Below, piece after piece: positions 1 to 64,000 of a DNA stretch of 64,000 nucleotides. A model generated the notes under the pieces. The model searched no databases. It was not told the DNA's origin and worked only from the letters and a program-made list of their open reading frames with translations. The DNA comes from Datisca glomerata (lineage: Eukaryota; Streptophyta; Magnoliopsida; Cucurbitales; Datiscaceae), in contig QANY01013831.1 in NCBI GenBank assembly GCA_003255025.1, forward strand, positions 703,653 through 767,652. The letters run 5' to 3'. Position numbers and translations under genes: made by a program. How positions within the stretch are numbered: the first letter of the stretch is position 1; each line of letters begins with the position of its first letter.

Positions 1-927
1 CTTCTTCCTCATTGGGTGCAGCCATAGTTGCTGCAGCAGCTACACCTCTATGCTATCTTCTGATGTGCCTTAGGGTTCTGTCTATCTCTGGATTAAACAA
101 TATGTCTAGCACTTGCTGCCTGCGCATATAAAAGATCTCACTCTCCTGAAAACACAACAGAATAACTCAATAATACTTACAAATCAAATTCTATTTGGCT
201 TAAACAAAGATATCCTATCTCTATTCCCTGACAGTGGCGCCAAAAATTTGATGTTCAATAAGATGTCATACGCAAGTATACGTGTCACAATAAGTAATAT
301 AGTAGTAAATGAGTGTCGAACCCACATGGAATAGGGAATACGTAATGCTTACATGAACAGACAGATTTAAAATGTAAGGTAATGTGGTAGCAAACAACGG
401 GTTTAGATTTAAACTAAGGAATAGGGAATACGTATTGCCCTTTCTCTGTCATCTACCATTACAATGACATTGTTGCCATTGTCTTCATTCCTGACCCTTT
501 CTTTTATCACTTCTTCCTCATTGGGTGCAACCATAGTTGCTGCAGCAGTTGCAATTCTATGCTTTCTTCTAATGTGCCTTAGGGTTATGTCTATCTCTGG
601 ATCAAACAATATGTCCAGCACTTACTGCCTACTGATATAAAAGATTTCACTCTCCTGAAAACACAGCAGAATAACTCAATAATACTTACAAATCAAATTC
701 TATTTGGCTTAAACAAAAATATTTTATCTCTATTCCCTAGCAGTGGTGCCAAAAATGTGATGTTCAATAAGATACCCTACTCAAGTATACGTGTCACAAT
801 AAGTAATATAGTAGTAAATGCATGTCGAACCCACATGGAATAGGGGATACGTAATGCTTACGTGAACAGACAGATTTAAAATGTAAGGTAATGCGGTAGC
901 AAACAACGGGTTTTGATTTAAACTAAG
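1..927. repeat. Direct duplication of a gypsy-like LTR/primer-site unit
   Basis: Bases 1-418 recur at about 510-927 (offset near 509) with scattered substitutions. Both copies contain a CTGACAGTGGCGCCA-like block (235-242; mutated to GTGGTGCC near 743-751). Read on the minus strand this is TGGCGCC followed by a CTGTCAGGG-like stretch, resembling the tRNA-derived primer-binding site of plant Athila/Tat-type Ty3/gypsy elements. The LTR would then lie to the right of each copy, on the minus strand. The open stretches inside it look like chance ORFs in repeat DNA. Confidence 0.55.
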
Positions 928-2050
928 TCTAAATGAAAATTTCTTAAAGTTAAGAATTAAACTAATTTCTTAAAGTTAAGAATTAAACTAAAGACAATTG
1001 AGCAACAAAGTGATTTAGATATTTAAGATGAGACTGGGCTGGTATGGTTGATTCCCTTTTCATTTACTTCACTCATACTAACTCTGTTTCCAATGCTAAA
1101 GCTATTCATAAACATTACCCTAGCTCTAAAGCACATTAAACTTCGTTTAAGAGATAATCTACTTAGCCTAACTCTCTTCGTATCTAAGCATAGTAAGGTT
1201 AACACATATTCTTTAAGTTTCAGCCAAGAGGTTGCAAGGTAAGTTCATATTCCTATGTAATTCACAAAATGCTTAGATCTACATTAATCATTGCTCATAT
1301 ATATTTTATTTGAGCATACAAGCATTGCGTAAGTCATTCCATTAAACTAAGTTTTTTTAAGCTAAACTTAACTTGCATTCTATAGAGATGGGCAGTTGTA
1401 AATAGAAATTAAGCAATCAAAATGCTTAACCCAAAATGCTTAAGAAAACATGCAAAGGAAACTTCATTAAAAAGGTAAAGTAAAATCCAAGTTAGTTTAC
1501 CATACTAGCCTCACAAAGGTTAGCTCATAATGAGTTCAAATGAAACTACGGAATATCTTGAATCCATGAAATCCAACAAAGAAAGAAATAAGGTAAAGAG
1601 TAGTACAAAATAGAATAATGAAGTAAACGAAATAGAAAGAAGAATAAACTAGTAGTTTATGCTCTTGTCGTCTTCCCCTTTTCTTCTTTCCTTCTTCTGT
1701 TGTCTTCTTCTTTCTTTGTTTCTTCCTCGTACAGGTTATATCATCTTCTCGAAGCAGCTGCCGGCTCTAAATGGTAAAATATCTCCCCCCTCTTCCAAAA
1801 AGAGAATGGTTTGCTCTTTATATCTTCATGTGAATTAGGGCTTCCTTTAGCACAAGTGCATGTGGCGAGACTCCAAGAAGTTGGGGACCCCGAAATGCAA
1901 GAACAATTGAAACCTGGAATAACTAATTCTGACACATGAAGATCCCTTTCGATTTCAGCTCCCACTTGCACACGCGCCAAGCTATTCGCTCACAAGCATT
2001 GCACTAACACTACTACATCAACTGAACTGCTATGCAGTAAAGATCTTTAA
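928..2050 (-). mobile_element. Probable degraded gypsy LTR / untranslated region
   Basis: This stretch continues from the duplicated primer-site unit. It holds a pyrimidine-rich tract (about 1660-1735), then a less AT-rich stretch (1740-1985) ending in a CACACGCGCC motif. Such composition is common in LTR and leader regions of plant Ty3/gypsy elements. No gag or pol reading frame is present, so at most a solo-LTR or leader remnant survives. The boundaries are inferred. Confidence 0.3.
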
Positions 2051-3049
2051 GCTAGCCAGCAACCCTACACTAGAGAAACCCTAAATTGCATAAAACTGCC
2101 TATAAATTCATAAAAAGGCTAGCATGAAAAGGAACTAAGCCCTAAAACGAAGCATTAATTATAACTAACATTCCGTAAAATAGGCAACGATTTCCGCTTA
2201 GAATGGCTAAGATAACTCTACTTTCATAGAGTTATCAATAAATTTCAAATAATAATAATAAATTCAAACAAAGGTAAACCTCATCTCAAAACACTGGATA
2301 CTCCATTAATAATTTGACTTTGGCTAAAATATTAACTTGTAAGTGATGTCTTGGTGTAGTAATCAAACACTGATGATAAGAACATATCGAACAAGAAACT
2401 TTCAATTAGGCCAATTTGTTATTCACATGTAAAACCAAATAATCTAAACGTATTTATCACTGTAGAAGCATATGTAATTATATCAAATATTTCCCTTCCT
2501 TTAGGCCGGTAAATATTCACATAAGTTACACACACATAACATTTTATATTTTAAGACAAAATTAATTTTCACAAGAGATGTCACGACGTGTTGTTTAATT
2601 AATTTATCTCAAAATATATATATAAACATACAAATGTTTGAATTTAAAATTGTACCATAATTAATCCTTAAATTAATTGACAATTAACTTTCTGATCCGT
2701 AAAAATTTGTTTTGAAATTATTTTAACCAAAAAACTAAAAATAATCAAAATAATTTATTTGAAAATATTTAAATTAAAATTAATTTTACGAACTCTAAAA
2801 TTAATTATAAATTAATTTAATTAAATCATCCTTAAAATAAATTTAATAAACCTATAAAACAATTCTTTTCAAATGAGGGACAGGTCTAAAAATTTGCTGT
2901 GGGCTCACCGATTTTTTTAACTGCTACGGGCCAAAGGCCCACAGCTACTCTTGTCCGAGCCATGGCCTGTATGTCTGAAACAAACCCTAAGGGGCCTTCG
3001 GCGTGAGGGGAAGTTTGGTCCAATTCTTAAAAAGTAGTAGATGCCTTTC
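2051..3049. other. AT-rich intergenic DNA
   Basis: No gene is visible. 2580-2860 is very AT-rich; a short GC-richer patch at 2880-3010 contains CTAAGGGGCCTTCGGCG. Nothing in it could be assigned. Confidence 0.5.
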
Positions 3050-3885
3050 TTTGCCTTTGTTTGGTTGCAAAAAATTTAAGAAACCATGGATTGTCCGAAT
3101 CCCTAAAATGCATGTTTCAAGGGTGTTTGAAACCTTCCTTGATCGGGGGTTATCCAGATTCCCACAATCTTAGAAAACTACCAATAATGAATTTGCCCAA
3201 ATTAACATTCCATCAGATCTTTTTTTGTTATTTGGTTTAGACTTTTGGAGTGAATTTTTTGGCCTGAAAATGGTGATTTTGGCCTGAAAATTGCGTTTTT
3301 GGCATGAACATGGTGTTCCAGAACAGTGGTATGAGGCGCAACATGAAAATGGTGTTCCTAAAAATTGCGTTGATGTCATTGTGAAAGAAAATTGAGAGAA
3401 AGCGTCATAAGAAGACATATAGAGGAACGAAGAAAACTAAATTATCAGATAATTAGAAGGAATCAAAGGAGAGAGAAGGAGACGAAATTGTAGAAAGAGG
3501 ACCGTTGCTTAAGAAGAGATGAAATTGCAGAGAGAGAGAGCGTGGCTTTAGAAGAAGACGAAATTGCAGAGAGGGCAAAAGTTGAAGCTTCTCCCCTTTT
3601 TACAAGCAAACCATTATTTTTTTTCTTTAAAAATTGAATGATCTGACATTTATAAAGAGAAATGCAATTTCTTAATTATAGCATTAACTTAGTATAATGG
3701 TAAAATTATAAAATAATAATTTATTTACAGTATTCTCACTATTATCTCATAATATTCTTAACTATCACTAAACATAGTGATCTTAACTTTTTGAACATAT
3801 ATTTTCTCACAATTATATTCCAACAATTTTATTTCGGAAATCTTTTATTCACAATCTTATACCAAACAGCCCCTAAGGGTTTCGA
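3050..3885. mobile_element. Possible hAT/Harbinger-like MITE
   Basis: The left part carries TTTGTTTGGTTGC (about 3056) and the right end carries ATACCAAACAGCCCC (about 3860). These are imperfect inverted termini of the GTTTGGT kind seen in plant DNA-transposon derivatives. The interior has short internal repeats (GGCCTGAAAATGGTG variants, 3255-3350) and purine-rich GAGAGA tracts (3420-3590). No transposase frame and no clear target duplication were seen. Confidence 0.25.
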
Positions 3886-4800
3886 AAAGCCTTAGGGCAT
3901 TAGACGGCTGTTTAGCCGCCTGAACCAACTACCGCGACTGATGGCCGCAGTTCCCTTGTCGGCGCGGCCGGACTGCCGCATCGGTCGCCATAACACCGGC
4001 AACGGTGAAACTGCCGGCCGATGGCCATGAACACAATAAAATCTCAAATATTACACCAAAATTCGCTCTTAAATCTAATAATATAAAAAAATTAGATTTA
4101 TTAAGCCCAAGAACACGAATATATTAAATTATACCAAAATTTCCTTTCTCAAATCTAATAATTCTAGCATACAATTCTCAAATTCAAGAACTCTAAAATA
4201 TATGCATATAAACTACATGTAATCATGGATTTAAACTTAAAATAATTCTCAACGATTTAACATGAATAGCTCTGATACCACTTATTAGATTTAAAATCAT
4301 TATCGGTATAAATCGTATCGTATAAAACTCCAAGATCTCGGGTTGAACATACCAAGAATCAATTTAATAATAGAGCAGAAACATACCTGAATATGCGAAG
4401 ATAGATCGTTGTTTAAAGGCGAGCGGTTGGCCCCCTTTGATTAAGCCTCTTTATTTTCTCTCTAACGATGATATATTAAGAAGAATATAATAGTTTTCCC
4501 TAATCGTGTGACCTGAAGACCATAACAACTTATAGATAACATATCTATTATCTTGTTATTTTTTAGCCCATCATAAAAATAGAAATTATCTTAAAATCTC
4601 TATACATCAAAATGTCCATAACTTATCATATACATTAAAATCTAAATCACTAAAATCTTAGTTAATCATTTTTTATATGGTTTAACCTTATTTGACAGTC
4701 TGCAACATATAATTATTCACAATTAAGTCTAACGTTAGATTAAGGATCTGACAGATATGTTTGTGCTTATATATTTGTCAGCCCCTTCCACCTAATACCA
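3886..4800 (-). mobile_element. LTR-element remnant with tRNA-Met primer site
   Basis: GCTCTGATACCA at 4269-4280 is the reverse complement of TGGTATCAGAGC, the initiator-tRNA primer site of many plant copia/TRIM elements and of pararetroviruses. If real, the element lies on the minus strand with its LTR to the right (about 4281-4800). Left of it is a sharply GC-rich islet (3900-4025) that contrasts with the surroundings. No protein-coding frame was found, so this looks like a TRIM or truncated LTR element. Confidence 0.45.
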
Positions 4801-7660
4801 ATTGGTTTTGAGTTAGAATTTGAAAAAAAAAAACTACTGACCAAACATGAAAATAACCATTCTCATTCGGACATTCTTATTCACCTTCTATTGCCATTAA
4901 TCAAGCATCTCATAGGAGTACTGTGACTCACCACATCTTGTCTCTAACCATCCAAAAAATATAATATATGAGAAAATAATTCCTTAGTTTTGACTTTTGC
5001 CTTTAAACAAACCTCTTACTCCTTCATATCCATATACAATAAATAAAAGAAGTTGATACCAATTTCACAATAGTTCATATGAGATTAGAGATGATAATGT
5101 GTGAGTTTGGGTAGGGTATGAGTATACCCATATTAAATTCTTACTACACATATATGACCCATAACTATGTTAAATTAAATGGGTGGGTATGTGCAATACC
5201 CTTTTAGATATGACATTTTCAATGGGTATTAATTTGAGTTAATGCTCAAATGTATGTTTTTCTTTCATTTTGTGTTTTTATTGTTTGCTATTTGTATTTT
5301 TTTAATAAAAATATTATTTCAATAGTATTAAATAAATATGTTACAATATAAATACTCTCATTATACTATTTTTTAAGCACCAGTTTGAATATATTGTTAT
5401 ACTTTACAATATTATAGTTCTTATCACAATTCTAAACTGTCAGTTGACTAGGTAACGAATCATATCCAGTATTTGAGTGTGAGTTTGAATATAATGTCAT
5501 ATTATGTAGTACTTATCATTATTATGAATTTACAGTTTATGACTTATATGCCAACCGTAAATTGCAAACTTAAAAAGGAAAAATAAAATTTTAATTATGA
5601 TGTGAGTATGTGATTTCAAGTCGCGTGCATTGTCTTATTATAGTAACGTTGTGCACTATAAAACTACAAAATATTACTCTTGTTACAAACATTTAAGGCC
5701 GGGAACTAAATTAGCCGTTACATATATATTGTTGATTTATATATTTATAAAGTGATTTTCTTTTCTTTCACCTCTTATATGAAAAGTTGGATGAACTGCC
5801 AAGTTGATTAAGAGATATTTATGGAGAAAGTTAATCTCTCCGCATGAGAAAACCAAGTTCCTTTTAACAAAAATTTATCGATTGGCTTAATTGTTAGATA
5901 ATGTTAAATGGGTATTGAGTACTACTCATACCATATCAATTTATAATAGGTAAAAAAGTATCTACTCGATGGTTATATGCATTTATAATATTTTTTAACT
6001 CACCCACCAAGTCAAATATCCGCAAGTGTTTTTGTAGTCCCTAGATGAGATTCTTCCTAGTTGTGATTTGCAACAACCAGTAAGTGTGTGCTGCAGTTTG
6101 CCCTGAGTATAACACTCCACGAACATATCATACAATATATTATCCTACTATATAAAAAAGCAGAAATCTTTAAAAACTACTCTTTCCAGTATTTTAAATA
6201 TAATCACTGAAAGGATATTAATTCATAATAATCTATTGTATTAATATTTGTAAGCACTAATAGTTAATTAATATGTCATTGTTTTTAATATTGTAATAAA
6301 ATTGACTAATATACTTGAGATAATGGTGAAACAAAAAGACATTGTTACGTGGTAACGAATAGTGGTATAAATTAAGTGAAGTTAATAGTCTATTAATACT
6401 TTGAGATGAGTGAACTTAACGTGAATTTACATGAAATAACGCATATTTATTACAACCGTTTGTTTTTCTCACAATTACATGTACTTTTTTATATTAATTT
6501 TGTAGACTTTAAGAATTTCTATTTTATGAATCTGTCACACTATCATTTCTGAGAGTTTGGGAAAAAACTGGTAATGGTTTTGACAGAGCTTTGATCTTAA
6601 TCATTTTTGCATATAATAGTGTGAGTTAGACAACACTTTATATATAATTTGCATACATCAAGTTATATATTCATTTATATATCAATAAAAATTATAAAAT
6701 TTAAAAAAACTTGCTAAAAGACAGATTCATCTAAAAATGAGTGAAATTGAAACAATCATTAACGATTATTTTTAAATTCAAAGAACGTCATAATTATAAA
6801 ACAATTTTATGTTTCGTATACATCAACGCGTAACACACATTTTTACGTCTATCGTATTCAGATTTTGTCCAACAATATTAATGTCAACATGGTCGTAGAA
6901 TTTTAAAAATTGTAATAAAATGGAATAAAATAGAACATTAATGCTTAGATAGAAGATATTGAGAATGAAGAGTCACCATAATTGAAGAATCTTGAAAGAC
7001 AAAGGAGAATGATGTGAGAATTAGAAGATATATTATCAAAGTAAAAAATTAACTACATAAAGTTATTGGAATGTTTCGTATATTTTTATTGTAACTGTTA
7101 ATTTTGTTGCCTCACGAGTTTATGCATTATTTTTCTTTCAATGTCTAAGGCTTAAAGAATATCTACTAATACCATTCAAAGTTTGTTCTACAGCACACAT
7201 ATACACTTCTCATATTCAATTCTACATATTTGTCTATTTCACTACAATTTATGTCATTTATCTAAGATATGTAATCCATAATATATATATATATATATAT
7301 ANTATATTGCGACACATGGTGTGATTTAAATTAGCTACTCATCTAAATATTTCATCAATCTATTTTATTTTAATCTATTTTTTTTTAAATTATCGTGTTG
7401 TATCACATTAATTAAAATGTTAAAAGAAATTAAATATTTTTTTGACAAATCAATATAATTATTACTTCCTATATTTTCAACAAAAAAAATAACGTACTTT
7501 TCACTGTAACATAAAAATACTTAATAGATGCATGCGTTTGCTTTGTATTTTTTAAAAGCAAGTACGATTGAACTATTGACTTGTGAGAAATTTTTTAATG
7601 TATTTATTCTATATTCACTTACAATATTGAGAATTTCAAATTTGATTCAGAAAAATAATA
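4801..7660. other. AT-rich intergenic DNA with repeat traces
   Basis: No gene is supported. Features seen: GGGTATGAGTATACCC-type short inverted repeats near 5115 with related sequence near 5905; TCCTACTATATAAAAAAG at 6143-6160, which resembles a plant Helitron 5' end without an identifiable partner end; and a TA microsatellite with one ambiguous base near 7283-7308. Confidence 0.4.
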
Positions 7661-7843
7661 TTTCTTGAGTGAGAAAGTAATTGATCAAATTTTAAGGGAT
7701 CAAGTGATTTGTCACACATTTATAGATTGGTGTTTTAAAATATTTTAAAGACTTTTGAAATACTAACCTATAAATGATTGACAAATCATTTAATCACTTA
7801 AAATTTAATCAATTACTTGATCGGTGTAAATTACTCTAAGAAA
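7661..7843. repeat. Long imperfect hairpin (foldback MITE-like)
   Basis: Arms at about 7676-7738 and 7756-7818 are reverse complements over roughly 60 bp with few mismatches: AGTAATTGATCAAATTTTAA on the left against TTAAAATTTAATCAATTACT on the right. The complementarity weakly extends outward (TTTCTTGAGTGA against TTACTCTAAGAAA). The loop is under 20 bp. A foldback transposon derivative is most likely; a transcript through it would form an extended hairpin able to feed small-RNA pathways. Confidence 0.7.
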
Positions 7844-8714
7844 AATTTCATGATAGCTGGTGCTCATATAATTAACTAAACCATTATTTCGGATGGTGGA
7901 GTGGGAGGACATCAGTGCCAAAAGCTTATTGATGAAAGTTTAAATAGTATTGGAAAATATAAGACCATGTAATCATCAGTTAATATAGGTTAAATTGTTT
8001 TCTTTCAAAATATTACTTTATATCTATAATTCAAACCAATTTGATATAATATTTTACATGCGCAAACCGGGTTATATAAGAAAATAATTTTGGCTAAGAG
8101 AATTTTTTATTTAACAATTATAAGCTCAATCATTCATATACAGATTAGAGATATATAATGAAAGCCATATAAGTAGAATAATTTATTTTCAAACTATAAC
8201 GCTTTATATTAATTTGAGAGTAATTAATTACTTTCTTATACACCATAGCCATATAAATAGAATAATTTATGGTGCAGTGGATCAATTTTTATTTTTTCTA
8301 ATGTTTTGGGCCTCATCAACATGATTAATGACTTTAATGTTTCGGATTCTCAGATTAAATCTTTAATTTAGGATATTCAGTATTGTAAATTTAATTTTTC
8401 ATCAATTTCGTTTCATTTTATTATAGATCTAATAATAATTTAACCTATAGTCTTGTTAATTTAGAATTTAGATTTTCATTTTCAATTATTTCATCGAGAT
8501 TTTCATTTTGAAATAACATCTCTTTGTGGATACCTTTTAACTCTTTGTCTTGGGTGTCATTTACTGTTTTGTTATTTTAATAATAATTTATATTTCTTGA
8601 TAAAAAAATACCAAACATGACCGAAATGACCTTTATATCCTTTCTTCTCTGATCGTATGTAAAATTTTCATATTTTTTACTTTTAGCGAAGCCCTCTCAA
8701 CTGTCTCCCTCTCT
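7844..8714. other. AT-rich intergenic DNA
   Basis: Nothing was recognised beyond short homopolymers and repeated ATAGAATAATTTAT phrases (about 8175 and 8256). Confidence 0.4.
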
Positions 8715-8936
8715 CTCAGGCGCGCGACACCCGCGCCAACGAAGTTGACGAGACCACGCCGCCGACGAGTTTCTCTCGCAGTTTCAGCTGTTTCATTTTT
8801 TTTCCGTCGTTTCTTCGGCCGACCCTACCAGACCACCCCGCCGAACTCGACGAGATCACGCCGTCGTTCTCGCCGACGGCCCCTCAGCCGCGTTTCAGGT
8901 AGGCTGAGAGAGAGGGTTTTGAGACAGAGTGTTTAA
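8715..8936 (+). other. GC-rich islet with an Arg/Ser-rich open frame
   Basis: This islet of about 220 bp is far more GC-rich than its flanks and contains the internal repeat GACGAGACCACGCCG / GACGAGATCACGCCG. An open frame of 63 codons from 8745 is extremely Arg-rich, as expected for CG-rich DNA read in one frame, and I do not regard it as a proven protein. It lies about 530 bp upstream of the helicase start codon. It could be an exon or promoter remnant or part of a retroelement. Confidence 0.25.
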
Positions 8937-9192
8937 GGATATCAAAGTCATTTTAGTGTAAAAACCACGAGATTTCAATTTTTAAAGGAAGGGGGCTACA
9001 AATTGGTAGTGGAGTTTCAAGAGTGTATATAGAGAAATTTCCCATACGAAAAGCTCGTTCAAATTTTGCAAGAATACATTAAACAAGTTGGTGTTGTTAC
9101 AATCAAGGGAGAAAGCTACTTGAAGGAGGAGAACTAGTGTCTTCACTGAATCGCAGCTGCACCTGACTCCAATTAACTGAAACCAATAAGAA

Positions 9193-9449
9193 GGTGACTG
9201 TTATTTTGATTTTCCTCATCTCCTACTTCAACTTGCAAATCGAGGATCATTACGAGAAATTGTTATCGTTCATAGGAATGTCTAATGGAATATTTGGGCA
9301 GCATATTTGACCTTTCTGAGCTAGTATAATATTATGACGCTTTTGTGATGCCTTAATCAGCATTTCTTTCGCTGCCCAATTTACTTCACTTCAATTTCAG
9401 TAATATATAAATAATTTTGAGGTCTTACATGTTCATATCTTTGTTTAGA
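9193..9449 (+). other. Probable 5'-UTR intron of the helicase gene
   Basis: A donor AAG|GTGACT at 9194 and a pyrimidine-rich acceptor TTGTTTAG at 9448 would splice upstream sequence to a short leader ending 21 bases before the ATG at 9471. This is inferred from consensus only. Confidence 0.4.
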
Positions 9450-9470
9450 ACCGTATTAGAGGTTTTGAGA

Positions 9471-12400
9471 ATGGGGGAGCAAAAGCATAATAGCATACCA
9501 GTACTTCCATGGATGCGAAGCCCAATTGATGTGAGCCTCTTTGCGGAAAGCCCTCTTGATCGCCTCCCTTGTCTTGACCCCAGGTACTCTCTCCAAATTA
9601 TCTCTTTAAGGGCTCGTTCAATGCTTCTTTTTGTGTTCATCAGATTATATATGCATATTGTTTGTTTTTTCGTCTAGTCCGTTGAGTTTAAGCCTCCTTA
9701 GTTATTTATAATTGTTGTAAGCAATAAGCATAACTTCAAAGGGAAGAGAATTGAAATTTACTCAGACTCGGAAAATAGGTTTTAGTTTGTAAGGTGGAGA
9801 AACACAGTATGTTCCTGATGTGAAATAAATATTGTCTTTGTTCTTTTCATCGAAAAATGAAATATTGCATTATTTTTGTATTATAAGCTATTTTCTTTTA
9901 TAGTTTCGATTCTGAGGGAACCTGCAAATTTGAAGTCTTTATTTACTTCATAAGATTATCTTTTCGTATGAGATTTTTTGTCCATTTTCTTTAATGTTCT
10001 TTACATTAGGTTGAAGGTTGCTTTGCAGAACATGGGTATTTCTTCACTGTTTCCAGTGCAAGTTGCAGTTTGGCAAGAGACAATTGGGCCTGGCTCATTC
10101 GAGAGAGATCTTTGTGTTAATTCTCCGACTGGCAGCGGTAAAACTTTAGCTTATGCTTTACCAATTGTGCAAATGCTGTCAACTCGTGCTGTCAGATGCC
10201 TACGTGCTCTAGTGGTTTTGCCTACTCGTGATTTGGCATTGCAGGTTAAGTAATTTTTACTTTCATCAATTTTCACTCTGTATGTTGTTGCTGTGATTGA
10301 GAGAGAGGGTGCTTCTTTTCTCTTTCTTCTTCCAATTCTAGGATATGGATTTTAGATTCCTGGTGTTGGTTTCTTGTAAATCCTTCTTTGCAACTTTTAT
10401 CTGGGAGTCTATCTTTCTGCTGGCAGTTTCTCTTAGAATGACGTGGAAGGTGTAGTCCCTAGAAAATCATTTTCTTTGCTTGGAGCTTCGCCCATTGACA
10501 GATTAAAACTTGTGATAATGCAAAAGCGATTCCCTTGTTTGGCTCTCTCTATATATTTGTGTTTTATGAGGTGCTGTAGGGTAATACATCGACCATCTTT
10601 TCTTCATTGCTCCTCTGCAGCTTCTCGTTGGAGCACATAGAAGTATTTTATTTATTGTGGTGCTACCCTTTTGCTCCTCCATGGGTTTAGCTCTTTTTTA
10701 GAGCATCTGGAAGGAAAGAAATCCACGTTGGTTTGAAGATTCTTTGAGGATATGAAGTCTTTTTGGTTTAATTTGTTTTCTGTCGCTTCCCTTTGGGCTC
10801 TGTTACTTCTTTTCAAGGCACCCCTCGTTTTTTAATTCCCAAAAGTTGGAAGGCCTTTTTGCAATAAATATACAATTTTTTTGTTGGCAGTTTAGTGGGA
10901 TCTCTTGTCCCCTGCCCGTTGTAAGTTCTTTTGATTTCAAATTTTGGTTTCATATGATTAAAAAGTAATTATTTCAAATAGTGATGGTTAATGAATTTCA
11001 AATTGTAATTATAGCGTTTGCAGAATTGATTTTTCTACTGTTTCTTTCTTATGGCCTAAATACGCAAAAAAAAATTTTGATGGACTTGAAATGGCCTTGA
11101 TTATTTGCTTTTTGTAAACAGAGATGATGTGAATTATTAAATTAGCAAGGCAGCCCTTGAACCATTGACATACTTATTTTAGTGATTCGGTTTTTTCTAT
11201 TTTGATCAGGTTAAAGAGGTTTTTAATGCTATTGCACCTGCAGTTGGCTTATCAGTAGGTGTGGCGGTCGGTCAATCCTCAATAGCTGATGAAATTTCTC
11301 AGCTTATCAAGAGACCTAAACTTGAGGCGGGAGTCTGTTATGATCCAGAAGATTTTTTGGTTGAGTTGCAGACTTCAGTGGATATATTAGTTGCAACTCC
11401 TGGAAGGCTGATGGATCATATTAACAATACTAAGGGATTTACACTTGAGCACCTCTGCTATCTTGTAAGTGTCAAACATTAACTGGATTTTTCTATGCTA
11501 AGAGTTGACTTGGAAGTAGGTTATGTTCCTCTGATATATATATTTTTGAACTTTGAAGCTGAAATACTGATGAGGCATTGAAGCGTATCTGTAACGTTCA
11601 TGATGGATAACAAACTTGTTTACGTACTCTGTTTTCTAAATCTGACTTCTACAGAAATATAAAGCTATTGGTGTTTGCTTATTTTGGGATTGGTGGAGTG
11701 GATTTCTTCCTTATTTGTCTAGTTTTTTATCAGTAATTTTTCCTTATTTTGTTTGAGTAATCTTAATTTAGATAAAAAGCTTCTCATCTAGATCAATATC
11801 GTTGGATTGAACGTTAATGACCATAAGTTTTTTTTTTTATATACTCTTGTTTTTCTAATGGTGACAAAATTTCCTTATTTTTTTTCTATATTCTTGTTTT
11901 TCTAATGGTTACTGCATACGTAGAAGCTTTTCGCCTTTTCCTATATTTTGAGTTAACGTACAGAACATATGGTCATCAACTCTTACTAATCAAATAATGT
12001 TACTAACTTTTGAATCTTGGGCAATATTGTCCGTGGATGACTCAGTAAAATATAACCAAGTACAATTTTCAGCTATTCAAGTAATAAATATGGTTTTGTA
12101 TGTAATGCAATGGTCAATAAAATACTTTAACCATCTTCAAAAAACTAAATAAGGTACTTTAACATCAAATAACCGCCTTAGTGATCTAGAATGTGGTAAC
12201 CTATATTGATGAGATGTACTATTTTAGGTAGTCGATGAAACAGATCGGTTACTCAGGGAGGCATACCAGTCTTGGCTACCTACGGTGCTTCAACTGACCC
12301 GTGCTACTGATGGAAGTTTTTTCCCTCCTTCCTGTGGTTTTCTTACTGGTCCTAGAAGATCTTTAAAAACCACAAGGAGATTGTGAGTTCTTCTCCTGTC

Positions 12401-15400
12401 ATGTGTTTTCTTCATGGTAGCTATCAGCAAAAATATAATCAAGTCTTAGGATGACATTAGTTATAGTTTCCACTATTGACATCAACTGTCTTTATATGCA
12501 GTTTTTCATTTTGAGCTCTTTTTCTGAATCTTTCATCATTAATCAAGAGAAAAGGAAAATGGAGCTGATATCTTGCAAATGTGCGAATTCGCTTATTTAC
12601 CGTAGTATATATAATTTTTTTTATAGTTTGTTCGTCAATATTGAAAAGTTTTCCTTTTTCATACTAAAGTAGCCATATTGGTATCTCAAGCATGCGACTG
12701 AGTAGAGACCACTAATGTCTGAACAATGCCTTGAAAATGACTTTTGTCTTCTCTTCACAAGAGTTTTTTTTCCTCCACATACGTAAAGGAAATTGTGATT
12801 GTTCGCCTAAAGGTTGAATTATTGTAATTCTCCAATTCATGGAGGTAGTACTTGGATTGCTTATTACAAGATTCTTCTAAGATACATTTTCATAAAACCT
12901 ACAACCCATTGGGCTTTCATGGTGAATATCAATTTGAATCTATTTCAGTGGCGTTGAGAGGGGTTTCAAGGGGAAGCCTTACCCCAGGTTCGTCAAGATG
13001 GTTCTATCTGCAACACTTACCCAGGACCCAAGCAAGCTTGCTCAGCTTGATCTGCATCACCCCATGCTCTTGACAACTGGGAAGAGGCGTTACAAGCTGC
13101 CAGAAAAGTTAGAATCCTACAAGCTTGTAAGCTATAATCTTGGACCTCTTTTTCTTGGTAAAATTTATCTTATTTTTTCTGGATTTTGGACAGCTTCCCC
13201 TATGTTGATAGTATTTTCTGTTCGGGAAGAATTAAAGAAACACGAAACGGTAGCGAAACTGGGCTCGCTAAATATAAATCTTTTATAATCTGTTTGGAAT
13301 ATTTTGGCTCTTTACTTTTGATAAACTGATGTCTATTAAACCGACCAAAAAAAGAAAAAATAAATTGATGTCTATTGCAGACTTCTATTGCTTTCTCTAA
13401 TAATTCCTAGTTTCAACTTCTTGACAGATATGCGAGTCAAATCTCAAACCCTTGTATCTGGTTGCTCTTCTACAAAGTCTAGGAGGAGATAAATGCATTG
13501 TTTTTACATCATCTGTGGAGTCGACTCATCGGCTATGCACTTTACTGAATTTTTTTGATGACCTTCCAATCAAGATTAAGGAGTATTCAGGTCTTCAACG
13601 TCAATCAGTTAGAAGGTAGTTTCACTCTTATGATGATATAAATGTTGAGGGATATAAATGTACAGTGATTTCTAATAATAAAATAAAAGCAACTAAAATC
13701 CACCCTCTTTTAGCTGCCGCAATTTGTGCTTTGACAACAGAATAACCTTGTTATTGTTGTAAAACTGTATATGGTGGTTTTTTCCCATCAAAATCCATTG
13801 GGATGAGCATTAGTATCAAACAGATCAATCTGTGTGGTTTCCCCCCGTCTGTTCCTATGGCTCCTTTTTGGGTTATTTGGAGGGAGAGAAGCCATAAAAC
13901 TTTTGAAGGCGTAGAAAACTCTTTTTGTAAAGTTTTCTTTTGTTTTTTAGTCTTCTTAGAGAGTGACTTCGTTGTTTATTCCCCATGTTGGTTTCTGAGG
14001 GAAACTGGGTAAACAACTTATGTAGACTGTTGGTTTTTGAGGGAAACTCGGTAAACAACTTATGTAAACTCTTTTAGATCCCGACTTCTAGGCTGTGCTT
14101 ATGCTTTCTTGGGGTTTATTTATATACATATCACTTAATACCAAAAGAATGTACACTTACTCCCTTAAAGACTGTACACTTACTCTTCTAAACTTATGTG
14201 TGACACGTTTGGTTCTCATCTTCGAGCAGATGGTTTCGATTCATATTTATTAGACAATGGTTTTGTACCTATATGGATATTCCTGAATTTTTTTGACTTA
14301 TAAAAAAAAATATTCCTGAAATTTTTTATGTTGCAGCAAGACATTGAAGGCATTCCGGAAAGGGGAGATTCAGGTACTTGTTTGTTCTGATGCAATGACT
14401 CGTGGCATGGATGTTGAAGGGGTGAAAATTGTCATTAATTATGACATGCCTGCATTTGTTAAAACATATGTTCATCGGGCTGGTAGGACTGCAAGAGCAG
14501 GCCAGTCTGGACGTTGCTTCACATTGCTGCGTAAAGACGAGGTATTGCCATTTCTGAGTCTAATGTCAAAGCTAGAGCAGTCCACCACCATGTTAGAATA
14601 ACTATATTGGTGGTACTTTAAGATTATTAAAAATTGGTTCGAAAACACTTCACTCTCGTTGACCTCAAATTCTTCACATAGATTACTGGTTCTTTCATAC
14701 TACTTTTGATGCGAGTCCTTACTCCTGAGTTGGGTCTAAGAGAATAATAAAACAATTTCCATGTATCTTTTGCTAGTCATATACAGATCACGCTATTAGA
14801 CTACTGTTTTCAAGTTTTTCTTCTTATCATCATTTGGTTACTGCATATTTTAAGAATTTCCAACTTTCATATTGTTATGTTCTCTGTTTCAGGTTAAACG
14901 CTTCAAGAAGCTATTAACAAAAGCCGAGAACAGTTCGTGTCGTTTACACTCCTTGCCTTCCACTTCAATCGACGAGCTTCAATCTATTTATAAATCTGGT
15001 AATTTCTTATTTTCCATTTGGTATAAATATCTATTTGGGTAACTTACACCGACACCACTTCTAGTCCCAAACCCTACACGGACCATACCTATAGTTTCAT
15101 TTTATCGACAAATACTTCCGTTCAAACTTTTTTTCCCAAACTACCCTCACAGCATGCGCTTTTTTGTGAGAAAATCATATATTGACATCTCATTACTGTT
15201 TGGCATATTCTCAATTTTAGTTTACGTGCTAGTATAAATTAATGCTTAAGAATATGCATTTTTTTGTAAAAAAAATGAAATTTGTGAAGGTGTTTGGGGA
15301 AAAAAGAAGTTTGTTTGGATTTATTTGTGGATAAAATGAAACTATAGGTGTTGTCCGTGTATGTTAATCGGCTGTGAGACCCATTTAGTTGATTGGTTGG

Positions 15401-15629
15401 ACGGCAAATGGAGTGACAATTAGCAAATATACTGTCTTAAAACCTGGATTTGTTTATTCATCTAAAAATTACTCGGTATGATTCCAATGCTGATACTTGC
15501 TCTATTCATATGACAGCTTTAGAGAAACTAAAGGAGAATGTTGAACTAGAAACTTCGATGAAGCGTAAAGCTGGATTCAAGTTGTCTAGATCTGACACAG
15601 GAAATCAAACAAATCGTTCGAAGAGTTAG
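9471..15629 (+). CDS. RH1: DEAD-box ATP-dependent RNA helicase, RH1-like (DDX51/Dbp6 family), 9 exons
   Basis: This is an ATP-dependent RNA helicase, expected in the nucleus/nucleolus; the yeast and human relatives Dbp6/DDX51 act in large ribosomal subunit assembly. I read the exons as 9471-9583, 10010-10244, 11210-11464, 12228-12382, 12949-13126, 13428-13615, 14337-14541, 14893-14998 and 15517-15629. All introns are GT-AG, phases agree, and the product is 515 residues. Motifs in order: Q-motif glutamine Q55, motif I PTGSGKT (77-83), Ia PTRDLA (109-114), TPGR (179-182), motif II DETD in place of DEAD (204-207), SAT (273-275), TRGMD (396-400) and HRAGRTAR (421-428). The start is set by the MGEQK...PWMRSP N-terminus, which resembles Arabidopsis RH1. 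Length and the DETD variant also fit that protein as I recall it. No frameshift or stop was found. The C-terminal tail is short, basic and poorly conserved. Confidence 0.93.
13986..14071 (+). repeat. Two-copy 43-bp tandem repeat in helicase intron 6
   Basis: The unit beginning TTGGTTTCTGAGGGAAACT and containing GGTAAACAACTTATGTA occurs twice head-to-tail with a few changes. It lies within intron 6 (13616-14336) with no sign of function. Confidence 0.7.
15077..15360. mobile_element. MITE-like insertion in helicase intron 8
   Basis: ACACGGACCATACCTATAG followed by TTTCATTTTATCGACAAAT (about 15076-15114) is inverted at 15312-15360 (ATTTATTTGTGGATAAAATG, then AAACTATAGGTGTTGTCCGTGT). The arms match over about 45 bp with few mismatches and enclose about 200 bp of non-coding DNA. 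This fits a small non-autonomous DNA transposon within the intron 14999-15516. No target duplication was identified. Confidence 0.6.
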
Positions 15630-15858
15630 TTTCCGAATGACAGTCCAATTTTGCAGTGTAGAATGCAAGTTCAAAAACCATCTAAAATCCAATCCTCTGA
15701 AGAGGAAGACACTTATGCTTTCGGTTTCTGTTTAGGGTTGTCCATGGTGTTAGCTATTTATTTTGAAGATATACAACTTTCTGGGCGTAAAGCGTATAAC
15801 AATTGTTTGCTTCTTACAAAAAAAAAAATACTTTGAAATGACCTCTTAATTATATAAG

Positions 15859-15981
15859 GCGGATAAAGATTTGCGATCGTCTTTGAGAAAATATATGGAG
15901 TTAACGCTACCAGAAGCTGAGATAGAAGTTGACGATGACGACGATGACGAACTTCTTGGAAAAACATCTTTTTCTTCTTAA
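15859..15981 (+). other. Acidic 40-codon open stretch downstream of the helicase
   Basis: After an AG at 15857-15858, an open frame reads ADKDLRSSLRKYMELTLPEA, then an acidic run with six consecutive Asp, then ELLGKTSFSS and a stop (15979-15981). Separately, the helicase frame stays open for dozens of codons past its stop and includes an SSEEED stretch (about 15690). It could be an alternative 3' exon, a neighbouring gene remnant or chance. No ATG or convincing donor links it to the helicase. Confidence 0.25.
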
Positions 15982-18900
15982 CTAATGGTGTCCAATGCAT
16001 TCACAGTTGTTTGTCTCATAACACTGATCAACTGTGGTGGTGCTACCTCTGTTACAAACCTTGCCATGCGAGAACTTGCCATTTTTGTTTTCTGTTCTTC
16101 TAGAGGGAAGTTTTAATTGGGTATTGTGTTTGTACAAGTAAATTTTATTTATTTAAGTTCTTTTTTTTGTGGATGAGCTTGAAGATAAGTTATGATTGAA
16201 TTTATAAGGGTATGAGGATATTGGAGTGGGTATTGTTATTTTATTACTTCAAAACAAAACAAAAAAGACATTTTATAGTATTCTTAATCGATTTAATTAT
16301 TTTTAATATTTCCCCTTATGTTAATTTTAATGTTTCTTGTTGTATCAAATGAGTACGGATCTTGAATAAAAAAAGAGGTTTTAGGAGTAACTAAATCATA
16401 TATGAGTTGAAATCTACTGAAAATTGATGTAAGGGCTACATTAGAATAAAGTGAACAATATAAAGACTAAATTAATAATAATAATGACCAAGAACTGAAA
16501 TTAAGTGAAAGAACTAAAAGTGTAATCGTTGATGTAGTAATTTTTAACTGGGTCGAGAAAATGATTGAGTTGTCACGAATGGTTTAACTACATTACAAGA
16601 AAGTGAGAAGAATAAAATTAAAAATAGAGTTAAGTAAATGATTGTTATTTTATTTTATTATTATAAAAATGATCAATTTTCATAATTTTGAAATTGAATC
16701 ACTGGTGGTTCATGGATCAAAAATATATTTTACCCTCTAAATTACAATTTATATATATGGTTTAAGTTATAAATTTTTATAAAAAATCGAGACTGAACAT
16801 ATTATGACTCAAATACATAATCTTATGGTTTAGATACAAGGATTTAATCATTATGTTAATTCATTTTATCGTCACTTAATTATGTTTTCTTATCAAAATT
16901 ACAAATTCTACAAACACTAAACATACTATGTCTGAATGTCACGATCTTATAATTATTTAACTTCTATCTCAACCACCTTATTATATCTTAATTATGATAA
17001 TTACAAACATTTTTGTAATTATGATTATTAGGGGATATCCCAGTCTATGATGCTTCCAAGAAATTTCCAGGAGATGGCTTTTGGAGCTCATCTGAAGTGC
17101 TTTTTGTTGGGATCAGTAACTTCCAAATTTCCACTTTCCATCATTAAGACCAGTCTTTTGGATGCCACGTTTCAAGCTAATCTTAGCTGATTTGGACAAT
17201 ACCATAATGAAAAAAAATTTAAAAATTAAAATTAGATGCTGAATTAACTGGGATGTTGAATGGACAATCTGAATTATCACAGTTAGTTAAACTCTCATAC
17301 TGAGTATGTTAGAGATTGTGAGTTCAAGTCATGTTTTTCAATTCTTCTTAGAAATTATAACGTAAATTTGACAAAAAATGATGTTGGGTGTAAATTTATA
17401 ATCTAGCAAGAAACACTTCTCATATCATCCATGTGGTTTCAGTTTTTGGTCTACAAACTCAAAAGAAATTTTTTTGTTAATGGCGTATTGATTGAAGTTC
17501 TACGATACTTGATTCTCTCATTTACATGGAGCGTTTGTGTTTCATCCTTTGAGTTCAAGGAGAAAAGTTTTATCAAAGTGGCTTTTGAATTCTCAATTAT
17601 GTTAATCGTTCTGAAGAGGAATCTTCCTATGTTGTCTCTATTACTCTCCATCGTTAAGCGTCAAAACCTTACAACTATTTATGTTGTTCATAAACTAACT
17701 AGATGTTTATAATTAACGGTTGAGTATGTTTTGGTTGTTTAAGTCTTTTTCACGACATACGAATCAAATTTTATGCCTTAACACAATGTAACAATGTCTG
17801 ATTGTGACAGTTAAATTTATTCGAGAAATAAGTGAAAATTAGATTTATAAAAACTAAATTAAGAATCAAAATAAATTCGAGGACGCAAAAGTGCATTTTG
17901 ACCATAATTATAAGAAATATCATTTTTTTATTCTACAACTTGATTACCTCTGTGAACATCATTTTCTCAACCTACAAATTTCCACATGGGGGTAATATTT
18001 TCCAGCCAAAGATGCCAAAATGTGATAGTGATAGATCAAGCAAGTCTGCAGGGCAGAAAAAGAATAGATCTGGCCTACTCAAAATGAAAAAGCAACATTA
18101 TAGTTTTATTATTTTTTTTTATTCTCAAATTTTTTTTATAAAGGTCTCTACTAATTTACATGCATCTCCACTAATTTTATAAAACTCATACCTTCTTTAA
18201 TTTATCTACTCGAGCTAGAGATTTTTTTTTGCTAGTTTTAACACCAAGCTAGAACATGACCCTAAGAAAATAATTGTATCTAAGAGGATTTGACCTAAGA
18301 CGTGGAAATGAGAATTTGTACGTAGCTGACGTTGTTAGTATCTCATCTGCTTATTCTATCTCGTCAGTTTAAATTTAAGAAAAATTCCATCATGGATGAT
18401 CCTTCCTACTATTGCCGGACAAAGTTTTAGTGTTGTTGGAGTTGATACACTTTCACATATATATGATATAACTTCTTTATCGTTCTTTGTGAAAGACAAA
18501 AGACCCTTGAAGATCTTGGTCATTTGATTTGATGTTAAATATGCTCCAATAAAAAAAATAAACTTTTATATTTAGCTTTTTATTTGATATGAGTCATCTA
18601 CATCTCATAAGTCGACTTCGATATTCATAACTGCCCTCCACAGTTTTATAGAGAAATCCATTCGTAAATAATTACACGTATAAAAATGCCATGATATATA
18701 ATTGAAAATGATTATCTTCTTTTTTCTTTTTTCTTTTCTAAAAATTGACCAGAGGCGAAGATTACCCATGTTTAAGTACACATATGCCGTATAAACAAGG
18801 GCATACAATTGATTAGTAAGAAACGAATAAGTTCAAAAAGTGGAAATTTCAGTCTTGTAGGGTTAGTCTTGGAAAACCTTTATTTTATTTTCGATGATAT

Positions 18901-19900
18901 GCCTAGTGATTTAGCATGTGGCTTAAAGATAATCCTACACATTCAAAAAACCCGACACACCTTGTCGAGGTTGGAAACTCAATTAGCCCGAGACATGTGA
19001 TCGGATTTGTTTCTGAATTCAAATGATGCATAAATATGAATGATTGAGAGCATAATTTCAAGCAATTTTTTAGAAGAAGAAAAGTGGGAGAAGTAGTAAT
19101 CTTTCAGGAGGACATGGATTGAAGCTAACCCTAATTTGAAATTGACAAGAGAGACATATATTATCAATGTGACTTTGAAAGATCAAATGGGTCCAAAATG
19201 TGCATTTAATTCATAAAGCAAGACATGCATGAATTTTCTCCCTTCCTACTTTTCCTATCTGATGTCATAACATGGCCAAATTGCCGCCCTCTTCTTGTTT
19301 CCATTTGAAAAAAAAATATTCTTACTCCTTGCCTATCTAATTCATAGTTTTTGTTCTAATGAATAAGAAAAATGTTAAGGTCATTCGCATTGGACAAACA
19401 TGAAGTATCACAGAGTAGTCTGTTTATTGACGACTGTGAGTTGACAGTCGTGATTATTTTTATAAAATTATTATTCATAAGAATATTAAGTTTCTATATA
19501 TATCACAGACTCACCAATATTATTATAATTTAGTTTCTATATAGTTCAAATTTAATCAATGTAATATGGGTCCTAAGGATTCTTAAACTTTTTATAATTT
19601 AAGGCACTTGTTTCTACATTTTTAATTCCAAGTAGAGAAAAAACTTGCGAGAAATTCACCTTAATTGAAATTCATAATAGTATTATTAAACTAATACAAA
19701 TTTACCTTAAAAACAACTTGAGTTTTTAGAATTAGAGATAATTTAACATTTGAATGATTTAATAAATCAACATATGAATTATTAACACATTATTAGATTA
19801 ATTAAAATTTAGTTTATAACTTAGTCAATATACAACTATTTGCAATGATAGAACCACAAGTCCGTGGCATTATTGTCAATCTACTGAAAAATTAGGATTA
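15982..19900. other. Intergenic region, AT-rich
   Basis: About 3.9 kb without a supported gene. Several 60-116-codon open frames (17431-17712, 17832-18182, 18809-19000) have composition typical of random AT-rich DNA and no recognisable motif. Confidence 0.4.
17028..17147 (+). pseudogene. Possible orphan exon remnant
   Basis: After an ATTATTAG acceptor-like sequence, a balanced-composition frame reads LGDIPVYDASKKFPGDGFWS and continues about 19 codons to a TAA. It stands out from the AT-rich surroundings by codon composition, but I do not recognise the family and find no neighbouring exon. It may be a captured or decayed gene fragment. Confidence 0.2.
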
Positions 19901-19928
19901 TGCTAGCTAGCTAAATATACAAAAACTC

Positions 19929-19940
19929 TATATATATAGA
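19929..19940 (+). promoter_or_regulatory. TATA box upstream of small ORF
   Basis: TATATATATAGA lies about 100 bases upstream of the ATG at 20035, a normal distance for a plant core promoter plus short leader. Confidence 0.35.
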
Positions 19941-20034
19941 ATAAAAGGTCACTCAAATAGCTAACTATAAGCTTCTTTCTTTACTCTTAACTGCAAAGTT
20001 TAGCTTGTTCTCTTAGTAATACATCTAAACTAAA

Positions 20035-20319
20035 ATGGCTAACACTCCAAAAGCTCTAGCAGCCATTATCATCAACACTCAAACAGCTTCAAGAACACCA
20101 TTGACTCCCTTCTCTACGATTGCACCGGCTCGCTTTCGTGCAATTTCTCGATGCCAAACCAAAACAACATTGGAGACAATCTATGAAGAAGACAATGGAG
20201 ATGATTACAGTGAGACTACAATTCAGGCATCATTCTTGCCAAAACAGTCAACATGTTTCATGGAAGTTGGAAGAGCCTATATCATATTACAAAATGCAAG
20301 TGTGAATTGGGAATTATGA
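20035..20319 (+). CDS. Hypothetical small protein, 94 aa
   Basis: ATG in an AAAATGGCT context, good for plants, opens a 94-codon frame starting MANTPKALAAIIINTQTASR. The N-terminal 50 residues are rich in Thr, Ala and Ser with few acidic residues, reminiscent of an organelle-targeting peptide. An acidic stretch LETIYEEDNGDDY follows. There is no transmembrane segment and no known domain. A TATA box at about 19930 supports a transcript. It could also be a first exon or a decayed gene. I do not recognise the family. Confidence 0.35.
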   Translation: MANTPKALAAIIINTQTASRTPLTPFSTIAPARFRAISRCQTKTTLETIYEEDNGDDYSETTIQASFLPKQSTCFMEVGRAYIILQNASVNWEL

Positions 20320-20879
20320 TTAATTTTTTACTCTATAATCTGTTGTTAATCTTTAGTGTTTAATTATCGCCATCTATTTAGAGTGTTTTTTTCCCGATAG
20401 AATGTGTTATACATTTACAATTTTAAAATAATTAAATGACAATTTCAGTAGTAATTTATACATTTTTATGCATTTCTCTAACACTTTTACGGTATGTGCT
20501 TATTAGAAGTGCCTTTGTAACTAACAAATTTGATTATTATCTTTTGACAAAAAAGAAAAGTTATTATCAACTTGGTGAAGTTACTTTGTACAAGACGATA
20601 GCTAGAAGAGAGTCATGCTAATTTAATTTAGTACTGTTCTCTTGTATTCTTTACTCGATAATCTACAATCTTCTATCTCTTAATTCCATGATTAATTTCA
20701 TTGTGCTAAGTTTGAATCTCGGAAAGGAAAAAAATGAGATTAATTGATATTTACATCACTGTGGAGCACGAAATAATTTTCTATAATAACTCAAGTATAT
20801 TGTTGGCCCGTTTCACCCATAGATTAAGCTTTTGAGTTGGAGGTTTTGACCAATTATAATTCTTTAAACGATATCAAAG

Positions 20880-21106
20880 ACGGCATGATATTTCTCTGCG
20901 AGATACGTTTGGCGACAGATTGACTGTCATCGGGGAGGAATTGCCGCTACGACACACGACTTTTGTCACCAAAATCGTTCGCGGCGAAATTTTGGATACG
21001 AACTTGGCGATGAACATTAATTACGTCGCCGCTAAAACTTTACTGATGAATTTGTAGGGTTTTAGCAAAAAATATTTGTTGTCTAAAAGTCATGTTTCTT
21101 GTAGTG
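20880..21106 (-). mobile_element. CACTA transposon terminal fragment
   Basis: The segment ends TTTCTTGTAGTG at 21106, the reverse complement of CACTACAAGAAA, the classic CACTA-superfamily terminus. Internal to it is a GC-richer subterminal zone with CGAC/GTCG motifs (for example GGCGACAGATTGACTGTCATC). No matching left terminus was found, so the element is truncated. It is related in composition to the fragment in viral copy B ending at 32001. Confidence 0.65.
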
Positions 21107-21957
21107 ATAACCATCACAATCAACCCCCTCTTAAATAAGTTATATGTAAAATAGCTTATCAGAATGAAAGAATTGTTTTTTATTTTTTAAGTATAACATA
21201 ACTTATAACAGGAGAAAATAAATGCTATCATCAATTATTCATAACAGGTTAGAAATTTTATGATATCTTGCACTAATATAACAGAACATGGAAATGCTAC
21301 GACAGATGCGCGCAAAAAAGAATGGCGAAAACAATATGGAAAGCGCGAGATTTTTAGTGGTACGAACTAGTTTAGTGTTTACCTTAACGTTATGTATAAT
21401 ATTTTACAGCGTTTTTAGTTTGCTTGAAACAACGTTTTGTTCTATTGCTAACTCATTTTTATCACAATACTAATTAGACAATAATAAAGAATGAGGTGAT
21501 AACTCAAACTCTCAAAACCATGGAAACAACATGAAGGGCTAAATAGTTGTTTTAATAAATAACTAAAAAGTACTACAAATAAGATGTTAGTACGATAAGA
21601 ATTACCCTTAATGCTATCTAATTGTTTAACTATTATATATAGACAATTTCAACAAACAAGTTCCCTGTCATATAACAATATTCACAAATTAAGCCATTCA
21701 TAGAGCTAACTTGTTGTTGCAGTTACTAAATAAGGACCCTTAAATTTTTAAGGGTCCTAAAGCGAACATAATTTTACTATTTTTAGTCAAACAAATTCCT
21801 CAAATTCATGTTTTTTGGCCTAGATTTACTGCAAAATCCATCTGTACTTAGACCTTTTCGACAACATGCTTACGTGGCATCATCTCCACCAGTTATTCTT
21901 CAACCATGGGCCCCACTTCCAGCCTTTTTCATTACATTTTTCTGTTGAAATTTCTTG

Positions 21958-21969
21958 TATATATAAGAT
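21958..21969 (+). promoter_or_regulatory. TATA box upstream of small membrane-protein ORF
   Basis: TATATATAAGAT sits about 130 bases upstream of the ATG at 22093. AAC/AGC-rich leader sequence follows. Confidence 0.4.
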
Positions 21970-22092
21970 GGAATTCACCAATCATAATTCCCCAAATTAC
22001 AATACTCAATAACTTGAGCAGCCAAACAGAGCCTTAAAAAGTTTGATGATATTTCCAAAGCTTTGCCTAGCTAGAGAGAGAAGGCATTGAAG

Positions 22093-22317
22093 ATGGTGAA
22101 GGAGATGAAGTATATGCAGAGATGGGGTGAGGTAGCTCCAACCCTTTTGATGTCACAAAAGAAAAGTTCAAGTTGCCCAAAATTGGATACAATTTTAGAA
22201 GAAGGGTCTAATTCTGAAAACTTTGAGGTTTTGCCAAAGAGGGTTTTGCTTATTCTTCCTGCTCTTCTTTCTTTTGTTTCTTATCTTTTGCTTTGTAGAC
22301 AGAGTTATGTAGTTTGA
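22093..22317 (+). CDS. Small single-span membrane protein, 74 aa, uncharacterised
   Basis: The ATG at 22093 (AAGATGGTG context) opens a 74-codon frame. A charged N-terminus (MVKEMKYMQRWGEVAP) is followed by a Ser/Lys stretch with one Cys. An acidic LDTILEEGSNSENFEVLPKR segment leads directly into a hydrophobic helix of about 18 residues near the C-terminus (VLLILPALLSFVSYLLL), ending CRQSYVV. This reads as a tail-anchored or single-span peptide. The upstream TATA box and leader look genuine. The architecture resembles small uncharacterised plant proteins I have seen, but I cannot assign a function. Confidence 0.55.
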   Translation: MVKEMKYMQRWGEVAPTLLMSQKKSSSCPKLDTILEEGSNSENFEVLPKRVLLILPALLSFVSYLLLCRQSYVV

Positions 22318-22680
22318 TTGTCATTTGTATACAAAACTATGACTCAAGTGATGATATTTTAGAGATTAACTTTTGCTTTATAGACCCCCCCCTCTCTCTA
22401 GAATGGTTTATTAAAATCAAGGACAATTCTTCGGTTCCGAGGAAAACCCACATACCATGTCGGGTTCAGGTAATCAACATATTTGGGGTACGTTGGAAGT
22501 ACCTCATTTCAGCTAAGAATGTGAAAAAAACGACCAAGCCGAAAATGGTCAAATTCTTGCATTAAAAAAATAGAACTTTCAATTTGGTCAAAAAAATTTC
22601 TATATTTTGAACCAAAATGGACCGGCCAACCGTTTATTCTCACCAAATATGTATGTGTGTGTATGTGTATATATATATTG

Positions 22681-23450
22681 ACGGTGGACAAAAAGATGCG
22701 GAATCAAATATAATTTAAAGCAATTAGAAAAGGGGTATTAAGATGTAAGACTAGAACACAAAAATAGTAAATCTGTATTAAGGTGTAAGATTAAAAACTT
22801 ATACAAACAGTATTTATTGACAATAATTAAATATTGCTCCCGCTCACTATTTAACGTTGAAGAAAAAGAAGAAGAAAGATTTATAGAAGAGGGAGGAAAA
22901 AAACTTTGTTCTAAAAAATTAGTTTTGCTCTCAAATAGTTAAGAGTTAAAAATGAGTTCTGAGAAACAAATGAGAGAGAGCTATTTATAATCAAGGAAAG
23001 TGGAGTTCACGGGGAACTCATCACTGACCTGAACTATTCTATTCTACAAAAGTAAAAAATATTTTTTACATTTCTACTTTTGTTTACTTTTGACTAAAAA
23101 TAGTAAAAAACATAAATAATTGCCTAATTATTTGACAACTAGTACAATTATTACAGAAAATGAAAAATTATAAAGATTCCTCGATAATTGTAATCTTGGA
23201 TTCTTGTGTCTTCATCACTGTGTCTTGAAAAAAGTCATTGTGACCATTGTCGTTATTCTTTGATAATTGCTATCTTAGAGTTTAGTGTCTTCATTACTGT
23301 TATCTTGAAAGCCATTGTGACTTTTGCAGAGTCATTATTACTATTAATAATTGATTGTTGGGTATCATTATAATCGTTGCATTGGAGGACTATTATGATA
23401 TATCTTCAAGATTACTTGATTCTTTGATTTTGATTATTTCAAACATTGGC
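22681..23450 (-). promoter_or_regulatory. Copy A 3' non-coding region with viral promoter
   Basis: On the minus strand this contains TATAAATAG (22989-22981), a downstream CT-rich leader, and TAAATAGTGAGCGGGAGC. It is homologous to 30600-30890 in B and 47160-47400 in C. It stops at TTCCGCA just before where the tRNA primer site would begin. In caulimovirids this region drives the pregenomic RNA. Confidence 0.7.
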
Positions 23451-23619
23451 ATTTTACCAAAGGTGAATTATTTCTCTTTATTTATAATCACTGGGAGTGA
23501 TGACGTCAAATAGTTCCTACAATTGTTAAAGGGTGATTTTTCTAGATGATTGGCCTTTTTAGATTTTTTATTTGATTGTGAGACTTGACTCTTCGGATGA
23601 TCCAGAGTAAGAATCGTCA

Positions 23620-24749
23620 TTGTCTTTCAAAATGAGATGTACTTTGTTTTAGATTAATTTTTTCTCTAATTCAGACTTTGGCTTTGTGACTTTTGATTTA
23701 CCCTTTGAAGATGGTTTGGATAAATTTAGACTGGATAGTTTGATTTGTGGAGCTAGGTAAATGGGCTCATTAATCTTTAATGGAGTTTGGATAAAAGGAT
23801 TTGCTAATCTCATAATGTGATGGACACTTGCAAATTCGTAATTGATGGATGCAATAATTTTCTGGATATTCAACTTATCCCACCATTTAACATAATACTC
23901 TCTGGTAAGGATTTCATTTTCAACTGAGTACTGCCATTTCAAAATCTAATATATTTTGTATTTTATTGGAAAATAAAATATTTGGAGAAATGAGATCTCA
24001 ATTGGTGAGGGCTTGTAAACCTTTAAAAATAAATTAAAATATTATTGTAAATCAATTGGATAAAGTTCTAAGGTAAGACCAAGAATGGACCACCATTTTA
24101 AGAATCAATTTGGAAAATCGAGTTTGAAATTGTTATCAAAATTTAAAAATCAAAAGTGAGAAAAATCATTATTTTGATGCAAGAAAGTCCTGTGTCATGC
24201 ATCAATATAGTCAAAATAATTATATTATCTTTTATTTAAAAGTATTTTGGAACTTGAAGGATGGATTCTCCAATCCTCCATAGTTATGATTCTGAGGATA
24301 GAGAAAGAATGGTAAATGATTCTTTCCTCAGAATTTCTGATTGAGCTAATTTTTATGGATCTTGTTTTTAAGAGAATGTTTCTGTAGAAACTGAGATTTT
24401 TGCTATTGTGTCCAGAGACATAATGGGATTTAGGAATGAAATGAGTTTTGGCAATTTGAGCAGGACCATTTAGATGAGTAAATTGAGGCTCAATATGAAA
24501 GAGATTTTCGCTGGATATTTTTCTGAAATATTAGGATGGTTTTTTGTATTTCGTGATTGGTTGATTGAATGATTGGGCATTAAAATGTTGAGTAATTGGG
24601 TCAAAGGGGTTGATCGGGGTTGATTGGTGATTGGGTCTGAGGGACCCAAGTGTTGTTGATTGAGCTTAGTTAGGAGTAGAAGACTCCTCTTTGATTTGGG
24701 CCTTAAGGGTCAATTGTTGAGCTGAAGACTCTTATATTATCGAACCATT
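23620..24749 (-). pseudogene. Copy A C-terminal polyprotein domain (unknown function), broken
   Basis: Homologous to 37300-38658 in B and 45481-46775 in C. Recognisable pieces: a Gln/Ser/Thr-rich start just after AlkB; a central region with aromatic residues; REYYVKWWDKLNIQKIIASI near 23890; and a Lys/Ser/Pro-rich tail (about 23650-23790). Stops and shifts interrupt it. The position at the end of the genome invites comparison with caulimovirid transactivator/inclusion-body proteins, but I see no diagnostic motif. Confidence 0.6.
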
Positions 24750-25285
24750 CATCATTTTCACATGTTTTCTGAAAGTGATACTGATTCTTTTAGTTAAGGA
24801 CTTTATTGTATGCCTATGACTTTTTTGAAATCCGTCAGGCATGACGAAAAAAGTTCCTTCCAGTATCAACTTTTTTTAATTATTTTATTTGTAAATTCAA
24901 TTATAAATATTGCTTGTCCCAAAAGATTTACAGTTAAAATTTCTCTGTTATCATAACAGATTTCATTATCTTTGTGAAAACCTATTTTTTCACCTTTTTC
25001 ATACCATTGAATTAACAATGCATTGAAGTCATGCTTCAACTTAACATCTTCTAAAATTTTATCCAATTCATTAATCCAGATATTTCTTGGATATTCAAAT
25101 CCATTATGACCATAATTAATGAATGAGGATTTTGAACAAAAAGTGGGTATACTGTCATTGAGCTTTTTTATTTTAAAAGCGTTTTGATTGAGTATTCTAG
25201 GTTCTACCTTTCTGTATTCTAGGATGCCAAAACCCTCAAATTCTTCCATTACAGAATTTTGGAATGATTTTCTACAAAAAATCAT
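24750..25285 (-). pseudogene. Copy A AlkB-type 2OG/Fe(II) dioxygenase domain
   Basis: AlkB enzymes remove alkyl groups from nucleic-acid bases, using Fe(II) and 2-oxoglutarate. An open 139-codon stretch (25285-24866) carries the fold's core: IQWYEKGEKIGFHKDNE with the iron-binding H-x-D at residues 104/106, followed by EILTVNLLGQ. A one-base-class shift in a poly-A run near 24875 then moves the frame. Beyond it lie FFVMPDGFQKSHRH (second iron-binding His) and RISITFR (2OG-binding Arg). All three metal ligands and the Arg survive. It sits after RT/RNase H remnants and before the C-terminal domain. The layout most resembles AlkB domains of flexivirus replicases, in my recollection, rather than plant AlkB homologues. 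Confidence 0.85.
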
Positions 25286-25289
25286 AAGT

Positions 25290-26463
25290 AAGGAAGTCAG
25301 AAATTTAATATATTAGATAAATCAAATATTAAAATAGTTAAAAATAGATTGTTACCTGGCAAAACTCTGTTTGGAAGTAATATCAAAACATGTTTTGTAG
25401 ATTTGTAATAAATCAAAAGAAATTTTTGATTTAATAAAATAAATTGATCAATAGAATAATAAAATTCAAATCCTGAAAATCTAATTGATTGAAACAATTT
25501 GATTCGTTTTGTAGAGATAATTAAACTATTTTGTTTTATTATCTTGACAAATAATTTAAAGTACTTTCAGTATTATTTGACATATTCACTAATGTAAACA
25601 ATCAAATTAAATTTAACCGGTATTGTCTAATAAGAATATTATTAATGTAGAAAATAAAAAATTCAGTGAATTGGTTGAAAGTTTCATTTATCGTACTTGG
25701 AGCATTTCTAGGGTTAAATGGCATTATTTTATAACTACCAAATATAATTTTGTATTTAATAATATTATTTATCTGGTTTTCCAAAATCCAGACTTTATGT
25801 CAATCTTAGAGAATACATCAGTATTTCTAAGTCTTTCGATTAAGTCTCTTTTGTTTGGTATTGGATATTTTATCCATCCCAAAATATTATTAAGAGGCTT
25901 TTAATTAATCACTAGACGATGAACTCCTCGTTTAAAGATTTTAATTTGATATTGAAGAGAAGGAATTTGAAGCTGTTCTTCAATTCTTCTGAGTTTCACT
26001 TCTCCTTGCAGAAAACACAAATATTTTTCTTTATAAGAGAAATTAAATTTATGGATTTGAAAACATAATTTTATTTTAGAGTTTTCAAATTCTCATTTGT
26101 GAGAAAAAGAAAGAAATTTTAATTTTACAGATTCATCCAAGGGATAAGTAATTATCCCATCATACTCTGTGATAAAAAGGATCCAACAGAGAAATGAATG
26201 GTAAAGCTAAAATAATTTTGTCATTCATATTTTTTACTAAGACAAATGATGTTTTGAAACATACATTGACTTGATAAATATGGACTTTGAAAATTTCATA
26301 ATTAATATGTATATGAGTACCATTAGCAAAGGACATAGATTCTCTTGTCTTCTTGAAGTAGTTGGTAAGAACTAGTTCTTCATGCATACAATTTAAATCT
26401 GCTCATGAATCAACAAGAGTTATTGTTGTGAAATTAAAATCTTGAATAATTATTTTGACCATT
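25290..26463 (-). pseudogene. Copy A aspartic protease and deleted reverse transcriptase
   Basis: Protease remnant at 26463-26150: the active-site segment reads LVDS-stop-ADLNC, so the catalytic loop has a nonsense change. RT remnant at about 25960-25300 is missing an N-terminal block of about 85 residues present in B. It has the catalytic box degraded to YINN, carries a short duplication right after it, and is deleted from the thumb region into RNase H, rejoining at a KSTKHVL stretch. The same three lesions occur in copy C. It cannot encode an active polymerase. Confidence 0.8.
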
Positions 26464-26599
26464 ATGTGTCATTTCTTGATTTTTATATGATTAAGTATTT
26501 GGATGAAGTTATCACCATCTTGATTGATAATAGGTTCTTCACCCTCATTATCAAGAATTGAGAAATTACTAGGTTTTCCCAGTCCAAAGTTTGATTCTT

Positions 26600-29500
26600 T
26601 GGTTATTTCTGTGTTAGATCCTTTAACCTTATTGAACTTTTCAAGGGGTTGTGAAATGCTTGCAGTATTGTTATTATTAGACTTAAAAATTTTTTCTTCA
26701 AAATTAATTTCCCAAGACTTTCTAAATATCCTTGCTCTAATTCTGTATTTTCAATTTTACTAATTAGATATAACAAGAGATTTTCTTGTTCTTCATTTTT
26801 ACTTAAGACGTTAATTTTTTGACAATAACTATCCCTACACCTCATTGAGATATTATGAGAATCACTGTCAGAACTTGAAGAGTTAGATTCAGAGGATTCG
26901 GGATATTCAAATTCTCTTAAATCTTTACTATCACTCTCATAGTATTCTATTGACTCTATGATTCTAAACAATTTTTGTTTATCTTTATCAGAGATTTTTA
27001 ATTGATTAATTTTATTTTTAACTTGACAAGTATTTGTAAAATAACCATTCTAGCCATATTTAAAACACTTAAAATTTATTAATAACTTTTTTATTGAATT
27101 TTTTTCTAGAATAATTTTTATTCTTAGAGAAACGTTTGTCAAACTTTCTATTCTTGGAGTAGTATTGGTTAAAAATTTTATGCTTATTTTTGTGGTATTG
27201 TCTCCCATAAGGCTTATGATTCCTTCTAGGGTTTAAATGAGAATTCTTTCTATTTTTCTGGAAAAGAGCAATAGTGGATAAACCATAATGTTCACAAAAA
27301 TTACCTAATTTATATTTTGTAATTTTATTCTATTTTTTAATTTATTTATTGATTTTTATGTCAATGCACATTTTCAGACTTTCCTTATGTATTATTGTAT
27401 CGTGGGTGAGATTATTATAGTCTATATTACCTAGGTTATTACTAAGAACTGTTCTAATTTTGTGTGTGAACAAATTGGATAATTTATTAATGAATCTTTC
27501 TTTCCAAAATAGTTGATTACAATCATCCCCTGTCATTAATCTGGATAAAAATATATTTTATACCAGTGGCAATCACTTAAGGTTGGACACCTAAGATTAG
27601 TGAATTGATCATGGATACACGAAGTAATATTACTTGACGTTCCAATGAAGTGTTCAATTATTTTGTAGAGAAGTATATTAATACATACATTGTTTTCTGA
27701 TTTTCTCCAATAATTGGGGTTCCTTCGACATTGATCTTTACTGATGAAAGGATGGTATTTTTTTATTCTTTTATATTTCCCACCAGGAATGAAGTATTCC
27801 TGTGAATCCTGTGACTAAAAGATTGATTACCTTATTGTGAGGTAAATTATGTGTGGTAATGTAACTGTTAGCTCCCATTGTCATGTGCTGTAATTTGTTG
27901 AGTACTTCCTGCTTAAAAAATCCATAAATATTTCATTCGTATAATTTCTCTGCAGACATAGAAAATTGATTAACTAAAGCATTTTTAGAAATTTGAATAT
28001 TAGGAGGAATAGGCTTTTTAGGCCATTTACTTTCTAATTTATTAATTTCTAAATTTCTAAGTGATTATTCAATATTATTAATGTTTGAAGATTCACTTAT
28101 CATGGATGATTCATAGGTGGATTCTGAACTATGACTTTCTAAATCTGAATTATTGTGTTGATTAATTACCTTCAATTCTTGAGGTATATTATCAATAATC
28201 TTCTCAAACTTAATTTCAGATGATTCTAAACTTTTAAATGATTCTTCAACATTTTTAATATTTGAAAATTCACTTATTGTGGACGACTCATAGGTGGACT
28301 CTGACCTATGGGTTTCTAAATCTGAAATATTGTCTTGATTGATTACTTTTAATTCCTGAAATATTTCATCAATGTGTTTATTAAGGGGAATAATATTTAG
28401 AGTGATTTTTTCTGAAAGATGTATTGAAGGTCTTTTTTCCAAAGTTTCACTAGATTTAAGTTTATGAAGATCATCAACCTTATTCTTAATTTTGTCTAAT
28501 TATTTTTCTATTAGAATTAGAATTTGATTGGTGTAATTGAGTTGTTCAACTACTTTTTTATTTGGTTCTTATTCTTTTAAAATTTTGAATGGAGAAGCAG
28601 TGATTAAAATTTTTTTATGGTTCATGTCCTTAACAGATGATGATTTATTAATTTTTAACCTTCAACTTTGTTAACGTTTACAGATTCATTAATTTTGAAA
28701 GATTCATAGGTTGATTCTAACCTATGACTTTTTGAATTTGAACTACTGTCTTTCAATTCTTGAAGTTTATCATTAGTAAGTTTTTCAGATTCTGAACAAT
28801 TATTTTGGTTATCAATCCTACCAGAATAAGATGAGTCATTCATTTTTAAATTTTTTTAATGTTTCTTCAATATTTGAAGATTCATTAATTGTGGAAGATT
28901 CATAGGTGGATTCTAATATATGAATATCTAATTCAGAGATATTATCATGGTCAATAATTTTGACAGATGATTTAATTTTTAAATATTTAGATGATTCCTA
29001 AATATTATCTGAAGATTCATCGATTGTGAATGGCTCATAAGTAGATTATATCTTATGGATATTTGATTCTGAGACATTGTCTCTTAAAATTTTAAATTTT
29101 TTAAAGTATTTTTTTATCAAGAGTTTTCTTATGATGAATTGGGAAGGGTTCAATGAATTTCTTTTTAGGTTGACAATTTTTATGATTAATTAGGATTTTT
29201 CAGGCATTGGATGACTGAAAGATATTACGGTGGAGTCTTCCTTGACTTATTTATATTTTGAAATTATTTGAATATTTTTCTCATATATATCCTTGATATA
29301 ATCAAGGAAAAACATATCAACTCTAAATTCTTGCATGAATGCTTTCCATTCAGCTAGTATGATTATTCTTTGGTCTATATTATATTTTTCTCTGAAACTA
29401 TTACGGCTATCAAGATTGGCTGGGTCATCATTGTGTTGGGTTAGACCTTCCCAATTTGGTTTATATTCTTGGTTTAGGTTATCTCGATTCAAATTTTTAG

Positions 29501-30011
29501 AATTTCTTAACTCTTGTAATTTTTGAGTCCTAAAATTATGATTATTAATAGATGATTCAGGAAAGGAACCCTAGGGATACTAGACTAGCTACATTTCCTA
29601 GTTTGAGAATTAAAATATTGGTAACTAATTTTATTAGATTATTTATTATTAAAGTTTGTCTGACTTTCTTGAGAACTTTTGCTTCTTGAGAACTTTTGGT
29701 TCTAGACTTTTAATTTTTTAATTTTTTAATTGTTGCTCTATTCGAATCCTAATATCTTGATCATTATTAATAGATAATCTAGAAGAGTATTTTTCAAGTA
29801 ATATTTTTGGTATATTCTATACCTCATGATCTACTTGATCATCTGTGAAATATTCAGAATGATCTTCTTGATCATCTGAAATGTATTCAAAATATTTATG
29901 ATCTACTTGATTATCTATTAATTCAAAATGTTCTTCATTTATTATGTCGGATATTGAAGACATTGTAGACCCAATGCTACTAGAAGAACTACTTCTAGAT
30001 AATATACTCAT
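26600..30011 (-). pseudogene. Copy A movement-protein stub fused to capsid protein
   Basis: The start matches the MP N-terminus of copies B-D (ATG at 30011, Ser-rich). It then jumps from VDHEV to the MP/capsid linker, deleting nearly all of MP. A short in-frame repeat of a DDQxDH motif occurs before the break. The capsid region (about 29790-26600) has WKAFMQEFRVDMFFLDYI, acidic Ser/Glu repeats (28065-29080), a basic Lys/Arg/Asn tract and a CCHC knuckle near 27040-27080 that has lost a Cys and the His. A Ser/Glu-rich acidic tail follows (26971-26800). Multiple stops are present. Confidence 0.75.
28065..29080 (-). repeat. In-frame tandem repeats in viral capsid region (copy A)
   Basis: Units built around SESTYESSTISEFSNI-like sequence recur at roughly 177-bp (59-codon) spacing (near 28107 and 28284, with more degenerate ones near 28700, 28900 and 29030). 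A shorter set is present in copy B (33440-33660). The units are rich in Ser and Glu and probably encode a disordered acidic arm. Confidence 0.65.
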
Positions 30012-30412
30012 GACTCAAATAACTAAATTATTCTTATAATTGAAAATTTCGTATTGTATTTTGATCAGCAATCTGCTATGACTTCTACAACCTCTTACCA
30101 GGTCGACTCTTCACCACTTTGCCTCTACAACCATTGTACCCTCAGAATTTACGTATCTAAGAGGCCTTATTGTGATGCCTGAAGTTAATCAAATAAAAAC
30201 TTATACGTCAGATTCACATATTATATAATTAAAGATTACAGAGAAATAATCAAGCATAAAAATAATCAGCCACTTGGGTGGAGAGTGAGATTAAATATAA
30301 GCAATTATTCAAATAAGCAATTTAACAACAATAAAAGTAACAACTAACCATAACAGGCGGTGAACAGATTAATTATGCAGATAAATTAAGTAAATAGTAA
30401 ATATTCCCACCA

Positions 30413-30430
30413 GGTTTGACTCTAATACCA
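30413..30430 (-). other. Copy A tRNA-Met primer-binding site
   Basis: The minus strand reads TGGTATTAGAGTCAAACC, two transitions away from the canonical TGGTATCAGAGCC. Copy A's homology begins within a few bases of it. The leader (30012-30412) follows in the minus direction; its short ORF is broken by a stop. Confidence 0.8.
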
Positions 30431-30434
30431 AAAG

Positions 30435-30948
30435 TCTCTCCAGACATAAAGACCGAGAAAACAATGATCAAAGATCTTTGAAATTTGTGGTTTTGTAATA
30501 ATTGTACTAGTTGTTGGAAAATAAGGCAACTATTTATGCTTTTTTACTATTTTTAGTCAAAAGAAAATAAAAGTACACATGTAAAATGTTTTTACTTTTG
30601 TAGAATAGAATAGTTCAGATAATTAATGGGTTCCTGGTAAACTCCAATTTCCTTGGCTATAAATAGGGTAGTCCTCTCCCATTTATTCCGCAGAATTTGT
30701 TTTCAACTCTTAACTATTTGATAGTAGAATTGGTTTTTGAGAACAAAGCTTTCTTCCTCCCTATTATGTAAATCTTTCTTCTTCTTTCAACGTTAAATAG
30801 TGAACGGGAGCACAATTTAATATATATATATATATATATAACTTGTGTAAGTCTTGAATCTTACCTTCTTAATGTAATTTAACTATTTTTCTTGCACCCC
30901 TAATACCTAGTATTTAAAAACTTTAAATTATACGCAATTCCGCAGTTT
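30435..30948 (+). promoter_or_regulatory. Copy B pregenomic promoter region
   Basis: Viral intergenic sequence with GGCTATAAATAGGG (TATA box 30658-30665), a CT-rich transcribed leader, TAAATAGTGAACGGGAGC and an expanded TA run (about 30822-30840). It is homologous to the 3' non-coding regions of A and C and to the truncated 3' end of B itself (38890-39085), so B has partial terminal redundancy. It abuts copy A's primer site head-to-head. Confidence 0.75.
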
Positions 30949-30961
30949 TGGTATCAGAGCC
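30949..30961 (+). other. Copy B tRNA-Met primer-binding site
   Basis: A perfect TGGTATCAGAGCC, complementary to the 3' end of initiator tRNA-Met, where minus-strand DNA synthesis starts in caulimovirids. Confidence 0.88.
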
Positions 30962-31010
30962 AAATCTAGTAGGGTGTATCCATTATTTACTTCATTAATA
31001 TGCATAAATA

Positions 31011-31340
31011 TTGTTCTTGACCACCTTTATGGATGGTTATTGCTCTTGTCGTTTATCAATTTCTTACCTGAATAATTATTTTTATTTAATCACACTCTTC
31101 GCCCAAGTGACTGGTTATTTTTATATTTGTTTATCAGAAGCTGATATATCAGCTTCTATTTGGTTAGTTTCAGGCATCTTAGTAAGAGCTCTTAGAGACA
31201 TAAATACCAAGGGTAGGGTGGTTGTAGAGGTAGGTTGGAGAAGAGTTAACCTAATAAGAGGTTGTAGAAGTCACAACAGATTAGTAATCAAAATACAATA
31301 TGAAATTTTCAATCATAAGAATAATTTAGTTATTTTTTAG
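31011..31340 (+). CDS. Copy B short leader ORF, 109 codons, unknown function
   Basis: This frame between primer site and movement protein is uninterrupted, unlike the rest of B. It stops two bases before the movement-protein ATG (31343). The product has a hydrophobic, Tyr/Leu/Cys-rich N-terminal half and a basic C-terminal half (KGRVVVEVGWRRVNL then a Cys/Arg/Asn stretch). The same frame is open in copy C at 40890-41255 with most residues conserved, but interrupted in A and D. Caulimovirid leaders usually carry short ORFs, and whether this one is translated is unknown. The true start may be an internal ATG. Confidence 0.45.
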   Translation: MFLTTFMDGYCSCRLSISYLNNYFYLITLFAQVTGYFYICLSEADISASIWLVSGILVRALRDINTKGRVVVEVGWRRVNLIRGCRSHNRLVIKIQYEIFNHKNNLVIF

Positions 31341-31342
31341 CA

Positions 31343-32447
31343 ATGAGTAGATTATTTAGAAGTAATTATTCTAGTAGTAACAGGTCTACAATAACTTCAT
31401 TTCCAGACATAATAAATGAAAAACATTTAGAATACTCAGCAGATGATCAAGTAGATCATAAGGTATGGAATATACCCAAAATCCCTAATACAAATATTTA
31501 CAAATAACATGGTTTGTTACTTCTTTCAACCCTCAGCATCATGTAAAAATAATTGAAAAAATATATGCTCTAGGGAAAGAAAATGAAACTTGTCAATTCC
31601 TTTCCCTCAATGCAATAAAACATCACATTGAAGAAGGATATAATTTCTTCATTTTGGTTTAGACCAGATTGAAGCTAAACCACTCACAAGGAAATGCCTA
31701 AATACCTCTGTCTTGTTAGCCTTGCGTGATGCAAGATTTACTAATTTTAACGATAGTATTTTAGAATTAATTGAATCCTCATTTTTGCAACCAACTATTT
31801 TTTTCATCGCAAAAATCTTTTGCGACCAAAGATCCGTTGTCGCGAAAGGTCTAACGTGACGAAGTTCATTTTTCACCACGAACGACTTTCACTGACGATG
31901 TTCACGATGAACGTATGTTCATCGCGTTAGACTTTTAGCGACGAGATTTTAAGGCTTTAGTGACAAAAGTTTGTTCGTTAAAAATCCTGTTTCTTGTAGT
32001 GAGTATTTTAAGATTAATTGAATCCTCACTTTGTAATGGTCCAATATATTTTGATTGTTTTCCAGATTTGTATGTTAGTCTAACAGACCCCCCCCCCCCA
32101 TATTCTAAAATCTTTAACTTTGAATATTAAAACTAGTAGTTACCAAGTCCTAGAAGGTACCCAACCCCTAACTTTATTTTTAGAATTCAATACAAAGTCA
32201 CAAACACTAATATGAATTTTCAAGCCATCAATAGGAGTCCCAAAAATTAAACCCTATTGATTCAATCTTGCCAAAGTAATGCAAATATTAAACTCTCTAA
32301 AACAATTAGGTGGTATGATATTACTTTACCCTCAAATTGGCTTTTAACCCATGAAAGCCAACCTAGTTCAATACAACGACCAATTGAAGATGTAGCTTAC
32401 ATCCAACAGTACATGGATGGTACTGTTAAACTTATTTCCAATTTTTG
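31343..32447 (+). pseudogene. Copy B movement protein (30K superfamily), disrupted
   Basis: The ATG at 31343 starts a Ser-rich N-terminus (MSRLFRSN) and the frame reads the movement protein shared by C and D. It carries many stops and a 220-bp CACTA-derived insertion at 31782-32001. The C-terminal part (32220-32447) ends with the conserved IQQYMDGTVKL stretch. Movement proteins of this family form or modify plasmodesmata for cell-to-cell spread. A C-tract expanded to 12 bases (32088-32099) also shifts the frame. Confidence 0.8.
31755..32028 (-). mobile_element. CACTA-end fragment with 27-bp flanking duplication
   Basis: Insert 31782-32001 ends TTTCTTGTAGTG (CACTA terminus on the minus strand). 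It has CG-rich subterminal motifs such as GGTCTAACGTGACGAAG. The flanking viral sequence AGTATTTTARATTAATTG...CCTCA is present on both sides (31755-31781 and 32002-32028), while copies C and D have it once. A duplication of about 27 bp is far longer than the 3-bp target duplication of CACTA elements, and the left terminus is missing. Confidence 0.7.
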
Positions 32448-35370
32448 AGTTCTAATCCTTAAATTATGGAGTATAGCCAGTCTAGTACCCCTAGGAATTC
32501 TTTTTCTGGATCATCTATCAATAATGATCAAGATCTTAGTATTCAACAATTAGAACAAGAATTAAAAATTAAAGAATTAAAAGTTTAAAACTTAAAGGAA
32601 TAACTACAAATTTCTAAGTTAGTCAGCCAGTCTTTGATAATAAGTCTGAACAATCTGACGAAGCTGAAGCACCCACAGAATTATATTTTCAAGGAACTTT
32701 ATCTCATGTTAATCCTCAACTCTTAGTTCTAAATTTAGACACCTTGAGCTAAGAATACAAACAAGATTGAGAAGGTCTAACCCAACACAATAATGACCTA
32801 GTCAATCTCAATAGACGTAATAAGTTCAAAGATTAATATAATATGGATAAAAAAATCATACTTGTTTAATGGAAGGCGTTCATGCAAGAATTTCGAGTTG
32901 ACATATTTTTCCTTGATTATATCGAGGATATTTATGAGAAAAATATTAATGTAATTTTCAAATCTAAATGGGTCAAAGAAGACTCCAGTGTACTGGCTGC
33001 TAGTCATCCACCACCTGAAAAAATTATAATTAGCCATAAAAATTCTTTAATCACTGCTTCTCATTTTAAGACTTCAAAGGAAGAAGAATAAAAAAAGTAG
33101 TTGAACAACTCAATTACACCAATCAAAGCCTAATCACAATAGGAAAATAATTAGATAAAATTGAAAATAAGGTTGATGATCTTCATGAACTTAAATCTAA
33201 TTAATCTGTGGAAGATAAACCCTTAATAAATTTTCAGATAAAGCCATTTTGAATACTATCCCTCTTAATAAAAAATTAATAATATGCTTTAAGAATTAAA
33301 GAATAAATCAATTAAACCATTACCATTTTCCTCTGTTAAGATTATTAACCAAGATAGTAGATCAGAATTTGAAATTAGGCATGAAAAATTTCTTGATAAA
33401 CTACTTAAAGAATTGAAAATTGATTATCAAGAATCTACCGATGAATCTTTCACAATTAATGAATCTTCAAACATTGATAATATTTAAGAATCATTTAAAA
33501 ATTTAGAATCATTTGAAATTGAATCTGAGAAAATTATTGATAATATACCTCAAGAATTGAAGGTAATTAATCAACACAATATTTCAGATTCAGAAAGCCA
33601 TAGGTCGGAATCCACCTATAAATCTTCGGCAATTAATGAATCTTCAAATATTAATAATATTGAAGATACATTCAAGAATTTAGGAATTAATAAATTAGAA
33701 ATGAAATGGCTTAAAAAGCCTATTCCTCCTGACATTCAAATTACATAAAATTCTTTAGTTAATCAATTTTCTGTTTCTGCAGAAAAATTGTACGAATGTG
33801 ACATTGATGGATTTTGCGAGCTGGAAGTTCTTAATAAATTGCAGCACATGGCGATGGTAGCCAACAGCTACATCACCACACACAATTTACTTCACAATGA
33901 GGTAATCAATTTTTTAGTCACATGATTCATAGGAATGCTCCTTGTGGGAAAAACATCTCACAGAAGAATCCAAAAATACCATTTTTTTTAGTAGTGAAGA
34001 TCGATGGTGAAGGAACCCAAATTATTGGAGAGGATCAGGAAACAACACCCGATGCCATCAATACACTCATATATACAATAATTGAACATTTCATTGGAAT
34101 GCCAAGTAATATTACTCTATGTGTCCATGATCAATTGACCAATCTTAGGTGTCTAACCCTAAGTGATTTTGACTGGTACAAAATTATATTTTTATCCAAA
34201 GTAATGACAAGGGATGGTAGCAATCAACCATTTTAAAAAGAGAATTTCATTAATGCCTTACCCAATTAGTTTGCCCATAAAATTAGGACAGTCATTAGTA
34301 ATGACCTAGGAAACATAGATTATGATAGTCTTACCTACGATACAATAATTACTACAATATAGAAGGAAAGTTTAAGAATGGGTATAGATATGAAAATCAA
34401 TAAATAAATTAAAAAAGAAAATAAAACTGTCAAATATAAATAGGGCCCCTTCTCAGAAAAATAGGAATAATTCTCATTTAAGCCCTAGAAGGTCCCACAA
34501 GTCTAATAGGAGATAATACCACAAAAATAAGCATAAATTTTTTTACCAATACTTTCCAAAGAATAAAAATGTTGACAAACGTTTCTCTAAGAATAAAAAT
34601 TATTCTTGAAGGAAAGTCAATAAAAATTTATTGATAAAAGTAAACTTAAGTGTTTTAAATGTGATTAGAATGAACATTTTTCTAACACTTGTCAAGTAAA
34701 AAATAAAATTAATCAATTAAAAATCTCTGATGAAAATAAACAAGAAGTGTTTAGAATCATAGAGTCAATAGAATATTATGAGAGTAGTAATGAAGATTTA
34801 AAAGAATTTGAATAATTTGAATCCTCTGAATATAACTTTTCAAGTTCTTACAGTGATTCTCCTAACATCTCTATAGGATGTAGGGATAGTTGTTGTAAAA
34901 AAATAAATGTTTTAAATAAAAACTGAAGCACAAGAACATCTCTTGTTAGATTTAATTACCAAAATTAAAAATCCAGAATTAAAACAATAATACTTAGAAA
35001 GACTTAGAAAAATAATTCAGAAGAAAGAAAATACTAAGTCTAACAATAACAATACTACAAGCCTTTCGCAAACCTTTGAAAAAATCAATAAGGTTGAAGG
35101 AAAGGAAAACGAAGTTACCTTATAGGAACTTCAAAAATAAAATAAAAGTATTAAATTTTAAATAAAAGAATTAAAAGATTCAAACACAGAAATAAAAGAA
35201 TAATTAAATCTTTTAAAAATATAGAGTTTAATTAAAAATCATGAATCTAGTGAATTAGGAGAACCTAATAAATTTTCAATTTCTGATAATGAGGTAGAAG
35301 AAACTACTGTCAATAATCAAGATGATGATAATTTCACTCAAATTCTTAATCATATCAAAATCAAGGAATG
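32448..35370 (+). pseudogene. Copy B capsid (CP) region, broken
   Basis: Longest capsid region of the cluster. Segments: linker with a Glu/Leu coiled-coil-like stretch (32520-32620); FMQEFRVDIFFLDYIEDIYE (about 32882); a Lys/Glu/Ser-rich middle with acidic repeats (33180-33750); an uncharacterised middle domain (33780-34240); a basic Arg/Lys/Asn tract (34430-34650); and a CCHC knuckle near 34650-34700 read CFKCD-stop-NEHFSNTC, interrupted by one nonsense change at a former Gln. An acidic Ser-rich tail (34740-34900) precedes the protease. Many stops are CAA/CAG-to-TAA/TAG type. Confidence 0.8.
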
Positions 35371-35377
35371 ACACATA

Positions 35378-37290
35378 ATGGTCAGAATAATTATTCAAGA
35401 TTTTGATTTCTCAACAATTTCTCTTGTTGATTCAAAGACGGATTTGAATTGTATGCAGGAAGGGCTCGTTCCAATCAAGTGCTTCAAGAAGACAAAAAAA
35501 TATTTGTCCTCTACCAATGATACTCGAATGCATATCAGTTACGAAATCCCCAAAGTTCATATTTGCCAAGATAATGTATGTTTCAAAACATCATTTGTCT
35601 TAGTAAAAAATATGACGGATAAAATCATTCTATGTTTATCATCTATTTTTCTGTTGTATCCTTTTACCACAAAGTATGATGAGAAAATTACTTATATGAA
35701 GGATAAACCTGTTAAATTCACGTTTCTTTCTTTCTCTCACAATGAAAAATTGAAAACTTTAAAAGAAAAATCTATTTCTAAAACCATAAATCTAATTTCT
35801 TGTAAAGAAAAACAATTGTAATTTTAACGGGATGAATTAAAATTCAAAAGAATTGAAGAACAACTCCAGAAACCTGCTCTTAAAAAATAAATTAAAAATC
35901 TTCGAACAAAAAATCTATAAAGAATTATGTTTTGATATTCCTAATGCTTTCTGGCACAGGAAGCAACATACTGTCAATCTGCCTTATATTAAGAGATTTG
36001 ATGAGAAAAATATCCCTACTAAGGCACGAGCAAGTCAAATGAATTCTGAAATGCTCGAATTCTACACAAAGGAAATTGTAGAACTTCTCAATAAGAATAG
36101 TATTAGAAGGAGGAAATCTCATTGGTCTTGCTCGGCCTTTTATGTCTAGAAGGCCAGTGAAATTGAATGAGGAGTTCCTCATTTAGTAATTAATTATAAT
36201 CCCCTTAATAATATTTTAGAATGGATCAGATATTCAATACTAAACAAAAGGGACTTGATAAATAGACTTAGAGATGTGGTGGTATTCTCTAAGTTTGATA
36301 TGAAATCTGGATTCTAATAAATCCAGATAAATGAAAATGATAAATATAAAACTGCATTTGTAACTTCATTTGGCCATTACGAGTAGAATGTAATGCTTTT
36401 TGGTCTTATGAATGCTCCCAGTGAATTTCAATTTCAAAATATAATGAATGAAATTTTTAATCAATTTACTGATTTCTCAATTGTTTACACTGATGATGTT
36501 CTCATTTTTTCTAACTCATAGAACAACATTAGAGACATCTTGAATCATTTACTAGGATAATAAATCAAAATGGTTTAGTTATCTTTGCGAGTAAAATTAG
36601 ATTATTTCAATCCAAAGTTAGATTTCTAGGATTTGAAATACATCATTCAATAATTAAATCAATTAATCGGGTAATACTATTTGTGGATAAATTCCCTGAT
36701 GAAATCCTAGACAAAACACAATTACAAAGACTTCTAGGATCTTTAAATTATATATATGACTTTTATGACAAATTAAAAATTGATTGCAAGCCCCTATTTG
36801 AAAGGCTAAAAAAGAATCCTCCTCATTGGACATTTGTCCATACCAATCTAAAAAAAAGAATTAAAACGCATGTTAATACACTCTCTTATCTTGGCATTCC
36901 CGCAAATAATTTTTTCAAAATTATCTAGACTGATGTTTCTGAAATAGGATATAGAGGTATCTTGTTACAGAAAATCTCTCCAGAGTCGCCTGAACAGATT
37001 GTTAGGTTTACATCTGGAACATGGTCTCAATCCCAAGTTAATTATAGTACAATTAAAAAGGAAATATTATATGTTGTCCTATGTATACAAAAATTGCAGG
37101 ATGACTTGTTGAATCAAAAATTCTTTTTAAAAATTGATTGTAAATCTATGAAACATGTTTTGGAGAAAGATGTTAGAAATATTGCTTCGAAACAAATTTT
37201 TGCTCGATGACATTCCATACTTAATACTTTTTATTTTAACATTGAATTATTAAATGCATTAATAATTCAGTTCCTAATTTTTTGACCCGT
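35378..37290 (+). pseudogene. Copy B protease-reverse transcriptase-RNase H, broken
   Basis: Protease (35378-35700): active-site region reads LVDSKTDLNC, with the Asp kept and the flexible Gly lost. RT (35850-36900) has a complete N-terminal half (VNLPYIKRFDEKNIPTKARA, then SHWSCSAFYV) and a catalytic box YTDD near 36490-36500; stops replace a Trp and several Gln. RNase H (36900-37210) retains the TDVSE, KKEIL and IDCKS segments bearing the catalytic Asp/Glu/Asp. It is the only RNase H of the cluster preserved end to end. Numerous nonsense changes make it non-functional. Confidence 0.88.
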
Positions 37291-37299
37291 GAATTTTTG

Positions 37300-38658
37300 T
37301 AGAGACAACAAGATGGGGTCAATGCCTCAGGCCTCGAAGAAAATAGTTAAAGGGGAGTCATCGACTCCACAATTGACCCTTAAGGCCCAATTCAAAGAAA
37401 ATCCTTTTGCCCCAAGAAATACTCAAATGACAATACTCGAGTCTATCAGGCCTAACTACCAATCTGCACTGGTAAACTAATTTGACCCATTTACAGTCTC
37501 TAAACCATTCGATCCATAATTGGTGAACCAACCAGTCACAAAATACAAAAGGTCATCCCCATATTATAGGAAGACCCTAATAAGAATCTCTTTTACGTTG
37601 AACCCCTATTTGCTAATTTAAAAAATCTCATTAAAATAGCAAAATTTCATTTTCTTCCAGACTTCCATTTTGTCCCTGGTCACAAGGACAAAAATCACAG
37701 CTTCTATAGAGACATTCTCTTATGAACAAAATCAGTAAACATCAGTCCAATAACCAGTACAGAAGGAAAGATTCTCTATCATTCCTTCTAGATCCTCAAA
37801 ATAATAACTTCGGAGGAACGGAAAATCCATTCTTCAGGGTTAAAACCCCTTTAAATAAAAAATAATACAATTATTTTGACTATATTGATGCTTGACAAAT
37901 AATTTTCTTGCATTAAAATAGTGAACTTTCTCATTCTTGATTTTTGAACATTGACAAAAATTTCAAGGTCAATTTCCCAAAATGGTTTTTAAGATGGTTG
38001 TCTATCCATGGCCCTGTCTTGGAAATATTCCCTATTGAACTTCAACAAAATTTCAATTTATTTTTAAAATTATTCAAACCCTCAACAATTGAGGATTCTT
38101 TGCCACCAATAATTTATTTCATAAACAAATTTAAAATCCCATGGATCCTTAAATGGCAATATTCACTAGACAAGACTACGTCAAATGGTGGGACAAATTT
38201 AGTACTCTGAAAATCTCTACCGTCATCAATGATGAATTTGCAAATATCCACCCACAATTGAAATAATCAAACCACCTTCAATGGCCCCATTAAAAATTAA
38301 GGAGCCAGATAGCCAAAACCCACAAATAAACCAACCCAAATCACCCAATTCTTCCCGAGAATCAAAGCCTAAATAAAAACCTTCTCCAAAAGGAAAGGCC
38401 AAGGCTACTAAATCCAAATCAAAATAGGAGTTAATACAAAAAATTCTCATTCTTCTTGAAGATAATACTGACTCTGACTCTGAATCACCAGTAGAGTCAA
38501 ATCATCTAGTTAAAAATGATAAGAGACAAACGTTCAAAGCTACCTCTCAACAATTGAAGGGAAAATCACACGTTCACGTTCTTCCACAGTGGGCTTATGA
38601 TCCCTTTCAGGATTCATAAGACCCATTCGATAATATCAACCTCAGTGATGACGAATGA
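37300..38658 (+). pseudogene. Copy B C-terminal polyprotein domain, broken
   Basis: Begins right after RNase H, with no AlkB between, at MGSMPQASKKIVKGESSTPQ. It runs through a His/Phe-rich segment (HNFYRDI-like, about 37690), a Trp-rich segment (WFLRWLSIHGPVLEIFPIEL, about 37980) and a YVKWWDKF-like stretch (38180). A Lys/Ser/Pro-rich linker follows, then an acidic C-terminus ending INLSDDE and a stop at 38656. Function unknown; its terminal position recalls transactivator-type proteins. Confidence 0.6.
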
Positions 38659-39092
38659 AAAAGAATAATTTACCTTTGGTAAAATGCCAATGTTTGAATA
38701 CTTCAAGGAATCAAATAACTTTGAAGATGACACCAGAGCACAATGCAAATGTCATAATAATCTTCGAAGACAAGCAATAGTCATAAATGACTTTCCAAAG
38801 ACAGAAGTCCAAGATAGCAATTATCAAGGATCAACAATAAAGGCTACACCAGAATAAAGCAACGATCAAGACAAAAAATCGAAGATAACAATTATCAAGG
38901 AATCTTTGTAATTTGATGTTTTTTATAATAATTGTACTAGTTGTCGAATAATTGGGCAACTATTTACGCTTTTTACTATTTCTAGTCAAAAGTAAAAATA
39001 TAAAATATTTTTATTTTTATAGAATAAAATAGTTCAAGTAAGTTATGGGTTCCCAATGAACTTCACTTTACTTGGCTATAAATAGTCATCCA
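38659..39092 (+). other. Copy B 3' non-coding region, truncated after the TATA box
   Basis: Viral intergenic sequence homologous to 30435-30670. It contains GGCTATAAATAG (39074-39085) and ends a few bases later at the junction with fragment D, where GGAT is shared by both partners (microhomology). Confidence 0.7.
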
Positions 39093-39094
39093 TC

Positions 39095-40780
39095 CATATT
39101 ATATGAATCTCTGAACCTATTACGTTTATTAAGATTGGCTGGGTCATTATTGTGTTGGGCTAGACCTTCCCAATCTGGTTTGTATTCTTCGCTCAAGGTA
39201 CCTAAATTTAGAACTAAGAGTTGAAAATTAACATGAGGTAAAGTTCCTTGAAAATTTGATTTTGTGGGTGTTTCAGCTTCGTCAGATTGTCCTGACTTAT
39301 TATCGAAGACTCGCTGACTAACTTGAGAATTTATAGTTATTCCTTTAAGTCTATAATTTTTAATTTTTTAATTCTTATTCTAATTTTTGAATCCTAAGAT
39401 CTTGATCATTATTGAGAGATGATTCAGAAAAGAAATTTCTAAGGGTACTAGACTGGCAATACTCCCTAATTTGAGGATTAGAACTCGAAGATTGGAAATT
39501 AATTTTAACAGTATCATCCATGTATTGTTGGATGTAATCTACATCTTCAATTGGCCGTTGTATTGGAGTAGGTTGTCTTTCATTGGTTAAAAGCCAATTT
39601 GAAGGTAAAGTAATAATATCAGACCACCTACTTGTTTTAGAGACTCTAATATTTGCATTACCTTGCCTAGATTGAATCAATATGGTTTGATTTTTGAGAC
39701 TCCTATTGATGACTTAAAAATTCATATTGGTTTTTGTGACTTTGTAATGAATTCTAAAAATTAAAGCTAAGGGTTGGGTACCTTCTAGAACTTGGTAACA
39801 ACTAGTTTTAATATTCAAAGTTAAAGATTTTAGAGTATAAGGGTCTGTTAGACTAACAGAAAAATATGAAAAATAATCAAAATGTATTAGACCATTACAA
39901 AGTAAGGATTCAATTAATCCTAAAATATTATCGTTAAAATTAGTAAATCTTGCATCACGCAAGGCTAACAAGACAGAGGTATTTAGGCCTCTCCTTGTGA
40001 GTGGTTTAACTCCAAACTAGAATAAACCAAAATGAAGGAAATTTTATCCTTCTTCAATATGATGTTTTCTTGCTTTGGAGTAAAATAATTGACAAGTTTC
40101 ATGCTCTTTCCTAAGAGCATATATATTTTTAATTATTTTTACATAATGCTGAGGCTTGAAAGAAGCAACAAACCATGTTGATTTGTAAATATTTTTATTT
40201 GGGATTTTGGGTATATTACATACTCTATGATCTACTTGATGATCTACTATGTAATCTAAATGTTCTTCATTTATTATGTCCGGAATTGAAGTTATTGTAG
40301 ACCTATTATTACTAGAAGAATTACTTCTAAATAATTTGCTCATTGCTAAAAAATAACTAAATTATTCTTATGATTGAAAATTTCATACTGTATTTTGATT
40401 ATTAATCTGTTGTGACTTCTACAACCTCCTATTAGATTATTTCTTCTCCAACCTGCCTCTACAACCACCCTACTCTTAGGATTTACCTCTCTAAGAGGTC
40501 TTACTGAGGTGCCTAAAGCTAAACAAATAGAAGTTGATATGTCAGCTTCTAATAAAACAGGTTCATAGATTAGATAAACAAATATTATAGAAAAATAATC
40601 AATTATAAAGATAACCAGCCACTTGGACGGAGAGTGAGATTAAATAAAAGCAATGATTCAGGTAAGCAATTGATAAACAACAAGAGCAATAACAAGCCAT
40701 AAAAGCGGTGAAGAACAATATTTATGCAGATTAATGAAGTAAATAGTAGATACACTCGACAAGGTTTGGCTCTGATATCA
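39095..40780 (-). pseudogene. Fragment D: leader, movement protein and start of capsid
   Basis: Reads on the minus strand from a primer site (40780-40768) through the leader, whose short ORF is interrupted, into the movement protein (ATG at 40343). The first 100 codons are open (40343-40044). After several shifts the C-terminal third is open again (39680-39375). It crosses from MP into the capsid linker without a stop, showing that MP and CP share one polyprotein frame. The fragment ends inside the capsid N-terminal region at 39095. Confidence 0.82.
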
Positions 40781-40790
40781 AAGCCAAACC
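40763..40790. repeat. Palindromic head-to-head junction of copies D and C at the primer site
   Basis: GGTTTGGCT / CTGATATCAA / AGCCAAACC forms 9-bp perfect arms around GATATC. Each strand reads a decayed tRNA-Met primer site (D minus strand 40780-40768; C plus strand 40773-40785), and the two sites overlap. Confidence 0.85.
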
Positions 40791-40800
40791 TGATAGGTTC

Positions 40801-40905
40801 TATCTATTGTTTACTTCATTAATCTGCATAAATATTGTTCTTCACTGCAATTCTGAATCTACTGTTTACTTCATTAATCTTCATAAATATTGTTCTTCAC
40901 CGCCT
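40801..40905 (+). repeat. Leader duplication in copy C
   Basis: TTTACTTCATTAATCTGCAT with the following AAATATTGTTCTTCAC block occurs twice in tandem; copies B and D have it once. Confidence 0.7.
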
Positions 40906-41255
40906 TTATGGCTGATTGCTCTTGTTGTTTATCAGTTGCTTACCTGAATAATTACTTTTATTTAATCTCACTCTCCATCCAAGTGGCTGGTTATCTTTTT
41001 AAAAGATTATTTCTAATATTTGTTTATCTAATCTATGAATCTATTTTATCAGAGGTTGATGTATCAGCTTCTATTTGGTTAGTTTCAAGCACCTCAATAA
41101 GACTTCTTAGAGACGTAAATCCTAAGGGTAGGGTGGTTGTAGAGGGAGGTTGGAGAAGAGTGAACCTAATAGGAGGTTGTAGAAGTCACAACAGACTAAT
41201 AATCAAACTACAGTATGGAGTTTTCAATCATAAGGATAATTTAATTATTTTTTAG
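40890..41255 (+). CDS. Copy C short leader ORF, 121 codons, unknown function
   Basis: Open frame at the same place as 31011-31340 in copy B, ending two bases before the movement-protein ATG (41258). The N-terminal half is hydrophobic (CCLSVAYLNNYFYLISLSIQ) with an 8-12 residue insertion relative to B. The C-terminal half is basic (KGRVVVEGGWRRVNLIGGC). Together with B it is the only viral frame free of stops. It may be a real viral short protein, or a conserved RNA element that happens to stay open. Confidence 0.45.
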   Translation: MFFTAFMADCSCCLSVAYLNNYFYLISLSIQVAGYLFKRLFLIFVYLIYESILSEVDVSASIWLVSSTSIRLLRDVNPKGRVVVEGGWRRVNLIGGCRSHNRLIIKLQYGVFNHKDNLIIF

Positions 41256-41257
41256 CA

Positions 41258-42104
41258 ATGAGTAGATTATTTAGAAGTAATTCTTCTAGTAGTAATATGT
41301 CTACAATAACTTCAATTCTATACATAATAAATGAAGAACATTTATAATACCCAGCAGATGATCAAGTAGATCATAGGGTATGAAAGATACCCAAAATCTC
41401 TAATAAAAATATTTATAAATCAACATGCTCTATTGCTTCTTTCAAGCCTCTGCATCATGTAAAAATAATTAAAAAATATATGCTCTTGGGAAAGAGCATG
41501 AAACTTGTCAATTACTTTCCTCCAATGCAATAAAACATCACATTGAAGAATGATACAATTTCCTCACTTTGGTTTAGTCCAGATTGGAGTTAAACCACTC
41601 ACAAGGAAATGCCTAAATACATCTATCTTGTTAGCCTTGCGTGATACAAGATTTACTAATTTTAACGATAGTATTTTATGATTAATTGAATCCTCACTTT
41701 GTAATGGTCCAATACATTTTGATTGTTTTTTAGATTTTTCTGTTAGTATAACAGACCCCCATATTCTAAAATTTTTAACTTTGAATATTAAAACTAGTGG
41801 TTACCAAGTCTTAGAAGGTATCCAACCCCTAGCGTTAATTTTTAGAATTCATTACAAAGTCACAAAAACTAATAAGAATTTCCAAGCCATCAATAGGAGT
41901 CCCAAAAATCAAACCTTATCGATTCAATCTAGCCAAAGTAATGCAAATATACGAGTCTCTAAAATAATTAGGTGGTCTCATATTACTTTACCTTCCAATT
42001 GGCTTTCAACCAATGAAAGCCAACCTACTCTAATACAACAACCAATTGAAGATGTAGATTACATCCAACAGCATATGGATGGTACTATTAGAATTAATTT
42101 CTAA
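41258..42104 (+). pseudogene. Copy C movement protein, broken
   Basis: Ser-rich start MSRLFRSNSSSSN, then a 30K-type movement protein as in D, with several stops and shifts. The C-terminal third (41781-42104) is open and includes FRIHYKVTKTNKNFQ and the terminal IQQHMDGTIRINF. No transposon insertion interrupts it, so it gives the empty-site reference for the CACTA fragment in copy B. Confidence 0.8.
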
Positions 42105-43790
42105 TCTTCGAGTTCTAATCCTCAAATTAGGGAGTATAGCCAGTCTAGTACTCCTAGAAATTTCTTTTCTAGATCATCTGTCAATAATGATCAAGATCTT
42201 AGGATTCAACAATTAGAATAAGAATTAACAAATTAAAAAATTAAAAATTTAAGACTTAAAGGAATAATTATAAATTTCCAAGTTAGTCAGCCAATTTTTG
42301 ATAATAAGTCTGAATAATTTGACGAAGATGAAGCACCCACAGAATGAGATTTCTAAAGAACCTTACCTCCTGATAATCCTCAACTCTTAATTCTAAATTT
42401 AGGCACCTTGAGCCAAGAATACAAACCAAATTGGGAAGGTCTAGCCCAACACAATAATGATCTAGCCAATCTTAATAGACGTAATACGTTCAAAGATTCA
42501 TATAATATGGATAAAAAAGCATATTTACTGAATGGAAGGCATTCATGCAAGAATTTAGAGTTGACATATTTTTCCTTGATTATATCGAGATTATTTATGA
42601 AAAGAATATTAAAGTAATTTCCAAATCTAAATGGGTCAAAGAAGACTTCAATGTGGTGTCTGCTAGTCCCATGATCAATTGACCAATCTTACGTGTCCAA
42701 CTCTAAGTGATTTCAACTGATACAAAAATATATTTTTGTCAAGAGTAATGACAAGGGATGATAGCAATCAACCCTTTTGGAAAGGAAAATTCATGAATGG
42801 CTTACCAAATTTATGTGCCCATAAAATTAGGACAATCCTTAATAATGACCTAGAAAACATAATTACAACAATACAAAAGAAATATCTTAGAATGTGTATA
42901 GATATGAAAATTAATAAACAAATTAAAAAAAGCTACCAATATGTTTACCCACTATTGCTCCTTCCTAGAAAATAATAAAAACCCTCATTTAAGCCCTAGA
43001 AGTACCCACAAGCCTTATAAGATATATATTTCAATAAGAAAATATAATAAAAAATCTATTGAAAAAGGTAAAATTAAATGTTTTCAATGTGGTCAGAATG
43101 GTCATTTTTTAAACATTTGTTAGGTTAAAAATAAAACTAATCAAATAAAAATCTCTGAAGAAGATAAACATGAATTATTTAAAATATTAAAAACAATATA
43201 TTATTACGAAAGCAGTGATGAAGATTTAGGAGAATTTGATTCCAATGAATCCTCTGAATATAACTCTTCATTTTCTAAGAATGATTCTCCTAACATCTCT
43301 ATGGGGTGCAAGGATAGTTGTTGTCAAAAAATAAATGTTTTAAATAAAAATGAAGAACGAGAAAACCTCTTGTGAGATTTAATTAGCAAAATTAAAAATC
43401 CAGAATTAAAATAAGGATATCTTGAAAGACTTAGAAATGTAATTCTAAAAAAAATACTAAATCTAATAATAACAATACTGCAAGGCTTTTGTAAACCCTT
43501 GAAAAATTCAATTAGGTTAAAGGAAAGGATAAAAAAGTTACTCTTCAGAAACTTTAAAAAGAAATTAAAAATATTAAATTTGAAATAAAAAATTAAAAAA
43601 TTCAAACACAAAAATAAAAGAAGAATTAAACATTTTAAAAATAGAAAATTTAATTAAGAATCATGAACTAGGAGAATCTAGTAAATTCTCAATTTCTAAT
43701 AATGAGGTTGAAGAACATATTTTCAACAGTCAAGATAATGATAATTTCATCCAAGTCCTTAAATATATCAAAATCAATAAATGGCGCATA
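42105..43790 (+). pseudogene. Copy C capsid region with large internal deletion
   Basis: Begins as in B (EYKPNWEGLAQHNND), but near 42663 it jumps to sequence that in B lies about 1.1 kb further on. This removes the acidic repeats and part of the middle domain; the joint lies in a CATGATCAATTGACC stretch. The CCHC zinc knuckle is intact here (KCFQCGQNGHFLNIC, about 43078-43122) and is followed directly by a stop. Acidic tail and coiled-coil-like linker follow (43140-43780). Confidence 0.78.
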
Positions 43791-43794
43791 AAAA

Positions 43795-44835
43795 TCAGAA
43801 TAATTATTCAAGATTTTGATATCACAGCAATGGCTCTTGTTGATTCACGAGTATATTTAAATTGTATGTAGTAAAGACTAGTTCCAACCAATGGTACTCG
43901 GATGCATATCAATTATGAAATCTCCAAAGTTTATATTTTTCAAGACAATGTATGTTTCAAAACATCGTTTGCCTTAGTGAAAAATATGACGGATAAAATC
44001 ATTTTGGGTTTACTATTCATTATTTTGTTGTATCATTTTACCACAGATCATGATGGGATAATTACTTATCACATGGATGAAACTTTTAAATTCAAATTAC
44101 TTTCTTTTTCACTTAATGGGAAATTGAAAACATTAAAATAAAATTATGTTTTTAAATCCATAAATTTAATTTCTTGTAAAGAAAGACCATTGTGTTTTTT
44201 GCAAGATAAAATAAAATTCAAAAGAATTGAAGAATAACTTCAAGATACTACTCTTCAAAATCAAATTAAAATCTTTGAACGAGGAGTTCCTCGTTTAGAA
44301 ATTAATCACAAGCCCTTTAACAATATTTTAGAATGGATAAGATATCCAATATCAAACAAAATACACTTAATCAACAGACTTGGAGATACTTTTGTATTAT
44401 CTAAAATTGACATAAAATCTAGATTTTGGAAAAACCAGATAAATAAAATTGATGAATACAAAATTGCATTTAGTAGTTATAAATGGAAAATAATGTCATT
44501 TGCTCCAAGTACAATTTTCAACCAATTCACGGATTTCTTAATTGTCTGCATTCTTATTAAACAATACTGGTTAAATTTCTCAATTGTTTGCATAAGTAAT
44601 ATTATTATTTTTCTAAATATGTTAAACAATACTGAAAACACTTTAAATTGTTTGTCAAGATAATAAAATAAAATAGTTTAGTTATATTTGCAAAAAGAAT
44701 CAAATTGTTTCAATCCAAGATTAGATTTTTAGAATTTGAAAATTTATTATATCATTACTAAGGCAATTAATCAAATCATACAAATTTTTTTATTAAATAA
44801 AAAAATTAATTAATTACAAATTTACAAAACATGTT
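43795..44835 (+). pseudogene. Copy C protease and deleted reverse transcriptase
   Basis: Protease remnant at 43800-44140 (active-site region degraded; ILG-L segment and hydrophobic core still readable). RT remnant at 44280-44835. It starts at RGVPRLEINHKPFNN directly after the pre-RT spacer, so the N-terminal RT block is deleted exactly as in A. The YxDD box is lost within a local duplication (TTCTTATTAAACAATACTGG), and a deletion carries the frame to AAACATGTTTTGA in the RNase H region. Same lesion set as A. Confidence 0.8.
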
Positions 44836-44944
44836 TTGACCTTACTTCCAATAGAGTTTTGCCAGGTAACAGTCTAGTTTTAATATTTTTTATTTCATTA
44901 TTGATTTTATTCAAGATATAATTAATTCAATGCATGACTCTCTT

Positions 44945-45480
44945 TCGTATAAATATTTGTTGGAAATCAATCAAAGATTCTTCAATAGAAGAATTCGAGG
45001 AATCTGACCTACTAGAATATGGAAAGATAGAACTCAGAATAGTCAATCAAAATTCTTTCATAATAAAAAAGTTCAATGGCAGGGCAACCGTTTTTTGTTA
45101 AAAAATCTCATCCATTAATTATGGTCATAATGGATTTGAATATCCAAGAAATGACTGAATTAATGAATTAGATAAAATTTTGGAAGAAATTGAATTGGGG
45201 CATGATTTCAATGCAGCCTTAATTCAATGGTATGAGAAAAGTGGAAAAATTGGTTTTCACAAAGATAACGAAATTTGTTATGATAACATAGAAATTTTAA
45301 CTGTGAACATTTTGGGACAAGTAGTTTTTAAACTCAAATTTTCAAATAAAACAATCAAAGAAATTGTTTATACTAGAAGGAACTTTCTTCGTCATGCCTG
45401 ACGGATTTTAAAAAGGTCATCGACATGTAGTAGAGTCCTTAACTAAAAGAATCAGTATCACTTTTAGAAATCATGTAAGA
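44945..45480 (+). pseudogene. Copy C AlkB-type 2OG/Fe(II) dioxygenase domain
   Basis: Second copy of the domain at 24750-25285. The best open stretch is 45180-45401. IQWYEKSGKIGFHKDNE contains the iron-binding His (45258-45260) and Asp (45264-45266), followed by EILTVNILGQVVF. After a frame change the text continues FFVMPDGF-stop-KGHRHVV (second His near 45418-45426) and RISITFR (Arg pair, about 45448-45468). Two further stops lie upstream. All predicted iron ligands and the 2OG Arg are kept, although the neighbouring polymerase is wrecked. Similarity to the A copy is roughly 70% by eye over the HxD region. Confidence 0.85.
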
Positions 45481-46775
45481 ATGATGAATGGTTCAATCAT
45501 AGAAGAGTCTTTGACTCAACAATTGGTCCTTAAGGCCCAAATCAACGAGGAGTCTTCTACTCCTAACCAAGCCCAATCAATAATATTTGGGTCCATCAGA
45601 CCTAATTACCAATCAACCATGGTCAACAAATTTGACCCAATTACTCAACCTTTTAATGCCCAATCATTCAATCATTCAATTACGAAACACAAAAAATCAT
45701 CCTAATATTTCACAAAAATATCCAGCGAAAATCTCTTTCATATTGAACCTCCATTTGCTCATTTGAATGATCCTGCTCAAATCTTCAAAGCCTATTTCAT
45801 TCTTAAATTCTGTTATATCCCTTGACACAATAGCAAAAATCACAATTTCTACAGAGACATTATCTTAGAAACAGAATCCATAAATATTAGCCCAATCAGA
45901 AATTCTGAGAAAAGAATCATTTACCATTCTTTCTCTATCCTCGGAATCATAACTATGGTGGATTGGAGAATCCATCCTTCAAGTTCCAAAACTTTTTTAA
46001 TAAAAAATAATATAATTATTTTGACTACATTGATGCATGACACAATATTTTCTTGCATCAAAATAGTGATTATTCTCACTTTTGATTTTTAAATTTTGAT
46101 AACAATCTCAAAATTGATTTTTCAGATTGGTTCTTAAAATGGTGGTCCATTCATGGTCTTACCTTAGAACTTTTTTCAATTGATTTACAAAAATGTTTTA
46201 ATTTGTTTTTAAAGGTATACAAGCCCTCTCCAATTGAGGTTTTGTTTCTCCAAATATTTTGTTTTTCAATAAAATATAAAATACCTTTAATTTTAAAATG
46301 ACAATACTAGGTTGAAAATGGAATACTCACTAGAGAGTGTTATATTATATTGTTGGAAAAGTTGAATACCTAGAAAATTATTGCATCCATTAATTATGAA
46401 TTTGCAAGTGTCAATCCCATTATGAGGATAGCAAATCCTTTTAACCAAGCTCCATTAAAAATTAATAAGCTCATTAACCTAACTTCACAAATAAAACTAT
46501 CAAGTTCAAATTCTTCCATAGCCAAATTAAAACTTGAATCCAAATCCACTTCACACGGTAAATCAAAAGCCACAAAGCCAAAGTCCAAATTGAAGCAAAA
46601 ATTATTGCAAAGCTTGCTTCTCCTCCTTGACAACAATACTGATTCTGACTCTAAACAATCAGTAGAGTCGAATCATCCAATAAAAACAAAAAGTTAATCA
46701 TCCAAGACTCTCCTCAGCCATTGAAGGACCCATCTAAATTATCGACCTCAGTGACAATGTGTGAAGAAAAATAAT
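45481..46775 (+). pseudogene. Copy C C-terminal polyprotein domain, broken
   Basis: Continues straight from AlkB at MMNGSIIEESLTQQLVLKAQ, with an open Gln/Ser/Asn-rich stretch to 45705. Shifted pieces matching B follow: a HNFYRDIILET-like segment, a WFLKWWSIHG-like segment near 46130, and an open Lys/Ser-rich stretch 46422-46697. It ends near DLSDNV and a stop at about 46773. Function unknown. Confidence 0.6.
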
Positions 46776-47469
46776 TCACCGTTGGCAAAATGCCAATACT
46801 TGAATAAAATCCAAGAATCAAATTGATAAACCGTGATGCCACCTCAGCACAATGCAACGGTCATAATGATCTTCAAGACAAGTAATAATGGCTTCTACAC
46901 AATCAACAATAAACGCACAAGAATCCAAGATATTAATTATTAAGGAATCTAATGTACATCAATATTTTCAACGACAACAATCATGACAGAGCAATTATAA
47001 AGACACGAAGACTGAGATAGCAATTATCGAGAGAAACTTTGTAATTTATCTCTTTCTGTAATTATTATACTAGTTGTCGAATAATTAGACAACTATTTAT
47101 GCCTTTTACTGTTCTTAGTCAAAGGTAGAAAAAAGTATAATTATAAAATATTTTTACTTTTGTAGAATAGAATAGTTCAGGTAAGTGATAGGTTTTCAGT
47201 GAACTCCACTTTACTTGGCTAGAAATAGTTAGCTCTCTCCCATTTCTTTCTCAAAACTTATTTTCAACTCTTAACTATTTGAGAGCAAAACTGGTTTTGA
47301 AACAAAGCTTTCTTCCTCTCCTCTTTCATAAATCTCTTCTTCTTTTTCTTCAACATTAAATAGTGAGCATGAGCACTAATTAATTGTGTAAGTCTTAAAT
47401 CTTACTTTATAATACAATTTTACTAATTTTTTGCACCCTAATACCCAGTTTTTAATTTCTTAAATTATA
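46776..47469 (+). promoter_or_regulatory. Copy C 3' non-coding/promoter region
   Basis: Homologous to the promoter regions of A and B. The TATA box is mutated (CTAGAAATAG, about 47219). CT-rich leader and TAAATAGTGAGC follow. Homology ends near TTAAATTATAA, about 15 bases before the expected primer site, where a TA run begins. Confidence 0.7.
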
Positions 47470-47491
47470 ATATATATATATATATATATCG
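47468..47491. repeat. TA dinucleotide tract at the right edge of the viral block
   Basis: About ten TA units. A similar but shorter GTATATATATATT run flanks the left edge near 22664-22675. Confidence 0.85.
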
Positions 47492-48015
47492 TATTTATTT
47501 TCTTACATTTCTCTCCTTCCCCATTTTCATATTTATCTCATTTCGTACTTCTCTCATCTCCCTTTAATTTTAGTTTACATGTTGTGGTTTAAATTGCGAG
47601 TTTTATTGTAATGCATAAAAAATTAGAATTTTTTTAAACATGTATGATTAAATTCATTGATGGGCCTCTTGAAAAAAATTTAAAAAATTCATCGGCCGAC
47701 CGTAAAACTCGACTGAACTGGCCAATTGTCTTATGGTGCGGTCAGCTCAATTTATATGCATATAACTGGTCGATTCAGTCCTCATTATGGCAAGATCGTG
47801 AATTTCGATTTTGGTCTAATTTTTATGTTAAAAATCAGACCGAACCGACTATACACACTCGTAATTCCAAGACAAATAAGTTAGGTAGCTCAATTTGTAG
47901 AAATTGATATGGTTCTCTTATTTTTATAGAGTTTGTGCTGATTAAATATGTACCATTAAAAATGAAAACAATTTCTAAGATTAATTTTTGTGTTAAGGCA
48001 TTCCAACACATTGTT
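47492..48015. other. Intergenic spacer
   Basis: No gene supported. A GC-richer patch (47690-47870) with GACCGAACCGAC-like text looks like part of a dispersed repeat. Confidence 0.3.
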
Positions 48016-50272
48016 GGGGTAACTACTTGAGTTATTTGGATAGATATACCCTTTTGAATTTGGCTAAAAAAATTTATACCTTTTTTTTGAAAATAAGGAA
48101 TATTATACCTCTGACCCACCAATTTCACATCACCACTTGCAATCTCTCTTTTTCTTCATTATTTCTTTTTCTTTTTCAATGCACATGTCTAATCAATTTA
48201 ATAATCTATTCTTCTTCTTATTATTATTATTTCTTTTTCAACGAAACTTCTTTTAAAACTTGAAGGGTTCAAGTAATTTTTTATGACTACTTGAATCCTT
48301 CAAGTAATTTTTTTTATCAGTTAACACACATACATCATGTGAGTCTTGTATGTACATTGTATGTATTTTATCAATCTATTTTGTATGTATATTGTATGAA
48401 TTTTGTATCTATTTGTATCCCCCTAAGTAGTTATTTATTTTGGTTAGTAAGCAAACTAATGCAAATTACATATATACAATGACTATTTGAAGGGTCAAAG
48501 TAGTAGTTTTTGACTACTTAAAACCTTCAAGTAGTCACACGCTCTTCAGATAAATCATTGCATGAGATAAAAATGACTACTTGAATGGTTCAAATAGTCA
48601 AAAAAGACTGCTTGAACCCTTCAAGTAGTCATTTTATTTCATATAGTGATTTATACAAAGAGCGTGCGACTACTTCAATGGTTCAAGTAGTAAAACAATA
48701 TTACTTGAACCCTTCAAGTAGTCAAATTATTTGTTGCCATCAGTTTATATAGAGAGCATGTAATTACTTGAATTGTTCAACTAATATTTTATGACTACTT
48801 GAACCTTTCAAGTAGTCATTTTATTTCATGCAATGATTTATACAGAGATCGTGTGACTACTTGAATAATTCAAGTAGTAAAAAATATTACTTGAACCCTT
48901 CAAGTAGTCAAATTATTTGTTGTCGTCAGTTTATACAGAGAGCATATAACTACTTGAAAGGTTCAAGTAGTATTTTATGACTACTTCGACCCTTTAAGTA
49001 GTCATTTTGTTTCATGCAGTGATTTATACAGAGAGCGTATGACTACTTGAATGGTTCAAGTAGTAAAAAATATTACTTGAACTCTTTAAGTAGTCAAATT
49101 ATTTATTGTTGTTAGTTTATACAGAGAGCTTGTAACTACTTGAAGGGTTCAAGTACTATTTTATGACTACTCGAACCCTTCAAGTAGTCATTTTGTTTCA
49201 TGCAATGATTTATACAAAGAGCATGTAACTACTTGAAGGATTCAAGTAGTCAAAACCATTACTAGAACCCTTTCAGTAGTCAAATTGTTTGTTATCGTCG
49301 GTTTATTCAGAGAACATGTGACTACTTGAAGGGTTCAAGTAGTTAAATTCTTTGTTGTCATCAGTTTATACAGAGAGCATGTAACTATTTAAAGGGTTCA
49401 AATAGTTTTTTATGACTACTTGAACCCTTCAAGTAGTCATTTTATTTCATACAGTGATTTATATAGAGAGCATATGACTACTTGAACCACAGTAATCAAT
49501 CTTGAACCATTCACCAGTTTATAATTACCCAAATTTCAATTAACATATATAAACATATCCCATAAATAAACATATTTCCAAACATGTACATACATATTAT
49601 CGAAAATGACAAATAAGTTTTAAAACAAAAAATGGAATTTAATGTATGGCTTTCCCATCTGATAACTAAGAAAAGAAGCAAGTGGAAAAAAATGATTGGC
49701 CGAATTAGATAAACATAGTCTCCTTGGGCAAAATTCTAGAGACAATCTGCGTAAAGCCTATGCAAGGAGACTCCTCATTTCCGCACTGCGAGGACCCATC
49801 CTCACTCGTTTGTTTCTGCTCTTCATCCTCAATTAGGTGAAAAACGAGGATGTGTGTCCACATGGATCTCTACATGCTCGACAAGGACCCATCCTCGCAC
49901 GTCTGAAGAAGAATGAGTAAAGTCTCGATAAAGAATATGAATACAGGATCTCGAAGTAGTATACAAAAGAAGAAGAAGAATAATCTTTGTTGGAGAAGAA
50001 CTTTTGTTGAAGATGAACTTTGTTGAAAAAGATTGAAGAAGTGAGAAAGGAAAGCAAAATTAGTAAAATTGATATTTTTCATCTTCCTTGATTTGATATG
50101 ATATTGAAAAAAGAAGTGAAATGATTATGAAAGAGAGATTGTTTTGATTTTTTTATTAGGTTTAGTGGTCAGGGGTATAAATTTTTTAATTTTTCAAAAA
50201 AATGAGTACATTTTTCGTAACTCAAATTGAAAAGAGTATATTAATCCAAATAACTCTAACTACTTCCAGTAC
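48016..50272. mobile_element. 2.2-kb element with about 100-bp terminal inverted repeats
   Basis: GAGTTATTTGGATAGATATA followed by CCCTTTTGAATTTGGC (48031-48066) is inverted at the right end (about 50215-50260). The inverted match extends through the ATTTATACC...CCTCTGACCCACC part of the left arm (to 48122; right arm from about 50163). The interior contains the palindromic minisatellite (48262-49490) and a non-coding remainder with two AGGACCCATCCTC repeats (49792 and 49885). There is no transposase, so it is non-autonomous, MULE- or MITE-like. No clear target duplication was seen. Confidence 0.65.
48262..49490. repeat. Palindromic minisatellite, 186-bp higher-order period
   Basis: The core CTACTTGAACCCTTCAAGTAG (a self-complementary 21-mer) and variants recur many times, alternating with spacers. 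Spacer landmarks repeat at exactly 186 bp: CAGTTTATA...AGAGAGC at 48741, 48927, 49113 and 49299, then a shortened unit at 49362; and CATGCARTGATTTATAC at 48827, 49013 and 49199. Each unit therefore holds several hairpin-forming palindromes. Confidence 0.9.
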
Positions 50273-51299
50273 CATATCGGCCAGTATGGTAGAAAAAAAT
50301 CCTAAAATTAATAGCAACAATATTTGAGTCTTCATATCATACACTGGGTTTGAATTTTATCTTCTCAGTTTCAATTTAGTCTTAACATTTTTAATATTGT
50401 CAATTGAATCCTATACTCTCTTTTTTTAAACTATTTGAATCCTATATTTTTTTGAATTTGAGTGGCCAAAAATTTATAAATGTTGCTCATGATTACAGTA
50501 GATTAACTAACAAGCTCTATACACAGATTAGAAGTACTATGATAAAGTAACAGTGTAAATTAAGGGTTTAATAGCATATTTTACATAGAGAGTTTCCAAT
50601 TGGGGTTTAAATTAAAGAGATCTGAATCGTTCAACTCAAATTTCAACAACTCAGATCAGCTTAACAAAAACGTTAAGAAAAAATAGGTCGGGCATTTTTC
50701 TTATACTTTTTCTTGTACTAGTTTGATATTTTGTCCTTCAGTAAAATACCGTCTATTTTCAACACAGACAACCGTCTATTTTCAGCATATTCAAATTAGC
50801 CTTTTAACTTTTGTTCCTTACACCATTGGTATCATTTCTCCTCAATAATGATTTAAGTTTTCAAGCACTAAAACCAATAAGCTTACCTAAAAAAAAAACA
50901 GTCCGGTAAAACTAAAATATGATTTTGATTTAAGAAAAACAAAACCCCATATGATATATACATGCTTAGATGTGCACGATACATAATTCATGATGCAGAA
51001 TTCATTTATCATTTAAGGCATCCTATTAACTCGGCTCATCCAAAATAAATATCTTCCAAATTGGATAATCTCAACGAATCTCTAATTATATTTTTTATTT
51101 ATATTATATTTCTTTATATTTTAGATTCTATTTATTATTATTATTATTTATATTATTTAAGATCTGTATTCTATTATTTTTATTTATTTATTTATTAGTT
51201 AATATGAATATATAAAAAATAGAAAGACTATAGAATAGAATATCAAATAAATATTTGAATATGTTAGAAGATAACAATTAATAGGACATTAATAGAACG
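50273..51299. other. Intergenic region
   Basis: AT-rich, no gene seen. The part from about 51050 (ATTTATTATTATTATT tracts) may already be plastid spacer DNA. Confidence 0.35.
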
Positions 51300-51621
51300 A
51301 TTAATAGAATATAGTCAATTTTTATAAAAATAGAATTCAAGTTAAAAAAAAAACTAAAAAGAAACATGATCTAAAAGTATCCATTAAACATAGTATAAAA
51401 AATAGATCGATCGATTAATTTATTCTAATTCATTGAGTTATTTTGGTATAAGTATAAATATTAGAAATAGGTAGGAACGTCGTCTTCGCAAACATGAATA
51501 GATATATGTTTATTGTTTTTAATTTATTGTTTTATTCATTTTGTTTTAACAGTTTTTCAAAAAAAAAAAGAATATGAATGCCTCACTATTAACTCAGTTT
51601 CTGGGTCATAATCATTATGCA

Positions 51622-51708
51622 GGAGAGATGGCCGAGTGGTTGAAGGCGTAGCATTGGAACTGCTATGTAGGCTTTTGTTTACTGAGGGTTCGAATCTCTC
51701 TCATTCCG
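51622..51708 (+). tRNA. trnS-GGA: Plastid-derived trnS-GGA (mutated copy)
   Basis: 87 bases beginning GGAGAGATGGCCGAGTGGTT with the anticodon loop TTGGAAC (GGA anticodon), a long variable arm and GGGTTCGAATC in the T arm. The 3' acceptor part reads CTCTCATTCCG and has changes that weaken pairing with the 5' GGAGAGA. Probably silent in the nucleus. Confidence 0.85.
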
Positions 51709-52006
51709 TACCTTTCACCTAATTCATCAATGTTACTGACCACAATTATTCAACTAACAGTGGATACTATTATTCCAATGATTAGAAATTTCTTCGATAT
51801 AGATTCTCTATTTCTAATTTCTATGGCACGTAAAAAAAGACTGGAAAGAATGGGCAAGGGATGAAAATAGCCCTACTGATTCATGATACATGAATGGTAG
51901 AAAAATCTCCGAATCAAACCTCTTTCTTCCCTTTGGTCTCTTTACTTAGACTTAGGTGAGGGGGGGTGACAAAATTTCTGAACCTTTGTTTTTTTAGTTG
52001 TTAGGT

Positions 52007-52590
52007 TTAAGTCTGACGAGAATAATATTCTACAACTAGCAATTCATTCATTTTCAAACTGATCCACTTACTATCTATTATTTGATTGACTAATCCTTTA
52101 TATTAGAAGGATGAAGAGTCAAATGTTTTGGTAATTCCTCATGGGGGGATGAATCAATATAATTTTGAATCAGCGCTCTAGATTTTTGTTCATCTTTTGC
52201 TGTAATAATATCTCGAGGTTTGCAGCAATAACTTGGTATATCTACTATACAATCATTAACTAAAATATGTCTATGATTAACTAAATGACGGGCTTGGGGA
52301 ATAGTCGAAACCATACCCAATCGAAAAATGATGTTATCCAAATGCATTTCAAGTAATTGTAGTAAAACTTGACCCGTTGATCCTTTTGCTTTTCGACGAT
52401 ATGAACGTATTTAAGCGATTGTCGTTCTGTAAGACCATAATGAAAATGTAATTTTTGTTTTTCTTCTAAATGAATACGATATTGAGATTTTTTTACCGGA
52501 GTGTGCTTGGTTTTCAATATCGCTTCTGGTTTTGGGCATTTTACTAGTTAGTCCTGGTAAAGCCCCCAGACATCATATTTTTTTGAAATT
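52007..52590 (-). pseudogene. rps4: Plastid rps4 pseudogene (30S ribosomal protein S4)
   Basis: Minus-strand similarity to ribosomal protein S4, an rRNA-binding small-subunit protein. The N-terminal third is decayed ([10 protein letters not shown] remnant near 52560). Next come [20 protein letters not shown] (about 52490), a frameshift around 52360-52400, and an open C-terminal stretch with [17 protein letters not shown] and [20 protein letters not shown] (52347-52090). Another shift precedes the normal stop at 52007-52009. The true start is not preserved. Confidence 0.9.
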
Positions 52591-53189
52591 TCATAAAGAC
52601 TCCTTTATGTTATTGAAATTTCATAAACCTAAATTAAAACTAAACTAAATGATAAATATGATAAATGAAGCAAAATCCAATAAAGTATTCTACTACAAAG
52701 AATAATTAGATGAATTCTATCAATCTTCGGATCCTATTGTATATGTAAAAAAAACTAAGAGTTATTTTCTTGATTTGTTGATTTGTTCTACAGAAATCGA
52801 ACCCCTCCCATTTTTATTCATAATTGGACGTTACTATGACATAATAAATGGGTGATTCTTGAAAAAAGGGAAGAAGCCTTTTATCTATTTATTTTATTTC
52901 AGTACAGTAAATAGAGAAAAGCGAAGAAGCCTTTTCTTTATTTATTTATGTACAGTAGACAAATGATATGTCTTGTTAATCATTCCAATTTGAAATGGAG
53001 ATTCCTTTCTCAAGGATGTTCATTTGTACGTGTATCATATATATTCACAAGTCTTGTGATAAGAAAATAATTTCCGCTCAGATCCCTTTGTGAAAGAGTA
53101 GAATGAATGAGAGAGAAATAAAATGAATTGTCAATCGCTAACGAAAAAGGACAAATAATTAGAGAGGCAAAGGGGCCTTTTAGGGTTTT

Positions 53190-53767
53190 GGGAATAGAGA
53201 GACTTGAACCCTCATGATTTTTAAAGTCGACGGATTTTCCTCTTACTATAAATTTTATTTTTGTCGGTATTGACATGTAGAATAAGACTCTATCTTTATT
53301 CTTTCAAAGTCTGATTAATCAGTTCTTTAAAAGATCTATCAGACTATGATAGAGTGAATGATTTGATCAATGAATATTTGATTCATTTTTCAACTTGGAG
53401 ATTGGAATTGATTCACAACAATTTGTTCATTTTTCATATATCATTTTTGATAGAAATATTAAAAAAATACGGATTCGGGTCGTCATTAATCATTTGAAAT
53501 ATTTCAGTACGTATACATATGTATATAGGTTTCTCTTTCATCTTTTTCTGAGTTTCGTTGTTAGAACAACTTCCATCGAGTCTCTGCACCTACCATTTTC
53601 TCACTTTAGAAACTTTTATTTGTTTTCAGAAGACAGGATTTGGCTCAGGATTGCCCATTTTTAATTCATGGGTTTCTCTGAATTTGAAAGTGCTCACTTG
53701 GTAAGTTTCCATACCAAGGCTCAATCCAACAAAGTCCGTAGCGTCTACCAATTTCACCATATTCCCC
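53190..53767 (-). pseudogene. trnL-UAA: Plastid trnL-UAA with group I intron (inverted, in NUPT)
   Basis: The 5' exon (53767-53732) reads GGGGAATATGGTGAAATTGG, then TAGACGCTACGGACTT. The 3' exon (53240-53190) includes AAAATCCGTCGACTTTAAAA and GGTTCAAGTCTCTCTATTCCC. About 490 bases of group I intron separate them, the usual size. Transitions in both exons relative to the usual plastid sequence indicate decay. Confidence 0.85.
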
Positions 53768-54356
53768 TACTTTTCTTTTAAGATTAATATCTCATTATGA
53801 TCTACTTGCCATTTTCTTGCATTTGTATTAGGTTGAAACCGTTGAATTCATTAGATACTGATTCTTATATCAATAGTGTTCCCTCCTATTTGTTGTCTTG
53901 TCTATCTTCTTTCATCTTTATCGGAAACCCATATTTTGTCCAATCCAAAATGATTCTATCATTTCTGTATCTGCAATTCAATATAATTCAATATAGATAG
54001 ATATATACACATATATTTACCCCTCGCTCTATTATTTTTCTCGTGGAATTTGAAATACTTGAACGGTCGATTCTTTTTTTTATCTTAGTTTCCACCTTTC
54101 ATCATGGAAACAGAGAAATGCTTTATTATGATTTGAATTGCATTGGAAACAGAGAAATGCTTTATTATGATTTGAAACTTTATTATGATTAGAATTGCAT
54201 TTATTTATATTCCACATTTCTCTTTAATTTTTCTTTATTCTTCTTGTTAGGAGGATCTTCTATAACATAACAAAAAAAAAAGACTTAATTTATTATTATG
54301 AATTATTTGATTTTGCATTTTTTTCCAATGACATAAGAGAGATTAAGAATTATTGG

Positions 54357-54457
54357 ACTCAGTGAGATCATTCATTCATGTGTTTTTAATTAGATGAGAT
54401 CATTCATTCATGTCTTTTTAATTATTAAGTGAGATCATTCATTCATGTCTTTTTAAA
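54357..54457 (+). repeat. Three-copy tandem repeat, about 36 bp
   Basis: GAGATCATTCATTCATGT plus TTTTTAATTA-type spacer occurs three times (near 54361, 54398 and 54433). It lies at or just beyond the right end of the plastid-derived DNA. Confidence 0.75.
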
Positions 54458-55464
54458 CCTCATAGACTCTATTTTAGAGTATCATATCTTCACGAGATAT
54501 ATGGGTTTTTTTAGAAGTAACATTATGATTATCTAGAAAGAGAATTAAGATTGTCTGTTTAAACTCTAATGATAGACATGACAATTCGACATTATAAGAT
54601 TGTCTGATCAGATGTAGATGTTCAAGGTCATGCCAGGCCACTAAGGATAAAGACAATCTTTTGTTTACATTTATCCAATTTGAGCCGTTTAAATCTAAAC
54701 ATGCTACTCAGATTCAAATTTCTCTCTCCAGGTGCTAAGGATCCAAATCCCCATAAAGGTTTCAATTTATTTGCAGGTTTATAGGCTAAAGAATGGTCAC
54801 TAGGGAAATAAAAAAAATATTCTAAACGTCTACAGTATTTAACTTTTTACTGGTGAGAAAAAAAGTGTAGAATGTTGATCATATTTTTAAGAAAAAACTT
54901 TGCAATCTATCTGAACCAATCGAACGTTAAAATGATTCGGTTCAGTTTAGTTAACTTTATGAACAACTCAGTTTCATCAAAGACACTCTTTCAAGCCCTA
55001 TACATATCCAACATGATTTTGAAAAACCCTAGCTATGAGCCAATCATTGATCCAAGAACATTAAAAAAAACTTGAAAGTCCTACAATATATATTGAACAA
55101 ACAGCAGCTTCCTATAATTTTCTTACACCAATAACACGATACTTATACAATTTCCAGTTTACATTATAAACAAAACAAAGGGCAAAGGATCCATTTTACT
55201 AATAATCCCCTTCTGAGAAAAGAATTCAAACAAGATTACTTCTGCTTTTACTTTGGAAAACTGTGATCAAGTTACATAGGTTATTTACCATATAAAACAT
55301 ATATACGGAATGAATTCATACGCACCTATGAACGACGACTCTGGTTTTCCCTTCTTGTAATTCAAGACCCCCTCCGGAAAGGAAAAGACAAATTGTACGC
55401 GGAGAAAGTTACGGAATCGAACTCCTTCGGTTGATTTTTAACGTTTCTAAAGCTACACGATGTT
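54458..55464. other. Intergenic region and ALIS 3' UTR
   Basis: No gene of its own. The part adjoining 55464 should be the 3' untranslated region of the ALIS gene (minus strand), but no clear polyadenylation signal could be picked. Several plus-strand open frames here are short and unremarkable. Confidence 0.4.
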
Positions 55465-58400
55465 TCAACTTGAACTGCTTTTTCTATTCCAAGGTAAGTA
55501 AGCTGTGTCCCCATAAGGCCTGCAAACAAGAAACAATGAAGTTATAAATTCTCTAATGTACAAGAATATGTGAAGCTGTGGGTCATAGTAAGAGAAAAAA
55601 CAACTATTTATTTATTAAAAATGCACAATCCACGCAGAATACCGCCGAATGGAGGAGAAACAAAATCCACAAACATTAGGACAAGATCAATTTTTCTCAT
55701 CGGTGTTCGGACAAATCAACTACATTGAAGTATACACACTAATATAATTTAGCGGATTTAACCTTGCAAGTATTCCTCACAAGTAAAGAACTTCAGCAAG
55801 TTGAAGATAAACCTGTGGGGATTAAAAATGAGAGGGAGAAAACGGAGACTACTGCTAGAGAAAAGTTGGGAGTAATGAGAGAATGACACCCAGAACTCCA
55901 ACCTGACAGGGCCCAGTTCGGACCCACCCAGGTGGTACCAAACCGGGGGGGGGGGGGGGGGGGNGGGGGGGGGGGGGGGGGGTGTGTGACGAAAATATTG
56001 AGTCATCCGAACAATGGAATAGTTAAAACATGTATAACAAGGTAGAAAGAAAAAGTAACATCAAGGAAATAAAAAATACATGTAATTTATCCTTCGGTAA
56101 AAGGTGTCACCAGTGAGTAAACGATATGATTATTCAACAGATGATGAATATAAATCAAAGCAAGAGAAATGCCATAAATCTTTCGAAATATTACCTTGTA
56201 CATTTCATGTGAAGCAACATGAAGACAATGGAGACCAATATAGAAAAACAACCAACAAAAATGTAGGCCATCCCAAGGAAATCGTTTTTTCCTCCCAACC
56301 ATGTTGATGTTGAAAGGACAAGCTTCTTTCTTCCGCCAAAGCTGTAAGTGTTATAATTGTTCATAAGCTTCACATTTATGACATCATCTGAATCTAAATC
56401 TTCTTCAATTCTCCCGTACAGCTTCCGGAAGCTGGGAAGAGCAGCAGTTCGCATCCAGACGATTAGATCTTCTTGATCACTTAGCTAAAGTAATGTGATG
56501 ATGCCCAGCAACCAAAAATAAGAAGCGAGACAAGAATAAATAAACTCAGTTTTAGTAAGAGGGACATGCAGCGGAAAATACTTATTAATTAAGCACATAA
56601 TTAAAACCCAAGATGAGAAGCCTTCGAAAAGCTAATAATGACTTTAGTAATTTACGAAAAAATCATATGCAAGTTGATGCAGAAAGAAAACAACCTAAGG
56701 CCTCCTCCCTGAGAAAACGTCAAACCTCTTTTCCACAGTTTTTATCATGTGGTATAACAAGCTGGTGGGAGACGGTAAGCAATAAATTTAAGCCAACCAA
56801 CCATCTTCTTCCAATTTTCTCACAAAATTCATGGCTGATTATCTATGGAACTGGTTACATAATTCGGCAGGTTGTACGGAAGAAAATAAGACTGGTAAAT
56901 GCACCAGATTGATTCAGGGGTTGCCTCTAAGCCTCAACGTAATCTCGTTAACATGCAGCAAACCATATATTTTGGGCATATCTTGGAACAAAGGCTTAGT
57001 CGAATTTGACCCAGAACCCCAAGTCTTGGAAAATGACCATCAGTTTGAGCCCACAAATATATCATGTCCATTATATTCGAAATTGTGATTGATTTAATGT
57101 GATAGTTCAATGACAGACACAGATTTATGTCAGAATAATACATGCTTTCTTCCTAATTGCTATGCGGAAAAAGAAAAAGAAAAAAAGAGTGGTCAAATCC
57201 CTCCACAAATAAGCAACCAATAGTCAAATGCTTAAGTAGGAACTTTACACCATAATTGGTGGAACATGAGGAAAGTTTGCGCTTCCCTCATGGAAGGCTA
57301 AAAAGCCCCCATGTTCGTTCAGCAGAGCTCTGAAGTCCAGAAGAATCTCAACCCCAAATGATATTTAACTGAACCAAGCCTGAACATCCAAAAGGATCTT
57401 GACCTCTAAGAAGCCTTGGCTCCTGGCTACATGCCCTCTTAGTTAAAGACGGATGTTGCAAATCACAACCTAATGGTTTAATATTTAAATATGTAGACAG
57501 AAAAGTTAAAATTGTTGTATATGGCTAATACTTACGGGAATCCTTGGATCTAATTTTCCACCACCAATCAGGGTCCCATTCTGAAAATTAAAGGGATATA
57601 CATGCTTTCCATATTTGTGATCACGGTCACTCTTCCATGCAATATTGTTCCTGCTAACCTTCAATTCCGAGGCCCCACGGACAAATTTAAAGGTATCGTT
57701 AAACAAACTCCATGCTATCAACCCACAAGGAACAATTGGAAGACCATTATGGGACTCTGCAGGTTTACAGGAACTTGTGTCATTGTATTCCAGTCCATGC
57801 AAAAGCTGCTGATCACTTCTACTTTTGACGTACCTGTACATAATTAGGAAACGGTGGACAGCATGTTAATAAATAGATCCAAGGCCAACTGAAAAAAAAG
57901 CAAGGAAAATCCATTTTGTTCAGGAAAACTTTTGCAAGGAAAAAGAAAGAAAAGAACTGATCAAGGAACATAATTTGCACAATGTTACCATAAATAGATT
58001 AATACACTTCCAAGATTCAACCAGGATGATCGCTAAAACTTGGTCATGAAGTTTGAGGAAAGCCAAATTTTTTAAAGACATACGTATGTTTGAATCTATG
58101 CTAATAACTTCTCCGAATAAAAAAACCACTGTCAAGTTCTCTCTTTATATATGTCAAGAATTAGAACAGATGTCTAATGTTCTTGTAATAGTTCCCTGTT
58201 CATATCCACAGGAAAACAAACTATCATTCAAATAAACAGAGCAAACTGTAACCACAAGTAAAATTTATGGTACAAGATAATAATACACTGAAAGCAGACT
58301 ATCAATATAATTCCATAGAAGTTACTCTTGATAAATTCATAGTACCACTGCATATTATGAGAAGCAACAGATTATTTTCAAGACCAAACAATTAAAGAAA

Positions 58401-60861
58401 TGGCATCAAAATGAGAGGTAAATCAAAGTAAATGACTGGTTCATCACCATAGTAGAAATATAATCAAGAGAATTCTCACCGCCGATGATTTTGATAGTAG
58501 TTATCTAGCTGATAGTAGATGTAAATTGGAGCTTTCATTGATCTGTGCACCTACAAAAGAAGTAGAGAAAGAAAAGAAGAACAGAATGAAACGAAAGGAA
58601 CATTAAAGTGCAGTTAAATTAAGTAATAACATTTCATTTTTAGTATCCTCCGTATTTCTAAAGTCCAGTTTGATAATAAAATAACAGAAAATCATTTAAT
58701 CAATCAAACTCATTATCTATTTAAGAACTTCTGACAGACACCGTCGTTTATGTGAGTGAGACGTCTTTCTAGTTTCTCAATTATACTTCTACAGTTACTT
58801 TTTTATTGGTAAAAAGAATATGTATCATAAAAAAAATCCCAAAGGGTGATTACTATCAATTTACTATTTACTGACAAAACCCACTTTCATTTTTATTTAA
58901 TTAAGAGGGTCCTTAATTAACTGATATCCTAAGAATTATTATAGTTGTATTCTTTCATTTTGAATAAATCATACATCACTATATATTTTAAAAGAATCAT
59001 CTCATCAATCTATAATTAGTTGATATACAAAGGCATTTTTATCAAGCCAAACTCCAGAAATAATTGGCCATTGTCCATGACCTGATCTTTCTGAGACAAA
59101 CTATGACATTTAGAGACCTCTTGAACACCAGCATCAAATCATCTTACTTAATCAGTCCTATCAACTCCCTATCAACTCGATGAAAACTATAGATCAATAT
59201 TATTATATTCCTACCACAGACAGAACAGAATCATCAGAAATATTGTGGAAGACAACAACAACAATGTTCGTTTTACATCTTATTCGGCTCAGAAACTGTA
59301 AGCAGAAAAATTAACTTGTTGAGGGAGGGTATGTCCACGACCATTGTGAGCGAAAATGAATTATCAATGCCAAAGTAAAAGTATACCTTCAAATGACGAC
59401 TACAATTTTTCGGGATTGAGTTATCTCTAATATATGCCAGCTTATCGCTTCTAAATTCCTTAGGTACGCATTCAGTATCATATCGCTCCACAATTTCAAC
59501 AACCTGCACAAACATTCTCAACCAGCATATACCATTTGTTATGCACAATCTGAGTAATATAATTTCAAATTACAGTTCCATTTGATATACATGATTAACT
59601 AAATAAATCATTCTTTTACGGAATAAGAAAAACTGTTTACACAAAATAGCAGGACATATTAAAAGGAAAGACAGTAACTTACCAAAAATAAATAAAAGGA
59701 AAGACAATGAAACTTTGTTCCGACAAACAAAAAGAGAGACAAAAAAAAAGGAATTTAGAAAGGAAATAAAATAGTAGATTTACAAAATAAATCAAGGAAT
59801 TAAGGTTAAGAAATTACTAATGCAATAAACCAATCATACTTAGGAAATGTTGGCTTCTGCAGATTTCTCTCACCGGTCGCTGCGTATGAGTGAGCATCCA
59901 TTTTCCCATTAAAATACAAATACTATTTTCGAGATAATTAAGGAGAAACTAACAGTCAATAAAACTGAAGTCCCTAAAGAAACAGATAACTCCAGGATAT
60001 TTCAGAAACTAGAGAGGAGAACTCACATTACGTGATGCATGAAGGGTAACAAGCCCGATAGGAATGAAGAGTATACCCAACGATAGGAAAATAGAGATGA
60101 CCTGCAAGAAAATGGTCAGCATCTTAATTACAAAAATTAGATAAGGACAATGCAACACCCATATTAGTGGTGGTTTTCACTCACCCATGCAGGTGTAAGC
60201 ACAGGTTTACAAGCTGGAAGTCTCTGTTGAGTGAACAGGTAGTAGGCTACATCCAAAAAACCAAATTCATAGGCATAAATCATATATTAAGTGAATTTAG
60301 ATCTGGAAAAATACGAAAAAGGAAACAAAGGAGAGTGATAGAGTCAATGAGATCTGAAATGGCAAATAATTCCAAGTTGCAATCAGCAACACAGAAAATA
60401 CAATGCACAATTATTTGAACTTTATTAATTAAATATTTAATTTTACATTATTTATTTCCATTTTTCTTCAGTAGGTTTTAAAGGTCCAATCCAGCAGACA
60501 AATATGAAATATACACAGAGCCAACACAAGAGTTTTCCAACATAGTAAAGCTACTGGATCCTTCCAAGAAATTTGGTAATCTGTCCATTTCACTATAACA
60601 AAAACTGGATAAAATAATTGTAATTAGTATAATATATGGATGATTACTAGCAATTAAAGCATGTGTAGAACAACAATGACAACATCACCATCAGATGCAT
60701 TTTGCAAATCTACAGCCAACATTTTAGATACATTAATTTCCCACCCCCACCAAGAGAGGGAGGGGGGGGGGAGGTAAGTTACCTTTTTGTCGCCTTGAGT
60801 TCGCCGGAAGTGACTGAGCACCTCTAGAAGAGACTGAAGCACTGCCTTCATCCACATCCAT
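55465..60861 (-). CDS. ALIS: ALA-interacting subunit (ALIS), CDC50/LEM3 family, 8 exons
   Basis: Beta subunit of P4-ATPase phospholipid flippases; it is needed for exit of the ALA ATPase from the ER and for flipping at Golgi/plasma membrane. Exons on the minus strand: 60861-60783, 60246-60185, 60101-60027, 59503-59387, 58550-58480, 57833-57536, 56484-56195 and 55519-55465. All are GT-AG in phase, giving 348 residues. N-terminal MDVDEGSASVSSRGAQ leads to the family signature FTQQRLPACKPVLTPAWV, then TM1 (about 48-66). The ectodomain has paired Cys (C84/C106 and C157/C171), YYQNHRRYVKSRSDQQ, VPCGLIAWSLFNDTF with N-glycosylation sequons, and LVLSTSTWLGGKNDFLG. TM2 is at about 303-325 and the tail is RPYGDTAYLPWNRKSSSS. 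Length is typical. The start is the first ATG of exon 1, and no lesion was seen. Which ALIS paralogue it is cannot be told. Confidence 0.95.
55945..55982. repeat. Poly(G) tract with one ambiguous base in ALIS intron 7
   Basis: About 37 consecutive G on the plus strand with an N at 55964, followed by TGTGTG. Its length is probably unreliable in the assembly. It lies within the intron 55520-56194. Confidence 0.9.
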
Positions 60862-61870
60862 TAATACTAAATTTCAGATACAGATCCAATAGTATCTTTT
60901 GATCAGCCCCTGTTTTCCAATGACGCTGTGGCAAAACCAAAAGATTATGTCAATTTATATTAAGTAATTCAAGATACAAAGAAACAAAAGGCGACTATTA
61001 TAAACTTAACACTCAGAAGGCTCAAACTCTTCTGTTTCCTTTTCTTAGTACTGGGAAACTAATATACCATTAGTAGTTTGAGTCGAACTAAAGAAAAAGT
61101 GAACAACAGGACCATAAAATTAACTAAAAGTGATTTTTGAAGCTTGACATAGCATCTGCCTTTCAATACATTCATATTTTTCACTTGTGATGAAATGTTA
61201 AATGATACCTTCTATATAGTTTGCTGTAATTCATCGATCCAGAATGGAATTCAAATGTACCTCTCCCAGATGAGGTAATAAACAAAATTTAACCTTAGTC
61301 TTTTTTCATGCCATATCATCTTTTACATCCAGAATCAAACATGTATATAAATTTGGCATGCGGTTAACACATTACTAGTTCTCAATTGAATGAAAGTACC
61401 AAAACTGACAAATATTTGCGTCTAGTCGGGTAATATAGTTTTGGCCTAATGGTTGCTAAGCTCACAAGAGCTTACCCACTTCAAGTTGTATGTAAAACAT
61501 ATCGATAAGAAACTTATGAAGAAAACGAATTTACGAGAAAGATGCTTTGTTGACAGAATTTCTGTATAGAACAAACGAAGAATATATCTCAGTCTCTCAT
61601 GATCTTCACAAATTCTCTGTAATCAAACACAAGTGCAACTGCAGGACGCAACAATTAACACTGACACCCTCTAATTGGACCAGAAACCTTACACCTGGTT
61701 CAAAAAAGAACATGAAAAATGAAGAACTGAGTTTCATCGTCAAGAGCTGTAATTATTACCTGAGAAAGAGAGAGAGATTGTGCAATGGAACTCAAAATCG
61801 ATGCGATGAGAGATTGCTTGTCGAGACGATAGTGAAACCGGTGATATATTCTTAGCTTTCAGAAAGAGAA
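60862..61870 (-). other. Probable ALIS 5' UTR: two exons and a leader intron
   Basis: On the minus strand, CTCTTTCTCAG|GTAATA gives a donor at 61759 after a candidate first exon (about 61870-61760) rich in CT. TTTTGCCACAG|CGTC gives an acceptor that starts a second leader exon at 60925, 64 bases upstream of the ATG. The intervening sequence of about 830 bp would be a leader intron. Inferred from consensus only. Confidence 0.45.
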
Positions 61871-63534
61871 ATTGGACGTGAGAGTCGAAACTTTGGCTTC
61901 ATCAGAAATCATTATGGAAATCAATTAATTATTTAATATAATCCCGAAATACCTTTTCAATTTTAAATCATTTTTCAAACAAATTTCTATTATCAATTAT
62001 TAATCAAACAGTTTTGATCTCAATTTATGATTCACCGTGTTTCAAAAGAATATCATTAACTGACTCTTTATTTCCAATTTTATATTAATTTAATAAATTT
62101 AATTATGATATTTAACGGATCTTATCTATCTATCTATATAATATAATATTAATATCTATAATATATTAAAAGGGGAAACAAGTTTATAATTTTTTAGGAC
62201 AATTATATTCACATATTTTTTTTTAAATCATAAAATGCACCTAAGAGTACATTTATCACATTCTTATTTGTTATTCTCATTTGGTACATTTGAACAGTTA
62301 TAAATCTAATAAATACAACTTTTAGTTTGAAACAGTACTATTTTTTCTAAAGATGAAATAATACCACTTTTATAAATAGAGAAGTATATATTGTTATGAT
62401 AGAAACAACAATATATAATTGTATGAATAAAGCCACACAAAATTTACAAACAAAAAATTATATTTGCAATACAAACGAAAAATGGACGATCAAAGTTTTA
62501 AATAAAATATGAAATAAATAATTTAATTCTAATAACATCATTTTTGTCTTTTAATTTTTTAGAGCATATTTCTATTCTACAGTCTTAAGTTTTTTTTCTA
62601 CAAACATACATGAGATAATGGGACGTGGTTGAATCAAAATATATTAAGAAATACAAATAATACAGTATAACATTATATTAATTTTATTAAAATAAATTGA
62701 AATAAATAATATGGTGTTATATACTTCTATTTAATTAACATAAATACAATATTATTATAAATAACAATAATAGTTAAAATTATGATATGTAAAATTACAC
62801 GTACGTCGTAAGTATGTATTGACTAGTAACTTAAAAAGAGGCTTGCAAAAGAGAAACTTTTAAATTCTATAATTGCCCCCATTGGTTGATATTTAATTCT
62901 AGGTTTACGTATTATTAACTAATTTTCTCATATATGTATTTTTCCTTTATTTTTTCCTTCGAATTTATGGTCTACTGTTTTAATTTTTTTTATCCAGATT
63001 TTTCTTTTATTTGGATTTCCTTTCGCTTAGGGATTTATTGAAAAAATCCAATAGTGGACTTAATTATAAATTAAAACTCTTGAGACTTTTGCCTTCATAG
63101 TTTGTTCAATGAATCCCATGTATCTGTAAAAAAAGAAGCAAGAATCTTATGTAGAATCTTAAACATTTATTTGGATTCAATTTGAGTCTTAATTTTATCT
63201 AAGTTCTTTCTTTATAGTTGATGGCATTGAACTTTGAATTTTTGTTTAATATTGACTGTGTGCATTGTAATCTGAGAGGGAAGTTGAAGCAATTACGGTT
63301 GATAATGTGTGGCGTGAGTGAATGTATGTTCATCAATAAGTTTCTATTTTACCTCATATGAGTTTGTAATTTTTTTTAATAATATCTCGATTAATATTAG
63401 GGTAAAATACAGCTTTGCGTCTTATAATTTGGGGTAGTTTTTATTTGCAACCCTCCATTTTAAGAAGTAGCAGATAAGATGTTACATTTACATTGTTGTT
63501 CCACGTTTGCCCTTCCGTAGGTATTCCGCTATCA
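61871..63534. other. AT-rich intergenic region
   Basis: Promoter side of the ALIS gene and beyond. Very AT-rich, with no gene seen. 62115-62180 (TATCTATCTATATAATATAA, later AAAAGGGGAAAC) and 63400-63530 (GGGTAAAATACAGCTTTG...) look like dispersed-repeat fragments. Confidence 0.4.
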
Positions 63535-64000
63535 CTACAAGAAAAACCTAATATTGCGCCGGTTTGTTTAACCGTCGTTAATTGTTTAAAAAGAGAAGTA
63601 ATTGCGACGGTTTATTTAAGCATCGCAAATCTGTGATATATCCCGACGGTTTTATGTAAACCGTCGGAATTGGTTATGATATACCGACGGTCCCTATAAA
63701 CCGTCGGGAATAAACCTTTTTTTACGGACAATTTATGACGGTTCAGTTGACCCGTCGCATTTGGTGAGAAACTCACCCGTTTTTTTCGGCGGTTTAACTG
63801 AACCGTCGGGATATAGGTGCTTGTTGGGCCTTTTTTACGACGGTTCGCCCAAACCGTCGCAGTATGAGACTCGACCGTTTTTTCCGACGGTTCACATGAA
63901 CTGTCATGATAGAATCTACTGCTACGATTTTAAAAACCATAACAATAGAAAAACCCTAAATGAATTTTAAAAACTAGCGCTTTTATTTCTCCCCCCCCCC
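63535..64000 (+). mobile_element. 5' end of a CACTA transposon (continues past the window)
   Basis: Starts CACTACAAGAAAAACC, the CACTA-superfamily terminus. Subterminal region holds at least six short inverted motifs of the form GACGGTT(N)AACCGTC (near 63605, 63645, 63680, 63735, 63785, 63837 and 63880), typical transposase-binding repeats. No coding region is reached; the window ends in a C run of ten or more. Confidence 0.85.

What the first reader, a model, noticed from the sequence alone, without database searches (positions are those of the whole stretch)
24750..25285. AlkB dioxygenase domain inside an endogenous pararetrovirus (copy A)
The sequence shows the AlkB core in order: FHKD (HxD iron site), ILTVN, FFVMPDGFQ-SHRH (second iron His) and RISITFR (2OG Arg). 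It lies between RT/RNase H remnants and the viral C-terminal domain. AlkB domains are known in RNA viruses (Alpha/Betaflexiviridae, some others); I know of none described in Caulimoviridae. The motif spacing looks flexivirus-like, suggesting capture from an RNA virus, perhaps through template switching of the viral reverse transcriptase onto RNA-virus RNA. A role in removing base methylation from pregenomic RNA or viral DNA is conceivable.
Basis: partly seen in the sequence, partly recalled or inferred. Interest (0 to 1): 0.92.

Follow-up and report, generated by a model that had tools for sequence, protein, structure and literature searches.

The report
RNA-demethylase domain in endogenous plant pararetrovirus
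An old plant virus that copies itself through RNA, and that left many broken copies in this plant's chromosomes, had picked up an enzyme domain of the kind that strips methyl marks off RNA, and in the copies read only the form lacking a working copying enzyme carries it.

Summary
Copy A (minus strand, about 25249-24735) encodes an AlkB domain broken by a frame change; its pieces match PF13532 (1.8e-5, below cut-off) and PF03171 (5.6e-5, above cut-off). Copy B (44958-45501) has the same domain. The elements are caulimovirid: movement protein, caulimovirus coat domain, protease, primer-site-like sequences. AlkB sits where the RNase H frame normally ends and ORF2 begins. In 60 AlkB copies (58 fetched, two in the window), 60 lack the RT-thumb/N-terminal RNase H segment and none has a YxDD-type motif upstream. 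Ten RT/RNase H-bearing copies, chosen by score or adjacency and including copy C, lack AlkB at that junction. AlkB changes mostly silently in deep comparisons (incremental dN/dS 0.24, 95% 0.17-0.34; wrong frames 0.58-0.59), with both iron-binding histidines kept in 59 of 59. The layout resembles 'component B' of proposed bipartite florendoviruses plus AlkB. Most likely function: RNA demethylase acting on viral RNA, replicated in trans by the RT form; neither was tested. An RNA-virus source is favoured, not shown. No report of AlkB in Caulimoviridae turned up in the library searches made.

The parts
24733..25249 (-). AlkB domain, copy A (starts near 25249; frame change near 24870; residues for iron and 2OG present)
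25298..25566 (-). copy A: end of the RT remnant joined to the C-terminal RNase H remnant; RT thumb to N-terminal RNase H absent
25603..25900 (-). copy A: RT remnant without the YxDD motif (reads YINN)
26161..26402 (-). copy A: protease region
26601..28058 (-). copy A: coat protein region (homologous to L058 CP, PF22909/PF00098)
23613..24530 (-). copy A: ORF2-like C-terminal region downstream of AlkB
30419..30430 (-). copy A: tRNA-Met primer-binding-site-like sequence (2 mismatches)
   Evidence: homologous position
44958..45501 (+). AlkB domain, copy B (broken)
44238..44740 (+). copy B: RT remnant without YxDD; RNase H N-terminal part absent
41255..41843 (+). copy B: movement protein region
42670..43545 (+). 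copy B: coat protein region
45505..46673 (+). copy B: ORF2-like region
36171..36928 (+). copy C: reverse transcriptase region in several open stretches, with YTDD
36929..37210 (+). copy C: RNase H (PF17917 1.9e-14); no AlkB follows
37286..38502 (+). copy C: ORF2 region, beginning right after the RNase H end
31340..32182 (+). copy C: movement protein region
33671..35122 (+). copy C: coat protein region
30949..30960 (+). copy C: exact tRNA-Met primer-binding-site sequence
30442..30932 (+). intergenic/promoter-like region with TATAAATAG upstream of copy C's primer site

Best explanation
Copies A and B are decayed chromosomal copies of an RT-deficient form of a caulimovirid that carried an AlkB domain at the head of its ORF2-like region. 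Shown: this form retains movement protein, coat protein and protease regions and has lost the RT catalytic motif and the RT-thumb/RNase H N-terminal segment. Supported, with a selection bias in the sample: AlkB evolved under constraint. Shown: a second form in the same genome has RT and RNase H, and none of the ten copies read has AlkB at the same place; the two forms occur side by side and once joined. Inferred: the two were components of one virus system, as proposed for bipartite florendoviruses, with the RT supplied in trans. Inferred: the AlkB protein removed methyl groups from viral RNA (pregenomic RNA), either protecting it against methylation-based host control or repairing templates for reverse transcription. 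Inferred, weaker: the domain came from an RNA virus, by template switching at the RNase H/ORF2 boundary.
For: Pfam AlkB hits in L011. MP PF01107 2.4e-15, Caulimovir_coat_dom 1.2e-12, zinc knuckle in L058. Protease DSGA in 6 of the 7 copies whose active-site region could be read, of 10 looked at. Primer-site sequences. 60 of 60 AlkB copies lack the 442-base RT-thumb/RNase H segment and 0 of 60 have [YFC][VTIAM]DD within 1000 bases upstream. 10 of 10 RT/RH copies lack AlkB at that junction, 8 of 10 with a readable YxDD. AlkB incremental dN/dS 0.24 (0.17-0.34) against 0.46 (0.36-0.60; RT remnant with protease tail), 0.38 (0.29-0.47; ORF2, overlapping) and 0.58-0.59 (wrong frames, 0.43-0.81 and 0.40-0.85); Fe/2OG residues kept in 59, 57, 59, 57 and 51 of 59. 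A partner RT copy about 2-4.5 kb from AlkB in L057 and in L054/L079. A joined fragment of the two forms in L087. Promoter pieces of L058 (AlkB form) and the L057 RT partner 90.6% identical over 138 bases while the ORF2 of the same pair is 76.6%. Published component B lacks RT and the N-terminal part of RH1, keeps MP, CP and AP, and has an ORF2-like extension (PMC4241990, passages).
Against: No enzyme activity, transcript or particle was examined. The loci were picked by AlkB profile score, which favours conserved domains. The protease active site is not DSGA in window copies B (DSRV) and C (DSKT), nor in L014. Most RT-form copies read also carry stops or gaps, so they are no evidence of a working partner today. 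Promoter identity of L058 with the window copies is 78-82%, no clear difference between the forms. The AlphaFold model is poor (pLDDT 46.6) and its fold searches give nothing significant. PDB sequence searches found nothing. Host ALKBH2-like similarity leaves the source open.
Confidence: 0.6

Rival explanations
1. The AlkB-bearing elements are defective, non-autonomous passengers (satellite-like) that parasitised full viruses; AlkB serves the passenger, not a cooperative two-part genome.
For: RT lost in 60 of 60; a promoter piece is shared with the RT form; window copy C, an RT-form copy, has its own MP and CP regions, so it need not depend on the AlkB form for them.
Against: MP, CP and protease regions are retained in the AlkB form and AlkB shows constraint; published component B has the same losses in several hosts.
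Confidence: 0.25
2. The domain was captured from a host ALKBH2-like gene transcript, not from an RNA virus.
Against: 0 of 5 host exons match PF03171 while the viral domain does, above cut-off (exon by exon). Foldseek's viral list includes an ampelovirus, a Foveavirus (31% over 86 columns) and Fig latent virus 1 among its first 24 rows, none significant.
Confidence: 0.35
3. AlkB is only a protein module kept for structure (for example RNA binding) within the ORF2-like protein, with no catalysis.
For: It is fused in frame with the ORF2-like region; the last arginine is kept in only 51 of 59.
Against: Iron and 2OG residues are on average better kept than other codons (mean 0.959 against 0.835; 152 of 10000 random sets of five reach it).
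Confidence: 0.1
4. Chance insertion of an unrelated AlkB gene or RNA-virus fragment beside a pararetrovirus in the host chromosome.
For: None found beyond the broken state of copies A and B.
Against: AlkB recurs with viral flanks across the 60 copies.
Confidence: 0.01

Closest known systems
Florendovirus bipartite genomes, component B (Geering et al. 2014, PMC4241990; passages read)
   Same: MP, CP and protease kept; RT and N-terminal RNase H lost; ORF2-like C-terminal extension; compound insertions with an RT-bearing component; many endogenous copies
   Different: Carries an AlkB domain, which the passages I read do not mention for component B; a degenerate RT remnant is still present; genus placement by RT tree not done here
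Phalaenopsis Ty3/Gypsy elements with an AlkB ORF (Alvarado-Marchena et al. 2022, PMC9289625; abstract, passages and one section read)
   Same: A reverse-transcribing plant element that gained an AlkB domain
   Different: That is an LTR retrotransposon with an ALKBH5/9/10-like domain; here a caulimovirid with MP, CP and a primer-site sequence, no integrase profile in the pieces scanned, and only chance similarity to the host C760/C888 exons (ALKBH9/10-like; label recalled)
AlkB domains of plant RNA viruses (Bratlie and Drablos 2005, PMC544882, passages; potyviruses PMC9452765, passages)
   Same: HxD, H and RxxxxxR residues; matches Pfam 2OG-FeII_Oxy; part of a larger viral protein
   Different: There in polyproteins of positive-strand RNA viruses; here beside ORF2 of a reverse-transcribing DNA virus
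Host ALKBH2-like gene (contig C906 of the same genome; label recalled)
   Same: Same superfamily; best host alignment
   Different: 25% and 34% identity over two exon-like matches, no PF03171 match

Membership tests
AlkB-type 2OG-Fe(II) dioxygenase | HxD, second H, RxxxxxR (as stated in PMC544882) | tested here: met
   H 59/59, D 57/59, H 59/59, R 57/59, R 51/59
AlkB-type 2OG-Fe(II) dioxygenase | Pfam profile above cut-off | tested here: met
   L011: PF13532 40.4 against 31.2, PF03171 33.3 against 23; window copy A piece 1 is below and piece 2 above its cut-off; of three copy B pieces one matches, below cut-off
AlkB-type 2OG-Fe(II) dioxygenase | double-stranded beta-helix fold | tested here: inconclusive
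   AlphaFold pLDDT 46.6; no significant fold match
AlkB-type 2OG-Fe(II) dioxygenase | demethylase activity | not testable with these tools
   needs an assay
Caulimoviridae | movement protein and caulimovirus coat protein with zinc knuckle | tested here: met
   MP in L058, coat domain in L058 and L057; window homologues
Caulimoviridae | tRNA-Met primer binding site | tested here: met
   exact at 30949-30960, 2 mismatches in copy A, at homologous places. By count alone it is weak: 6 window sites against 2.7 expected (5 of 100 shuffles reach 6), another exact site at 4269-4280 outside these copies, one in L058 (61 of 200 shuffles reach one), none in L057
Caulimoviridae | protease, RT, RNase H, no integrase | tested here: met
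   protease DSGA in 6 of 7 readable copies; RT and RNase H in the RT form only; no integrase profile among the pieces scanned
Caulimoviridae | virions or episomal DNA | not testable with these tools
   genome sequence only
Florendovirus-like component B | RT and N-terminal RNase H missing; MP, CP, AP kept; ORF2-like extension | tested here: met
   the RT is a degenerate remnant rather than wholly missing
Florendovirus-like component B | intergenic region >90% identical to component A | tested here: inconclusive
   90.6% over 138 bases, L058 against the L057 partner; 78-82% against window copies
Florendovirus-like component B | placement in Florendovirus by RT tree | not tested
   no reference caulimovirid sequences were available
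AlkB-bearing Ty3/Gypsy elements | LTR retrotransposon pol with integrase; ALKBH5/9/10-like domain | tested here: not met

The most novel reading that the evidence does not exclude
A split-genome plant pararetrovirus devoted one component to an RNA demethylase taken from an RNA virus, while the other supplied reverse transcription; AlkB replaced the lost polymerase functions as that component's reason to be kept.
Probability: 0.4. Interest if true: 0.87.

Novelty: new variant of a known kind. Interest (0 to 1): 0.74.

Why it matters
If true, RNA methylation was a strong enough barrier for reverse-transcribing plant viruses that they captured an eraser, as some plant RNA viruses and one orchid retrotransposon lineage did. 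It would extend AlkB to a family where I found none reported, and would give component B-like genomes, so far described by what they lost, a positive function. It also makes two open questions testable by sequence: whether bipartite caulimovirids really complemented each other, and whether RNA viruses and pararetroviruses exchange genes.

Tried and rejected
Rejected: chance motif match (recurs in 60 of 60 copies); host ALKBH gene with viral neighbours (viral flanks in the copies compared); LTR retrotransposon. Led nowhere: viral-contig scans with the AlkB protein, a flexivirus-style DNA pattern and an RT piece (the 8 pattern hits lie on contigs of 30-500 kb and were not followed); genome-contig scan; PDB sequence searches; NCBIfam (nothing above cut-off); AlphaFold and Foldseek. 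A regex count of the second histidine (17 of 60, and 'all three motifs' 16 of 60) was faulty because it took the first FQ in any frame; one search replaces it. The other two regex counts there were FHKD 54 of 60 and the R..TFR pattern 42 of 60. In one search the split of the protease tail from the RT remnant failed, so the 0.46 for the 'RT remnant' includes protease residues and is not evidence that the dead RT itself is constrained. A primer-site search in L057 found none within 2 mismatches.

Limits: of the 129 profile matches, 60 rows were fetched (one a host gene, one a duplicate, so 58 loci); the rest, some of them host exons, were not. One search used 59 of 60 sequences for AlkB (one under 80% coverage dropped), 43 for the RT remnant and 34 for ORF2. 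The YxDD search looked at up to 1000 bases upstream, less where a locus was shorter. Only 8 of 40 returned RT/RH matches (40 scored of 1150 candidates) were read, plus two found beside AlkB copies. PF03171 was tried on two unbroken copies only (L011, L045). The number of AlkB copies is a lower bound; the direct DNA count did not complete. The host species is unknown.

Full report
WHAT IS THERE. On the minus strand of the window, 25312-24867 and 24875-24733 are two overlapping open stretches in different frames. The first matches Pfam PF13532 (E 1.8e-5, below that model's cut-off), the second PF03171 (E 5.6e-5, above its cut-off). Its homologue at 44958-45501 (plus strand, copy B) is 67% and 81% identical in protein over the two pieces; of three copy B pieces scanned, one matches PF13532 at 2.7e-5 (below cut-off) and two match no AlkB model.

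THE ELEMENT. Homologues across the genome show the anatomy. In L058: primer-site-like sequence at 572 (2 mismatches; by count alone not significant), movement protein (PF01107, 2.4e-15), coat protein (PF22909, 1.2e-12; PF24925; zinc knuckle PF00098), then protease region, RT remnant, AlkB and ORF2-like region. The protease active site DSGA is present in 6 of the 7 copies in which it could be read; one has NSGA, and three more of the ten looked at could not be read. Window copies B and C read DSRV and DSKT instead. The window has an exact tRNA-Met primer-site sequence at 30949, with a TATA-like box upstream; a second exact match at 4269 lies outside these copies. No integrase profile appeared in the pieces scanned. 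This is a caulimovirid. Which genus could not be tested.

WHERE AlkB SITS. In the RT-bearing form the RNase H frame ends shortly before an ORF2 start (window copy C and L057). In AlkB copies the AlkB frame begins at this place and runs into the sequence shared with ORF2. Several copies are open across protease tail, RT remnant, AlkB and part of the ORF2-like region, up to 902 codons. 18 of 58 fetched copies have an AlkB stretch without stops from its first methionine past the last arginine motif.

TWO FORMS. The genome search with PF13532 gave 129 matches (150 of 427 candidates scored), including several host ALKBH exons. I fetched 58 non-host loci; with copies A and B that makes 60. All 60 match the AlkB DNA; 0 of 60 match the 442-base segment spanning RT thumb to N-terminal RNase H; 0 of 60 have [YFC][VTIAM]DD within 1000 bases upstream; 39 of 60 still match the RNase H end and 59 of 60 the ORF2-like region. 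Where the motif position can be aligned it reads, for example, YINN, CINK or YIDN. A search with the 442-base segment returned 40 RT/RH copies at 84% or more (40 scored of 1150 candidates). Of the 8 fetched (one is window copy C), none has AlkB at the RNase H/ORF2 junction. Two more RT/RH copies, about 2-4.5 kb from AlkB copies in L057 and L054/L079, also lack it. So 10 of 10; YxDD is readable in 8 of these 10, and most of the ten carry stops or gaps. L087 is a special case: a fragment of the AlkB form cut inside AlkB is joined directly to an RT-form copy, which points to recombination or joint integration of the two forms. These samples were chosen by score or adjacency, and copies are not independent.

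SELECTION. Pairwise comparison on alignments anchored to L011: AlkB (59 sequences, 162 codons) has dN/dS 0.62 in shallow and 0.29 in deep pairs; the increment, which reflects older evolution, is 0.24 (codon bootstrap 0.17-0.34). Read in the two wrong frames the increment is 0.58 (0.43-0.81) and 0.59 (0.40-0.85). The RT remnant (with protease tail) gives 0.46 (0.36-0.60), ORF2 0.38 (0.29-0.47), which overlaps AlkB. The drop with depth, also seen, is what one expects if copies decay after integration while the replicating lineage was under constraint. The iron ligands and first arginine are kept in 59, 57, 59 and 57 of 59, the last arginine in 51 of 59. The choice of loci by AlkB profile score biases this upward.

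MECHANISM. Shown: gene content, defect, partition in the copies read. Supported with bias: constraint. Inferred: the RT/RNase H of the partner copies the AlkB form's RNA; the two share promoter-like sequence (90.6% over 138 bases between L058 and the L057 partner, against 76.6% in the ORF2 of the same pair; 78-82% between L058 and the window copies). Inferred: the AlkB protein, alone or as part of an ORF2-like protein, removes methyl groups from viral RNA. Whether the target is m6A, m1A or m3C is unknown.

LITERATURE. Full-text searches for AlkB with Caulimoviridae, endogenous pararetrovirus, pararetrovirus, and 2OG-Fe or oxygenase with Caulimoviridae listed no paper that describes AlkB in a caulimovirid, judging from listings and from passages of some of them; two searches listed only 20 of 2,605 and 20 of 1,206. 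The library lacks most subscription papers and all bioRxiv preprints. Bipartite florendoviruses are described in PMC4241990 and reviewed in PMC10377300 (passages).

Noticed in passing
window 53264-53741 (-) and 51622-51708 (+): A group I intron (RF00028, 7.2e-22) and a tRNA: probably a piece of plastid DNA in the nucleus (trnL intron by recall).
   Followed up: no
window 39092-40346 (-): A fourth, partial caulimovirid copy with movement protein and the following region, inverted beside copy C.
   Followed up: partly
L087 (minus strand), about 2527-2384: AlkB N-terminal fragment of the RT-less form joined directly to an RT-form copy: recombination or joint integration of the two forms.
   Followed up: partly
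L057, about 9229-9260: The RT-form partner appears to stop within its primer-site sequence and run into an AT repeat; insertion in TA repeats is reported for florendoviruses (PMC4241990).
   Followed up: no
window 48573-49486 and 1-927: Tandemly repeated DNA found in the self-comparison.
   Followed up: no
window 4269-4280 (-): An exact tRNA-Met primer-site sequence outside the caulimovirid copies, perhaps another retroelement.
   Followed up: no
L011 ORF, residues about 305-335: The former RNase H end is read in another frame in many AlkB copies and gives a hydrophobic stretch just before AlkB; it may be chance.
   Followed up: no
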